A stretch of 64,000 nucleotides of DNA from Laccaria trichodermophora. Lineage: Eukaryota > Basidiomycota > Agaricomycetes > Agaricales > Hydnangiaceae. Positions 1 to 64,000 of this stretch are shown here, in pieces; within the stretch, counting starts at the first letter, position 1; each line of letters opens with the position of its first letter. The DNA lies in contig JACTVC010000005.1 in assembly GCA_018417955.1 (NCBI GenBank), forward strand, positions 1,736,001 to 1,800,000, given 5' to 3'. The notes beneath the pieces were generated by a model, which saw only the letters and a list, made by a program, of their open reading frames with translations, ran no database searches and was not told the origin of the DNA. The position numbers and the translations under genes are program-made.

Positions 1-73
1 AGCGTGTAGAGATGGTAATGCTCAGCAGTGTCATGTAACATTGATGATTGGTACATAGCCAGTCTTTTACACT

Positions 74-172
74 GGCGGACTGGCGTAATGGTTAACGCGC
101 CAGTTTCCGGTGTTTGCACAGGGACCACAATTGGTAGCTGGAGATTTCTGGGTTCGAGTCCCAGGTTCGTCG
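74..172 (+). tRNA. tRNA-Arg (anticodon CCG) with intron
   Basis: A full cloverleaf can be folded by eye. The acceptor stem is 74-80 with 165-171 (two G-U pairs), and 172 is the discriminator base. The D arm is 83-98, with the usual AATGGTTA-type loop. The anticodon stem is 100-104 with 137-141, and the loop carries CCG at 107-109. The T stem is 148-152 with 160-164 around loop TTCGAGT. About 25 bases (111-135) sit directly 3' of anticodon position 37, the normal place for a eukaryotic tRNA intron. The variable loop is 6 nt, slightly long. The CCG anticodon reads CGG arginine codons. Confidence 0.8.
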
Positions 173-179
173 GCATTTT

Positions 180-1000
180 GACCCATAACAGCGAGGGATG
201 GCAAGTTGGTTGAACGCGTAAAAACTGCGTTACACCGGTGGCTTCACGATTCCTTGGCTAATCTTGTAATACACAATTGATGCGTCCTCCGACGTGATCC
301 CCAGATAGATCTCTTTCGTGTTCAACTGCGCAAATGCAGCTTGAAGCCTGATAGAGATTTGATAGTTCAACACGAATGAAATCCAGAGGGACGGCAGACC
401 CACCAGGCGAAAGAAACCGTCTCGGATAGAGAGCAGGGTACCACATGTAGCACCGTGTCCTGCTTACAATCGATATTGAAAACTGAACAAAAAAGGAGAG
501 GAAAAGAAAACGCACCGTGTCTTTTTTCTTCCCTTGGATAGCACCACGCTCACACCTGTCAAGGTCGACAACTTGGACGTTTTGCCATTGTTGAGCTACA
601 TCTTCGATGTTAGATGATTTCCTCGTAGGGAAGGAGAGGGAGTCTGACCGTATACGATGTCGTTGTACGCTTGGAACAGGCCTGATGCGGCACGAGGATA
701 TTTTTCGAGTAGACTGGCGAGGATGGGGTGCTGTAGGTCGTTAGGTATGATCTTGTGGGAGGGGACTGAAAGGTACCGAAGGGTGGGTTTCCATTGATTA
801 CAACTAGGCTGAGAGATGTGTTGGTTGATGGTGGTGTAAGAGAGAAAGTCGTGACAGGAATAAATTAATAACCGTTATGGATTCCTAGAGATTACACGAA
901 CAAACGTGTAAACTCAAGCCAAGAGTGATGGGTTTTTCAAGCGAGGAATACTTAGCAGTAAAGTGGCCCTCAAGGAGACGATAAGACAAGGCGTGGTTTT
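180..1000. other. No recognisable gene
   Basis: Only short open frames without recognisable motifs are seen here. No repeat or RNA gene was identified beyond the tRNA upstream. Confidence 0.4.
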
Positions 1001-1007
1001 CCGATGT

Positions 1008-1170
1008 GCGGGCTCGAGGTGTCCAACCTCAGGCAAATTTCAGTGCTCACAACTTGATGCCTCAAATAACACATAAGGGATATAGACAAAGAACCTTTGG
1101 ACCTTGAGGCTGCTATCCACTCGATATCTTTTGTGCTTAACATGGTTAGACGCCCATAAACGCCCATCAG
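1008..1170 (+). pseudogene. Possible relic of an F-box gene 5' end
   Basis: The stretch starting with GGGCTCGAG and containing CAAATTTCAGTGCTCAC is closely similar to 4912-4970, the start of the F-box gene downstream (GGGCTCGAG, then CAAATTTCAGCGCTCAC). After about 70 bases the similarity fades and in-frame stops occur. I read this as a decayed duplicate of the F-box N-terminus. Chance similarity or a shared promoter repeat remains possible. Confidence 0.25.
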
Positions 1171-3025
1171 CGCCCGCTCCGCTCTCACCCATTCCTATCG
1201 CCCATTCTCGCCTCACCAGTTTCGGGGCTACCAGTGCCTCTACCCCCATCTACTCATGCACCGCAAGCCCGTCCAGAATCATTCTTGTCTCCAGCTTCGC
1301 CCTCGTTTTTGTCTCCAGCAGACCCTGCCCTGGCTACTCCGACAGAAGTTAAATGCTCGCTACGTGATTCCGTACTCAGGAAGAAGAGCAGCGAATTTCA
1401 ATGCAAACGATAGCAGAGGGAAGGATCTCAGCGGGGACGTGCCCATCGCTGTCAGTAGCTGCGACACAGACAAAGGCAACGGCAAAGAAGGTGTCGAGGT
1501 GGGTCTGAGGAGGATGTGGGGAAAGTAGTTGGTGAATTTGGTCGTTCATGAACGGCGTTGGGTGTGACGCTGCCACTGTTGATGGCAATGTTAACACTCC
1601 TGAGGGTGAGACTTGGGCAGGTAGAGCTGGAGGCGGCATGGCCATTGCCTCCTCCAAGTTCAACTATACTTCATGTTGTCTCTCGCATCCGCGTTGGAGG
1701 TTGGTGTGGTTTTGATATAAGTCTTTGAATTGTTATCATTACTCAAAATCCCAATAAATGAATAAAATGGAACATACAAAGCTTCGATAACCAAGATCGT
1801 CCTTGATCCGAGCCCGCGGCCGTGGCACCATCTCCAAAAATCCTATCAAGCCCGCTTCCGAGCCCTGGTAGGTCATGCCCGACCCCGACCCCCGGGCTCA
1901 AACTCGCCTCCTGGTCGTTGTCCTCTTCGATGTCCTCGGACCGAGCCTGTGGTCGAGCTGACCTCGCCTGACGGGTATATATGACGTGTGCTTTGTGCCA
2001 ACATCAAAGACTGACATGTTAAGGACAACTTTAACATTGGTGGGGCGAGGTGGGCTTCAGCGGTTTGTTCGTAGTTTTAGACATAAAAAAGGAATGAGAG
2101 ATATGAAAAACGTACGGTAACCAAAATCGACCTTTTTCTGAGGTTCCGGCGCCTTGAGAAGTGCATGCAAACTGGGCTCCTTGCTTCCGCTCTCCCGTTC
2201 CCAGTCAAGCACGACCTCCAGCCTCGATCGGAGGTCGCGCAGAGCGAAGACACCAGACGAGAGTATGCGGCCCGAGTCGCCCACATCGAGGTCGATAAGG
2301 CGCCCCTTGCCCTGAGTATCCGTTTGGGCTTGGTTTGGCTTTGCTGTGGGAGGGAAGACGACGACGCCTTCTCGTCCTTGAAGTTCTTGTTCCCCTTCCG
2401 GCTGGCATCCACACCAGCATGCAAAACCTGCCTCAGCACCACGTTGGTACAATCCCCGTCCGCTCCGTCCAGGAGCAGGGCAAGGAGCAGGGAGTGGCGT
2501 TGGGCGTTCCAACATACTGTATAGTGACTCGAAGCGGACTAGTTACAGCTCGGTTGCAAGGGGTAGAACTTTTAGAATAAGCATGGGCAAATAATCCGAA
2601 TACCAACGAAGGTTCAATAGCACTCACCGACGAGTCACCGTGCCACGTTCAACGTTGGCTTCAAGCCCCACGAAATACACAGATAGTGTGATCGCAAGAG
2701 GGACAAAGTCCCACTTCGCGGGAAATTTTGTGCATCCCCATGATATCTGCATCTGGCGCCAATTTACGTACTACTTATACGGATCCGGAGGCCTTGTGTC
2801 CAGACATGAACACCTGCGGTCCCTCCAAGGTCCCTCCCGTAGATGGAATCCCTTGTATCCGACAGATATTGAGTTCTCAACGCAGCGCCAGAGCCTCTAT
2901 ATAATGTGTCTCGAGACCTCATGCCCAAGTACCCTCCTTCCGGGTAGCTGCTGGGCCAGTCCTTCCTTCGTATCATATCTCTGCATTCATTTTACCCCTC
3001 GACGCACCCCACATCACAAAATCAA
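1171..3025. other. Long stretch without a firm gene
   Basis: Open frames exist on both strands, the longest being a minus frame at 2057-2515 whose C-terminal half has a protein-like composition. None shows a domain I recognise, and splice sites could not be assigned. The part at 1800-1980 is GC-rich. I see no tRNA, transposon ends or tandem repeat. Confidence 0.35.
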
Positions 3026-4262
3026 ATGATATCCATATCTCTCCTCTTCACCACTCTCATTCTTACAACGCATCGCGGAGAAGCCCAAAACCCAGTATGC
3101 CAACCAGGATTCAATTGGGTGAGTTGATATTCGCAGGCGTGCTGATCTTCCATGACTTAGGCCAATATTTAGAGCTTTAACTCACTGGGTCAGAGTCCAT
3201 GTGATATTGGTGCGATTCTTGAAAGTGTCTGCCTAAATCGAGGTAAGCATTTCATATTTAGCGCCTAGTGTGGCTGTTGGCGCCTCATGTTGGGTTTTAG
3301 CAGTTATATTGCAACCGCTAGCGCCTGGAATCGTTTACATGGGCCCCGACTTGGCGCAGGCAAGCCCTTGCTCGTGTAGCACCGTGATCTATTCGTTGCT
3401 GAGTGCTTGCGCTGTGTGTCAACTACGACTCGCTTCAAGGTAATTGTGCAATCCTGCCTCCATGAACGCAAAAGGGGCATACTAATCTTTCAATTACTCC
3501 ACAGTTGGACCTTCTACAGAAAAAACTGTGGGACCGTGTATTCTCAAGCGTTCGTGCTTTTCTTATGAACTTAAATCATCCAACCCTTCATGAAGGTTCA
3601 TGGCACCAATTCCTCCAACTACGAGTGTTCCCAGTTATGCATACCTTGACGTCATAGTACGTTCAGCTCTTGAAAATCTCATTCTAGAACTTTAATGTTC
3701 CTCTTAGCGAAATGACAACTTTAACATAACTTCAGCCATTGCCGTTAGTGGTGAAAGTCCAGCCAGCTCAGCGACGAAATACAGCTCTCCATCGCCTTCG
3801 ATTTCTCTCACAAAAAAATCAAGTACAGTTTTGAACACGAACATTCCTACTCCATCTTCTTCGACGACATCATCCTCTCTGGCCGGTTCAGCGACACCAT
3901 CCAGCTCCCCAGCGACAACATCCAGCTCCCCAGTGACAACATCCAGCTCCCCAGCGACAACATCCAGCTCCCCAGCGCCTTCAATTTTTATCACAGAAAA
4001 CACAAATACAGTGTCAGACACGAACGTTCCCGCACCATCTTCGACAACATCCGCCTATCCCGCAGCCATGAACTCCACCAACAATAACTCAAAAGTGCCG
4101 ATTATTGTTGCAGCTGTGACGGCCGCAGGAGTGGTGGTCGCGGCGATTATCGGGGCAGAATGGTGGGGAGGATGCCTGAGGGGAGAAAGACATTGTTATC
4201 AAGGGGTATTTGCCAAATTTGATTTACATCCATTGCATGAAGTTGACTTCGGTACAAGATAG
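3026..4262 (+). CDS. Single-pass membrane protein with Cys-rich ectodomain and Ser/Thr stalk
   Basis: Six exons join in frame: 3026-3118, 3173-3242, 3301-3439, 3505-3549, 3596-3656 and 3708-4262. The product begins with a hydrophobic signal peptide. Next comes a cysteine-bearing ectodomain with WSFNSLGQSPC, a PCSCSTV..SACAVCQ block, NCGTVY, and IPP...VPSYAYLDV. This motif order is found in a common, uncharacterised agaricomycete membrane-protein family. Exon 6 encodes a Ser/Thr/Pro stalk with repeats of about 24 bp (3895-3980), then one hydrophobic segment (VPIIVAAVTAAGVVVAAIIG) and a short tail. The cytoplasmic tail is much shorter than in the related genes further right. The 46-nt intron at 3550-3595 is small but keeps the frame. 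A role at the cell surface is inferred from topology only. Confidence 0.72.
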
Positions 4263-4921
4263 CCCTTCAACGTTTCGACGGACAGCAAGATCATGATTCC
4301 TGTTCAACTACAGAAAGTGAGGTATGAACAAATCTGCTCTATGAGTGGGCTCACTATTGCCGCCTGGATGCGGTTGAGAAGCCCAAACACGGTTTAGACG
4401 AGGAGTGTAACGTGGATTCAATCATGACGATTATCCGAGTCAGGACTCTTTAATTGCCCGTTGCCCGCACAGTCGGGCAGCGACTTCGTAACGACTTGAT
4501 GTCTGGTATTTAACGAGAGTAATGAATAGTGTAATTATTGGATTCATGATTGGCGCGGCTGCACCGACCACGCTAAGGAAGAAGTCCGCGCACGGTGTAA
4601 TGGCTTCTAAGTTCTGAGCTGCCTCAGAGGCTGAGACTAGATGTGTGACCACATCACCGGCTTGCCGTGATTTGGAAGTGTCCGCAAGAGTGATCCGGCA
4701 CACAGAGGGCTTAAGGTATATAAAATGTATCAGAACGTATCTGAATGTGCTGGAGGAACAAGTACTATCGTTGAACCTCTTTTGCGAAAGGATTTGTTTC
4801 TGGCTTTCAAAGGTTAACTGAGGTGCCTAAGTGAAGGTGCCGTGGGAACCTAGTCGGACCGATATATAGCAGTTGGAGGCGCCCTTCTCTCCCACCTTGA
4901 TCTCACCTGACTGGGCTCGAG
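4263..4921. other. Intergenic, one weak minus-strand frame
   Basis: A minus frame at 4440-4703 encodes 87 residues with a hydrophobic central segment and a C-terminal RLCGQRA-like piece. It faintly recalls N-terminal helical domains of fungal NLR/MLKL-like proteins, but the match is too weak to call. No other feature is seen. Confidence 0.25.
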
Positions 4922-6485
4922 ATGTCTGGTGAGCTTCACCCAAATTTCAGCGCTCACGATTTGAAGGCGAGATCGTCTCGCGCAGAGTAAGAGTTTCCTG
5001 GACAGAATCAACCTGTATTCAAATATCATTCCCCATCGCAGTGATCTTCCCTTTGAACTCTTGAGCGTCATCTTCAAACTCGTTCATCAAGACTTGAGCA
5101 CCCGGAAGGGGGCTCTTTTCAAGGGGATCAATGCTTTCTCTATGACGAGCAAGCGCTGGCATGAGGTCGCATCATCTATTCCGGAGTTATGGTCTACTCT
5201 TGAGATTATTATCGACGACCAGGAAGAGACCTCACATTCTAAACTTCTCACCACAACTACCACATTCCTCGAGCGGTCAGGAAACCTACCACTGTCCGTG
5301 ATGTTATCGTTCGAGCACCCTCGCTGCGACTTCGTTAGAAAACGAACCATGAGGTTTATAATGACCACATTCGGTCTTCTCCTCAATAATTTCCAGCGAT
5401 GGCGCTCGGTCTCTTTTGACTTTGGCAACATCACCTTCGAGCTTCCTCCTCTTCCACGGCAGGTAGTCGCACCCTTTTTGGAGCATATAGATATTAAGTT
5501 CCACTCCCCGTGGATTCCGAACCCAAGCTACTATGCGGCATTGGTTGCAGCTGCCCCAGGTCTCCGCAGCTACGTCGCTCATGCGTCGAATTGCAACGTT
5601 CCGCCCAACCTGCCATGGGGTCAGCTTCATAAATTTCATCCCACCAGTCCCATTCGGCAATCCGATGCTTATGGTATACTGAATCGGGCGAAAAGTCTCC
5701 AGGAGTTCCATTTCGTGTTACAGAGGGACCCCGGGCGCGTGATATTGCCTCCAATAAGATTCACCTCCCCAATCCGATCCATGAGTGTGACCGGTCATGA
5801 AACATGCCTTTTTGATTTTCTAATTTTTTCTCGTCTGGATACCCCCCATCTCAAAACTTTGGGGATCTTTTTCTTGATGCATGTGGTTCCCCGAAACATT
5901 GGACTAGCTCAGCTGCCTCAGCAGCACGACATATTATCCTCATTCCTGTCAAATGGCTCTTTCCGATTATCATCCCTGACGATAGGGGACCTACTAATGA
6001 CCGAGAGCCAGCTTATGGACTGTCTTCGCCTTCTATCCCCATCCCTCACTGCCTTAAAAATACTAACAAACACATCGTTGAAGGCCTCAGACATTCATAT
6101 ATTCGAATCTTTCACAAATATTGTTTTAATATCCCTCACTTTTCATGATATCTCGACTAGGTCGGGGCTGTTGTGTCCCGCCTTGGAAAGCCTCACACTG
6201 GGTCGCTGTGTCGGCGCGGATGATGGCGTCCTCAGCGATATGATTCAATCCAGGCATGGGTCGTCTCCCACGGCAGTTGATAGGCTCTCAACAGCCAACG
6301 TAGCTATACTGAGGCACCTCGAGGTGAGGCTTTTCGACGCCAACACCGCCAAGACCCATCCTACGGATCTGACGCGGATGAGCGAATTTTACCAAGAGGG
6401 ACTGCGTGGCCGAATATGGCAATTGCCACCCGAGGTCGAAACGGCGTCGCAGTCAGCATCGCTCATGGCCTCAACCACTACCTGA
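4922..6485 (+). CDS. F-box-like protein, 5' end uncertain
   Basis: The main frame runs from about 4965 to 6485. It contains an F-box-like N-terminus with DLPFELLSVIFKLV, preceded by a helical stretch (RDRLAQSKSFLDRI) typical of agaricomycete F-box proteins, then ...SKRWHEVASSIPELWSTLEI. The remainder is leucine-rich in an LRR-like manner. Such proteins are substrate adaptors of SCF ubiquitin ligases. The natural ATG at 4922 (MSGELHPNFSAHDLKARSS) lies in a different frame that stops near 4988. The start therefore needs either an intron I could not place or a frameshift. A possible further exon lies at 6588-6717, where the fold-back element end and the 237-bp duplication begin, so the 3' end may be cut off. 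F-box identity is fairly safe; integrity is not. Confidence 0.6.
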
Positions 6486-6607
6486 GTTTGTTTCTTCGCC
6501 TTTCCACTGGAAGAGATTGACGAAACTGGATGTAAGTTTTTTTTGGCGTGTTCATGTCTCGTCCGTTTTTTTTCCATTTTTTTTCGACTTGAATTTTGAG
6601 AACGTCG

Positions 6608-6844
6608 AGCTAGCATTGGAAATACCCTTCAGCGTTTTCTTGAGGTGTATCAAGGTAGAGATGTATCACCGGATATCTGTCAGGGCATTCAGTAGATACC
6701 CAATGGGACCATGGTAGTTCACATGGTCAATTGTCCAATGGACCATAGGACTACCCCAATGGGCCCAATCGTAGTTGACACCATTCGGCCATAGTTTGGC
6801 CCAATGTCTGTGAGACATTAAGTGGGCATTGTTGGGGCCAACAT
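6608..6844 (+). repeat. 237-bp direct repeat, left copy
   Basis: This is identical, base for base as far as I can read, to 29946-30182. It contains the last F-box-side sequence (about 90 bp) and the outer end of the fold-back element (GGACCATGG...CCAATGGGCCCAAT). The right copy continues into the fold-back element (AACAAAACTATG), whereas this copy runs directly into Ngaro A (TCCGCGATGAGC). Confidence 0.9.
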
Positions 6845-7058
6845 TCCGCGATGAGCAAGCACGAGGAACGAGTGCAAGCTCATTATCGGATAAGATAACG
6901 ATCGAGCGTCAGAACGAAATATTGTGTTTGTACTCATAAGTACAAACACTATGTACTATGTCTCCAAATCCTAGACAAGGAGACTACATCTCCTTGTCCT
7001 TCAAATTATCGTTCTGACGCGGTAAAAAGAGTCCCTCCACTTCAGTGAATTTTTTGAA
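6845..7058 (+). repeat. Ngaro A1 repeat, copy A
   Basis: The 214-bp repeat starts TCCGCGATGAGC and ends GAATTTTTTGAA. It recurs at 27191-27404 and, inverted, at 53213-53426, 53675-53888 and 59642-59855; a truncated inverted copy lies within 29553-29949. It contains two potential hairpins, one around TTTGTACTCATAAGTACAAA and one around AAGGAGACTACATCTCCTT. It holds the upstream sequence, presumably the promoter, of ORF1. Confidence 0.85.
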
Positions 7059-7088
7059 TTTTTTCAACCGTTTTTCCTCAACTTTGCG

Positions 7089-8564
7089 ATGGCCGACACT
7101 CCTCAATCCTCTCAAACCGCCGCTACTGCTGGAAGCTCTCAGACGGCTACTACGCCTCTTTCTCAGACAGCTGCTACACCTGCTTCTCAGACAGCGGCTA
7201 CCCTTGACTCTTTTGTTGCAGCCCCCCGCGTTCCTCGTACCCATACTTCACCGGCTATCATTACAACGCTCAAGAACCTTCCTCTGCTATCTCTTCTCCA
7301 GATGAACAAAGACATCGAAGAAAAAAATGCGGTGAGGTCTCGGAAGACTTTCAACCACATCTTGAACCCTACCGCCCATCCGGAGCCCGGATCTGACGAG
7401 GCTTCTCTGATTTCCCTTGATGAGGCTGATTTGAACCGCTTCCGCATCCCTTCTTTTGCGGCTTCATTCCCTAACTTGATCTATGCTAAACTTGCTAAAT
7501 GGATGGCTGATGAGGAGATTAAAGAAAAGTCGAAAATCAAGAGGAAGACTAATGACGACGTTAAGCCGTCTGCCGAAGACGCTAGGATTGCGAAGCGGCG
7601 CTGCATGAACGGCCAAAAAATGGTGCCTTGGGTTGTTGGGGTCCCATGGCACGCTACCTTTCCTCAGAGCCTCTTTGACACTGAAATCTGCATTGCCGTA
7701 CCTCTGCCTTTCTTTCTTAATAAGAATCTCAACATCTTGAATGTCGAGGCTTCTACGTTACCCACAACGAAGACTAATCCGAATCCCGGTGAGACGAAGG
7801 GAACTGTTATTCTCGATATCGAAAAACTCTCTCTGCGCTTTGGGAAGGAACTCTCATTGTCTTGTAGTCAATGGACAGAGGCTGCCGGTAACATGTATCT
7901 TTTCCAGAAAGAACGTGACGAGGAAGGGACTGGAGAGGCTCATAGCAATTGGTATAACGACCATTTTTGCTTCTACACTGCTCAAGATACTAAAGACGAC
8001 CTCTACGATGCCTGGAAGGCTGATGAGCTGAAGTTCCGTCAGGAACATTGGGCGAAATATGGTGAATTCGACGCTGCTCGGTACTACCAGGCCTACAAGC
8101 TCTCCGAGAAGCAGCGTGAAATGATGGCTGACATTCGTGGGATGATTGCGTCTGAGCCCACCAAGACTCCTCTCAGTGCGACGCTTGGGAAGCTCACACC
8201 ACGACTCACCCCTCGCTCTTCTCAGACACGTCCCTCCCAGCCCTTTTCGTCAGGCAGTGGCAAGTCTTCCTCCTCGACGCCCGACTGCCTTATCTGTGCT
8301 GAGCGAGGCCACGACGCAACACAACACGCCGATAGCACCGTACTCGTCAAGTTCAAAGCCGACGGCAAGGCAGTATGGTCAAAGTACAGCGACCACAACC
8401 TCCTCAGTCCTGACAACTGCGTCATCTGTATCAGCTGGAACCTTAGAGGCGACCGCGGACACCCATGCTCTCACAAAGACGAACGCGCCCACCTTTGTTC
8501 CTTCTGTGGCAGCAAACGTCACCACGCCTTCTCGTGGACTTGCCGTTCGCGACCCTCAAACTGA
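7089..8564 (+). CDS. Ngaro ORF1 (Gag-like), copy A
   Basis: This is a 491-residue open frame starting 30 bp after the A1 repeat. The N-terminus is Ser/Thr/Gln/Ala-rich with short repeats of the SQTA type. A mixed globular middle follows. The C-terminus has two putative zinc-binding clusters: CLICAERGHDATQH, and a C-x2-C-x4-H-x6-C knuckle in CSFCGSKRHHAFSWTC. This fits a nucleic-acid-binding structural protein. It overlaps the RT frame by about 420 bp in a different frame, so RT is probably made by frameshift, re-initiation or a spliced message. Copy B carries the same ORF with a handful of substitutions; one of them, Cys to Tyr in the last knuckle, is in copy B. Confidence 0.75.
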   Translation: MADTPQSSQTAATAGSSQTATTPLSQTAATPASQTAATLDSFVAAPRVPRTHTSPAIITTLKNLPLLSLLQMNKDIEEKNAVRSRKTFNHILNPTAHPEPGSDEASLISLDEADLNRFRIPSFAASFPNLIYAKLAKWMADEEIKEKSKIKRKTNDDVKPSAEDARIAKRRCMNGQKMVPWVVGVPWHATFPQSLFDTEICIAVPLPFFLNKNLNILNVEASTLPTTKTNPNPGETKGTVILDIEKLSLRFGKELSLSCSQWTEAAGNMYLFQKERDEEGTGEAHSNWYNDHFCFYTAQDTKDDLYDAWKADELKFRQEHWAKYGEFDAARYYQAYKLSEKQREMMADIRGMIASEPTKTPLSATLGKLTPRLTPRSSQTRPSQPFSSGSGKSSSSTPDCLICAERGHDATQHADSTVLVKFKADGKAVWSKYSDHNLLSPDNCVICISWNLRGDRGHPCSHKDERAHLCSFCGSKRHHAFSWTCRSRPSN

Positions 8565-10827
8565 GGCTTTTGTCCAGGCATCGCTTTCTCTGCATCTTCC
8601 TTATTCTGACTTCTCCTCCTCAATTATCCCTTGTCCCCCCTTGAATTGCACCTCTTCTGAGGAATCTCTTCTTTTCCACAGAATCCTGCACCCATATCAT
8701 CCCGACGCCTTCGCGTTCTTACTGCGCAAACATGACCTTCTCAAAAGCTATCCCCTCCTCCCCTTCAATCTGCGCTTTGGCTTCCCTATCGGGCACATGC
8801 CTGATCTCTCTCAGACCGTTATCATGCCTAACAACCCTTCTATCCTTTCTTACCCCGACACCGTCGCCGACTACCTTACTAAAGAAGTCAAAGCCGGCAG
8901 ACTTTCAGGCCCGTTTTCCCGACAAGTTGCAGAGCGGATTCTGCGTGGCCCCTTTCAGTCCTCATCCCTTATCGTCTCTGTTCAGCCACAAGAACCTGGG
9001 GTACACGACAAATTGAGGGTTTGCCAACACCTTTCAAAGGCTTCCAAGATTCACGCTTCCGTTAATTCATACATCCGCAAGGATGACTTCCCTACGCGTT
9101 TTGACACCGCATCCAAAGTGGCTGACATCGTGAGTATCTCTCTATTCTGTTCCTTTCCCCACCTTTCTTCCTTCTTCTTATGCATCTCCTTTGCGTTTCG
9201 TGCGTGGAGATGCTTTCTTACTAGCGCTGGTCTTGTGCCCAGTCGCTCCTTGGGTATTTTTGCTTCATGCAAGTTACCTATTTTCTGTATCATCCTTTCT
9301 CTTCCGTGCCGCTGGCACGATGATTATCTTCCACGTGTTGAGCGTGATGATCCCTCTTCCGTGCGTTGAGCGCGATGACTCCTCTTCCACACGTCGAGTG
9401 TGATGATTATCTTCCATGCGTTGAGCGTGATGACATCTCTGTGCATTGGCGGCAATGATGCTGCATGTATCATGCTTCAGAGTCATCACATATGTTATAG
9501 GCTGCGCCTATCACTTCGCTTTTGCTGTGTCTTGTACATCATCAATGATCATCTTATCCTTATCTTCTTGCTGTATCTAACTCTCTTTTCTGTACATCTT
9601 GCTCATGTCCCTTTGATCTTTGTACAGATTTCTCATGCACCTCCTGGAACGCAGGCATGCACTCTCGATATTAAAAAGTTCCATCGCACGTGCCCCGTTC
9701 TTCCATCCCACAAACCTTGGCTTGTTGTCCAAGGGACTTCGGACGATTTCTTTATTAATCATGCTCACCCATTCGGAGCCGCTTGCGCCAGCAGTAATGC
9801 TGGCATGATTGCGAATGCCGTCGTCGATATTTGGAGAGCCGAAGGTGTTTTCCCAGTGCCGAAATATGAAGATGATTTGAAAGCCTTTCGATTCCCTTCA
9901 CCTTCGGGTTCCTTCATCGATGGGGATTTCCGCTATGACTACGATCGCGACGAGATGCTTCGCCGTATTTCTTCTTTAGGAGTGCCTTGGCATGATGAGA
10001 AGGGTGACGAACGGTTCTCCTTCGTCACGACTTTCATCGGATTTCTTTGGGACATTCCTTGGAAGCTTGTTAGCTTGCCAGAGGGAAAGAGAAACAAATT
10101 CCACCAGCGCGTCCTTCAATTTCTGATTGACTTTGAAGGCCGACCTTGTCATTTACGCGATGTTGAAAAGATTCATGGATCTCTTTGTCACATCGCCTTT
10201 GTTTATCTAGATGGTCGCTCTCATCTACCTTCCCTCTCCAACTTCGCGTCTACCTTCCATGGTGACGAATTCCTTACAAAGTATCCTCCGCACTCTCTGA
10301 TCACTGACTTGAAGTGGTGGTTAGTCAAGCTCACCTTACGTGGTGTATCCCGATCCCTTCACCCTCTTGGTCCTTTATCTGACCTTGGGCTCTACGTTGA
10401 TGCTTCCACATCATGGGGCATTGGAATTATCATTGACGGCGAATGGGCTGCTTTCCAGCTCTCTTCCTCTTGGAAAATTGAAGGTTGAGATATTTGCTGG
10501 CTCGAGACTGTGGCTATTGAGCTTCTTGCTCTTTTCTTGGAGTCCAGGGGTCTTCGAGATGCTCACCTACTCGTGCATTCTGATAATCAAGGCACTATTG
10601 GTGCTCTGGATAAAGGCCGTAGTGGTAATATCCATCTTAACCTTGCAGTTCGTCGTACGCATCTCATCCTTATGGCTACATCTCTCGTCTTTAAAACTGT
10701 CTACATTGAGTCTCAAGCTAATCCAGCTGATCCTATCTCGCGCGGGGAACCAGGACCTGCTGGGAAGCAAATCTTCCCATCTTTCAAGCTCCCTGATGAG
10801 CTTTCCTCTTGTTTTCTTCATGCCTAG
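8146..10827 (+). CDS. Ngaro reverse transcriptase-RNase H, copy A (intron; in-frame stop)
   Basis: The first exon (in this frame to 9129) carries the RT fingers, with DKLRVCQHLSKASKIHASVN and later DDFPTRFD. A 498-nt intron (9130-9627, GT-AG) follows. The second exon carries TLDIKKFHRTCP, GAACASSNAG and the palm motif KYEDDLKAF, in place of the usual xxDD box. RNase H follows: LYVDAS near 10390, ELLALFLES, VHSDNQGTIGAL and ANPADPISRG. A TGA at 10486-10488 falls inside RNase H, between SSWKIEG and DICWLE, and is present in copy B too. A CGA-to-TGA change would explain it. The upstream start is uncertain because the frame overlaps ORF1. The protein should copy element RNA into DNA. Confidence 0.75.
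9300..9470 (+). repeat. Minisatellite inside the RT intron
   Basis: About five degenerate units of 30-40 bp share CTTCC(A/G)(T/C)G(C/T)GTTGAGCGTGATGA. They lie wholly in the 498-nt intron, and the same array is present in copy B (57230-57400). Confidence 0.7.
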
Positions 10828-10887
10828 GTTAGCCTCCTTAAGGACAACTCTGTGTCTCTCCTTGTTTATTCTAACATCTTTTTTCAG

Positions 10888-12453
10888 CTTAGATCACCCT
10901 TTTAAACCGGCAACACGTGTTGTCGAGACGACTGTGGGTGGTTCACATCTCGTTCCTCCGTGCCCCACACGTCGTCATAATTTCTGTAATCCTTTCAAGC
11001 CTCGCACCATCACATCCTCTTCTTCACACGTATCTGCTCCTGCACCGCATTCTCTTCACGTTACAACTACTCCACTACCACCATCACCAACATCTACTGA
11101 CCACCTTACTCCTGATACATTATCTTCAACATCCCGGCACATTCAGCCCCGGAAACCTCATGCAGGACGGGAAATCTCTCAAAACTCTCTACGTCCCCAC
11201 GTCGCTGCTGCAGATCGCTTATTTGTTTGGGATACACCCCACGCTGCTCGTCACCGACAACACCTCCTTGCTTCTCTTCCCCCACACTTGGTTAACAGTG
11301 CCATGATGTCCATCCGCGGTGCATATGCACCTAACACAAAGTCCACGTATGCTGCCGGCACTCTTCGCTTCACCCAGTTTTGTGACAGGTGGGATATCAA
11401 TGAAGAAGCGCGAATGCCGGCCTCTTATCCTCTGCTTTGCGCCTTCATTGGGGAGTATAAAGGCAGACAAGCTGGGAACACTATACGTTCTTGGCTTTCC
11501 GGCATCCGTGCATGGCATGTCGTCAATCATGCTCCTTGGTATGGAGATGATGAATGGGTTCACCTTGCCCGGGTGTCTGCGAACAAAGAAGGGACAAAGC
11601 ATAAACGTCCTCTTCGCGCACCTGTCTCTATTGAGCACCTGTTGGCTCTTCGCCGTGCTCTCCATCTCTCCACTCCTTTCCATGCAGCGCTTTGGGCCCT
11701 CGCTCTGTGCACATTTTTTGGCTGTCGACGGCTAGGCGAGCTGGCTGTTACCACCGCTGCTGCCTTTGATGAGACGTATCATGTACTTCGCTCCGTTATG
11801 TATGCTATTTTCTTATTTCTTGGTATCTCCTGCTTATATTCTGTAGGATTACTTTCCGGACATTGCGGGATGGCTCCTCCTCTGCAAGCTTCCACATCCC
11901 TTGGACTAAGACTACGAAGGAACTCGGCGCCTCTGTGATTCTAACTGCACGGAATGATGTCCTGTGCCCTGTCACCGCCTTGAAGAATCATCTTGCTGTT
12001 AATGCGTCCGTTGACCACTCCGCTCCTCTTTTCGCATATGCGACCGCTTCCTCTCAATCAAATTTTCTCCTCAAAAATGAATTTCTCCTCAAAAATGAAT
12101 TTCTCAATTTTTGCAATCACATTTGGTCATCTGCCATGCTCGCCCATGTTCTGGGCCATAGCTTTCGTATTGGCGGTGCCGTCGAACTTCTTCTTGCCGG
12201 CGTATCTCCAGAAATTGTGGCTGCAACAGGAGGCTGGACTTCTCTAGCCTTCCTGCTCTACTGGCGCCGCATGGAGGAGATTCTTCCGATGAGTACATCA
12301 AAAGCATACAACAAGTCCCATCTGGACTCGTTGGCCGCAATCTTCGAACAGTTTCGTATTAACAATAAAATCCCTCCGGCACTTATTGTTGCCTCTGATG
12401 GGAACCTCTCCTTGTCACCTGTAGTTGGCAGTGTTGTGCAAGCAACACTATGA
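10888..12453 (+). CDS. Ngaro tyrosine recombinase, copy A, tail altered by KDZ insertion
   Basis: Exons about 10888-11775 and 11847-12453 join in phase across a 71-nt intron. The N-terminal core-binding part has GAYAPNTKSTYAAGTLRF and IRSWLSGIRAWH. The catalytic part has FGCRRLGEL (first Arg), GHSFRIGGA (His-x-x-Arg), TGGWTS and a probable nucleophile Tyr in FLLYWRR. This is the integration enzyme of DIRS-like elements; it works on circular DNA and leaves no target duplication. Copy A has an extra 18-bp tandem unit near 12062-12097, adding six residues (LLKNEF) that copy B lacks. The KDZ transposon entered after DGNLSL and replaces the stop, adding about 11 foreign residues. The start of the frame is uncertain. 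Confidence 0.75.
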
Positions 12454-12530
12454 TTAGAGTCACTTGTGTTGTGCACAATTGACTCTAATCCCTAGATGGT
12501 GCTTGCACAACGCTTGCACAACTTTACTGT
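12416..12530 (+). repeat. KDZ left terminal/subterminal region
   Basis: Contains TTGTGCAAGC, GTTGTGCACAA and two adjacent GCTTGCACAAC units. There is also a perfect 11-bp hairpin, GATTAGAGTCA (12452-12462) with TGACTCTAATC (12480-12490). Probably the transposase recognition region. Confidence 0.6.
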
Positions 12531-12837
12531 AGTTGTCCCTTTGCCTCATTTAGCCTCTACACACCGAGCCTCCGTCCACAGGGAGACGTGAGGCCGTGAG
12601 GTGCCACAGTTCACCTTGGCGTGCACCCGACTATTTCCCTTTTCAGACATGATCTAAATTTAACGTGGCAACTCCTATTTATGGTTCTGAGGGACCGCAT
12701 GTCACTACTTATGTAATCATAGATTTTCCGCACATTATCAAGAACATTATCTACATATTTTTGTCGCTGTCCCAGACAACGTCGAGAGGGTAAGACTCAA
12801 AAAATAAAATAAAATCTGAATAAATTGTAAAAAAATT

Positions 12838-15800
12838 CTATACATCGTCGTCGTCCTCATCAGCCTCTGCTACTTCTGGGGGAATGACACTCTTATCCTC
12901 CCACTGTATGTAGGCTGGGACGAACCGCCAAATGTGTTTGCAATATGCTCGCATAGCGTGGAACTGTGCTGCTTGCTCTTTCGCATACCCTATGCGCCCC
13001 TCTATCAATGCTTTATCAGCGCCATGTGTACCCCTTGTCGCCGACCACCTCTTCTCAACCGCGTTCTCATCCCAATCGCGAGCGCGGCTGGCAAAGAAGT
13101 CGAGCACCCGTCGCATCTCTTCAATGAGTAGCTGGACCTCCTCAGTCCACCGAGCTGCCCGTGCTTTGCTTTTGCAAAATTCAATCCGGAGATCTAGCCA
13201 TGGCAGTAAGAATGGGAAATCCAAGTTTGAGTGTGTACGCACCCTCGACCAGATGCTCGCCTTCAGACTCAAGCACCCTTTCACCAAGCCGCCTCCAAAT
13301 CCACGAGAGTGTTCGATGTCCCTCGGAAGCTATGGTTGCAGGCGCACTCGCTGCATCACCGGACTTCTTGCGCATTGGAACGGTGTCATCTGGATCGGAG
13401 AGAGCTCGGATATCCGATGGCTTCAATACAGGAAAATTCGGTTCCCACCCCACGTCGTCGACGCCAGGAAGCTTTGATAATTTATGGAGTAATACATGCG
13501 CGTTCTGGTATGTGACTGCGGCGAAATCGACTCTTGCTTGAACACGGTGAATGACAGTCCTGGAACGCGTGTTTGCACGTTGTCCACGCTGAAATCGGTC
13601 CTTATCGATGTAGAGGTGTGACCGTAGTCGTAAGGAATTCCGGAGTTCATCGAGGGCGTCATTTGCTTGAGCCTGTCGCAGTCTCCATTCCATCTGTCGT
13701 AGTCGAATGTCGCATGAGTGTTTCTTTGGCAGCACAGATGGTAGCCAGAGCTCAATATCCTCAACCTTCTCCTCTGCATCATGATCACTGCGCTCCTGGG
13801 CCTCCAATCGGGCAATGCGAGTGCTAGGCATGTACAGCTGCTGAACGTCCATCCAAGAAAAGATTTTGCGCTGAAGAGTGGTGGCGCGAATCTGTATCTT
13901 CCTTTTCTGGTCATCTGTAGCATGAAGGCCCAACGCATCTATGTCTAGCTTCAGGCGACGTCTAATGAGAAGGGAAGTAAGTACAAATAATACCATGTAG
14001 TGAAGGGGTTAAGATGAACGCACTTTTGAATCTCAAAATCCATGCCCATTGTGAGCATCATGCTTGCTGAGATGTCCTCGTGGAGTATGTAGGCCACTCC
14101 CGATGCCAGCTCCGCAGCCTCTGTGAGGGCAAGTTGGTGCTTCACCGAATCCAGGGTAACCTCTGAGGGAGCAGATGAGATCACAACTCGGATGCTTACT
14201 GAGTGGACATACTTTTAAATGACGCCTCAAACGGGTTGGGTTTTTGATGATCTTCTTCCCAATCTATGAGTTCCTTCTCCCATTTTTGAACAAGATCGTC
14301 GTCCGCAATGCCGATAACAAATTGATTATGAAGGAAGACATGGTCATTCATGCCAACGACAGCCAGTTTAATTTTTCGAAGCAGAGTTGGGCCTAATAAA
14401 TTGACATGTTAGTTTAGCAAACCATAATAAAGAGATAAAGAGAGCACCCATTAATTTGGTTTTTTTCCAATTCCATGCCCCGAAGTGATCGTCAAGGGTG
14501 TCTCGACGTGAGCCTGGGCCCATTTCCCGCGTACTTGTTGCAATGGGGTTGATATGTGACCACCCTCGTTCAGGCGCCTCACCATCGGTGCGGCCCACAT
14601 TGCGGTTGTAGTTGAATGAGAATATGGTTTGACAGGCCATGATGTGTGCAGGGAGGTGGAACTTGGGGACAAGGAAGTGAAATTGCTTCTCACCATCATG
14701 GTCGACGTGCATCCAGTGAGGGTAAGATGACATTCGGTTCCACAAGTTCTTGCTCCATTGACATGCAATATCATATGAGACGACGATCTCCATGACATCA
14801 CTGTGTTTGAGACTACTGAAAAAAAGGTAATCCATGTTGACGTATCTATTGATCAGGAATGAGTCAAATATGATATAATATGAGTAGAATTCAATACATG
14901 CCGTTCGCCCTTCTGTAAATCTCCCACTGAAGTTGGTCGCTTGATGTCATGTCTTGAGCAATCAATGGTGCCGACACCAGTTGCAGCGAGTCCAGTTGAC
15001 GATCGCTCAGCATTAACTGCATTGTGATTCGAACATGTACTGGGCTACATCAGAAAAGTAAGAATTCAGAAGGGAGAGGATGAAATCATCAAGTACTCGC
15101 CTCCTGGATGATGAGATCTCCAAAGTCCTTCAGGTAGTTCTTGAAGTCTTTCTCTGCGACGAAGTAAGCTTTTCCATCCAGAAGGCTGGGGTCTGCTTCA
15201 TCGCTTGACACCGCCTTCCGCTTCAATCGAAAGTTGGCATCAATAGCGAGAAACAAGCAGTAGAGGAATCTGTTCTCGCAAAGTAAGTTTTATTTATTAT
15301 TCAAGTTGTTGATGAAACCTTTACCGTAATTCAGGAGGCGCATCCTGCCATCCTTCCGGAAGATTCTTACCTGGCTGGGGACATGCTGGACACAAGACCG
15401 CACATTCCCCAGGACGTGTGGCAGTAATGCCACCAGGATCATGCCCTCGAGCAGCGCGCTTTAGCATCTTAATATATCTGAACTGGCGTACAACTCGCAT
15501 AAAAGGTCGGTAACGATCCTGTAGAAACTCAATGAACGAATTATTTTTTAGTCGACCAAAGACTCACCTTCAAAGGCATTATACCTGTATTTTCCGTTTC
15601 ACGTGCCAGAGCTGTGTAGAATTCAAATGCTGAAACCTTCGATTCGAAGCTGAGGATTTGAAAGTGTTTGAGCAAGCGAAAAGTCACTGCAGTCTTGGGA
15701 CTTCTGACACTGGCCGGGAACCATCGGAATCGGAGAAGTTGGATAAAATGATCTTGTGCGCGTTCACAATTACAAAAGTCCAATCCTACTTCATGAATGC

Positions 15801-16626
15801 CCGTAGTATCAAGAACAACGAAGTCGTTATTCCATGCAGGTTGTGGTACATGACAACGTTCTCTGAGTCGGTGACCTAGTTGAATTCGTAGCCCCAGTTT
15901 CTTAAGCGTTGTTGGTTTAAAGAAAGAACCCGTCCACTCCTATAATAATTGATTAACTGTAGAAGGAGGTATAAAGATAAGAACACACCTGAATGCGATG
16001 CAGTGGGTTGGCTCGGTGGTAATCAACCATGCATGTTTGACAAATTAACTCCCCCCCTTCGCAATCCTGGCACCTATACAGTGTCTCAGAGCCCAAGCAC
16101 TGACAACAGTTTTCCATCATGTACTCCCCCCTCCCTTCCCACCGAATATCTTCCTCCAGAAACACATCGCTATCCTTGATCCATTCTTTCAATGGGTAAT
16201 CCTTTAATTAAGTTGAAATCAGCTTTGAAATAGATTGAAATACAACGGCGTACTGAAGGTCTTTTTTTTTCGCGGCCCTACAGAAATGAGGTCGTCACTC
16301 AATGCATCAAAATAAGCAGGGTCTATGGCTGCAAGCTCTGCGAAAGCATCGTCCATTGTTGAAGAGAGATTTGGGAGGGTTGTGGAATCATCACTGATAT
16401 TGGGATAGCTGGTAGGAAAGTCGACTGAAGGCATACAAGTTTCTTGTTCTACTTCAAATTGTACATGCTTGGTATTTACTGAGAGCGCATGGTGACCATG
16501 TCGATTAACGCGTTGGGTGAATTGAAGGACGGGAGTGATAATTGTGGTGGTGGGCTGAGTGTCAGGATCCTCGTCATCCGAAAGCTCTGCAGGTCGTGGC
16601 TCGGAGCGTTTCCGTTTGGGAGGCAT
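12838..16626 (-). CDS. KDZ transposase (CxC2 cysteine cluster)
   Basis: The gene reads right to left from an ATG at 16626 (MPPKRKRSEPR). Recognisable blocks of the KDZ family appear in order. First is the CxC2 zinc cluster (YRCQDCEGGELICQTC, PLHRI; 16000-16110), then LGLRIQLGH, FCNCERA and LLRFRWFPAS. Next come GHDPGGITATRPGE with CPACPQPG, DANFRLKRK, TGLAATGVGTIDCSRHD and VGDLQKGER. Then MDYLFFSSL, SYDIACQW, PKFHLPAH, GRTDGEAPERGW and GPGSRRDTLDDHFG, and the C-terminal QLYMPS, NDALDELRNSLRLRSHLY and WTEEVQLLIEEMRRVL blocks. The product is roughly 1,000 residues. Introns keep phase at 13194-13242 and in the stretches near 14000 and 14200. One at 14846-14901 appears to be GC-AG. The exon 1-2 junction near 16255-16270 needs a one-base change in an A9 run to join in frame, so a slippage frameshift is possible. 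Confidence 0.85.
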
Positions 16627-16811
16627 TGGATTGGTGTGGCAAGAATGACTTGGGTTGGTGAAGCACTCTGTGACGGTGTTTTCGCTGCACCTGACAACTA
16701 CCATGCGATCTGATCGCAATCAACATCAACTGATCAATGGTAGAAATCAATCAAGATCGGTTCTAATGTTCAAATAAATAGGAGCTTAAGCTCCCCTTTA
16801 TCTTCAACAAA
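16627..16811. promoter_or_regulatory. Probable bidirectional promoter
   Basis: 185 bp lie between the divergent ATGs of the KDZ transposase (-) and the small gene at 16812 (+). The stretch contains TGATCAATGGTAGAAATCAATCAAGATC and the AT-rich AAATAAATAGG, which could serve as a TATA-like element. Assigned by position only. Confidence 0.35.
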
Positions 16812-17188
16812 ATGAAGAGCAACTGCAAATCGTTGGATGGTCTACAAGATATCCCGAACATGGAAAGTGTCTGTGGATTGTATCAAGTATACGAAGATTC
16901 AAGGCCTATCCTATTGTGAGTGTTTTAATTTTAATTTTATTTGAATGGGGATGACTATTTTTGTGGCTATTAGCAACCACATGCTGACACGGAAATCAGA
17001 TTTTCCAGGGATTTGGGAGGTGTATTGGTCAGTCTATTGATTTGAACTACAAAGTTTTTTTCATGGATACTCTGCACAGCTCAAAGTGTGGAAAGCCTTA
17101 CTACTTCTACAAAGATGATGGGGCGGAGCGGTTGTACCTTGATGCAACATACATGGTGCGCATGCAAAAGATGAGACAGAGTACTTAG
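16812..17188 (+). CDS. Small two-intron gene in the KDZ element, unknown function
   Basis: Three exons, 16812-16915, 16974-17021 and 17080-17188, join with matching phases (2, then 2) and total 261 bases, giving 86 residues ending at TAG. The predicted protein has CKSLDGLQDIPNMESV near the start, and SKCGKPYYFYKDDGAERLYL then DATYMVRMQKM near the end. I do not recognise a family. Introns of 58 bp each with GT-AG borders and consistent phase argue for a real gene. The composition (charged, Tyr-rich C-terminus, two or three cysteines) allows a small binding protein but shows no function. It is head-to-head with the transposase and its 3' end is 70 bp from that of the TET/JBP gene (convergent). 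Confidence 0.45.
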
Positions 17189-17257
17189 GCTGGGTGTTGA
17201 GGAAGCGGAGAACATCAATTCATGCACATGAGATCAAGATATGAAATTCTAATCTAA

Positions 17258-19034
17258 CTACTTGGCAAATACACGTCGACGATCCTCATTTAACTCAGTC
17301 AGCTTCGAAAAGAGACTGAGTGCCCTTTCACAACGTTCAGTATAGTTACCGTTAATCTCCAACAAGCGTGCTTTACCCTCAGCAAGGATAAGTTGATCCT
17401 TCGTCCTGAAACCATACTTCACCCAGCGGAACAACCCCCCAGCAACAAACTGAGTAAATGACATTCGAGTCTCACCTGGCTGGATAGGCGTGTTACCATG
17501 CCGAAAAACCGCCGAAGGAATGAGAATAGTGGAGCCGGGAGGAAATTCAATGATAAGCTTAAGATCGAAGATAATCATATGACCGCCAAGCGTGTAGTCG
17601 TAGTCGCCAAGCGCTGTGATCGCGCAAAGACCATGAGCGACGTTGGCGGAATCAGTATGATCGAGGGTGATTGTATTGGGGCCTAAGTTGAACGTTGATG
17701 CGGTAAATATCGATTTTTCGAAGTTGTGGATGAGAGTCAGGTCGTGGTCGAATAGATCGCTTAATAAGTAGCGATATTCGTCAAAGAGTTTGGGAGCGTA
17801 GATGGCGAAAGCGCCTGAAGAGGGGACAATCAGATGAAGTGGTAGCATCGTAGATCATAGAACTTACATGATTGCCATCCGGCGACGCGCTGAATGGCAG
17901 GATTATCCCGGAGTTCATCGACAAGTCCTTGTTTCGCTTTAGAAAGGCAAAGGTTTCCGGGTTTCTATAACACATGATTAGTATTGATGTGACTCAAGTA
18001 AAAAAATAGACTTACCGTCTGCCCACCACCATAGGATACACCAGATGTGACAGGCGTAAAGTGACCGCGTCGATGTTCCTTGTCTTCCGCGGTGAATATG
18101 CCTAGCCGCTCACCATGAATGCGGACCGCGTTCATGGCAGCAGTCGCATCGCGAATGACCTGGTCCCAGTCTTCTCCCTGCGGCCTGCCTGCGAGTGGAA
18201 CGATGATACGGTTGGCAACGTCGAGCACAACCTTTGGGTTACTGTTGACAATAAGTTAGCGGGTGTCATACAGGACAAAATGTGAAATTTACGTCGCATC
18301 CCACTTGAGTACATCAAATCCCCTCCCTTTCAACTCATCCACCGTCCACTGAGAACTTTTGGTGGCCTTCTTGCGTAGCGCAATCCAACAATTGGATGAG
18401 ACACGTAGCCTGGAGGTATCGAACTTCGTCTTCATCCCAGTGATGATGAGACGTTCAGCGGCAGCAAAACGAGGTCGAAAGGCAATGCGATTGGGGTGGA
18501 GCAGCTTCTGCTTGGCTTTGGATTCCGAGCGGCGCAGTCGGCTACGATCCTTCCCGCGAGCTTTTTCGATCTTGCCAGGAGGGGCAGCAGTAGTGCGACG
18601 TGTGGTGAGACGTGTTTGATATCGAGAGTTGATGGGTGTTGTGGGTGGATGTGGAGGTGTCGTGTGTGTGAGGTCAGTGGGACCTTGAGGGCTGATGATG
18701 TTGTCATCGTCGACGTCGTCCTCGATGTCGTCGTCTTCGATGTCGCTGTCTCCCTCGTCGCCGCGGGCATCGTCCCTTTTAAAAGCACGGCAAAAGAGTT
18801 TTGCCACCTGGATGCCGCATAACACGGCATCGAGGAGGCGAGAAAACTTGCGACCAGATCGTGTCTAAGTAAAGGGCGTTAGCGTGTAGATACCGAGGTG
18901 ACGAACCCATACTTACGGTGCGAGGTTTGAAAGTCTGAGAAATCAATCAATGGCATGAGTATCTAGCAATTGAGGTTGATATGGAAACACTGACTTACCG
19001 TGAACGGGTCAAAGTCCTTGAAACCGTGGGGCAT
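17258..19034 (-). CDS. TET/JBP-family 2-oxoglutarate/Fe(II) dioxygenase
   Basis: Six exons on the minus strand: 19034-18999, 18934-18917 (an 18-nt microexon), 18864-18293, 18241-18016, 17964-17868 and 17814-17258. They join in phase to 501 residues. The N-terminal third is low-complexity, with an acidic run (DSDIEDDDIEDD) followed by a basic stretch. The catalytic part has GVSYGGGQT, TASTFNLGPNTITLDHTDS with the metal ligands His369 and Asp371, GLCAITALGDYDYTLGGHM, EFPPGSTILIPSA, FRHGN with the distal His422, and GETRMSF with the 2-oxoglutarate-binding Arg433, then AGGLFRWV. These are the conserved residues of fungal TET/JBP enzymes, which oxidise 5-methylcytosine (some also N6-methyladenine) in DNA. 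No stop or missing ligand is seen, so it looks catalytically complete. The enzyme is expected in the nucleus. Its divergent 5' flank holds long minisatellites. Confidence 0.9.
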
Positions 19035-19084
19035 ATTGACCAGGATCTAGTGATCTAAACAAGATATGTCAGTGAACTTGCATG

Positions 19085-19640
19085 CACAAATGTGAAAGAA
19101 CGGAGGCGGGGAGGAAAAGGTGGAAAAGAGCGAAACATGACGACGTGGGGGTGGAAATGGGCGAACGCGGGTGGGAGTGGGCGACGGGAGGTGAAACGTG
19201 AAGACGTGGGGATGAAAAAGGGCGAAGGGGGGTGAAAAAAACGCGACAGGAGGTGAAAAAGGGCGAAGAGGGGTGAAAAAGCGCAAATGCGGGCGAGGCG
19301 TGAAGACGTGGGGGTAATAATGGACGAAGGGGGTGGAAAACAGCAAAAGCGGCCAACACGTGACGACGTGGGGGCGAAAATGGACGAAATCGACGCAGGG
19401 GGGTGAAAAGTAGCAAAGGTGGGTACAACGTGAATACGTGGGGGTGAAATTGAACGAAGGGGATGGAAATGGGCGCAGGGGGGTGAAAAACAGCGCAAGC
19501 GGCCCACACGTGAGGACGTGGGGGCGAAAATGGACGAAGGGGCCAGAAAGGGACCGGAACGAGCGAAAACGTCGGCAGGCGTGTACACGCGGGGTGGGGT
19601 GAGGTCACCAGGGTGCGCATGGGTGACGCTCCGCTGCATG
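19085..19640. repeat. Purine-rich minisatellite upstream of the TET/JBP gene
   Basis: Degenerate units of roughly 55-60 bp contain GACGTGGGGG(C/T)GAAAATGGACGAA, GGGGTGAAAAA and CACGTGA-like boxes. The strand asymmetry is marked: G/A-rich on the plus strand. Long open frames on the minus strand across it are composition artefacts. Confidence 0.75.
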
Positions 19641-19904
19641 CCACTCACTGCAAGAAGAGAGGAGTGTCAATCTGCCAGTGTGCGCTTGGGTGACGCTCGC
19701 CTGCACAGACAACGATGTTTCGGGAGCGACGTACCTTTTTTGAAGATTTTGGTGGAAGGAGGGAAGCAAGGGAGCTTCATCGCGTTTGAAAACCTTGAGT
19801 GAGATTAAATGTAAAACGGCGCGGGTGGACGAGACAGTGAGGAAAAAAGATGGCAGCAGGAGAAGCGTTCCAACGCGCCAAACGAGGCCTGATTTGATCG
19901 GATA

Positions 19905-20610
19905 GGCATTCACGCGTGAACATCTTCCCCGCGGAGATGTGAACTTCGCGTGAACTTCACGCATGAACTGCGTAAACTTGACGTGAACTGGCGTGAATCT
20001 GACGTGAACCCGACGTGAACGTTGCGCAAACTTCTTGAACTCGTCAATTGAGTTGAGAAGTTGCTGTTCTAGTTACAATCAGACTACTAAGAGACCATAA
20101 AGGTTTACATTACTCACCTTTAAAATTTGCAAGTGTGCGAGGCAGATGCCAACGCTATTTGCAAACTATTTGTTCACGTTTCTGATGCGTGTTCACATTT
20201 CTGATGCGCAAATGTATTAGAAAGATCGCCTCAAACCAAGAAGCGTTTTTCGAGGTAAGAAATGTTAGTTTGAGATACAATTACCCTATTGATACACCAT
20301 GGGACTTATATTATTCGAGATTTGCAAGTGTTCGATACCGATGTTCACATTTCGCGTTCACATTTCGCGTTCACATTTCGCGTTAACTTGGTGCGCAAGC
20401 TTATTCGAGACATCTCCTAAAACTAGGAAGCATTATTTGAGGTAAGATCTTGCCATTCTAGATACAATAAACCGATTGAGATACCATAAACACGTATATT
20501 ATATACCTCCCTTGAAATTGGCAAGTGTGCGAGACAGATGCCAACACTATTTGTTCACGTTTCGCTTCGACTTCCAACTATTTTCAACCCATTATCTCCA
20601 CACTATATTT
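19905..20610. repeat. GTGAAC / GTTCAC repeat region
   Basis: At 19905-20035 the motif (G)CGTGAAC recurs about ten times in direct orientation. At 20180-20385 the opposite motif GTTCACATTTC recurs, including three perfect 14-bp copies of GTTCACATTTCGCG at 20342-20383. A larger unit of about 170-200 bp (ACCATAA..., GCAAGTGTGCGAGGCAGATGCCAAC) is repeated around 20090, 20300 and 20480. The region separates the divergent TET/JBP and 20619 genes. Confidence 0.65.
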
Positions 20611-20618
20611 CATTCTCC

Positions 20619-21478
20619 ATGGGTCGCACCCGAACCTCATCTGAAACTAAAAGCAAAAGAAACAAGACTGCTTCCAGTGTAGCAGGAAGTGATAAACTAA
20701 CGAGAGACCAACGTTATTACAGAAGGTTGTTCAAACATTCTTACAATTGCTGACGGTTCACACTTTCTTTTTTCACAGTCACCCAGAGCTTAGGGAGAAA
20801 TCAAAACTCCGAATGAGACAGAAGCGAGAGAAGGAGTACATTTAATTTGGTCCTTCAATCAATGCCATGTACTGACCTGAAATTAGAAAGGCGAACAAGT
20901 TACTTAATTTAAATCTGTCCACCACACGCACTGTCAAGGACGTTGTTCTACCACCGGTCAACCGTAACCAGGAGCTCTTTTCAGAGGAGTTTGATATAAC
21001 AGAATTTTCTCGATTCTGCGAAATCCGTGATCGCGTACATGCTTGGGCCTTGCCCTGGGGTGGAAGTTGGGCCTGGCACCACAAACTTGATTCCGAATAT
21101 CAAAAAGCTACCAAGGAAGATAGGGTTGAACATTGGGTTGGAGAGATGCTAAACCACGCTGACATTGGTCGGGAATTAATGGAGGACCTCTCAAGCATGG
21201 AAGGCCATCTCCCAAATTCTGATTGGCAAATAAGGGAATTGTGGAGAATTGAAGTAGAATTGCTTCGCATTATCACGCAGGGTTTGGCAGCTCTTGAGGT
21301 GCGCATAAATTTATTGGGCAGCACGGTGCATGGCCTCTTGTCAGATTATCAATGGTTACGCAGAAAGGAGGAAGATGAGGGCCAGGGAGAGGACAGCCAG
21401 GATGAGGGGGAGGAGGGCAAGGACAACCAGGATGAGGGTGAAGGTGAGGGCTTTGAGGACGGGAATGAGAGTAGATAG
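20619..21478 (+). CDS. KDZ-element passenger protein with basic N-terminus and acidic tail
   Basis: Exons 20619-20725, 20779-20835 and 20887-21478 join in phase (756 bases, 251 residues). The N-terminus is strongly basic: MGRTRTSSETKSKRNK, RDQRYYRRSHPELREKSKLR and RMRQKREKE, the last two resembling a basic/helical nucleic-acid-binding stretch. The middle holds a Trp-rich segment (VHAWALPWGGSWAWHHKL) and amphipathic helices. The C-terminus is an acidic repeat of EDSQDEGEEGKDNQDEGE type. I recognise the basic motif as common in agaricomycete transposon-associated proteins, but no named domain. A DNA-binding helper of transposition is a guess. It lies head-to-head with the TET/JBP gene and converges on the minus-strand gene at 21572. 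Confidence 0.62.
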
Positions 21479-21571
21479 ATCATTATACGCAACATCTAAA
21501 ATCAAGGTTGAGAGCATGCAAAATTCAATTTGACAAACTTTGAAAAATAAAATTGATGAATTGTTAATACG

Positions 21572-22393
21572 CTAGTGGTCCACAATATTGACAGGATCGT
21601 TGGGAGTAATTACACGACGAGTGGTAGCTACCGTGACTTCAACAACACTTCCAGCTAGGACGGCAGCCTGGTATGCTGCGAGGGCACGATGCATATCTGA
21701 AAATCGCTGCACTGTTCCGCCTGGGGTGCCAGTAGAGTTTCCACTAAGGTGGTACCTACCAATATTTATATTAGATATCAAAGAATATGTGGAAGATAGA
21801 AACATTACGCACGCGCCGCGATAGACACCTGGTGCCCGGCCCACAGTAACTGCATACCAGCGGTGGTCCTCAGTGGCAGGATCGGCAACCAAAGGGGTTG
21901 CACTTTCTCCTGCTGTGGAAGTGCCACCAGCTGCGTTCTCAATGGATTCTGAAAGTGAAGTGTTAAAATAAAATGAGAGCATTCCAGGCAGCAACCGTAC
22001 CATTAGCTCCAATGACCTGATATTCAGAAAGAGAATCGTCCGGTAAGGTAGCAAGGGCTTTTGCATAGGAATTAGAGATAGCGTGTTAGATAAAATAACA
22101 ACGAACCCTGTGTGACCTCTGCGATTGTGTTGAGTCCTTCTTGAGTAAGGGGGTCAGGTATCATATCTAGCTTCGATGAGCATCTGAATGTCCACAATGA
22201 AAGAGAAAATGCGCCATACGCCTTGTAGCTGGATAGATGAATGAGATTATAAGCATCAAAAAGGCAAACCAGAATACTAACCTCTCTCAAAACGTACAAC
22301 CAGTCTAGCCATTGACGCTGCAGCTTCTAAAGCGGTCAAGCAGGAGCGGCAAGGCTCGTTCTGGGCCGCTTGCTGCAGGGGGATGTCAGACAT
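21572..22393 (-). CDS. RNase H1 N-terminal (viroplasmin-like) domain protein
   Basis: The C-terminal exons encode RWYAVTVGRAPGVYRG, an intron of about 60 bp near 21760-21810, and RYHLSGNSTGTPGGTVQRFSDMHRALAAYQAA. This is the RNase H1 N-terminal hybrid-binding fold (W/FYAV..GR.PGVY ... F....A..AY). No catalytic RNase H domain follows; the protein ends about 25 residues later. Upstream pieces PDPLTQEGLNTIAEVTQ and ATLPDDSLSEYQVIGAN on the same strand look coding and join by short introns. The ATG at 22393 (MSDIPLQQAAQNEPC) is likely the start, but the joint between exon 1 and the next exon could not be made in frame, so the 5' model is uncertain. Members of this fold bind RNA:DNA hybrids or double-stranded RNA. 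Confidence 0.6.
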
Positions 22394-22454
22394 GGAAGGG
22401 TTGGGAATGAAAAGTGACGAAGAGGAATAAATTCTATACATCGCTTGTTATTGA

Positions 22455-22705
22455 CATTAGTTTGGCAGAATCGCCAAGGATGTGATCTACAATTTATCCA
22501 AATGCGCAGTGCACACATGGTTTATCCGCATGTGCAGTGCACTCAAGGTACATAAGAAATTGGGATGCACGCATTAGAATTTAACCGAACCTCAGATAGA
22601 AATGCCAAGGATACAATTTATCCAAATGCGTAGTTCACACATGATTTATCCACATGTGCAGTGCCCTTAAGATACATAAGAAATTGAGATGCATGCAATA
22701 GGTAG
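22455..22705. repeat. Direct repeat, two units of about 130 bp
   Basis: GCCAAGGAT..ACAATTTATCCAAATGCG, CACATG.TTTATCC.CATGTGCAGTGC and GTACATAAGAAATTG.GATGCA(C/T)GCA occur at about 22470-22575 and again at about 22605-22703. The two copies are roughly 85-90% alike. Confidence 0.65.
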
Positions 22706-23091
22706 CGAGGAGATGGTGTGCCTAAAATAGAATATGATCGGTTTCCAAATATATCTTAGTGTTTGCTGGAGAGTCCAACCCCCGGGGTGGAAGTTTGTAC
22801 TGAGGTGGAAGTTTGAGGTGTAGAATATTTATGCAATAGATCTAGAGTGATAATTGGTATCTGGAAGAGTTGAAGAAATGGAGATGTGAAGAATGGGGAA
22901 AAATAAGAGGAGATTTGAAATTGTATACGAAAGGGCTTACTGGAGATCAAAACGAAAATACGGAAAGATATTTGTCTGATGTACTGAAAATAATCAGCAT
23001 GGTGGAAGGAGAGAAATCACCCACCTTGAATTATATCCGTCAGTTCGACCTCTGTCACTTCACCTCGTCATTGAATTCTTTGCCGTCCATC

Positions 23092-25862
23092 ATGGGAAAA
23101 TCTTCTATAACCGATGAGCAAAAGAAATGGCTCGAATCCCATATTCCAGCGTTCGCTGAAGCACAGAAGAAATCAACGGTTGCACGCTTTCACTCACACA
23201 TCGCTGAAGGCTGGTTCGAGAAATATCCTGAACGCAATGCTCTCTTTCCAACAGCGGCCGGTGAGCCGTCAGCAGTTCTTACCCCACCACAGGAGGATGA
23301 ACTTCGTGATGCCATAAAGGCTAGAAAGAAAGTAAGTAAATTTTAATTGCGGTACTAGAATTCACTTAACTTACGCCCCTTTTAGCAACTCAGAAATTGG
23401 TTCAACTGGAACGCTCGTGGATACAAGCGCTCCTCTGATAGCTCCGTATTTTCAAATATGTTGATGCAGAGCTTAGTGAAGAACAAGCGCTCCCGGAATT
23501 TGAACGCGGCCGAAATTTATGGGAAGTTGTATGCGGAGAAGGTTCGAGAGGCGGTCAGTGCAGCCAAGGCTGACCAATCTGGAGGGAAACTTTCTCAAGG
23601 TGAGTAATTTATTGCAATGTTTAATTGATAAACGGTCTGATCAGCATTACCAGGAGAGCACCTTATTCTCTTCAAGAGCGTAAGGGCTACTCTATTTAGC
23701 GCTGAGTCGGAAGAGGTGAAGGCTGAAGTAGCTGCTGAGTGTCTCAAGCAGAAGGGCGGTCAGGACTCTGAGGATGGTAAAGAAGTTGATGGCGTGGACG
23801 ACAGTTGTGAGGTGGAGAAAAGTCCTGAGGATTTCCAAAAGTAGGCAATTTAGCGCACTGTAATTGCAAGTATCTCAATTTGACGCTATTGCATTCTCTT
23901 AGGGCAATAGATGAACTGCCTGATGTCCTTGACAAGATTTTTAACTGCTTGTGCGCATCGACTGGCTGGGCGTTTTTTATTGGATGCGCTGGTCCACTTC
24001 CAAAAGCTGGAGGGACAGTATATCAACATGAGTCCGTCATTCTCTTGTTTTATTCAACGCTATCTTATTAATCACCTTTTCATAGCTACTACTTTGGGCC
24101 AAAGAGTGATGGCGGCAGAGACTTCCATGAAGCTTACACGGGATTTAAAAAAGGCTTCGCCCTGCCATTTTCGCAATTTGTTCGAAATGCTTTTCGTAAG
24201 TACCGTTAGAATTTCTTTGTATATGTTTGACTTAAAACTGTTTCAGCACCAGAAGTCTGTCAGGAAAGAGCTTTCAGCTTCGCAGGAGCGGGACGTCCTA
24301 TCCTCGACCTCGATAATGACATAGCCGAAACCCAACCTATCCTTGATAGTGACGTCGTCAAAACCCTGATCGCCATGCCAAGATCTGAATCGCCTTCCAT
24401 CGAAATGATGCCATCAATCGGGCCTCACCTCTGTGAAAGTTCTGGGCCTTCTTCGGAACCTGACTTGTCACTACGAACATCAAGCGCACTGCCGCTAGAC
24501 GCTCCCCCGGTTCTTGACAGCTCATCTCTGGCCACTCCTGCTCATTCTCCACGAAAACAAGCCCTCGATCGATACCGCTCAGGCCAGACTCTCGAAACTC
24601 CTGGTGATGAGACTTCCTTCAGCATTGGCAGTGCCTGGAACGACAATCAAGATGGAGGTTTGGATGCTGCTCTTGGAGGAATGGTCTTGACTAATTCTAT
24701 TGAAGGGAGTGAAAAGAGATTCTCAATGTCAGGTGGGTCATCAGTGGAGGTGAACGGCTTACCATTGGCTCCAGGTGCGCCATCGTCACCTATCTCGCAT
24801 GCCTTCGCCCGAATGGATCAATCACTCTTCGCTCAAAATCGAACTCCTCCCCCTCCTGCTTCCTCACCTTCACCCCTTCGTGATCCCTTCATCGATCCTC
24901 TCCTTTATATGGAAAATATGGGGAAACCAGCATCAACTGCTGGGATTTTATTAGCATCGGCACCTGGGTTTGTGTTCCAGAGAACACCTCCCCGACGTGA
25001 GCCTTTAGCTGTCACAACTCAGGAGACGAGCGATCTTAACAACCCATTCGCAACCCTCGCATCTGATCCCCGTGTTTTTGGCCGTGCCCCAATCAATCCG
25101 TTCACGTTGGGTCGCACTGTCAATCCGCCTAGTGCATCACCTCCCAAAACCCCTTCATTGAGTGGCACTATCAATCCCTCTAGTGCAACACCTCCTAAGA
25201 CCCCTTTACCTTCGGCGACAGCCTCCGCACTTACCCCTACTCCATCTCCTTCATCCCCCCCTTCTTCAGCACCACCCAATTCAGAGGCATCCACTACGGT
25301 CAACTACACCATCCATGGTGCAACCATCAACGACGATTTGGCATCCCCAGACAGTGCAACCCAAGAACATCGTAAGATTCGACCACGACCACGACCACGT
25401 CCCATCAAGAAGCCTGGCGTCAATGCCACTCTTCTCTCTGGTGGTGGTGATGCTTGTAATGGCGATACGGAATCCGCTCCTGGCACAACCACTCACACAA
25501 CTATATCCGCCAGCGCTAACGCTGCTCCTGCAAGTAGCACCGATGCAACACCTTCCAACAATATGACCCCCGCACCTCCCGCAGCTGATGGCCCAAGTGA
25601 TAAGGAAAATCACGCGCCTTTGACTGAGCTGACCCGCTACGAGAAAGCAGCTCTTACTAGAGCTCGCAAAAAACGCGAGGCGGAAGAGGCGCTAGGTGCA
25701 TTGGATAAAGGAGCTAACGGAAAGGGGGACAGTGAGAAGGGGTCTAAGGGGTCAGGAAAGAAGCGAAAGGAGCCAGAGGGTGGTAAGGAGCCAGAGGGCA
25801 GTCGTAAGTCTCGAAGTGGCCGTGAAGTTAGGAAGCCAAATTATTGGGTACCGGAGGGATGA
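23092..25862 (+). CDS. 834-residue KDZ-element protein, unknown function
   Basis: Six exons, 23092-23331, 23386-23599, 23645-23840, 23903-24031, 24086-24195 and 24247-25862, join in phase (2,505 bases). The N-terminus reads SSITDEQKKWLESHIPAFAEA, a helix-rich start seen in many agaricomycete repeat-family proteins. It is followed by LRNWFNWNARGYKR, LYAEKVREAV and a conserved-looking stretch with GWAFFIGCAGPLPKAGGTV and FGPKSDGGRDFHEAYTGFK, ending FALPFSQFVRNAF. Exon 6 is a long Ser/Pro/Thr-rich disordered region, then a basic tail with YEKAALTRARKKREAEEAL, KRKEPEGG and RKSRSGREVRKPNYWVPEG. No named domain is recognised. An intact six-exon frame implies recent constraint. The basic tail suggests a nuclear, DNA- or chromatin-associated protein; this is inference. 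Confidence 0.7.
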
Positions 25863-25984
25863 GTACTGCTATTGTATTTGCACCATAAAATACATATAGC
25901 CCGTCTTCATAAAATTTGGAGCTAGTCTGGATTTCTGAGAGAGCCCTTGGTCTCGAATGGTTGAGGCACATAAAGAAATATCAT

Positions 25985-26075
25985 TTAAAAAAAACTCAAT
26001 GGTCAAGAATCGAACACAGAGCATCCTCATACACATAAGATTGACAATGCCAAACAATCCACTCAACCATATGAC
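25985..26075 (-). other. tRNA-like Pol III A/B box pair, possible SINE relic
   Basis: On the minus strand, TGGTTGAGTGG resembles a type 2 A box, and GTTCGATTC, about 60 bases downstream, resembles a B box. A T run follows. The arms do not fold into a proper tRNA. A tRNA-derived SINE fragment is possible. Confidence 0.3.
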
Positions 26076-26246
26076 TGATATAAGAATAGATATATTAAGA
26101 ATATACCAGCACCGGTCCTCCTTTAAGACTTTTCATTCAAAGTCCTTCGCTTTTTTCTAAGTCTTCTCTAATTGGTCAAAAAATACCTTCAAACACGCTA
26201 ACCCTAACAAAAAAAAATGTATGTCATATAAATAACTGCCAAAAGC

Positions 26247-26550
26247 CTGCCATCTGATCCTGCCAATCCAAGAGGAGGTGTGTCTGCCATGCCGCCATCT
26301 GTTACCAATGCCGCTGTTCTACCCAAAGGGGGAATTTTAAATGAATAGCCCGCCATCTGATCCCGCCAATCCAAGAGGAGGTGTGCCCGCATGCCACCAT
26401 CTATTATCAATGCCACTGTTCTACCCAAAGGGGGAATTTTAAATGAATAGCCCACCATCTGATCCCGCCAATCCAAGAGGAGGTGTGCCCGCATGCCGCC
26501 ATCTATTACCAATGCCGCTGATCTACCCAAAGGGGGAAGTAACCTATTTT
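26247..26550. repeat. 102-bp tandem repeat, three units
   Basis: Units begin CC(T/C)GCCATCTGATCC(T/C)GCCAATCC and contain AAGAGGAGGTGTG and CTACCCAAAGGGGGAA, at about 26247, 26349 and 26451. The period is divisible by three, so a minus-strand frame stays open, but no protein motif is seen. Confidence 0.8.
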
Positions 26551-26639
26551 GGGAAGGTGCTGAGGGCCTACCCTGTGAAAGCCAAGCCGTAGTGGTCCGA
26601 GGTGCCCCAAATGCGGAAGGAAGGGGACCAGAAACCCAT

Positions 26640-26769
26640 GTAGTGTGTTGTGCAAGCATTGTGCAAGCGTTGTGCACAACCCACAGTGACACAGACTACA
26701 GTGCGTTGTGCACAACCTATGTGACTAGGATTACAGTCAGTGTTTGCAAGTATATGACAGTACTGCCTG
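26640..26769 (-). repeat. KDZ right terminal/subterminal region
   Basis: Read on the minus strand it repeats the motif set of the left end: CAGGCAGTACTG terminus, TGACTGTAATCCTAG, two GTTGTGCACAAC palindromes and GCTTGCACAA units. Confidence 0.6.
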
Positions 26770-26968
26770 TCCTTGTGATTGTTCGTCTATGATCATCTAA
26801 CTTGTATTTATATCAATTCATAATGTCCTTTCTGAGCTCAATTATCATACTTATTTATCTATCCGGTATCTGTATTTCAATCTATAAAATTTCTCCCAGA
26901 GTGCTGCTTGATTGGGTAGTTCCTCTGTGCTGAACCAACTTGCTTGTTGTGAGCTTACACTCTGGTTG

Positions 26969-27652
26969 GTATAGCTAGTTGTTTTGCACACAATTGAGCT
27001 TTCAGACACTCAGGTCTTGCCCATCTTCTTGGATCTCATTTATTATCATTTAAGATCTGACTTGAGCAAGTAGGGCAAGTCCTAAGCACAAACAAGTTAT
27101 CCGTGTCTACGGATTTCTTGCATTTAAATATTCACTATATTTAAATACTTCCTCCTTCCTACATTTCACAGGGCGCTAGAGTTATCTCATTCCGCGATGA
27201 GCAAGCACGAGGAACGAGTGCAAGCTCATTATCGGATAAGATAACGATCGAGCGTCAGAACGAAATATTGTGTTTGTACTCATAAGTACAAACACTATGT
27301 ACTATGTCTCCAAATCCTAGACAAGGAGACTACATCTCCTTGTCCTTCAAATTATCGTTCTGACGCGGTAAAAAGAGTCCCTCCACTTCAGTGAATTTTT
27401 TGAACCCACCCACCATCCCTCTTAGCGTCTGTATAGCTAGTTGTTTTGCACACAATCGAGCTTTCAGACGCTCAGGTCTTGCCCATCTTCTTGGATCTCA
27501 TTTATTATCATTTAAGATCTGACTTGAGCAAGTAGGGCAAGTCCTAAGCACAAACAAGTTATCCGTGTCTACGGATTTCTTGCATTTAAATATTCACTAT
27601 ATTTAAATACTTCCTCCTTCCTACATTTCACAGGGCGCTAGAGTTATCTCAT
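26969..27652 (+). repeat. Ngaro B1-A2-B2 repeats, copy A
   Basis: B1 26969-27190 and B2 27431-27652 are 222 bp each; A2 27191-27404 is 214 bp; a 26-bp spacer (CCCACCCACC...) precedes B2. Copy B has one further A2-B2 unit. Confidence 0.85.
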
Positions 27653-27885
27653 CCTGCAAACTATTCAAAGACAGGCTCTGTGTAAGGACAAACTAGGGAC
27701 AAACCTTGGAAGGAGTACTCAAAGCTAGCGGTGCCGTTGGTCCCATGCGAGGTGCGAAGGTACGTGGGCCCGAAATTCCCTAGACTATCGAGCTCATTGG
27801 ACGAGGTTTCAAACCAGGGTCCAGTGTAGTTGATGCTGCTATCATCATCGTCTATTACGACCCAACGAGCAGGCGAGGCCGACAT
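27653..27885 (-). pseudogene. Truncated exon 1 of a membrane-protein gene (duplicate)
   Basis: Coding 27885-27705 (SASPARWVVIDDDDSSINY...) and the start of intron 1 match 52732-52964 exactly in inverted orientation. The remaining exons are missing because the source copy was already cut here by Ngaro. No function expected. Confidence 0.85.
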
Positions 27886-28419
27886 CGCTCACAGGGTCAT
27901 AGCTGTGGCAGGGAGAAGAAAATCGCTGGGCGAAAAGAAGGTGGGTTGACCATCATTTAAGAGGTAAATTGGTTGAGACCTCTCTTGCGCACCGTGCGGT
28001 GTACACCTCAGCTTATAGATCAGTTTTGATGTCCGTCTGGAAAAGGAGCTTCTATTCCTCAAACCGGAGCTGGTTGTTTGATGGCCATACGAATGTATAA
28101 TGATGTTGACGTCCGGACAAGCCAATCGGTGGCTAAGAAAACCGCGTTTGGAACGAGTCTACGCAAAGTAGAAGGACCTTATCCAGACGGCAAGCACGGC
28201 AGGTCTGATCGTCAAGACACTTTAAAGTTTTGCCGCGATTCTTGGATCAATGTGATGGTTGAACGTTGAGTCTTTATATGACCGCATTGACTCTCAGCTG
28301 AAGCACCCCACGACCCCGACCGAGGAGCCAGTGCCCACTTTCAAGTTTTCAAGTTTTGACTTATCAGGCGCCACCGACAAAGGCTGCCCCGACTCACCTC
28401 GTGAATCTTCCTCATCCTC
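27886..28419. promoter_or_regulatory. Duplicated bidirectional intergenic region
   Basis: 534 bp lie between two divergent membrane-protein starts and are the inverted copy of 52198-52731. It presumably carries both promoters; no specific site identified. Confidence 0.45.
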
Positions 28420-29616
28420 ATGAAGTTGATGCGTCTGGGCCCCGCGGCGCTAGGCTACGCTCTTATCAGCATTTACTTCAAGTTATGGCCTTCCAAGGTC
28501 GCCGCCGTCATCGTGAATGCGACAATCGACGACCAGCTCGGCGACTCCGTGACACACCGTCTAGTAAATTACTATCCGAGCCAGAACGCCTGGAATAGTC
28601 AATCGTGCGGCGCGTGTTCTATTCTTCCCGACACGTCTCAGGTGTTCGACGGCACATACACTGCAGCGACCTATCTCGTAGGCGATCCGACGATGGGAAT
28701 CAACATGCAGTTTAATGGTAGGTATCAAAGGATCTGTCTCTTTCGATATCCTGATCGATGCTCAACAGGAACCGCGATTTATGTGTTTTTTATCCTCGGA
28801 CACTTGAATACTTCCCCCGTAACTCTCAACAGCGCCAACTTCACACTTGATAGCAACCAACCAGTACTTTTCGAGAGCAATGCCAACTACATCCAATATG
28901 ATGTGCTGGCTTTTTCTCAAAGTAACCTCTCGAATACTCTCCATACACTGTTCATCTCAACCTCGGGCCCGGGTACCTATGGACCTATATACGTCAACTT
29001 TGACTACGCAATCTACACGTAAGCCGAATTCACCAATTTACTGCTGCTTTTTGATTTACTTTTATCTTTTTCACCTAGCTATGACAATGGTCTTTCGACC
29101 ACCACTTCGTCGCTATCATCGCTGTCCACGGCGACAACTATGTCTCAGGCACCATCTACCACCGTTACGGGTGCACCAGCTAGGAGGACTCCGGTAGGCG
29201 CCATCGCTGGTGGCATAGCCGGTGGAATTACGCTGTTGGCCGTTGTCATCTCCCTTTTGTTCTGCTGGCGTCGTCGGGGAGGTTATGATGTTAAGGGAAA
29301 CGGGGATCCCGAGCATAGAATATCGCAATTCATGGCCATCGCCACAGCGCCCGGCGGCGAGTCTCCCAATAATGACAACCAGGCCAACATGCATGATAAC
29401 CACCGAATACCATCTTTGGCAGAAAAAGCTTTACCGTCAACTTTGAATTCAAGTGCACTCGGTGCTAGTAGCAATAACAGCACTACCTCTCCTCTGCTGC
29501 CATCCCTTTTGAATGATTTAGGAACACAGGAGGAGGTTCGCCGTGCACGACACACTGAAGTGGAGGGACTCTTTTTACCGCGTCAGAACGATAATTTGAA
29601 GGACAAGGAGATGTAG
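28420..29616 (+). pseudogene. 3'-truncated duplicate of the membrane-protein gene at 50770-52197
   Basis: Exons 28420-28717, 28769-29018 and 29079-29552 are identical in translation to the minus-strand gene at 50770-52197. The copy includes the membrane segment (VGAIAGGIAGGITLLAVVISLLF) but stops at RRAR, 98 residues before the natural end. From 29553 the frame runs into an inverted Ngaro A repeat and ends at 29616 after about 21 foreign residues. The missing tail includes the coiled coil and the PPGYTPR-type end. A truncated protein could still be made. Confidence 0.85.
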
Positions 29617-29949
29617 TCTCCTTGTCTAGGATTTGGAGACATAGTACATAGTGTTTGTACTTATGAGTACAAACACAATATTTCGTTCTGACGCTCGATC
29701 GTTATCTTATCCAATAATGAGCTTGCACTCGTTCCTCGTGCTTGCTCATCGCGGAATGAGATAACTCTAGCGCCCTGTGAAATGTAGGAAGGAGGAAGTA
29801 TTTAAATATAGTGAATATTTAAATGCAAGAAATCCGTAGACACGGATAACTTGTTTGTGCTTAGGACTTGCCCTACTTGCTCAAGTCAGATCTTAAATGA
29901 TAATAAATGAGATCCAAGAAGATGGGCAAGACCTGAGCGTCTGAAAGCT
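29553..29949 (-). mobile_element. Inverted Ngaro A/B repeat fragment
   Basis: Read on the minus strand it is a B repeat lacking its first roughly 30 bases, followed by an A repeat cut at CACTTCAGTG. One CpG seen in other copies (ATCCGATAA) is CpA here on the plus strand (TCCAATAATG). It joins host DNA at 29552/29553 without microhomology and joins the 237-bp repeat at AGCT (29946-29949). Confidence 0.85.
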
Positions 29950-30182
29950 AGCATTGGAAATACCCTTCAGCGTTTTCTTGAGGTGTATCAAGGTAGAGAT
30001 GTATCACCGGATATCTGTCAGGGCATTCAGTAGATACCCAATGGGACCATGGTAGTTCACATGGTCAATTGTCCAATGGACCATAGGACTACCCCAATGG
30101 GCCCAATCGTAGTTGACACCATTCGGCCATAGTTTGGCCCAATGTCTGTGAGACATTAAGTGGGCATTGTTGGGGCCAACAT
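29946..30182 (+). repeat. 237-bp direct repeat, right copy
   Basis: Identical to 6608-6844. Here it continues into the body of the fold-back element. It shares AGCT with the end of the preceding Ngaro fragment and AT with the first base pairs of Ngaro A at the other side. Confidence 0.9.
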
Positions 30183-30639
30183 AACAAAACTATGAGAAGC
30201 ATAATTGGGCCGAATGAGGGATACACAAAATGAATTGGGCCCATTGGGCCCAATTGAGACCCATGTTAAACTCCCAACAGCCAAGGTTGGGCCCAATATT
30301 GCAAGGCTATTAATTAGGCTATACTGCATTGTTGGGCCCAATGCTCAGTGTAACAAATGCCGAATCCGGTGGAACCATAACCCTAACCCTGGCAATCCCT
30401 GTCTAGCCACAGTCTGGGCCGATGACATCACCTCTGGCACAAAATGGGATACATATTGCAAATACTGTCGGTAGCACACATGCAGGCCATAAATCAATAT
30501 TTCCATATCAGCCTGAAATCCTGTTAATTGCTTGAATTCATTTTGGGTTAAAGATAACAGCCGGACATACGACAGCCACCCCGGATGCATAGATAGCATG
30601 AGGCATGCTGTATCAAGGACACTTTCTTTGCATTTAACG

Positions 30640-32660
30640 GTCAATACCTCCTGGAATATTGTGTTGCCTCCCAAAGACTATGTGCACTCAATAGATATAA
30701 AAACCGAAGATTTTGTCGGCTGGTTGTGCCGAAATCCCTCCGGAAATATTGTGTTGCCTCCCAAGGGCTATGTGCACTCGATAGATATAAAAACCAAAGA
30801 TTTCGTCGGCTTGTAGTGCGGAAGTACCTCCGGAAATATTGTGTTGGCTCTCAGAGAATATGTCCACTCAACACATGTTAAAACCGAAGATTTCGTCAAT
30901 TCGTAGTGCTGAAATACCTCCGGAAATATTGTGTTGCCTCCCAAGGACTATGTTCACTCAATACATATAAAAACCAAAGATTTCGTCGGCTTGTAGTGCG
31001 GAAGTACCTCCGGAAATATTGTGTTGGCTCTCAGAGAATATGTCCACTCAACACATGTTAAAACCGAAGATTTCGTCGGTTTGTAGTGTCGAAATACCTC
31101 CGGAAATATTGTGTTGCCTCCCAAGGACTATGTGCACTCAACAGATATAAAAACCAAAGATTTCATCGGCTTGTAGTGCCGAAGTACCTCCAGGAATATT
31201 GTGTTGCCTGCCAGAAAATATGTGCACTCAATAGATATCAAAATCGAAGATTTCGTCGGCTGGTAATGCCGAAATACCTGTGGAAATATTGTGTTGGCTC
31301 TCGGAGAATATGTGCACTCAACACATGTTAAAACCGAAGATTTCATCGGCTGGTAGTGCCGAAATACCTCCAGAAATATTGTGTAGCCTCTCAAAGAATA
31401 TGTGCACTCAACACATCTTAAAACCGAAGGTTTCATCGGTTGGTAGTGCCGAAATACCTCCGGAAATATTGTGTTGCCTCCCAAGGACTATGTGCACTCA
31501 ACAGATATAAAAACCAAAGATTTCGTCGGCTCGTAGTGCCGAAGTACCTCCAGGAATATTGTGTTGCCTCCCAGAAAATATGTGCACTCAATAGATATCA
31601 AAATCGAAGATTTCGTCGGCTGGTAGTGCCGAAATACCTCCGGAAATATTGTGTTGGCTCTCGGAGAATATGTGCACTCAACACATGTTAAAACCGAAGA
31701 TTTCGTCCGCTGGTAGTGCCGAAGTACCTCAGGAAATATTGTGTTGCCTCCCAAGGACTATGTGCACTCAATAGATATTAAAACCGAAGGTTTCGTCGGC
31801 TGGTAGTGCCGAAATCCCTCCGGAAATATTGTGTTGCCTCTCAAAGAATATGTGCACTCAACACATGTTAAAGCTGAAGATTTCGTCGGCTGGTAGTGCC
31901 GAAGTACCTCCGGGAATATCGTGTTGCCTCCCAGAAAATATGTGCACTTAATAGATATTAAAACCGAAGATTTCGTTGGCTGGTAGTGCCGAAATACCTC
32001 CGGAAACATTGTGTTGCCTCCCAAGGACTATGTGCACTCAATAGATATTAAAACCGAAGATTTCGTCGGCTGGTAGTGCCGAAATCCCTCCGGAAATATT
32101 GTGTTGCCTCTCAAAGAATATGTGCACTCAACACATCTTAAAACCGAAGGTTTCGTCGGTTCATAGTGCCGAAATACCTCCGGAAATATTGTGTTGCCTC
32201 CTAAGGACTATGTGCACTCAATAGATATTAAAACCGAAGATTTCGTCGGCTGGTAGTGCCGAAATCCCTCCGGAAATATTGTGTTGCCTCTCAAAGAATA
32301 TGTGCACTCAACACATGTTAAAGCTGAAGATTTCGTCGGCTGGTAGTGCCGAAGTACCTCCGGGAATATCGTGTTGCCTCCCAGAAAATATGTGCACTTA
32401 ATAGATATTAAAACCAAAGATTTCGTTGGCTGGTAGTGCCGAAATACCTCCGGAAACATTGTGTTGCCTCCCACAGAATATATGCACTCAACACATGTTA
32501 AAACCGAAGATTTCATCAGGTCGTAGTGCCGAAATCCCTCTGGAAATATTGTGTTGCCTCCCAAAGACTATGTGCATTGAATAGATATTAAAACCGAAGA
32601 TTTCATCAGCTGGTAGTGCCGAAATACCTCCGGAAATATTGTGTTGCCTCTCTAGAAGCC
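30640..32660 (+). repeat. 90-bp tandem array, left arm
   Basis: About 23 units with an exact 90-bp period. GTGTTGCCTC or a close variant falls at 30661, 30751, 30841 and every 90 bases to 32641. The unit contains GGAAATATTGTGTTGCCTCC, TATGTGCACTCAA, AAAACCGAAGATTTCGTCGG and TAGTGCCGAAATACC. TTTCGTCGGC and GAAGATTTC variants give each unit internal short palindromes. Confidence 0.95.
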
Positions 32661-33689
32661 AAAGTAGCTGTGAAACCCGAAGATTTCAGCTTCTGTTAGT
32701 GCCGAAATTCTTCTTTGATCTCCTGGAAACATTGCTTGACCCTCCGGGAACATTGTTTGACCCTCCAGGAACATTTTTTGACCTTCCAGGAACATTGTCT
32801 AACCATACACTACTATTCTTTCACTGTCTGGAAACATTGTTTCACCTCTGCGGAATATAGATACCCAGTATTATCATTTGTTGATCTTCTGGGCCACAAT
32901 GTCATGTAAAACAAACTGTACTGAAGTTTTTTCCACCGCAGTCAAGGTTGTACATAACCTGGGGAGAATGCTTTGAGTTCACATACCAGATATGTATGAA
33001 TACGATTCAACAGAAGCATGTTGACTAGTGTTTGAAAGTTAGGTTACTTAACTGGAAATTAACCATCATTCTGCAACAGCAGACTGAAACGGGGGTAAGA
33101 GAGTTGATTCATCTTTTTCTTGATCAATCAATATGTCACTGAGTAAATACTTGTCTTGTATTCCATGATCAGTGTAAAGATGAATGTCAAGACAGACAAA
33201 TTTTGGAGATTTGAAAGCATTTCATGATAATACTACAAGATGAGTAAGTGCTCACTGACGCATTGATGGATCAAGAAAGAGATTGAATGCCCTCCCTTAC
33301 CCCCCAGTCTTTTTCCGGAATTGCAAGCAGATTCAGAATGATGGTCAACTTACTTCTGTTCAACCATATTGATATGTATCCAGTGTGTGAACTCAAAAGG
33401 TTATGTATAACCTTGACTGGAGTGAATTTTCAACAATTTGTTTTATACTACATGGTGGCTCAGAAGATCAACCAATGATGATGGTGGGTATGAATATTCC
33501 CCAGAAGGTGAAACAACAGTTGTATATGGTCAGACAAGGTTCCGGGAAGGTCAAACAATGTTCCCAGGGGGGTTAAACAATGTTCCCGGAAGGTCAAACA
33601 ATGTTTCCAGGAGATCAAAGAAGAATTTCGGCACTAACAGAAGCTGAAAGCTTCGGGTTTCACAGCTACTTTGGCTTATTGAAGGTGCA
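32661..33689. other. Spacer of the fold-back element
   Basis: Flanks at 32705-32800 and 33540-33620 are inverted repeats of GGAACATTGTTTGACC-type units. The core at 32870-33480 is AT-rich and has no recognisable gene. Confidence 0.6.
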
Positions 33690-36070
33690 CATATTTTCCG
33701 AGAAGCAAAACAATATTCCCGGATGTATTTTGGCATTGCCAGCCACCGAAACCTTCGGTTTTAACATGTAGGCAACACAATATTTCCAGAGATACTTCGG
33801 CACAACCAGCTGATGAAATCTTTGGTATTAATATCTATGGAGTGCACATATTTTCTGGGAGGCAACACAATATTCCCGGAGGTACTTCGGCACTACAAGC
33901 CAATGAAATCTTCGGTTTTAACATTTGTTTAGTGCACATATTCTTTGAGAGGCAACACAATATTTCCAGAGGGATTTCGGCACTACGAGCCGACGAAATC
34001 TTCGGTTTTAACATATGTTGAGTGCACATATTCTCCGAGAGCCAACACAATATTTCCACAGGTATTTCGGCACTACCAGCCGACGAAATCTTCGATTTTG
34101 ATATCTATTGAGTGCACATATTTTCTGGGAGGCAACACAATATTCCTGGAGGTACTTCGGCATTACGAGCCAACAAAATCTTCGGCTTTAACATGTGTTG
34201 AGTGCACATATTCTTTGAGAGGCAACACAATATTTCTGGAGGTACTTCGGCACTACCCGCCAACAAAATCACAATGTTTCCGGCAGTACTTCGGCACTAC
34301 CAGCCGACAAAATCTTCGGTTTTAACATGTGTTGAGTGCACATATTCTCCGAGAGCCAACACAATATTTCCACAGGTATTTCGGCACTACCAGCCGACGA
34401 AATCTTCGATTTTGATATCTACTGAGTGCACATATTTTCTGGGAGGCAACACAATATTCCTGGAGGTACTTCGGCACTACGAGCCGACGAAAAATCTTCG
34501 GTTTTAAGATGTGTTGAGTGCACATATTCTTTGAGAGGCACCACAATATTACCGGAGGTACTTCGGCACTACGAGCCGACGAAATCTTTGGTTATATGTA
34601 TTGAGTGCACATAGTCCTTGGGAGGCAACACAATATTTCCGGAGGTACTTCGGCACTACCAGCCAATGAAATCTTCGGTTTTAATATCTATTTGGTGCAC
34701 ATATTGTCTGGGAGGCAACACAATATTCCTGGAGGTACTTCGGCACTACGAGCCGACGAAATCTTTGGTTATATGTATTGAGTGCACATAGTCCTTGGGA
34801 GGCAACACAATATTTCCAGAGATACTTTGGCACAACCAGCTGATGAAATCTTTGGTATTAATATCTATGGAGTGCACATATTTTCTGGGAGGCAACACAA
34901 TATTCCCGGAGGTACTTCGGCACTACCAGCCGACGAAATCTTCGGTTTTAATATCTATTTGGTGCACATATTTTCTGGGAGGCAACACAGTATTCCCGGA
35001 GGTACTTCGGCATTACGAGCCAACAAAATCTTTGGCTTTAACATGTGTTGAGTGCACATATTCTTTGAGAGGCAACACAATATTTCTGGAGGTACTTCGG
35101 CACTACCTGCCAACAAAACCACAATGTTTCCGGCAGTACTTCGGCACTACCAGCTGACAAAGTCTTCGGTTTTAACATGTGTTGAGTGCACATATTCTCC
35201 GAGAGCCAACACAATATTTCCACAGGTATTTCGGCACTACCAGCCAATGAAATCTTCGGTTTTAACATGTGTTGAGTGCACATATTCTCTGAGAACCAAC
35301 ACAATATTTCTGGAGGTACTTCAGCACAACCAGTGGACGAAATCTTCGGTTTTAACATGTGTTGAATGCACATATTTTCCAGGAGGCAACACAATATCCC
35401 TCAACCAGCTGCCGAAATCTTCGCTTTTAACATGTATTGAGTGCACATAGTCTTTGGGAGGCAACACAATATTTCCAGAGGTATTTCGGCACTACCAGCC
35501 AACAAAATCTTCGGTTTTAATATCTATTGAGTGCACATATTTTCTGGGAGGCAACACAATATTCCCGTAGGTACTTCGGCACTACCAGCTGACAAAACCT
35601 TTGGTTTTAACATGTGTTGAGTGCACATGTTCTTTGAGAGGCAACACAATATTTCCGGAGTTACTTCGGCACTACCACCCGACAAAATCTTCGGTTTTAA
35701 CATGTGTTGAGTGCACATATTCTCTGAGAGCCAACACAATATTTCTGGAGGTATTTCGGCACTACCAGCTGATGAAATCTTTGGTTTTTACATCCATTGA
35801 GTGCACATAGTCCTTGGGAGGCAACACAATATTTCTGCAGGTATTCCGGCACTACCAGCTGATGAAATCTTCGGTTTTAACATGTGTTGAGTGCACATAT
35901 TCTCTGAGAGCCAACACAATATTTCCGCAGGTACTTCGGCACTACAAGCTGACAAAATCTTCGGTTTTAACATGTGTTGAGTGCACATATTCTTTGGCAG
36001 GCAACACAATATTTCTGGAGGGATTTCAGCACTACCAGCTGACGAAATCTTCGGTTTTGACATGTCAGAT
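33690..36070 (-). repeat. 90-bp tandem array, right arm (inverted)
   Basis: Roughly 26 units of the same repeat in reverse orientation (GAGGCAACACAATATT, TTCGGCACTACCAGCC, AAATCTTCGGTTTTAA, GAGTGCACATA). The spacing is less regular than in the left arm, and some units are partial. The arms could pair into a hairpin more than 2 kb long. Confidence 0.92.
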
Positions 36071-36094
36071 TTCAATTTGAGCCGAAGATCGCCT

Positions 36095-36336
36095 CATTTT
36101 TTGATGTTGTGTTGCCTGATGTGGGAAGACTTACCAATCCACTGGAATACGCCCGAATAGCCCACAGGGTATTGCATCGGGAATACGAGGAGGGTTTGAG
36201 AGCTTGAGATGCTCTTTTGGAGGCAATGGCACACATAGACGATCAGTTGAGGCAGTTGGATACTATGGTCATGCTGAAGGAAGAGGAGCTTCGGATCAAA
36301 GCAAGGATTGAGAAGGCAGAGAAATCAGTGTCATAG
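36095..36336 (+). pseudogene. Remnant of a coiled-coil coding sequence
   Basis: The frame DVVLPDVGRLTNPLEYARIA...LHREYEEGLRA, one in-frame TGA, then DALLEAMAHIDDQLRQLDTM...KARIEKAEKSVS and TAG looks like a protein C-terminus with heptad-like helices. It may be the last piece of a gene once carried by the fold-back element. Family unknown. Confidence 0.4.
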
Positions 36337-36590
36337 TAGTGACCTTCCCCTGTCTTCGGATGTATCTTTCGGCCTACTTTTTCGTCGGTCCAGCATATGA
36401 TCACATGTTAAATAGCAATTGGGCCCAATGTTGCGGGATATTTCACAATTGGGCCACACTATCTCACCTTAAGGTAAAAGCATGCATTGGGCCCAACTTT
36501 ATTCAATAGTGTCTAGATAGCATTGGCCCCATTGGGGTAGCTCTATGGTACATAGGTACAATTGACCATGTGGAGTACCATTGAACTATA

Positions 36591-37224
36591 ATGTAACATA
36601 TGAGTACTTGTGTATCTGTCTTGACCTTCATGACCTTCCTTTGTACATATGCATGCCTCCATGTGGATTCGTGATTTACCCTGTGCCAGACGGAAGTTTT
36701 GTTCCGGAAGACCACTCAGTCGAAGTCAGCCGACTCACCGACCACAGACGTGGTGATGAGCACTCCGACTCTGGGTGTGGAATAAGCTTGAGCAGTTCGG
36801 GGAAAGGGAATGAGCGAGCTTGATGATGAAATCTAATTTGAGATCTCATGTATGGCCCTATGATAGGGTTTTACGGGAGAGAACAGAAATTGATGTTTAA
36901 AAGAGCGCAGCAACCCAGGTCCGAAGTTGCATGGAACGATAGAATGGCGGCCAGACTCAAAATTTGCAAGGACATTTTCAGAACCCAGTTCTACAATGTA
37001 GTGAAATCCGAGAGTTTTCAATACGTGGAAATTGTATATGTTCGTTCAGTTCATTCAAAATACGAGGAAAGTGTAACAAGGCGTGGTCCATGTTCGTTCC
37101 AAACAGAGTGCAGTGATCCAAAATAACAGCTCGCGATGCTAAGGAATATAAATCCTCGAATAACCGTCAATGCTAATTTTTCAGAAGTCGTCAGTTGGGA
37201 GAACCTAAATGAATGAACCAAGGC
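36591..37224. other. Intergenic
   Basis: Plus frames at 36581-36823 and 36848-37126 lack known motifs. The first ends with SGCGISLSSSGKGNERA and could be the detached end of the gene the fold-back element entered, but I cannot show it. Confidence 0.3.
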
Positions 37225-40072
37225 TTACATCTGTCTGCAACAAGGACACCGATGTTTATTCGGTGCACTCCTCGACGCTAGAGACTCCCTACACCCATCA
37301 CACATAGCCAGGCACCTAAGCATCATCATCTCAGCATTCGCAAAAGAAAGGGAAACAGAAAGGAAGGACGTACCGACAAGGCCAACAAATGATATCCCGC
37401 GCTTCAATCGTACACACCACACAGACATGCCGTAAGTCCAATTCCCGTTCTTTCTTATCGTCATCATATCCACCTCTGGAATTCGACACCTCGTCGGCGT
37501 CTTCGTCCGAAAGGTCTTCAAGTCCACCCTCCCCTTCACGAGGGACACCAATGCTAAGCAAGTCCTTCCACTTCCTCCTCGTCAAGGGTCCTGTCGAAGA
37601 TGGACTTAGAGCAGTAGGGCCGGTCCCCGACAAAGATGAAGACGCTGGGCGGTTGGGGATGTTGGTACCTAGTCCGTGCACCAAGTGCGCGAGAACCATC
37701 TCTCCCTGGTGGCCTTCTCGTTCGCCCGACTGGATGAGGTCAGTGAAGAGACCCAAAGCTTCATTTTGTCGATCCACATCCTCTCCATCGTCCTCCTCGA
37801 CATCCTCGACATCCTCTTCAGCAGACTCGTCGACCTCGTCATCGTCATCATCACTTATATTCTCCCCCCTCAAAAACCGCTCATACAACATCTCATCATC
37901 ATCGCCACCTTCCCTTTCCTCAACCCCAGCTGCGTCCGCATTCCCGGAATTTCCAGTTTCCTCCTCTTGCGCCTCAACTACCACTGCCCTCCTCATCACA
38001 CCCCTTCTTCCCTTCCCCCTCACCCTATCCCACACCCAAAACCACACGAATTTGAACACACCCTTCAAAACACCCCACAGCGCAGCAACGAAAAACACAA
38101 GCTCCCAAATCCACTCCGACCACCCCCTCTCCACTCCATGAGAAAAATGAGTCCCAACATCGACCTTCCGAACCTCGTTCCTCAGCCCGCGCATAGGCTT
38201 GAAGATCCCACGTCCGGGTCGTCGAATCAAATCAGCCGCTTCGCGAATCTGATACCCCGATCGCACAAACCCAACGCCTACACGACCCATGGACACCATT
38301 CCGTATTCTCGGAAACGATCAAGACCTGATCCTCCACGCCCTGCTCGTCTTGGCCGGCTAATGGGAATGGGAGCCGGCACGGGGGCAACTTCGTTTCCCC
38401 ACCCGCGGAGGCCTGTAGCTTCGAGGCTGGCGGTGCCTACACGGAGAAGGAGGACGCCGAAATCTTCATCGTATGGTAGGGAGCGGAAAAATGCTCGAAT
38501 TCGGCCGGTGTTTCTTGTGTTGGTATCGTCATCTATGGGATCGAGGTGTGTTAGATGATCAAGGAGATGATGTGTAGAAGTGGCGATACCGACCTTGCAA
38601 ACTACTCATTATGAGCCCCAGACCTAAACCGCTGAACACGCGCTCCACCCTCCCTCTTACTAGAATTTGCACCACGGTATTCAAGATGACTGTCAGCAAG
38701 ATAGTCGCAAGAAGCGCAGTTTCGAATATGTTGGGGATATAGTTGAGTAGAGGGTACGTCGTTGTGAGGCTTTGCATCGTTGATAGTTGTCCGGTGCCTT
38801 CATTTTGGGATTGAGTAGGGGTTGGGGAAGGAGTTGGGTATTTGAGTTTATAATAGTGCGTGATGAGGGTTCCGTGGAAGTGGACCAGGGACAGGAGGGA
38901 GGTGAGAGTTGTGGGTATTAGCCGGTGTGTTGAGAGCTGCTTAGAAATTGAAAGGGCGTGGAATATCGTTAACTACACATTGTGGGAGTTAGATTACATG
39001 AAGCTGGGAAAAGCAGACGCAAATACCTGAAGAAGGGGAATAGCTATGGTGATGATGACGTGTTTATCGGGCCGCGTAGGGAGCCCGTCCATTTGGCTGA
39101 GGTGCGTAACGGGGTTGGAGTAAATATGTAGTAGGAATGCATATCCGACCTGACCGGGATAATGGTTACTCATCATAAACAACCTATGTATAGGACTCAC
39201 TAAGTTGAAAGGAGATGTGTTCGGGTTGATGTTGCCTCCGATGGGAAACCCGGTTCCAATTCCGTCAAGGGCCTTCACGAAGCCCTCCACTGAGAATGCC
39301 GCACACACTGCACAAAAAGTCGTCCAGCAAATCTCGCTCATTTGCTTTTCCTGGCTCCAATTTCCTAGACGTTGCACCCAGCTCAGCCTCCACGTTTCGG
39401 TGGTAGGGGCGCTGATCTCTGGGAATAGACTGGATGCCTGCAACGCAAGGACAAACCATAGCACGAGCACTTTGCAGAGGAAATACATTGAAGGAAGGTG
39501 TAGTGCAAGACGTGTCGTTGTGTTGGTGAAGTTCAGGGGTAAGATAGCATTGTAGATTCGGCGGAGAAAGGGCAAGTTATGGAGTGCAGCAAACCGAGGA
39601 GAACGTCTGCCTCGACGATTGAGAGCCGGCGACCCTGGCACGCGAGATGGTATGATGATATTTTGCATACGATGTAACAAGACCGCCTGGAGCCTTCTCT
39701 TAGCAGGTAAGTATCATGAAGGAATATTCAGCATACCATCAGAAAGAGTCCCATCATATAGCCGGAAGTGAAGAAACCCCAGGGACCAGGATACACCATC
39801 ACATTGGACGACGGCGTAGGGGAACTTTGCAAGAGTGGCTGATCTTGGGCAAATATGTCCGCAGCGGCCGTGGCTGGTATATCAGAGGGGTCCACGGATC
39901 GCCCCAAAACGTCCTTGCGCAAGCGGGCTATCAGACGAGAGGGTAAGAAGGAGAAGATGGAGCTGAGGTTTAGGGAGATGTTGTAGGACATGGATGACCC
40001 AGTAAACGCGGGCATGTCTGCGACGATTGCTGCGCCTTCCATTACGGTACCAGGTGGGGGGAAGACCAGCAC
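37225..40072 (-). CDS. Asi1/Asi3-like multi-pass membrane RING E3 ubiquitin ligase
   Basis: Five exons on the minus strand: 40072-39737, 39698-39027, 38972-38594, 38532-37374 and 37315-37225. They total 2,637 bases (878 residues) with all phases matching. Exons 1-3 carry several hydrophobic segments (for example ALLATILLTVILNTVVQIL). A further pair lies at ELVFFVAALWGVLKGVFKFVWFWV. Then follows a long acidic linker (DDDDDEVDESAEEDVEDVEEDD) and a C-terminal RING: CVVCTIEARDIICWPCRC, LAMCDGCRESLA and CPCC. The WPC.C...C..CR spacing is that of the yeast inner-nuclear-membrane ligases Asi1 and Asi3, which degrade mislocalised membrane proteins and regulators of amino-acid sensing. That function is inferred from architecture. 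A later ATG at 40042 is an alternative start. Confidence 0.75.
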
Positions 40073-40693
40073 AAAATTAGAGTTTGAGCGTCTCGGGAAA
40101 GATATCTAAAATCCAGTGAATGTGCCACTGGAAGCGCCAGGCCGAGCGATATTCCACCTTTCAATTTATTGCTTGATGAGCGAGATCTAGCGCTACGTGC
40201 TAATAACCATATGGAATTTCCAAAGTTCCTGCTTAGAACGTAGCGGTTAGCAAGACTTGGAGAGTGAGAATAATGAGGCTTACAATGCTAGCCGTTGGCT
40301 AGCCGGGTGTGATATCATTTGATGTGCCTCATCATTATTCACATTTCTCCCACGGCCAAACAACGCGTAAATACGGGCAACGCCGAAAGCCTCATGTCCT
40401 CTTCTTCTCGTAATTGAATATAAGCGTGGACACTAATAATATGCGTTGATAAGGTCATGTTTTGAGTAAGTGGCCGTGATTTTCGTGGGCTCTCTCTTTT
40501 TCTCAAGGACAGAAATTTCCGAGTGCAATTCCCCGACTCTAAGGACGGTTGCGTCCAAGTTGCGTCGAATGCGAACACGCTCTACAGAATGGATATTTCT
40601 ACAACCTCTTACACCCATCGTTCCTGGGAAGGAGAGATAACAATTACATAAAACCACTGCTATACTCCCTTCGTAAGTCCGCATTATCATCTT

Positions 40694-41100
40694 GGCACAT
40701 TCCACTCACTCACAAGACGCGATAACATTCGCTTGAGCAATGACTCCCAAACGCCGCCCCTCAAAGACATCTAAGAAACCCGACGAAATACCAACAGCGC
40801 CAACTCCACCGACCCCTCATCCCGGCCGTGCGGCTTCATTCCACTCACAAGACGCGATAACATCGTCTTCAGCAATGACTCCCAAACGCCGCCCCTCAAA
40901 GACATCTAAGAAACCCGACGAACTACCAATTGCGCCAACTCCACCGACTCCTCATCCCAGCACTGCTGCTTCATTCCACTCACAAGACGCGATAACATCG
41001 TCTTCAGCAATGACTCCCAAACGCCGCCCCTCAAAGACATCTAACAAATCCGACAAGCTACCACTGGTGCCAACTCCACCGACTCCTCGTCCCCACCGTG
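40694..41100 (+). repeat. 135-bp direct repeats spanning promoter/start of the deaminase gene
   Basis: ATGACTCCCAAACGCCGCCC occurs at 40740, 40875 and 41010. Each is preceded by TTCCACTC...CACAAGACGCGATAACAT, so the unit includes sequence that is 5' UTR in front of the first ATG and coding in front of the next two. Confidence 0.9.
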
Positions 41101-42462
41101 ACCCCAAAGACAAATTGATGAAGCGGTTTTACGAAGCACTCGTGCTCCAACACGTCCTGGGCATCACCCGTGGGGACCACATCCCTCGCCCGCTGCCCGA
41201 CGTCCAACATGCAGAAGAGCTGGACGGCATTAGCCTTCGGCGTAATTTCTTGGAGAAGCTTGCGTTCGTCTGCGATTATGAAAAAGGAGGTGCGACTGTC
41301 ACGGCCATCGCGCTCCAGCAGACGCCCGCTGCCGTTATATTCTGGGTTGCAGCAAACGAAGACGTCAAGAGCAATGTTAAGCCATTCCTGGAAACCATCC
41401 TGAGCAGCTTGGAGAGACTGCACTCAAACCCAGCGAAGAGCGTTATAAAAGAGGCAGAAGAGGAGATTTTTCAACGTGCAGTCGAGTTTGGGAGTTTGCG
41501 GATTGAAGGTTACATGCGATGCATGAAAGGACCATTAGACAAATGCCGTAAGATCCTTGCAAAGTCTGAGTGTGATTCGGACCAAGGTAAGGCGGTCAAT
41601 CATCTACATGAATCGAACGCTAAGTCACCACAACCACCAAGATCTAGTGAAATGGTTGGAATCATTTCGCCTCCAAGACGATCTTCTACCAAGCCTGTGT
41701 CAATTCGCATACGAGGAGAGGCAATCACCCCATATGAAAGAACTGGCCACAAGGTCACATAGCAAGGATTCCAGCAACGTAGACTCCAGCGCTAGAAATT
41801 TCGAACGACTGCGACATTACATCGGACGAATTGGCTCATATATGAGGGCATCGAAAATATTCGTCGAAGCCGCAATCAGGTTTCCCGAGCTCTTCGCTAG
41901 CGTTGAGGTCCAGTGCCTCTCCTCTCCGAAATCAGCGCCGAAACCGCAGATGGACGAGCTGACGAAGCTTGATGGGATTGCCGTTCGCATGTTACCTAAG
42001 GACGACGAGCGTTTGCCAGATATACAGGATGGCCTACGGTCCATGGATGAAAAGTTCGCCATCTTTAAAAACTTCAGAGACAAATACGAGGACGATAATT
42101 TCCAACCCCGGGTACATGCCGAGCTCATCCTTCTTGAGCATTTTTACGTGCATGGATATCAGTTCGTCGAAAGGGACAGGTATATTGGGTGCAGCAAGCC
42201 AGCGTGCTACTGCTGCTATTTGTATATCTGCGCACATCCAGGGGGGTTTATCAGGCCACACAGCCACAGCAAGAATTACATTAACTGGAGCCCGCCTGAG
42301 ATTGCTCCAGTAGGATCAGTGAAACCAGTGAAACACCGACGTGACATATTGATTAGCATGTCCAAAGAAATACGTGAAGATGTGTTGAGGCAAATCGAGG
42401 AGCAACGGCCACAACGTGGTGCACACCACGATTCGACGACGGGAATCACATACCAGGATTGA
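40740..42462 (+). CDS. OTT_1508-like nucleic-acid deaminase
   Basis: Exons 40740-41586 and 41642-42462 join across a 55-nt intron to 555 residues. The first roughly 130 residues are three 45-residue repeats (TPKRRPSKTSKKPDE..PTPPTPHP). A helical region follows. The C-terminal part has HAELILLEHF with the catalytic-type His441-Ala-Glu443, DRYIGCSKPACYCCYLYI with the paired cysteines Cys471 and Cys474, then HPGGFIRPHSHSK and W. The H-A-E ... C-x-x-C zinc site with YIGCSKP places it in the OTT_1508-like branch of the cytidine-deaminase superfamily. That branch is widely expanded in fungi, and a nucleic-acid substrate is only predicted. Basal ATGs at 40875 and 41010 could give shorter products. 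It starts 667 bp from the divergent Asi-like gene. Confidence 0.75.
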
Positions 42463-42469
42463 GTACAGT

Positions 42470-43040
42470 AAGATAAGTAGTCGCAAGAAGCGTAGTTTCT
42501 GGCATGTCGAAGATCTAGTTGAGTTGAACGCCGTTGTAATGCCTCACATCGTTGATAGTTTCTAGTGCTCTCCTTTTGAGTAGGGGGAGGTATTTGAGTA
42601 TTTGAGTTTGCGCGAGGAATGTTCGTGGAAGCGGACCAGGCATAGGAGGGTTGTGAGGGAGATCTTGAGCTGTTCATAAGACATGGATGACCCAGTGAGC
42701 GCAAGTACGCCTGCGACATTGCTACGCTTTCAATTACGGTGCCAAGTGGTTCTCAAAACCAGAACAGTCTATTAGAGTTTGAGCGCCTCAGGAATGATCT
42801 CTAGAATGATAAATCCAGTGAAAGTGCCATGAGAAGCGCCGAATCGAACGAGATCCCCCTGTTCAATTGATGGCTTGATGGGCGAGAACTAGCGCGCTAA
42901 TAACCATATAGAATCTCTGAACTGATAAAAAGAACATAGCGGTTAGCAAGATTGAGAGCTTGAGAGGGAATAAATAAAATGCTCCCTGTGACGCACATTT
43001 CTCCCACGGCCAAACAACGCGTAAATACAACCGAATATTG
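42470..43040 (-). pseudogene. Decayed partial copy of the Asi-like gene 5' region
   Basis: Pieces match 38690-38900 (GTCGCAAGAAGCG.AGTTTC, CATCGTTGATAGTT, GTGGAAG.GGACCAGG) and then 39985-40370 (ACATGGATGACCCAGT, ATTACGGT.CCA.GTGG, TTAGAGTTTGAGCG, TGCTAATAACCATAT-like, TTTCTCCCACGGCCAAACAA). The order is conserved, but the middle of the gene is deleted. So exon 3, exon 1 and the promoter of the ligase were duplicated downstream of the deaminase gene. Many substitutions are present, so the copy is old. Confidence 0.75.
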
Positions 43041-43751
43041 GCACGACGTTGATAAGACACTAGGCCTCTGAGCTCAAGGGTTTGAACTCTGCTCATCCGA
43101 GTAAGTCGCCGTCATTTGCCTGGGTTTTCATTTTTGCTCATTGACAGAAAGATTGATCAACCCTTCGTAGTGATTGACACCATCTGGCCCCCGATCTTTC
43201 CGAGCACACTCCGTTGTCAAGATTCCATATTGAAATTTTGAAGCTACTATACCGACGGTAAGAGGCGGAGCAGCCGATATCATGTGAACGATGCGTTGCT
43301 TAGTGATGTTACTTCATAGATTCTGAAAGTCAACGTTCAACGCTGTAATTCGGTCAACCATCACCTCCATCCCTCTCTCCTCTCCGAGGCAAGTACTTAT
43401 ACGAACGGATGCTGTCAGCCCGCTTACCCTATGCGGTGGAAAGCTTGCACCGAAGTCCAGACATAAATTTCTCCACTGTTTCTCCGGATACCACCACTGA
43501 CTCAACCTGAATCGTTGACCATATGGCCATCAGTCAACCACCTCCTTTAAGGAATAGAAGCGGGCTTTTCAAGCCAGAATTGCCTTCCCATTGTTTGAGC
43601 TGAGGTGAACGGCGAACGCAATAAACGGAACCGGGAAAAAATTGAGAATATTTGACAGGTGGAGTCAGGGCCGTCCTTCCTACTTCTTTCCACACAGCAA
43701 TGTGAGATATCTATCACATCCTTCCCATAACGACGTCGAACACTGTGAGCG
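43041..43751. other. Intergenic / upstream region of membrane-protein gene 1
   Basis: No gene seen. The last 45 bp (TATCACATCCTTCCCATAACGACGTCGAACACTGTG) are nearly identical to the sequence just before the paralogue at 45981, so the proximal promoter was duplicated with the gene. Confidence 0.5.
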
Positions 43752-45366
43752 ATGTCGACAGCCCCTCCTCGATGGGTGGTAGTGGACGACGCAGACAGTA
43801 AAATCGCCTACGCCGGTGCCTGGTACAATGTCGCGTCCAAAAGTCTTGATACCCTAGGCAACTTTGGACCCACCTACCTTGGCACTTCGCACGGGACAAA
43901 CAGCACCGCTAGCCTCGCCTATTCGTTTGAAGGTTCGTCCACACACATACTTCTGTCTTCTATATCGAGTATTTCAACAACCACCTTCAGGATCTGCGGT
44001 GAACGTCTTTGGAACCACGAACATCAACAATTCGTCTGGCGTCATTGACCCAACCTGGGAATGCTTCATCGACGGCGTCAGCATCGGCTCAACTTCCCCA
44101 TTCCAATACGCTGAGAACAATTGGGTTTTGTGTACATGGAATAACAACGGCGCGAGTGGGTCGCATGTCCTCACTGTGAACGCGACGTCTAACGGCCATC
44201 CATTTTACTTTGATTGGCTGCAATATGAACCGCCTCAGGGCGCTTCGGTCCAAAATGCGGTGGTGTACCTTGATCACATGGACGCAGCGATCAAGTACGA
44301 CTCTTCATGGCAGGCGCTGGGGGGTACAGCGAACATGACGACAGTGGCGGGGTCGAATGTGACACTTGACTTCATTGGTGTGTACCTGTTCCTTCTTCAG
44401 TGCGTCCAAACGCCGACAATAACAATTGCAGGCACCCAACTCAGCTGGTATGGCTTCATACCAACAGAGCTTCCACACAACCCTTCAATAGCAACATACA
44501 CAATTGACGGCCAGACCACCCCAACCACGTTCACTTTGAAGGGCTTATCCTCAGCCAATTCGGCCACAATCTACAATCAGCAATTTTTCCAAACGCCAAA
44601 GTTATCCTCTTCTGGGCCCCATGAACTCGTAGTGACATTCCGCGGGGACAGCTCCTCCACACCACTCACCGTAACATATATCCTCATCCAAAACGGCAAT
44701 CTGTCCATTTCCGCTCCTTACACCGCCAGTTCCAGTTCTATTCCTTCAAAATCCACCGGTTCAGCATCGTCGTCATCATCCACGGCAATAACAACCTCGT
44801 CCCCCACCTCCCACGTCTCAGCAGGCGCCATAGCCGGTGGTATAGTAGGCGGCATCGCCTTCCTCCTCCTCTGCCTCCTCTTCGTCATTTGTTTCCGAAA
44901 ACGTCGGCGTCCTCCCGTTCTTCCCTCTACAGCCGAAGAAAAGGCCGTCATAGAACCCTTCCACGTTCCCTCCTCACCGCCCCAAGACACGGAGTACACC
45001 TCACCCTTGTACAACACCGGATACTCACGAAAACCCACACATGCCCCACAGCCCAGTTTCCAGTCGTACGACCCCCCGAGTAGCGCTACAACTTCGTCTG
45101 GCGGGCCACCGTCTAATGTGGGTCGGATGGCGCAGCATCAGACTCAACCGCTTGCGTATCCGTCAAGGAAGCAGATGGAGGGGGCGACCTCGATAGTACC
45201 GACTACTGCGACGACCCAGGTATCGTCCTCGTCCGGTGATACGCCTATATCTAGTGATGTACCGAGTGGGAGGTCGAGGGTGGTGATGCATCAGGATAGT
45301 GGGATTCGGTTGCCTAGGGAGGCAGAGGAGGTTGTAGAGGTGCCACCGTTGTATACGCCTGGGTGA
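43752..45366 (+). CDS. Single-pass membrane protein, WVVVDDADS family, paralogue 1
   Basis: Exons 43752-43932, 43991-44377 and 44432-45366 join in phase. The N-terminal region (RWVVVDDADSKIAYAG, LGNFGPTYLGTSHGT, VNVFGTTNINNSSG, ECFIDGVSIGST, WNNNGASGSHVLTV) forms a beta-rich, glycosylation-prone ectodomain. A second similar module follows (GTQLSWYGFIPTELP, ELVVTFRGD). Then come a Ser/Thr stalk, a membrane segment (AGAIAGGIVGGIAFLLLCLL) and a roughly 170-residue cytoplasmic tail ending EVPPLYTPG. The family is abundant in agaricomycetes and uncharacterised. A classical signal peptide is not obvious at this ATG. The organisation resembles a surface sensor or wall-anchored protein, which is inference. 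Confidence 0.78.
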
Positions 45367-45980
45367 ACTTTTCTGTGAAGTCGTGGAATACTTATATTTA
45401 TATCTTCGAATAACCATTGTACTGTTTTGGACTGTGAAAACAAGCTTGCCCTCTTTTACAGCTGAATTCCCATCGATTTTATGCCCTACCATTACCTCAG
45501 CACCTCTCCAACCTTTGAACGCAACTCCAACCCCTCTCAGTCGTGACATTTGAACTCTTCCGCGAGACCTCTTGCCACAAAGTTACTTCCTGGCTCTAAT
45601 CCAACCTATTTCCGCCTCACGTTGTCAAATAACAAACACGAGGAATTCAATTGACAAAGTTTTGTTTTTTGAAAAGTCACGTTTTGGTCAGAATTTGATG
45701 GGCGCCCTCGAAATCCCTCTGATTCCCACCACATCACTGTCGACCTCCCTTCAATATTGACTAACGTGTTATTTATAGGGCTGACTATGGGAGACAACAG
45801 GGTACGTGGCGACAACCTTATCAGGAATGTATGGCTATATACGCAACAAGCGTAAGGCGCGAGAAGGCAACGCCTGCCAACTTGAAATGATTGTGGAATG
45901 AAATGTTGCGAAAACTGGTCTATCGATACCTCGATAGCTGTATCACATCCTTCCCATAACGACGTCGAACACTGTGTGCG
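45367..45980. other. Intergenic between tandem paralogues
   Basis: No gene found. The 3' part repeats the proximal promoter of the preceding gene (CACATCCTTCCCATAACGACGTCGAACACTGTG). Confidence 0.45.
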
Positions 45981-47597
45981 ATGCCGACAGCCCCTCGATG
46001 GATCGTAGTGGATGACGCAGACAGTAACATCACCTACACCGGTGCTTGGTACACCGTTGCGTCGAAAAGTCTTGACACCCTAGGCAACCTTGGGCCCACG
46101 TACCTGGGGACTTCGCACGGGACAAACGACACCGCTAGCTTCGCGTATTCCTTCCAAGGTTTGTCCACGTCTGTCTTTTTTTTACTTTCTCTCAACAACT
46201 ACCTTCAGGATCTGCCGTGAACGTCTTTGGAACCACCAATATCAATATCAACAATTCAACTGGTATATTTGACCCGACATGGGAGTGCTTCATCGACGGC
46301 GTCAGCATCGGCTCGACTTCCCCAGTCCCATACCCCGAGAACAACTGGGTTTTGTGTACATGGAATAACAACGGCACGAGCGGGTCGCATGTCCTCACTG
46401 TGAACGCAACGTCCAAGGGCCAATTCTTCTACTTTGACTGGCTGCAATATGAACCGCCGCAGAGCGCTTTCGTCCAAAATGCTGTGGTGTACCTTGGCAA
46501 CCTGGACGCAGCGATCAAGTACGACTCCTCGTGGCAGTCGCGGGGGGACACAGCGAACATGACGACGAAGGAGGAATCGAAAGTGACGGTTGACTTCATT
46601 GGTACGTATCTGTTTCTTCTTCATTGCATCCAAGATTATAGTGACAATCACAGGCACCCAACTCAGCTGGTACGGCTTCATTCCATCAGCGCTCCCGCAC
46701 AATCCTTCACTAGGGACATACGCAATCGACGGCCAGACCACCCCAACCGAGTTCACTTTGAAGGGCTTAACCTCATCTAGTTCGAATGCAATGTACAACC
46801 AGCAATTTTTCCAAACGCCAAAGTTATCCTCTTCTGGGCCTCATGAACTCGTAGTGACGTTCCTCGGGGACAGTTCCTCCACACCACTCACCGTAACCTA
46901 TATTCTCATCCAAAACGGCAGTCTGTCCGTTTCCGCGCCTTACACCCCCAGCTCTAGCTCCGGTTCCTTTCCTTCAAAATCCACCAGTTCACCGTCATCA
47001 TCATCCACGGGGATGACAACCTCATCTCATACCCCCAATGTTTCAACTGGTGCCATAGCCGGCAGCATACTAGGTGTCCTCGTCCTCATACTCCTATGCC
47101 TCCTCTTCGTCCTTTGTTTTCTGAAACGCCGGCATCCCCCCGCCCTTCCCTCTCCATCCGAAGAAACGGTGATCGAACCCTTTCGCATTCCCTTCTCACC
47201 ACCACAGGACACGGACTACACTTCATGCTTGCCCAACGCTGGATACCCACAAATACAGACACGTACCCCACTCCAATCGTACGACCCCCCAAGTAGCGCT
47301 GCGATTGAGCCTGGCCGGCCGCCGCCTAATGCTGCGGTTCCGCGTAGGCTGGCGCAGCATCAGCCTCGCCCGCTTGTGTATCCGCCAAGGAAGCTCATGG
47401 ACTCGGAGGCAGCGAGCTCGATAGTACCGGCTACCTCAACGCCCCAGATGTCGTCCTCGCCGAGTGATACACCAATGCCAAATGGGAGGAACAGGTCGAG
47501 GGTGGTGTTGCACCAGGATAGTGGGATTCGGTTGCGTAGGGACAGTGAGGAACAGGAGGAGGTTGCGGAGGTGCCGCCGTTGTATACGCCTGGGTGA
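45981..47597 (+). CDS. Single-pass membrane protein, WVVVDDADS family, paralogue 2
   Basis: Exons 45981-46158, 46209-46601 and 46654-47597 have the same phases and introns as the gene at 43752. The product matches it nearly throughout the ectodomain (NVFGTTNININNSTG, FFYFDWLQYEPPQ, GTQLSWYGFIPSALPHNPS). It has a membrane segment at GAIAGSILGVLVLILLCLLF and again ends EVPPLYTPG. The cytoplasmic tail is the most divergent part, though SRVVLHQDSGIRL is shared with paralogues 1 and 3 (SRVVMHQ.., SRAVLHQ..). It is a tandem duplicate including its promoter. Function unknown. Confidence 0.78.
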
Positions 47598-48667
47598 ACT
47601 TTTTCGTGAAGTCATGGATGTGAATTTTTTGAATATGTTCTGTGAAAACAAGCTTGCCCTCTTTTATAAACAAACACTGCCATTTCAGTTAGAGTCAGAC
47701 GGCATACAGTATGTAGGTGAGTGGACATAGGTTGAACGTTCAACGATTTGTCCATTTGTTTTGCGACAGCAAACAACACGTTCAACCTCCATCTCCAGAC
47801 TTCCTCTTCCCTGCCTCTTTCTGCCCTCTTATCCTCGCAAAATTGACCCCCGGAAAAATCTTATATATTTGGCAACTCAACAACTGGAGAAGCTTCCGTT
47901 CGTCGTGTGAGAACCTGAAAACCCCAAACAAAACGTGAAGGCATCGACGGTTGCAAATCGGTCGTGCGATTGAATATGTAGGGTATCCTCGTCATTTTCC
48001 TACATGGGACATTTTACGAATGCTTCAAACCACCTCATGTGAGCTAATAAACTTTCCGCGGACGCAAACCCTTTTGCTCATCGAGAATAGCATCCACATT
48101 TGGTCTGGACTCGGATATCAACCCGACGTGATCGATGCCATAGGCCACCCCACTGGTCCGACTACTCAGTCTCTTGTCGTCAGCGACCTCAGCTTGAAGC
48201 GCTGGAAAAATTCGATAACTGGCTGAAAATTTCTAGTACAGTCCTAGGAAACTTGCAAACAAAATCCTCGCGTCGCTTCGCAGAAACGGTCAACGCAATT
48301 GTTCAGAAACCAACCATCACATTCACCCGATAATTCCGGCAGCACTTCAAACCTGCAACTTCAAAGGCATGAAAGATCAGACTACTGTCAAGCAGCTTAT
48401 TGACTCCGAGTCTCTGATACCTGATCCTTACGTGGACGAGCTGTATCATTTTCCCAGCCACTGGTTTTTCAAACATCATCAACGACTGGGTCACTCAGAC
48501 TGCATGGCCATCAGCCAACCACGTCCGTGTTGGAAATAGAAGCGCCTCCCAGAGACGGGTGTCAAAATCACTGGTTTTCCCCTACAAGGCGGGCGATGGT
48601 GCGAAGAAGCAGGTAATGAACGTGGATTCCTAATCTTCCCTTGCCTTGTTCCTGACTCCTTTCATCG
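47598..48667. other. Intergenic
   Basis: Plus frames at 47951-48226 and 48100-48333 (the latter with EALEKFDNWLKISSTVLGNL) look faintly protein-like but have no family I recognise; they could be relics. No repeat seen. Confidence 0.3.
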
Positions 48668-50141
48668 ATGAGAACCACATTTTTCTACGGCCTTGTACTC
48701 ATCTTGCTATGCCCCCTCGTCGCTCCCTATCCTTCCAATCAGACTATCGATGATCAGTTTGGGGACGCTGTGACAGGTCTTGTACCCAACTTTTGGAGTG
48801 ATCTTTACAGCCCATGGGCCAACGAGACCTGCGGTGGGTGCGCTATCAAACTTGATGTGACCCAAGTGTACAAGGGGACGTATTCTGCTGCGACATATCA
48901 CCCTGACCTGGGATCTTTGGGAGTTGGCATGCAGTTTACTGGTAGGCATCTTCAGAAGTCAACAGCCCAGGTTCAGACGACTTATCACGTCGGGTTCTGA
49001 TCATCGTCTTACAGGAACTGCGATTTATGTGTTCTTCACTCTTGTAAACAACCAGGGAGACGGCATCACAGTTTTGACAAGTGCCAACTTTTCAGTTGAC
49101 GGCGAACCACCTACGACATTCACATATACGCCCAACATGACAAGCAATGCTGTTCTATATAAATCGCTGGTTTTTTCTCAAACTGGCCTCCCGAATACTC
49201 TCCACAAGCTCAACATCTCAACCACGGGTAATATCAGCATGTATCTCAACTTTGACTACGCGATATACACGTGAGTGTGCTATTTTCAATCCTGGTTGAC
49301 CCTCGTTAAAGTCTCTCCTTCTCTTTTTTTCTCAAGCGCTGATGACGATACTGTTTTAGTGTCATCATCGACGACGTCAGTCTCAACATCAACGACGTTC
49401 CTAACGCAACAAAGTCAAACGGGTAATTCAGTACAGAAAAGCACCACAGCGAATAGCGCAAAAACTCTGGTGGGAGCTATAGTTGGTGGTATAGCGGGTG
49501 GCATTGCAATATTCATTCTTGTCATCTCCCTTCTGTCCTATTGGCATCGTCGGAGAAATCCCGATGCGCTCCGGAAGGATGGGCGGAACTTTGGGGACCC
49601 TGCGTCTCTCATAAGAAGTTTCAACATTGGAAGAGCCCCCCCGGCGGCGTCAGCCCCCCAAATAGCACATCTTCAATCCGAAATACGCTCAAAGGCTCCA
49701 ATAGCCACACCCATATTGTCAAATTCTGGTCAGGGAGGCGCAGAGCCTTCACAGCAATATGGATCGTACGGAAAGCTAAACACTACCGACGTCGTTTCCA
49801 GTGGCATGTTGCAGAGTGGCCATGACAACTCTCGTCCAAATACTCGAGAACTAGCGCGAGAAGAGGTCCGCCATGAACGACAAGAAGAGCTTGATTACCG
49901 ATTGAGAATGGTACAGCGGGAGATGGAGCAGGTCACGGAGAGTACTTCGGCATTGAGGCGACAGCAGACGTTGAGGCACACTGGGGAAGAGGGCTTGTTG
50001 GTATCCGATATGAGAAGGGAGATAATGTTGATGACTGAGCAGATCTCACTCCTGAGGGCGCAGCAGAGGTCGGCTTGGGCCCTGGGTTTGTCAGATGATC
50101 CTCCGCCAGGATACACACCTAGACGAGGTGAAAATAGTTGA
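48668..50141 (+). CDS. Single-pass membrane protein with signal peptide and coiled-coil tail
   Basis: Exons 48668-48941, 49015-49270 and 49337-50141 join in phase. The protein starts with a clear signal peptide (MRTTFFYGLVLILLCPLVAPY). The ectodomain has NQTIDDQFGD, CGGCAIKLDVTQVYKGTYSA, TAIYVFFTL and a NFDYAIYT end. A Ser/Thr stalk, a membrane segment (GAIVGGIAGGIAIFILVISLL) and a tail with ELAREEVRHERQEELDYRLR coiled coil follow. It ends SAWALGLSDDPPPGYTPR. It is a paralogue of the minus-strand gene at 50770-52197 (same exon phases and motifs). The DDQFGD...C..C...G.YSAATY pattern is common in agaricomycete membrane proteins of unknown role. Confidence 0.78.
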
Positions 50142-50479
50142 ATGGTGACATCAGCGGTGGCAAACGTGTCTTCCTGACAGGCTTTATCTGTACCTAGGAC
50201 GGCGTGGCGTTCTCTGCGCTCTGGTGCCAGTTACGGGTTGCTTGTATATTTATTTATTCAACGACATAGCTACATTTTCAATGGAGCTTCTTGTAAAATG
50301 CCAGGCATGTGGTGCAACGTGTGTATCATTTGTTATATCAATGGTGGACGTTGAGATCTGAGATGTTGAACCTCCTGCCAACTCAAATAACGTTGCGATT
50401 TCGATCTACTACAAGTTACAACTTCCTTCTTACCCGGTTGGGCGTCCTCTTTTTCCAAGAAGTTCTCGTCCTGTACTAC

Positions 50480-50720
50480 TAGTGTCGCGATCCTTCCAAA
50501 TAGAATAGGGGACTTTGTGACAGGTCTCGTACCCAACTTTTGAAGTAATCTTTACATTACATGGTCCAACAAGACTTGCGGTGGGAGCGCGTCCTATTGG
50601 CATCGTCTCCCGATCATGATGCCCTCCAGAGGATGGGGGGAATGTAGAAACTGCGTCTCTCATAAGAAGTTTCAACATTAGAAGAGGCCAGCCCGAATAG
50701 CACATCTTCGATCCCAAATT
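50480..50720 (+). pseudogene. Rearranged fragment of the 48668-type gene
   Basis: GGGGACTTTGTGACAGGTCT(C)GTACCCAACTTTTG and CAACAAGACTTGCGGTGGG match 48760-48845. The sequence then jumps to GTCCTATTGGCATCGTC...CTCATAAGAAGTTTCAACATT, matching 49535-49640. The central roughly 700 bp are missing and stops interrupt the frame. Confidence 0.8.
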
Positions 50721-50769
50721 TGATCCAAAGTTCCATTAGTCAATGGATACCGAATTGACTCTTAGGATA

Positions 50770-52197
50770 TCATGACGATGCCTCCCTCAAAATCTGCATC
50801 CTAGGTGTATATCCAGGTGGATGATCGTCCGACAATCCCATGGCCCACGCAGACTGCTGTTGCTCCCTCAAGACACGTATTTGCTCCCTCATCGACCGAA
50901 TTGCCTCTTGCATGTTAGGCATCAAAATTTGCATCTCCTCTTCGATGATGTCATCCCCCGAAGTCTGCCGTCCCAATGACACCGATCTCCCAGGACCTGC
51001 GCTCGACTCCTCCAACTGCACGATGTTATGCTGTACCACCCTTAGCTGATTATCGAGGTCTTCTTGTCGTGCACGGCGAACCTCCTCCTGTGTTCCTAAA
51101 TCATTCAAAAGGGATGGCAGCAGAGGAGAGGTAGTGCTGTTATTGCTACTAGCACCGAGTGCACTTGAATTCAAAGTTGACGGTAAAGCTTTTTCTGCCA
51201 AAGATGGTATTCGGTGGTTATCATGCATGTTGGCCTGGTTGTCATTATTGGGAGACTCGCCGCCGGGCGCTGTGGCGATGGCCATGAATTGCGATATTCT
51301 ATGCTCGGGATCCCCGTTTCCCTTAACATCATAACCTCCCCGACGACGCCAGCAGAACAAAAGGGAGATGACAACGGCCAACAGCGTAATTCCACCGGCT
51401 ATGCCACCAGCGATGGCGCCTACCGGAGTCCTCCTAGCTGGTGCACCCGTAACGGTGGTAGATGGTGCCTGAGACATAGTTGTCGCCGTGGACAGCGATG
51501 ATAGCGACGAAGTGGTGGTCGAAAGACCATTGTCATAGCTAGGTGAAAAAGATAAAAGTAAATCAAAAAGCAGCAGTAAATTGGTGAATTCGGCTTACGT
51601 GTAGATTGCGTAGTCAAAGTTGACGTATATAGGTCCATAGGTACCCGGGCCCGAGGTTGAGATGAACAGTGTATGGAGAGTATTCGAGAGGTTACTTTGA
51701 GAAAAAGCCAGCACATCATATTGGATGTAGTTGGCATTGCTCTCGAAAAGTACTGGTTGGTTGCTATCAAGTGTGAAGTTGGCGCTGTTGAGAGTTACGG
51801 GGGAAGTATTCAAGTGTCCGAGGATAAAAAACACATAAATCGCGGTTCCTGTTGAGCATCGATCAGGATATCGAAAGAGACAGATCCTTTGATACCTACC
51901 ATTAAACTGCATGTTGATTCCCATCGTCGGATCGCCTACGAGATAGGTCGCTGCAGTGTATGTGCCGTCGAACACCTGAGACGTGTCGGGAAGAATAGAA
52001 CACGCGCCGCACGATTGACTATTCCAGGCGTTCTGGCTCGGATAGTAATTTACTAGACGGTGTGTCACGGAGTCGCCGAGCTGGTCGTCGATTGTCGCAT
52101 TCACGATGACGGCGGCGACCTTGGAAGGCCATAACTTGAAGTAAATGCTGATAAGAGCGTAGCCTAGCGCCGCGGGGCCCAGACGCATCAACTTCAT
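50770..52197 (-). CDS. Single-pass membrane protein with coiled-coil tail (source of duplicated copy)
   Basis: Exons 52197-51900, 51848-51599 and 51538-50770 join in phase. The N-terminal hydrophobic stretch (YALISIYFKL) acts as signal or anchor. The ectodomain has NATIDDQLGD, CGACSILPDTSQVFDGTYTAATY, TAIYVFFIL and NFDYAIYT. A stalk and membrane segment (VGAIAGGIAGGITLLAVVISLLF) follow, then a tail with a long coiled coil and SAWAMGLSDDHPPGYTPR. It is paralogous to 48668-50141. The whole region from 51065 rightwards was copied to 27653-29552 without visible change. It shares a 534-bp intergenic promoter region with the broken gene at 52732. Confidence 0.8.
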
Positions 52198-52731
52198 GAG
52201 GATGAGGAAGATTCACGAGGTGAGTCGGGGCAGCCTTTGTCGGTGGCGCCTGATAAGTCAAAACTTGAAAACTTGAAAGTGGGCACTGGCTCCTCGGTCG
52301 GGGTCGTGGGGTGCTTCAGCTGAGAGTCAATGCGGTCATATAAAGACTCAACGTTCAACCATCACATTGATCCAAGAATCGCGGCAAAACTTTAAAGTGT
52401 CTTGACGATCAGACCTGCCGTGCTTGCCGTCTGGATAAGGTCCTTCTACTTTGCGTAGACTCGTTCCAAACGCGGTTTTCTTAGCCACCGATTGGCTTGT
52501 CCGGACGTCAACATCATTATACATTCGTATGGCCATCAAACAACCAGCTCCGGTTTGAGGAATAGAAGCTCCTTTTCCAGACGGACATCAAAACTGATCT
52601 ATAAGCTGAGGTGTACACCGCACGGTGCGCAAGAGAGGTCTCAACCAATTTACCTCTTAAATGATGGTCAACCCACCTTCTTTTCGCCCAGCGATTTTCT
52701 TCTCCCTGCCACAGCTATGACCCTGTGAGCG
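52198..52731. promoter_or_regulatory. Bidirectional intergenic region
   Basis: 534 bp between two divergent membrane-protein ATGs; an inverted identical copy lies at 27886-28419. No specific binding site was identified. Confidence 0.45.
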
Positions 52732-52964
52732 ATGTCGGCCTCGCCTGCTCGTTGGGTCGTAATAGACGATGATGATAGCAGCATCAACTACACTGGACCC
52801 TGGTTTGAAACCTCGTCCAATGAGCTCGATAGTCTAGGGAATTTCGGGCCCACGTACCTTCGCACCTCGCATGGGACCAACGGCACCGCTAGCTTTGAGT
52901 ACTCCTTCCAAGGTTTGTCCCTAGTTTGTCCTTACACAGAGCCTGTCTTTGAATAGTTTGCAGG
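52732..52964 (+). pseudogene. Membrane-protein gene, paralogue 3, 5' part (broken by Ngaro B)
   Basis: Exon 1 is 52732-52912 (ASPARWVVIDDDDSSINY, LGNFGPTYLRTSHGT). Intron 1 runs from 52913 to its acceptor TTTGCAG at 52957-52963, and exon 2 would begin directly after. Ngaro B sits exactly at that splice acceptor. The remainder of the gene resumes at 59856. Confidence 0.85.
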
Positions 52965-54110
52965 ATGAGATAACTCTAGCGCCCTGTGAAATGTAGGAAG
53001 GAGGAAGTATTTAAATATAGTGAATATTTAAATGCAAGAAATCCGTAGACACGGATAACTTGTTTGTGCTTAGGACTTGCCCTACTTGCTCAAGTCAGAT
53101 CTTAAATGATAATAAATGAGATCCAAGAAGATGGGCAAGACCTGAGCGTCTGAAAGCTCGATTGTGTGCAAAACAACTAGCTATACAGACGCTAAGAGGG
53201 ATGGTGGGTGGGTTCAAAAAATTCACTGAAGTGGAGGGACTCTTTTTACCGCGTCAGAACGATAATTTGAAGGACAAGGAGATGTAGTCTCCTTGTCTAG
53301 GATTTGGAGACATAGTACATAGTGTTTGTACTTATGAGTACAAACACAATATTTCGTTCTGACGCTCGATCGTTATCTTATCCGATAATGAGCTTGCACT
53401 CGTTCCTCGTGCTTGCTCATCGCGGAATGAGATAACTCTAGCGCCCTGTGAAATGTAGGAAGGAGGAAGTATTTAAATATAGTGAATATTTAAATGCAAG
53501 AAATCCGTAGACACGGATAACTTGTTTGTGCTTAGGACTTGCCCTACTTGCTCAAGTCAGATCTTAAATGATAATAAATGAGATCCAAGAAGATGGGCAA
53601 GACCTGAGTGTCTGAAAGCTCGATTGTGTGCAAAACAACTAGCTATACAGACGCTAAGAGGGATGGTGGGTGGGTTCAAAAAATTCACTGAAGTGGAGGG
53701 ACTCTTTTTACTGCGTCAGAATGATAATTTGAAGGACAAGGAGATGTAGTCTCCTTGTCTAGGATTTGGAGACATAGTACATAGTGTTTGTACTTATGAG
53801 TACAAACACAATATTTCGTTCTGACGCTCGATCGTTATCTTATCCGATAATGAGCTTGCACTCGTTCCTCGTGCTTGCTCATCGCGGAATGAGATAACTC
53901 TAGCGCCCTGTGAAATGTAGGAAGGAGGAAGTATTTAAATATAGTGAATATTTAAATGCAAGAAATCCGTAGACACGGATAACTTGTTTGTGCTTAGGAC
54001 TTGCCCTACTTGCTCAAGTCAGATCTTAAATGATAATAAATGAGATCCAAGAAGATGGGCAAGACCTGAGTGTCTGAAAGCTCAATTGTGTGCAAAACAA
54101 CTAGCTATAC
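52965..54110 (-). repeat. Ngaro 3' repeat cluster, copy B (B1-A2-B2-A2-B2)
   Basis: Two complete 462-bp units plus one more 222-bp B repeat. The inner A2 has ACTGCGTCAGAATGATAA where the others have ACCGCGTCAGAACGATAA, that is two CpG-to-TpG changes. Confidence 0.88.
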
Positions 54111-54300
54111 CAACCAGAGTGTAAGCTCACAACAAGCAAGTTGGTTCAGCACAGAGGAACTACCCAATCGAGCAGCACTCTGGGAGAAATTTTATAGATT
54201 GAAATACAGATACCGGATAGATAAATAAGTATGATAATTGAGCTCAGAAAGGACATTATGAATTGATATAAATACAAGTTAGATGATCATAGACGAACAA

Positions 54301-55812
54301 TCACAAGGAGAGGTTCCCATCAGAGGCAACAATAAGTGCCGGAGGGATTTTATTGTTAATACGAAACTGTTCGAAGATTGCGGCCAACGAGTCCAGATGG
54401 GACTTGTTGTATGCTTTTGATGTACTCATCGGAAGAATCTCCTCCATGCGGCGCCAGTAGAGCAGGAAGGCTAGAGAAGTCCAGCCTCCTGTTGCAGCCA
54501 CAATTTCTGGAGATACGCCGGCAAGAAGAAGTTCGACGGCACCGCCAATACGAAAGCTATGGCCCAGAACATGGGCGAGCATGGCAGATGACCAAATGTG
54601 ATTGCAAAAATTGAGAAATTCATTTTTGAGGAGAAAATTTGATTGAGAGGAAGCGGTCGCATATGCGAAAAGAGGAGCGGAGTGGTCAACGGACGCATTA
54701 ACAGCAAGATGATTCTTCAAGGTGGTGACAGGGCACAGGACATCATTCCGTGCAGTTAGAATCACAGAGGCGCCGAGTTCCTTCGTAGTCTTAGTCCAAG
54801 GGATGTGGAAGCTTGCAGAGGAGGAGCCATCCCGCAATGTCCGGAAAGTAATCCTACAGAATATAAGCAGGAGATACCAAGAAATAAGAAAATAGCATAC
54901 ATAACGGAGCGAAGTACATGATACGTCTCATCAAAGGCAGCAGCGGTGGTAACAGCCAGCTCGCCTAGCCGTCGACAGCCAAAAAATGTGTACAGAGCGA
55001 GGGCCCAAAGCGCTGCATGGAAAGGAGTGGAGAGATGGAGAGCACGGCGAAGAGCCAACAGGTGCTCAATAGAGACAGGTGCGCGAAGAGGACGTTTATG
55101 CTTTGTCCCTTCTTTGTTCGCAGACACCCGGGCAAGGTGAACCCATTCATCATCTCCATACCAAGGAGCATGATTGACGACATGCCATGCACGGATGCCG
55201 GAAAGCCAAGAACGTATAGTGTTCCCAGCTTGTCTGCCTTTATACTCCCCAATGAAGGCGCAAAGCAGAGGATAAGAGGCCGGCATTCGCGCTTCTTCAT
55301 TGATATCCCACCTGTCACAAAACTGGGTGAAGCGAAGAGTGCCGGCAGCATACGTGGACTTTGTGTTAGGTGCATATGCACCGCGGATGGACATCATGGC
55401 ACTGTTAACCAAGTGTGGGGGAAGAGAAGCAAGGAGGTGTTGTCGGTGACGAGCAGCGTGGGGTGTATCCCAAACAAATAAGCGATCTGCAGCAGCGACG
55501 TGGGGACGTAGAGAGTTTTGAGAGATTTCCCGTCCTGCATGAGGTTTCCGGGGCTGAATGTGCCGGGATGTTGAAGATAATGTATCAGGAGTAAGGTGGT
55601 CAGTAGATGTTGGTGATGGTGGTAGTGGAGTAGTTGTAACGTGAAGAGAATGCGGTGCAGGAGCAGATACGTGTGAAGAAGAGGATGTGATGGTGCGAGG
55701 CTTGAAAGGATTACAGAAATTATGACGACGTGTGGGGCACGGAGGAACGAGATGTGAACCACCCACAGTCGTCTCGACAACACGTGTTGCCGGTTTAAAA
55801 GGGTGATCTAAG
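54301..55812 (-). CDS. Ngaro tyrosine recombinase, copy B
   Basis: Same two-exon frame as in copy A (intron 54924-54854). The natural stop TGA follows GNLSL at 54301-54303. Catalytic motifs FGCRRLGEL, GHSFRIGGA and FLLYWRR are present. It lacks the 18-bp internal duplication of copy A. Differences from copy A in the coding part include Cys/Tyr (ALCTFF against ALYTFF) and Ala/Thr (VTALK against VTTLK). This is the more intact of the two enzymes. The empty KDZ target TCCTTGT overlaps the last codons. Confidence 0.78.
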
Positions 55813-55872
55813 CTGAAAAAAGATGTTAGAATAAACAAGGAGAGACACAGAGTTGTCCTTAAGGAGGCTAAC

Positions 55873-58554
55873 CTAGGCATGAAGAAAACAAGAGGAAAGC
55901 TCATCAGGGAGCTTGAAAGATGGGAAGATTTGCTTCCCAGCAGGTCCTGGTTCCCCGCGCGAGATAGGATCAGCTGGATTAGCTTGAGACTCAATGTAGA
56001 CAGTTTTAAAGACGAGAGATGTAGCCATAAGGATGAGATGCGTACGACGAACTGCAAGGTTAAGATGGATATTACCACTACGGCCTTTATCCAGAGCACC
56101 AATAGTGCCTTGATTATCAGAATGCACGAGTAGGTGAGCATCTCGAAGACCCCTGGACTCCAAGAAAAGAGCAAGAAGCTCAATAGCCACAGTCTCGAGC
56201 CAGCAAATATCTCAACCTTCAATTTTCCAAGAGGAAGAGAGCTGGAAAGCAGCCCATTCGCCGTCAATGATAATTCCAATGCCCCATGATGTGGAAGCAT
56301 CAACGTAGAGCCCAAGGTCAGATAAAGGACCAAGAGGGTGAAGGGATCGGGATACACCACGTAAGGTGAGCTTGACTAACCACCACTTCAAGTCAGTGAT
56401 CAGAGAGTGCGGAGGATACTTTGTAAGGAATTCGTCACCATGGAAGGTAGACGCGAAGTTGGAGAGGGAAGGTAGATGAGAGCGACCATCTAGATAAACA
56501 AAGGCGATGTGACAAAGAGATCCATGAATCTTTTCAACATCGCGTAAATGACAAGGTCGGCCTTCAAAGTCAATCAGAAATTGAAGGACGCGCTGGTGGA
56601 ATTTGTTTCTCTTTCCCTCTGGCAAGCTAACAAGCTTCCAAGGAATGTCCCAAAGAAATCCGATGAAAGTCGTGACGAAGGAGAACCGTTCGTCACCCTT
56701 CTCATCATGCCAAGGCACTCCTAAAGAAGAAATACGGCGAAGCATCTCGTCGCGATCGTAGTCATAGCGGAAATCCCCATCGATGAAGGAACCCGAAGGT
56801 GAAGGGAATCGAAAGGCTTTCAAATCATCTTCATATTTCGGCACTGGGAAAACACCTTCGGCTCTCCAAATATCGACGACGGCATTCGCAATCATGCCAG
56901 CATTACTGCTGGCGCAAGCGGCTCCGAATGGGTGAGCATGATTAATAAAGAAATCGTCCGAAGTCCCTTGGACAACAAGCCAAGGTTTGTGGGATGGAAG
57001 AACGGGGCACGTGCGATGGAACTTTTTAATATCGAGAGTGCATGCCTGCGTTCCAGGAGGTGCATGAGAAATCTGTACAAAGATCAAAGGGACATGAGCA
57101 AGATGTACAGAAAAGAGAGTTAGATACAGCAAGAAGATAAGGATAAGATGATCATTGATGATGTACAAGACACAGCAAAAGCGAAGTGATAGGCGCAGCC
57201 TATAACATATGTGATGACTCTGAAGCATGATACATGCAGCATCATTGCCGCCAATGCACAGAGATGTCATCACGCTCGACGCATGGAAGATAATCATCAC
57301 ACTCGACGTGTGGAAGAGGAGTCATCGCGCTCAACGCACGGAAGAGGGATCATCACGCTCAACACGTGGAAGATAATCATCGTGCCAGCGGCACGGAAGA
57401 GAAAGGATGATACAGAAAATAGGTAACTTGCATGAAGCAAAAATACCCAAGGAGCGACTGGGCACAAGACCAGCGCTAGTAAGAAAGCATCTCCACGCAC
57501 GAAACGCAAAGGAGATGCATAAGAAGAAGGAAGAAAGGTGGGGAAAGGAACAGAATAGAGAGATACTCACGATGTCAGCCACTTTGGATGCGGTGTCAAA
57601 ACGCGTAGGGAAGTCATCCTTGCGGATGTATGAATTAACGGAAGCGTGAATCTTGGAAGCCTTTGAAAGGTGTTGGCAAACCCTCAATTTGTCGTGTACC
57701 CCAGGTTCTTGTGGCTGAACAGAGACGATAAGGGATGAGGACTGAAAGGGGCCACGCAGAATCTGCTCTGCAACTTGTCGGGAAAACGGGCCTGAAAGTC
57801 TGCCGGCTTTGACTTCTTTAGTAAGGTAGTCGGCGACGGTGTCGGGGTAAGAAAGGATAGAAGGGTTGTTAGGCATGATAACGGTCTGAGAGAGATCAGG
57901 CATGTGCCCGATAGGGAAGCCAAAGCGCAGATTGAAGGGGAGGAGGGGATAGCTTTTGAGAAGGTCATGTTTGCGCAGTAAGAACGCGAAGGCGTCGGGA
58001 TGATATGGGTGCAGGATTCTGTGGAAAAGAAGAGATTCCTCAGAAGAGGTGCAATTCAAGGGGGGACGAGGGATAATTGAGGAGGAGAAGTCAGAATAAG
58101 GAAGATGCAGAGAAAGCGATGCCTGGACAAAAGCCTCAGTTTGAGGGTCGCGAACGGCAAGTCCACGAGAAGGCGTGGTGACGTTTGCTGCCATAGAAGG
58201 AACAAAGGTGGGCGCGTTCGTCTTTGTGAGAGCATGGGTGTCCGCGGTCGCCTCTAAGGTTCCAGCTGATACAGATGACGCGGTTGTCAGGACTGAGGAG
58301 GTTGTGGTCGCTGTACTTTGACCATACTGCCTTGCCGTCGGCTTTGAACTTGACGAGTACGGTGCTATCGGCGTGTTGTGTTGCGTCGTGGCCTCGCTCA
58401 GCACAGATAAGGCAGTCGGGCGTCGAGGAGGAAGACTTGCCACTGCCTGACGAAAAGGGCTGGGAGGGACGTGTCTGAGAAGAGCGAGGGGTGAGTCGTG
58501 GTGTGAGCTTCCCAAGCGTCGCACTGAGAGGAGTCTTGGTGGGCTCAGACGCAA
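55873..58554 (-). CDS. Ngaro reverse transcriptase-RNase H, copy B (intron; in-frame stop)
   Basis: Counterpart of 8146-10827: exon to 57571, intron 57570-57073, palm motif KYEDDLKAF, then RNase H. The TGA inside RNase H occurs at the same place (56214-56212), so it predates the duplication. Arg-to-Gln (AERILRG to AEQILRG) and Arg/Cys (IIPRPP against IIPCPP) differ between copies at CpG sites. Confidence 0.75.
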
Positions 58555-59611
58555 TCATCCCACGAATGTCAGCCATCATTTCACGCTGCTTCTCGGAGAG
58601 CTTGTAGGCCTGGTAGTACCGAGCAGCGTCGAATTCACCATATTTCGCCCAATGTTCCTGACGGAACTTCAGCTCATCAGCCTTCCAGGCATCGTAGAGG
58701 TCGTCTTTAGTATCTTGAGCAGTGTAGAAGCAAAAATGGTCGTTATACCAATTGCTATGAGCCTCTCCAGTCCCTTCCTCGTCACGTTCTTTCTGGAAAA
58801 GATACATGTTACCGGCAGCCTCTGTCCATTGACTACAAGACAATGAGAGTTCCTTCCCAAAGCGCAGAGAGAGTTTTTCGATATCGAGAATAACAGTTCC
58901 CTTCGTCTCACCGGGATTCGGATTAGTCTTCGTTGTGGGTAACGTAGAAGCCTCGACATTCAAGATGTTGAGATTCTTATTAAGAAAGAAAGGCAGAGGT
59001 ATGGCAATGCAGATTTCAGTGTCAAAGAGGCTCTGAGGAAAGGTAGCGTGCCATGGGACCCCAACAACCCAAGGCACCATTTTTTGGCCGTTCATGCAGC
59101 GCCGCTTCGCAATCCTAGCGTCTTCGGCAGACGGCTTAACGTCGTCATTAGTCTTCCTCTTGATTTTCGACTTTTCTTTAATCTCCTCATCAGCCATCCA
59201 TTTAGCAAGTTTAGCATAGATCAAGTTAGGGAATGAAGCCGCAAAAGAAGGGATGCGGAAGCGGTTCAAATCAGCCTCATCAAGGGAAATCAGAGAAGCC
59301 TCGTCAGATCCGGGCTCCGGATGGGCGGTAGGGTTCAAGATGTGGTTGAAAGTCTTCCGAGACCTCACCGCATTTTTTTCTTCGATGTCTTTGTTCATCT
59401 GGAGAAGAGATAGCAGAGGAAGGTTCTTGAGCGTTGTAATGATAGCCGGTGAAGTATGGGTACGAGGAGCGCGGGGGGCTGCAACAAAAGAGTCAAGGGT
59501 AGCCGCTGTCTGAGAAGCAGGTGTAGCAGCTGTCTGAGAAAGAGGCGTAGTAGCCGTCTGAGAGCTTCCAGCAGTAGCGGCGGTTTGAGAGGATTGGGGA
59601 GTGTCGGCCAT
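58136..59611 (-). CDS. Ngaro ORF1 (Gag-like), copy B
   Basis: A 491-residue counterpart of 7089-8564 with the same length. Substitutions relative to copy A include Val/Ala at PR(V/A)PRTH, Val/Ile at CIA(V/I)PLP, Cys/Arg at DN(C/R)VIC, and Cys/Tyr in the last zinc knuckle (CSFYGSK here). Loss of that knuckle cysteine should weaken nucleic-acid binding in copy B. Confidence 0.75.
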   Translation of the reverse strand: MADTPQSSQTAATAGSSQTATTPLSQTAATPASQTAATLDSFVAAPRAPRTHTSPAIITTLKNLPLLSLLQMNKDIEEKNAVRSRKTFNHILNPTAHPEPGSDEASLISLDEADLNRFRIPSFAASFPNLIYAKLAKWMADEEIKEKSKIKRKTNDDVKPSAEDARIAKRRCMNGQKMVPWVVGVPWHATFPQSLFDTEICIAIPLPFFLNKNLNILNVEASTLPTTKTNPNPGETKGTVILDIEKLSLRFGKELSLSCSQWTEAAGNMYLFQKERDEEGTGEAHSNWYNDHFCFYTAQDTKDDLYDAWKADELKFRQEHWAKYGEFDAARYYQAYKLSEKQREMMADIRGMIASEPTKTPLSATLGKLTPRLTPRSSQTRPSQPFSSGSGKSSSSTPDCLICAERGHDATQHADSTVLVKFKADGKAVWSKYSDHNLLSPDNRVICISWNLRGDRGHPCSHKDERAHLCSFYGSKRHHAFSWTCRSRPSN

Positions 59612-59641
59612 CGCAAAGTTGAGGAAAAACGGTTGAAAAAA

Positions 59642-59855
59642 TTCAAAAAATTCACTGAAGTGGAGGGACTCTTTTTACCGCGTCAGAACGATAATTTGAA
59701 GGACAAGGAGATGTAGTCTCCTTGTCTAGGATTTGGAGACATAGTACATAGTGTTTGTACTTATGAGTACAAACACAATATTTCGTTCTGACGCTCGATC
59801 GTTATCTTATCCGATAATGAGCTTGCACTCGTTCCTCGTGCTTGCTCATCGCGGA
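59642..59855 (-). repeat. Ngaro A1 repeat, copy B
   Basis: 214-bp repeat, inverted copy of 6845-7058. Its outer end (CATCGCGGA) abuts exon 2 of the interrupted membrane-protein gene. Confidence 0.88.
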
Positions 59856-61074
59856 GTCTGCCATTAACGTTTTTGGGACAACAAACATCAACAACGCGTC
59901 GGGTACGATAGACCCAAGCTGGGAGTGCTTCATCGACGGCGTCAGCATTGGCTCGACCTCCCCATTTCAATACGCCGAGAACAACTGGCTTCTGTGTACG
60001 TGGAATAACAATGGCCAATCTGGCTCACATATCCTTACCGTGAACGCAAAGTCGACTGGTCATAACTTCTGGTTCGACTGGCTCCAGGCTCAGCGAGCAT
60101 GACGACAAAGGAGGGGTCAACAGTGACACTGGACTTTATTGGTGCACACCCTTGCCGTCTTCCCGCCAAAATCTGGTACTGACAACAAATTTCTAGGCAC
60201 GCAACTAAGCTGGTCAGGCTGGATACCAACTGAGCTCCTGCACGGCCCGTCACTAGGGACATACGTGGTCGACGGGCAGACCACTCCAACCAGCTTCACA
60301 CTGAAGGGTTTACCCTCGGCCTCAGCTACACTCTACAACCAACAATTTTTCCAAACACCAGTGCTTCCTTATGGGCGTCACGAACTAGTAGTGACGTTTC
60401 GCGGAGATGGCTCATCCAATGGCACACCACTAACTGTCGCGTATATCCTTATCCAAAATGGCAGTCTGTCCATTTCCGCACCTTCCGCAACAAGCTCAAG
60501 CTCAAGTCCCGCACTTTCAAACTCCACAGCATCATCATCATTATTGTCGAAAAAAATAATTACTACCTCCTTGGTCTCACAACCATCAACGTCCTCCTCC
60601 TCCTCACCGTCTTCCTCTTCCCACATCCCACTCGGCGCTATAATTGGCGGTAGCCTAAGCGGCCTCGTCCTCATTATTCTCCTCATCATCTGCTTCTACA
60701 AACACCGTCGCTCTCCTTCGTACAAAAAGGCAGAAGTACAACCATTCTACGTCCCCACCCCGCAGAACGACGTCCACTTTCACTCGGATGAAAGTCATAA
60801 ATCAGCCACACACACATCACAGCCCAGCAGCACCCACTCGTACGATCCATATACGAGGAAACAACAGATGGAGGCTCGGACGATGCAGATGCGGATGCCG
60901 CCTTCTTCGGCGATTGATACGAGTCCTGCACGGGGATCGTATATTCATGGAACGAGTGGGAGCAGGTCCAGAGCGGTGTTGCATCAGGATAGTGGGATTC
61001 GGCTGTCCAGGCAGGTACAGCAGGGGGGAATGGAGGTGCTTGTGGATTTGCCGCCGTTATATACTCCTGGTTGA
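59856..61074 (+). pseudogene. Membrane-protein gene, paralogue 3, 3' part
   Basis: The sequence resumes in exon 2 (SAINVFGTTNINNASG, ECFIDGVSIGST, NNGQSGSHILTVNAKS). After WFDWLQ about 100 bp present in paralogues 1 and 2 are missing and the frame shifts (stop at about 60100). The lost frame can still be seen as MTTKEGSTVTLDFIG. Exon 3 from about 60198 (GTQLSWSGWIPTELLHGPS) is open to 61074, with a stalk, a membrane segment (LGAIIGGSLSGLVLIILLIICF) and the family end LPPLYTPG. The gene is therefore broken twice, by a deletion and by Ngaro B. Confidence 0.82.
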
Positions 61075-61361
61075 TGTCAACTCAATCAATTAATGACTAC
61101 TACATAATGTAGTCGTATAGATAACATTTGTTTCTTGCTTCGTTGTTATACGAGAGGACCCTTGTAGTATCTGGCTTTCATTTGAACCAAAAGAGCGGTA
61201 GAAGGTATACACCTTCTGCGGATAGCACAAATTGGTTGCGGTTGTCTTTCCACCAACCTCTGAAATCTGAAGCTTTTGAAGCTTTATGTATAGTCTTATA
61301 TACATATCCTAGCTCACCACCGAATAAAAGCATATACATAACTTATCCCAACCACAACAAA

Positions 61362-63838
61362 TCAACAATGCCCCCTCCTCAACCTCTCATTCTCCTCCCT
61401 CAACGCCCTATTCTCCTCCCTCAACTCCTTCAAATCACCAACATACTCATCCATCAACGTCCTCAACTCCTTCTTCCACCCCCTCCCCATCCTGACAAGA
61501 TCCAAATGAAGCCCAACCATCTCCTGCCGTGCCTCACGCTGATAATCATACATGACATCTTGCACGATTGTTTTGAGCAGCTCGTGGGCTGAGGAGCTTC
61601 CGGATGCGCGGAGGGGTGAGGGTGCCCAGGTTTTTGTGTCTTGTAAGCTAGAGGGCGAGGTGGTGTTGGTGGTGGTGGAACGACGAATGGGGGAGACTTG
61701 CATGCTCAAACTGCGTTCCCTCTCCCTCTCCCTCTCTTTCTCCTCCTCATCTCCATCATCTTCATAATCCCTAAATCCAACACTCTTCCCCTTCCCCTTC
61801 CTTTCACGTTCCTTCGCCTTCTCATTAATATCAACCCCCTTCCCAGCATTAATCCACCTATCCACCTCAGGCGTGCCAAGCCCCAACACACCCATATTCG
61901 CCTTCTGCTTGTGCTTGTGCTTGTGTGCGGGGAGAGGTGTGATGGGATCCGGGGGAGGAGTTGGGAGGTCAGGAGACGGAGTCCGGCTTCTTGACCTCCT
62001 TGGAAGAAGATGAGGAAGAGAGGGAAGAGAGGGAACGGGGGGTACAGGTGAACTCGCCCTTCGTTCACCTGCACCTGCGCGAGAAGCAGACGAGGAAGGC
62101 CGCGAGGAAGAGGTTGCGCTGCTGCCCGTTCCTGTGCGTGTAGAACGACTGGAGACTGCTGATGCGGACTCAGAGGTGGCACGAGAGGCGGAGGAGGCTG
62201 TACGTGGTCGTGTCTTTGTCGTTGGTACCGCGAGTTTATCATCTGCTGCTGAAGTGGGCTGGGGCGGTATTGAGGCCGCAGTTGAGGTGGTTGATGTTTT
62301 TCTTGTCCGGGACGATATGCTTGGCACTGTTCGTGCTCTGCTAGGGGGATCCTCTGTAGTAGTAGCAGCTGCGGAGGAACGAAGTTTTCCAGCTGAGATG
62401 GACGTTTTTGTTGTTGTTGGAGATGGTTCTATGACCGGCGCCTTCTTCACTGGGGTCGTTTGGGTATTGCCTCGTAAACTACCAAGAGTTTCAATTTCCA
62501 CTGAATAACAAAATGAATACAGATTTTGACATCCACAGACGGAAAACGTACCAGAAATATCGCCCGTACTTGCGCTGTTTCCGTGAGGATCCTTTGCAGG
62601 CGAGAGTACTTTTTTCTTTGGTAAAGTGCTACTGGCTTTGGAAAGTGGCGAGGAAGTAACGCCTCCCTCTTTCAATGATGAAGGTAGTCGTCGTGTTATG
62701 GGTGACGTGCCTGACCCAACGCGGGCAGCTCTTGGACGCGCAGGCGATGGAGCAGCAGATTTTGCTGCAGTGGCCGATGTCCGACGTGTGAGTTCTGTCG
62801 TCGCAGGTGTTGCAGATGGCTTTGCAGAAGTATCTGCGACTGGCTTGATTTTTTTCTACTTCGAGGTGAGATTAATTCGCGAAAGTTGGTGATGGTACTA
62901 ACCTGCACGCTGATAGTTTCGATTCGACTGCCTATTTCGCTAAGGACAACGGTTTTAGGTGGTTTGTCCAATGCACGCAAGTCCGTGATGAGAAGTTTGC
63001 CGTTCTCAGTTCCGAGGTAAATTGCCGCGCCTTCTGGCGAGAACCCTATGGAGGTCAATGTGAGCTTGAGGTTGAGGGTTCGGAACAAGCTAAAGTACTT
63101 TTAGTAGACGCAGTATAACAGTAGTCAAGAAACTCACGCTTTTTCTTTTTCGAGATCTATCAGCCCAACAAAGCCTCCTGAGGTGGCAACTGCCACAAGC
63201 GTCTTGCTGAAAGGACTGCAAGCAACAGAGGTGATATTCCCAGATGCGGACTCGCCCATGACGATGGTTTTGCTTGGCACAGAAGGACGCGTGGTGTCAT
63301 ACACCATAAGTTGTTTTCCACACGCAATCAAAAGCCTGGTTCTGGCGTGTGGGTGGAATGTACAGGCGTGAATAGACTGGCCCGCTAGTCCTCTGAGAAC
63401 AGTATGCGATCCTAAGGAGAAATTGTATACGTGCGCTGCCCCCGTGGATGTGGATGCCAGAAGGGTAGAATCATTTGAAAGAGACAATGAAGTCACTGAT
63501 GTTCTGTGTGAATCGAACGTCTGCGTGATCTTTCCACCCTCCAAAACCTGAATCTTGTCTCCAACAGCGAAAAAGAGTGTCCCTTTGTCTTTTGAGACTA
63601 TATGAGCAATAGGATCTGGCTCGGAAGACGTGTATACGTCGGTCAGAGAGTTCAATGTCGGATCATACTTGTGGATCGTGTGGGCCGATGAGAGGTAGAG
63701 AAAGGCGTTGTCAGATGACCATGAGCTCGCTGTTGGCGGGTTGATAAGGTCTAGGCAAGATGGTATCGAGGAGGGAGCCTTCTTGAGGACTGCAGGATCT
63801 GTGATACACAGCGTATCGGTTGTTGTTGCGGCAAGCAT
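61362..63838 (-). CDS. NEDD1-like WD40 gamma-tubulin adaptor
   Basis: Exons 63838-63138, 63089-62903, 62855-62552 and 62500-61362 total 2,331 bases (776 residues). The N-terminal 300 residues are WD40 repeats (SSWSSDNAFLYLSSAHTIHKY, HRTSVTSLSLSNDSTLLAS, ITSVACSPFSKTLVAVATSG, TSIGFSPEGAAIYLGTENG). A long Ser/Thr/Pro-rich basic linker follows. The C-terminus is a helical segment, ELLKTIVQDVMYDYQREARQ ... HLDLVRMGRGW ... LKELREENRALREENERLRR, matching the gamma-tubulin-complex-binding helix bundle of NEDD1/GCP-WD. NEDD1 recruits gamma-tubulin ring complexes to microtubule-organising centres. The third intron (62551-62501) is 51 nt and free of stops, so retaining it would only add 17 residues. 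An in-frame codon further upstream is possible, but MLAATTT at 63838 fits the WD40 start. Confidence 0.85.
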
Positions 63839-64000
63839 GGTGGTTGAGAAAGAAAGTTGAACGCGTAAACAACACCAAAGAACGCGCTGGTCACGCTCTG
63901 TGTTTCGAGTGACCGAGTCTGCTCCCATCGATCATCCCTGCTCGCCATGGCAATTTAACTAGTCGTCCACTAGCCGCTCCAGTGAGTCGCAAATCGCCAA
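63839..64000. other. Upstream region of the NEDD1-like gene
   Basis: No further feature seen before the window ends. Confidence 0.4.

What the first reader, a model, noticed from the sequence alone, without database searches (positions are those of the whole stretch)
12416..26769. A KDZ transposon carrying a complete-looking TET/JBP DNA oxidase and four further genes
Transposase, dioxygenase and three or four additional multi-exon frames lie between inverted subterminal repeats and a 7-bp target duplication. An empty site is preserved in a second Ngaro copy in the same window, so the boundaries are exact to a base or two. The TET/JBP gene keeps all metal and co-substrate residues (His369, Asp371, His422, Arg433). 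A transposon that brings its own 5-methylcytosine oxidase could demethylate its own or its target chromatin. The general KDZ-TET association is known; the full cargo list and precise ends here may be new.
Basis: partly seen in the sequence, partly recalled or inferred. Interest (0 to 1): 0.9.

Follow-up and report, generated by a model that had tools for sequence, protein, structure and literature searches.

The report
Fungal transposon with TET-like enzyme
A jumping gene in a fungal genome carries a remote relative of the enzymes that erase DNA methylation plus three further conserved genes, and seven more copies with the same left end sit in the same genome.

Summary
The element is real and exactly bounded: 12416-26769, flanked by TCCTTGT, with a perfect empty site in the second Ngaro copy. 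Seven other copies share its left end; six of the seven copies with both ends (window included) have 7-bp duplications. KDZ+CxC2 transposase, 7-bp duplication and CA..TG ends match TET+ Kyakuja transposons published in December 2025: the class is known.

Three things go further. (1) Three further genes (G3; a protein with an RNase H1 N-terminal domain; G5) sit in fixed order, with dN/dS well below 1 against diverged copies. All three recur in that order in a divergent complete element (C23) without a detectable dioxygenase. (2) The dioxygenase is not the published "AG" type: it misses Pfam's TET/JBP cut-off, finds no CcTet, and has Asn and Cys where CcTet has Gly331 and Asp337. The genome holds 27 loci of this kind and 73 of the Pfam kind, mostly beside different transposase clades. 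(3) Copy-specific mutations are mostly CpG transitions, as deaminated 5-methylcytosine gives.

Best reading: a KDZ transposon with its own anti-silencing module. 5mC oxidation is inferred. The window's transposase has an extra A in a homopolymer.

The parts
12409..12415 (.). left target site duplication TCCTTGT
12416..26769 (.). the KDZ (Kyakuja-like) element, 14354 bp, ends CACCTGTAG...ACTGCCTG
12433..12522 (.). left subterminal repeats GTTGTGCA (4 of the 9 occurrences; none in the interior)
12838..16626 (-). KDZ transposase with CxC2 domain, 11-exon model, 1071 aa, one GC-AG intron at 14846-14901; extra A at ~16262 relative to the seven other copies
17258..19034 (-). TET/JBP-like 2-oxoglutarate/Fe(II) dioxygenase, 501-aa model, H369-x-D371, H422, R433
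19154..19545 (.). five degenerate 80-nt repeats between the two gene blocks, in a stretch poorly conserved between copies
20619..21478 (+). G3: unknown protein, three-exon model (20619-20725, 20779-20835, 20887-21478)
21572..21982 (-). HBD gene: RNase H1 N-terminal domain (PF01693) over its cut-off after removal of a 57-nt intron; 5' end uncertain
22689..25862 (+). G5: unknown protein, 922-aa model of seven exons; part shared with C15b and C23 begins near Met 23092; low-complexity C-terminal part
26241..26538 (.). ~102-bp direct repeats near the right end, variable in other copies
26647..26716 (.). right subterminal repeats GTTGTGCA (5 of the 9 occurrences)
26770..26776 (.). right target site duplication TCCTTGT
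54303..54309 (-). empty site, single TCCTTGT, in the second Ngaro copy

Best explanation
A recently active KDZ DNA transposon of Kyakuja-like structure. Its transposase binds subterminal GTTGTGCA repeats, cuts at CA..TG ends and inserts with a 7-bp stagger. It carries an accessory block that protects it from host silencing. The dioxygenase, a remote TET/JBP relative, oxidises 5-methylcytosine on the element's own CpGs. The HBD protein binds RNA:DNA hybrid or duplex RNA made from the element, and G3 and G5 are nuclear DNA-binding or adaptor proteins. Shown: ends, duplications, empty site, copies, gene order, low dN/dS, excess of CpG transitions. Inferred: enzyme substrate, repeat binding, and the roles of HBD, G3 and G5.
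For: Seven further copies, and six of seven perfect 7-bp duplications. C15 and C56 are 99.7% identical to the window copy over the main alignment; W, C15 and C56 have only 5, 5 and 11 private substitutions. Nei-Gojobori dN/dS, window against C15b: transposase 0.07, dioxygenase 0.12, G3 0.18, HBD 0.05, G5 0.14; against C14: 0.09-0.29; against C8: 0.23-0.38. Private substitutions in six copies: 70 of 110 are CpG transitions against 18 C-to-T/G-to-A elsewhere, about 16-fold per site. The same three extra genes in the same order and orientation in the complete C23 element, duplication CGTTCGG. 16 of 27 dioxygenase loci of this kind have a scored KDZ transposase within 10 kb, all 2.8-4.8 kb away.
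Against: The enzyme misses the Pfam cut-off and finds no TET structure, so its substrate is open. C23 carries the other genes without it, so it is not essential. 11 of 27 loci of this kind have no scored transposase within 10 kb. W, C15 and C56 each carry a one-base homopolymer difference in the transposase frame, and five of the seven other copies have a stop in it. In the near-identical pairs the dioxygenase shows no constraint (dN/dS 0.94 to C15, 0.78 to C56), on only 4 and 7 changes. CpG observed/expected of the window copy (0.84) is close to the rest of the window (0.87), and no host control was run for the CpG transitions. No expression, methylation or biochemical data. Structure predictions were unusable (pLDDT 40 and 47).
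Confidence: 0.6

Rival explanations
1. The dioxygenase acts on something other than 5mC (6mA, thymine, RNA or a protein) and only shares the 2-oxoglutarate oxygenase fold with TET/JBP.
For: Sub-threshold Pfam match; one of four family members also matches 2OG-FeII_Oxy_3 at 0.0014; no CcTet match at E up to 10, while an AG-type enzyme of the same genome finds it at 6e-28; weak profile match to that AG-type enzyme (hhalign probability 2.6%).
Against: All four members scanned match Tet_JBP at E up to 1, best 3.7e-5; HxD...H...R kept in 4 of 4; Asn at the Gly331 position is what hTet2 has there (Asn1387; PMC11040006 passages); linkage to a KDZ transposase as with the Pfam-kind TETs.
Confidence: 0.3
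2. The three extra genes and the dioxygenase are passengers, caught by chance and carried without function.
For: None has a proven function; C3 has lost the right half and C8 is decayed; C6 ends soon after G3, apparently without HBD and G5.
Against: dN/dS well below 1 in all five genes against C14, C8 and C15b; order conserved to the C23 element with transposase pieces only 35-72% identical.
Confidence: 0.07
3. The filled/empty pair arose by deletion from the second Ngaro copy rather than by insertion.
For: Only two Ngaro copies were compared.
Against: Perfect 7-bp duplication at the filled site with a single copy at the empty site, and five other copies with unrelated 7-bp duplications at the same ends.
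Confidence: 0.01

Closest known systems
TET+ Kyakuja transposons (Kojima 2025, PMC12730594)
   Same: KDZ transposase, 7-bp target duplications, 5'-CA..TG ends, no TIRs, a TET/JBP-family enzyme in the element
   Different: Published ones carry the AG type (CcTet-like, Asp337 kept, Gly or Ser at 331). The window's enzyme has Cys and Asn there and finds no CcTet. In the parts I read no HBD, G3 or G5 genes are named; Table S1, the sequence data and the figures were not seen.
CcTet of Coprinopsis cinerea (PDB 7vpn, 8jkk; PMC11040006, passages)
   Same: HxD...H...R metal and co-substrate residues
   Different: No sequence match at E up to 10; Gly331 and Asp337 replaced by Asn and Cys
KDZ1 of Cryptococcus neoformans (PMC12810828, passages)
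   Same: ~11 kb KDZ DNA transposon with a cysteine-cluster domain
   Different: 241-bp TIRs, 8-bp duplications, CxC1 instead of CxC2
RNase H1 N-terminal domain (PF01693); hybrid binding is recalled knowledge of the domain
   Same: HBD protein over the Pfam cut-off in the window and in C23
   Different: No RNase H catalytic domain in the 117-aa model searched; it rides on a DNA transposon

Membership tests
KDZ superfamily | KDZ transposase domain PF18758 over cut-off | tested here: met
   8.5e-63, 212 bits, cut-off 26.6
Kyakuja | 7-bp target duplication, CA..TG ends, no TIR | tested here: met
   duplication in six of seven copies with both ends, missing in C15; 6 of 20 end matches
Kyakuja | transposase groups with Kyakuja in a KDZ tree | not tested
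   no named reference transposases were at hand; protein search switched off
TET/JBP dioxygenases | Pfam Tet_JBP over cut-off | tested here: not met
   18.0 bits (exon) and 15.2 bits (501-aa model) against 34.9
TET/JBP dioxygenases | HxD, distal His, Arg | tested here: met
   H369, D371, H422, R433; the same columns invariant in 4 of 4 aligned members
TET/JBP dioxygenases | oxidises 5mC | not testable with these tools
   needs assay
AG-type TET (Kojima) | close to CcTet, Gly/Ser at 331 and Asp at 337 | tested here: not met
   Asn374 and Cys380, both invariant in 4 of 4 members; no CcTet match; positive control at C3 finds CcTet at 6e-28
PE-type TET (Kojima) | HxE in place of HxD | tested here: not met
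   HTD
PU-type TET (Kojima) | clusters with Pucciniomycete sequences | not tested
   no PU sequence at hand
RNase H1 N-terminal domain | PF01693 over cut-off | tested here: met
   21.3 bits in the window, just over the cut-off of 21.0; 26.7 in C23

The most novel reading that the evidence does not exclude
A fourth kind of transposon-borne TET/JBP-like dioxygenase, outside the PU, AG and PE types, that has co-evolved with its own clade of KDZ transposases. In one subclade it works with a conserved three-gene anti-silencing block that includes a hybrid-binding protein, so that one genome hosts two parallel oxidase-bearing KDZ radiations.
Probability: 0.4. Interest if true: 0.78.

Novelty: new variant of a known kind. 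Interest (0 to 1): 0.6.

Why it matters
It suggests that transposons took up or diversified methyl-cytosine oxidase-like enzymes more than once within one fungal lineage. It also gives a natural comparison (related elements with and without the oxidase) to test whether such an enzyme helps a transposon escape methylation. The hybrid-binding gene conserved beside it points to an RNA-linked side of silencing escape that can be tested directly.

Tried and rejected
Structure prediction of the dioxygenase core exon and the G3 exon from single sequences gave pLDDT 39.7 and 46.8; not interpreted, no fold search run. Own-genome loci were not put into a folding job because the tool's list of allowed sources does not name them. 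PDB searches with the HBD protein and G5 gave no usable match; the NCBIfam hits are far below cut-off and ignored. Deletion from copy B rejected. A hidden dioxygenase in C23 rejected: best profile E 1.2 over 436 frames, against 6.4e-65 in decayed C8, which was not in the profile, and no Pfam match in the three ORFs of the gap that I tried. C6 left end not found in the piece read, so its lack of HBD and G5 rests on the right end alone. An exchange of the oxidase block between lineages is possible but not separated from faster divergence. Iyer et al. 2014, the founding KDZ paper, is not held; whether it already describes this dioxygenase clade or these genes could not be checked.
Full report
OBSERVATION. 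The window is part of a 59-Mb genome of 77 contigs, G000:C45:1736001-1800000. No call names the organism; an agaricomycete is my inference from the KDZ and AG-type TET content. The element runs from 12416 to 26769. It is flanked by TCCTTGT on both sides, and the second, inverted Ngaro copy holds the empty site with one TCCTTGT. One arm of the two Ngaro copies is identical over 5243 bases, so the insertion is probably younger than their duplication. A 2-kb query from the left end finds the window and seven other places; a right-end query finds six of these seven again (C3 is missing). Lengths of copies with both ends run from 14237 to 18984 bp. Six of these seven copies carry perfect, mutually different 7-bp duplications; C15 does not.

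ENDS. The first and last two bases are CA and TG, there is no terminal inverted repeat (6 of 20), and the motif GTTGTGCA occurs nine times, all within about 125 bp of the ends. This fits Kyakuja as published: 7-bp TSDs, CA..TG, no TIRs (PMC12730594; I read parts 1-5 of 7 of the text and the figure legends; not the supplements).

GENES. Frames kept in the most distant copy (C15b, 79% DNA identity over the first 4.2 kb) mark, by my reading of a table whose printout was cut in the middle, five genes: transposase (minus), dioxygenase (minus), G3 (plus), HBD gene (minus), G5 (plus). My splice models come from a simple scoring script and have no transcript support. The transposase model needs one GC-AG intron. 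It has the KDZ and CxC2 domains. The HBD protein has the RNase H1 N-terminal domain, just over the cut-off. G3 and G5 match no Pfam family above its cut-off.

INTEGRITY. Against the seven other copies the window has one more A in a homopolymer of transposase exon 1. From the frames, the others should splice at an acceptor 16 nt upstream; the window keeps its frame only with the downstream one (inference). C15 and C56 differ by one base in a T and a C homopolymer, so assembly error is possible in all three. In the codon comparison C14's transposase shows no stop and no frame difference apart from the shared one; C15, C24, C3, C8 and C15b have one to five stops. C15b also shows indels not divisible by three in four of the five genes (HBD apart), some of which may be alignment artefacts. 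C15 and C24 carry the same CGA-to-TGA stop.

SELECTION. Pairwise Nei-Gojobori estimates, window against C15b: transposase 0.07, dioxygenase 0.12, G3 0.18, HBD 0.05, G5 0.14; dS is 1.1-1.6 and partly saturated. Codons compared there: transposase 1065 of 1071, dioxygenase 431 of 483, G3 155 of 196, HBD 91 of 117, G5 489 of about 875. Against C14: 0.09, 0.26, 0.29, 0.20, 0.21; against C8: 0.23, 0.31, 0.38, 0.29, 0.29. Against the near-identical C15 and C56 there are too few changes to judge (dioxygenase 0.94 and 0.78 on 4 and 7 changes; transposase 0.14 and 0.57). No likelihood test was run.

CARGO WITHOUT THE OXIDASE. At C23 lies a complete element of 13114 bp with duplication CGTTCGG and related ends. 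It has the transposase (35-72% identical in pieces), G3 (34%), HBD (38-40%) and G5 (27%) in the same order and orientation, and no dioxygenase: tblastn best E 7.8, profile best E 1.2. At C6 there is transposase (79% over part of the core exon), dioxygenase (60% in its core) and G3 (33-49%), then a recognisable right end about 1.1 kb further on (72% over 71 bases, E 1.6e-4); no HBD or G5 before it. Its left end and duplication were not found. C38 has a KDZ core (34%) and a G5-like exon (42%) about 4 kb apart. Genome-wide, G3 (9 loci), HBD (8 loci) and the G5 exon (9 loci) are found only in or beside such elements; more remote relatives would be missed.

TWO KINDS OF OXIDASE. A search with the window's enzyme gives 51 matches, 27 loci after merging within 3 kb. 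A search with Pfam Tet_JBP gives 76 matches, 74 loci, of which only C6 is shared; of the other 73, 70 are over the cut-off. The only one of the Pfam kind that I read, at C3, finds CcTet at 6e-28 with Gly331 and Asp337 in place: the AG type. The window's kind finds no CcTet at E up to 10, singly or as a profile (at E up to 1), and has Asn and Cys at those places, in an alignment without gaps around the motif (weak, probability 2.6%); both are invariant in 4 of 4 members. Residue roles are from passages of PMC11040006. Transposases differ too: 16 of 27 window-kind loci have a scored KDZ core within 10 kb, 38-100% identical to the window's. Of the 73 other loci 61 do, 31-36% identical; 60 of these fall below the 70th hit, the exception being C45:1978063, whose nearest hit is the 60th, 7.5 kb away. 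One window-kind pairing (C34:2233992) is to a short fragment, the last hit of the list. Only 150 of 207 transposase candidates were scored, so counts are lower bounds.

METHYLATION TRACE. Private substitutions in W, C15, C56, C14, C24 and C3 number 110, of which 70 are CpG to TpG or CpA and 18 are C to T or G to A outside CpG, about 16-fold per site. Old copy C8: 221 of 445 are CpG transitions and 90 are other C-to-T/G-to-A. CpG observed/expected is 0.46 in C8, 0.74 in C15b, 0.84 in C14 and in the window copy, and 0.87 in the rest of the window, so the young copies are not depleted. An excess of CpG transitions is what 5mC deamination gives; no host control was run.

MOSAIC. In 17.4-18.9 kb the window copy is 87.5-92% identical to C14 while the transposase half is at 96-98%; C14 to C8 is 89-95% there. 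Dioxygenase dS to C14 is 0.26 against 0.05-0.12 in the other four genes. The oxidase block may have been exchanged between element lineages or may diverge faster; I did not separate the two.

NOVELTY. The class (KDZ transposon with TET-family enzyme, complete ends) is in print. My searches listed no paper that, in what I saw (listings; passages of PMC12810828, PMC8290104, PMC8889193, PMC7473861 and PMC11040006; most of PMC12730594), describes the three extra genes or this oxidase clade. The library is open-access only and Iyer et al. 2014 could not be read.

Noticed in passing
about 6608-12408 + 26770-30182 and 51065-59855: Two Ngaro copies in inverted orientation, with arms identical over 5243 and 2584 bases: very recent duplication or gene conversion.
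   Followed up: partly
30553-36181: Long arrays of a 90-bp repeat (22 and 21 copies in two families, 60-91% alike, in opposite orientation).
   Followed up: no
17400-18900: The oxidase block is more diverged from C14 and C8 than most of the element: exchange between lineages or faster divergence.
   Followed up: partly
L009/L010 (G000:C15:318692-332928): A nearly identical copy without a target site duplication; possibly ectopic recombination.
   Followed up: no
G000:C22:659505-661129: A window-kind dioxygenase (46-69% identical in pieces) with no scored KDZ core within 10 kb and no match to the extra genes near: relic or host gene.
   Followed up: no
window 15005, copies C15 and C24: The same CGA-to-TGA stop in two copies of different subgroups, a likely CpG mutation hot spot.
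   Followed up: yes
74-172: tRNA gene (Rfam, 45.4 bits), 99 bases for a 71-position model, so probably with an intron.
   Followed up: no
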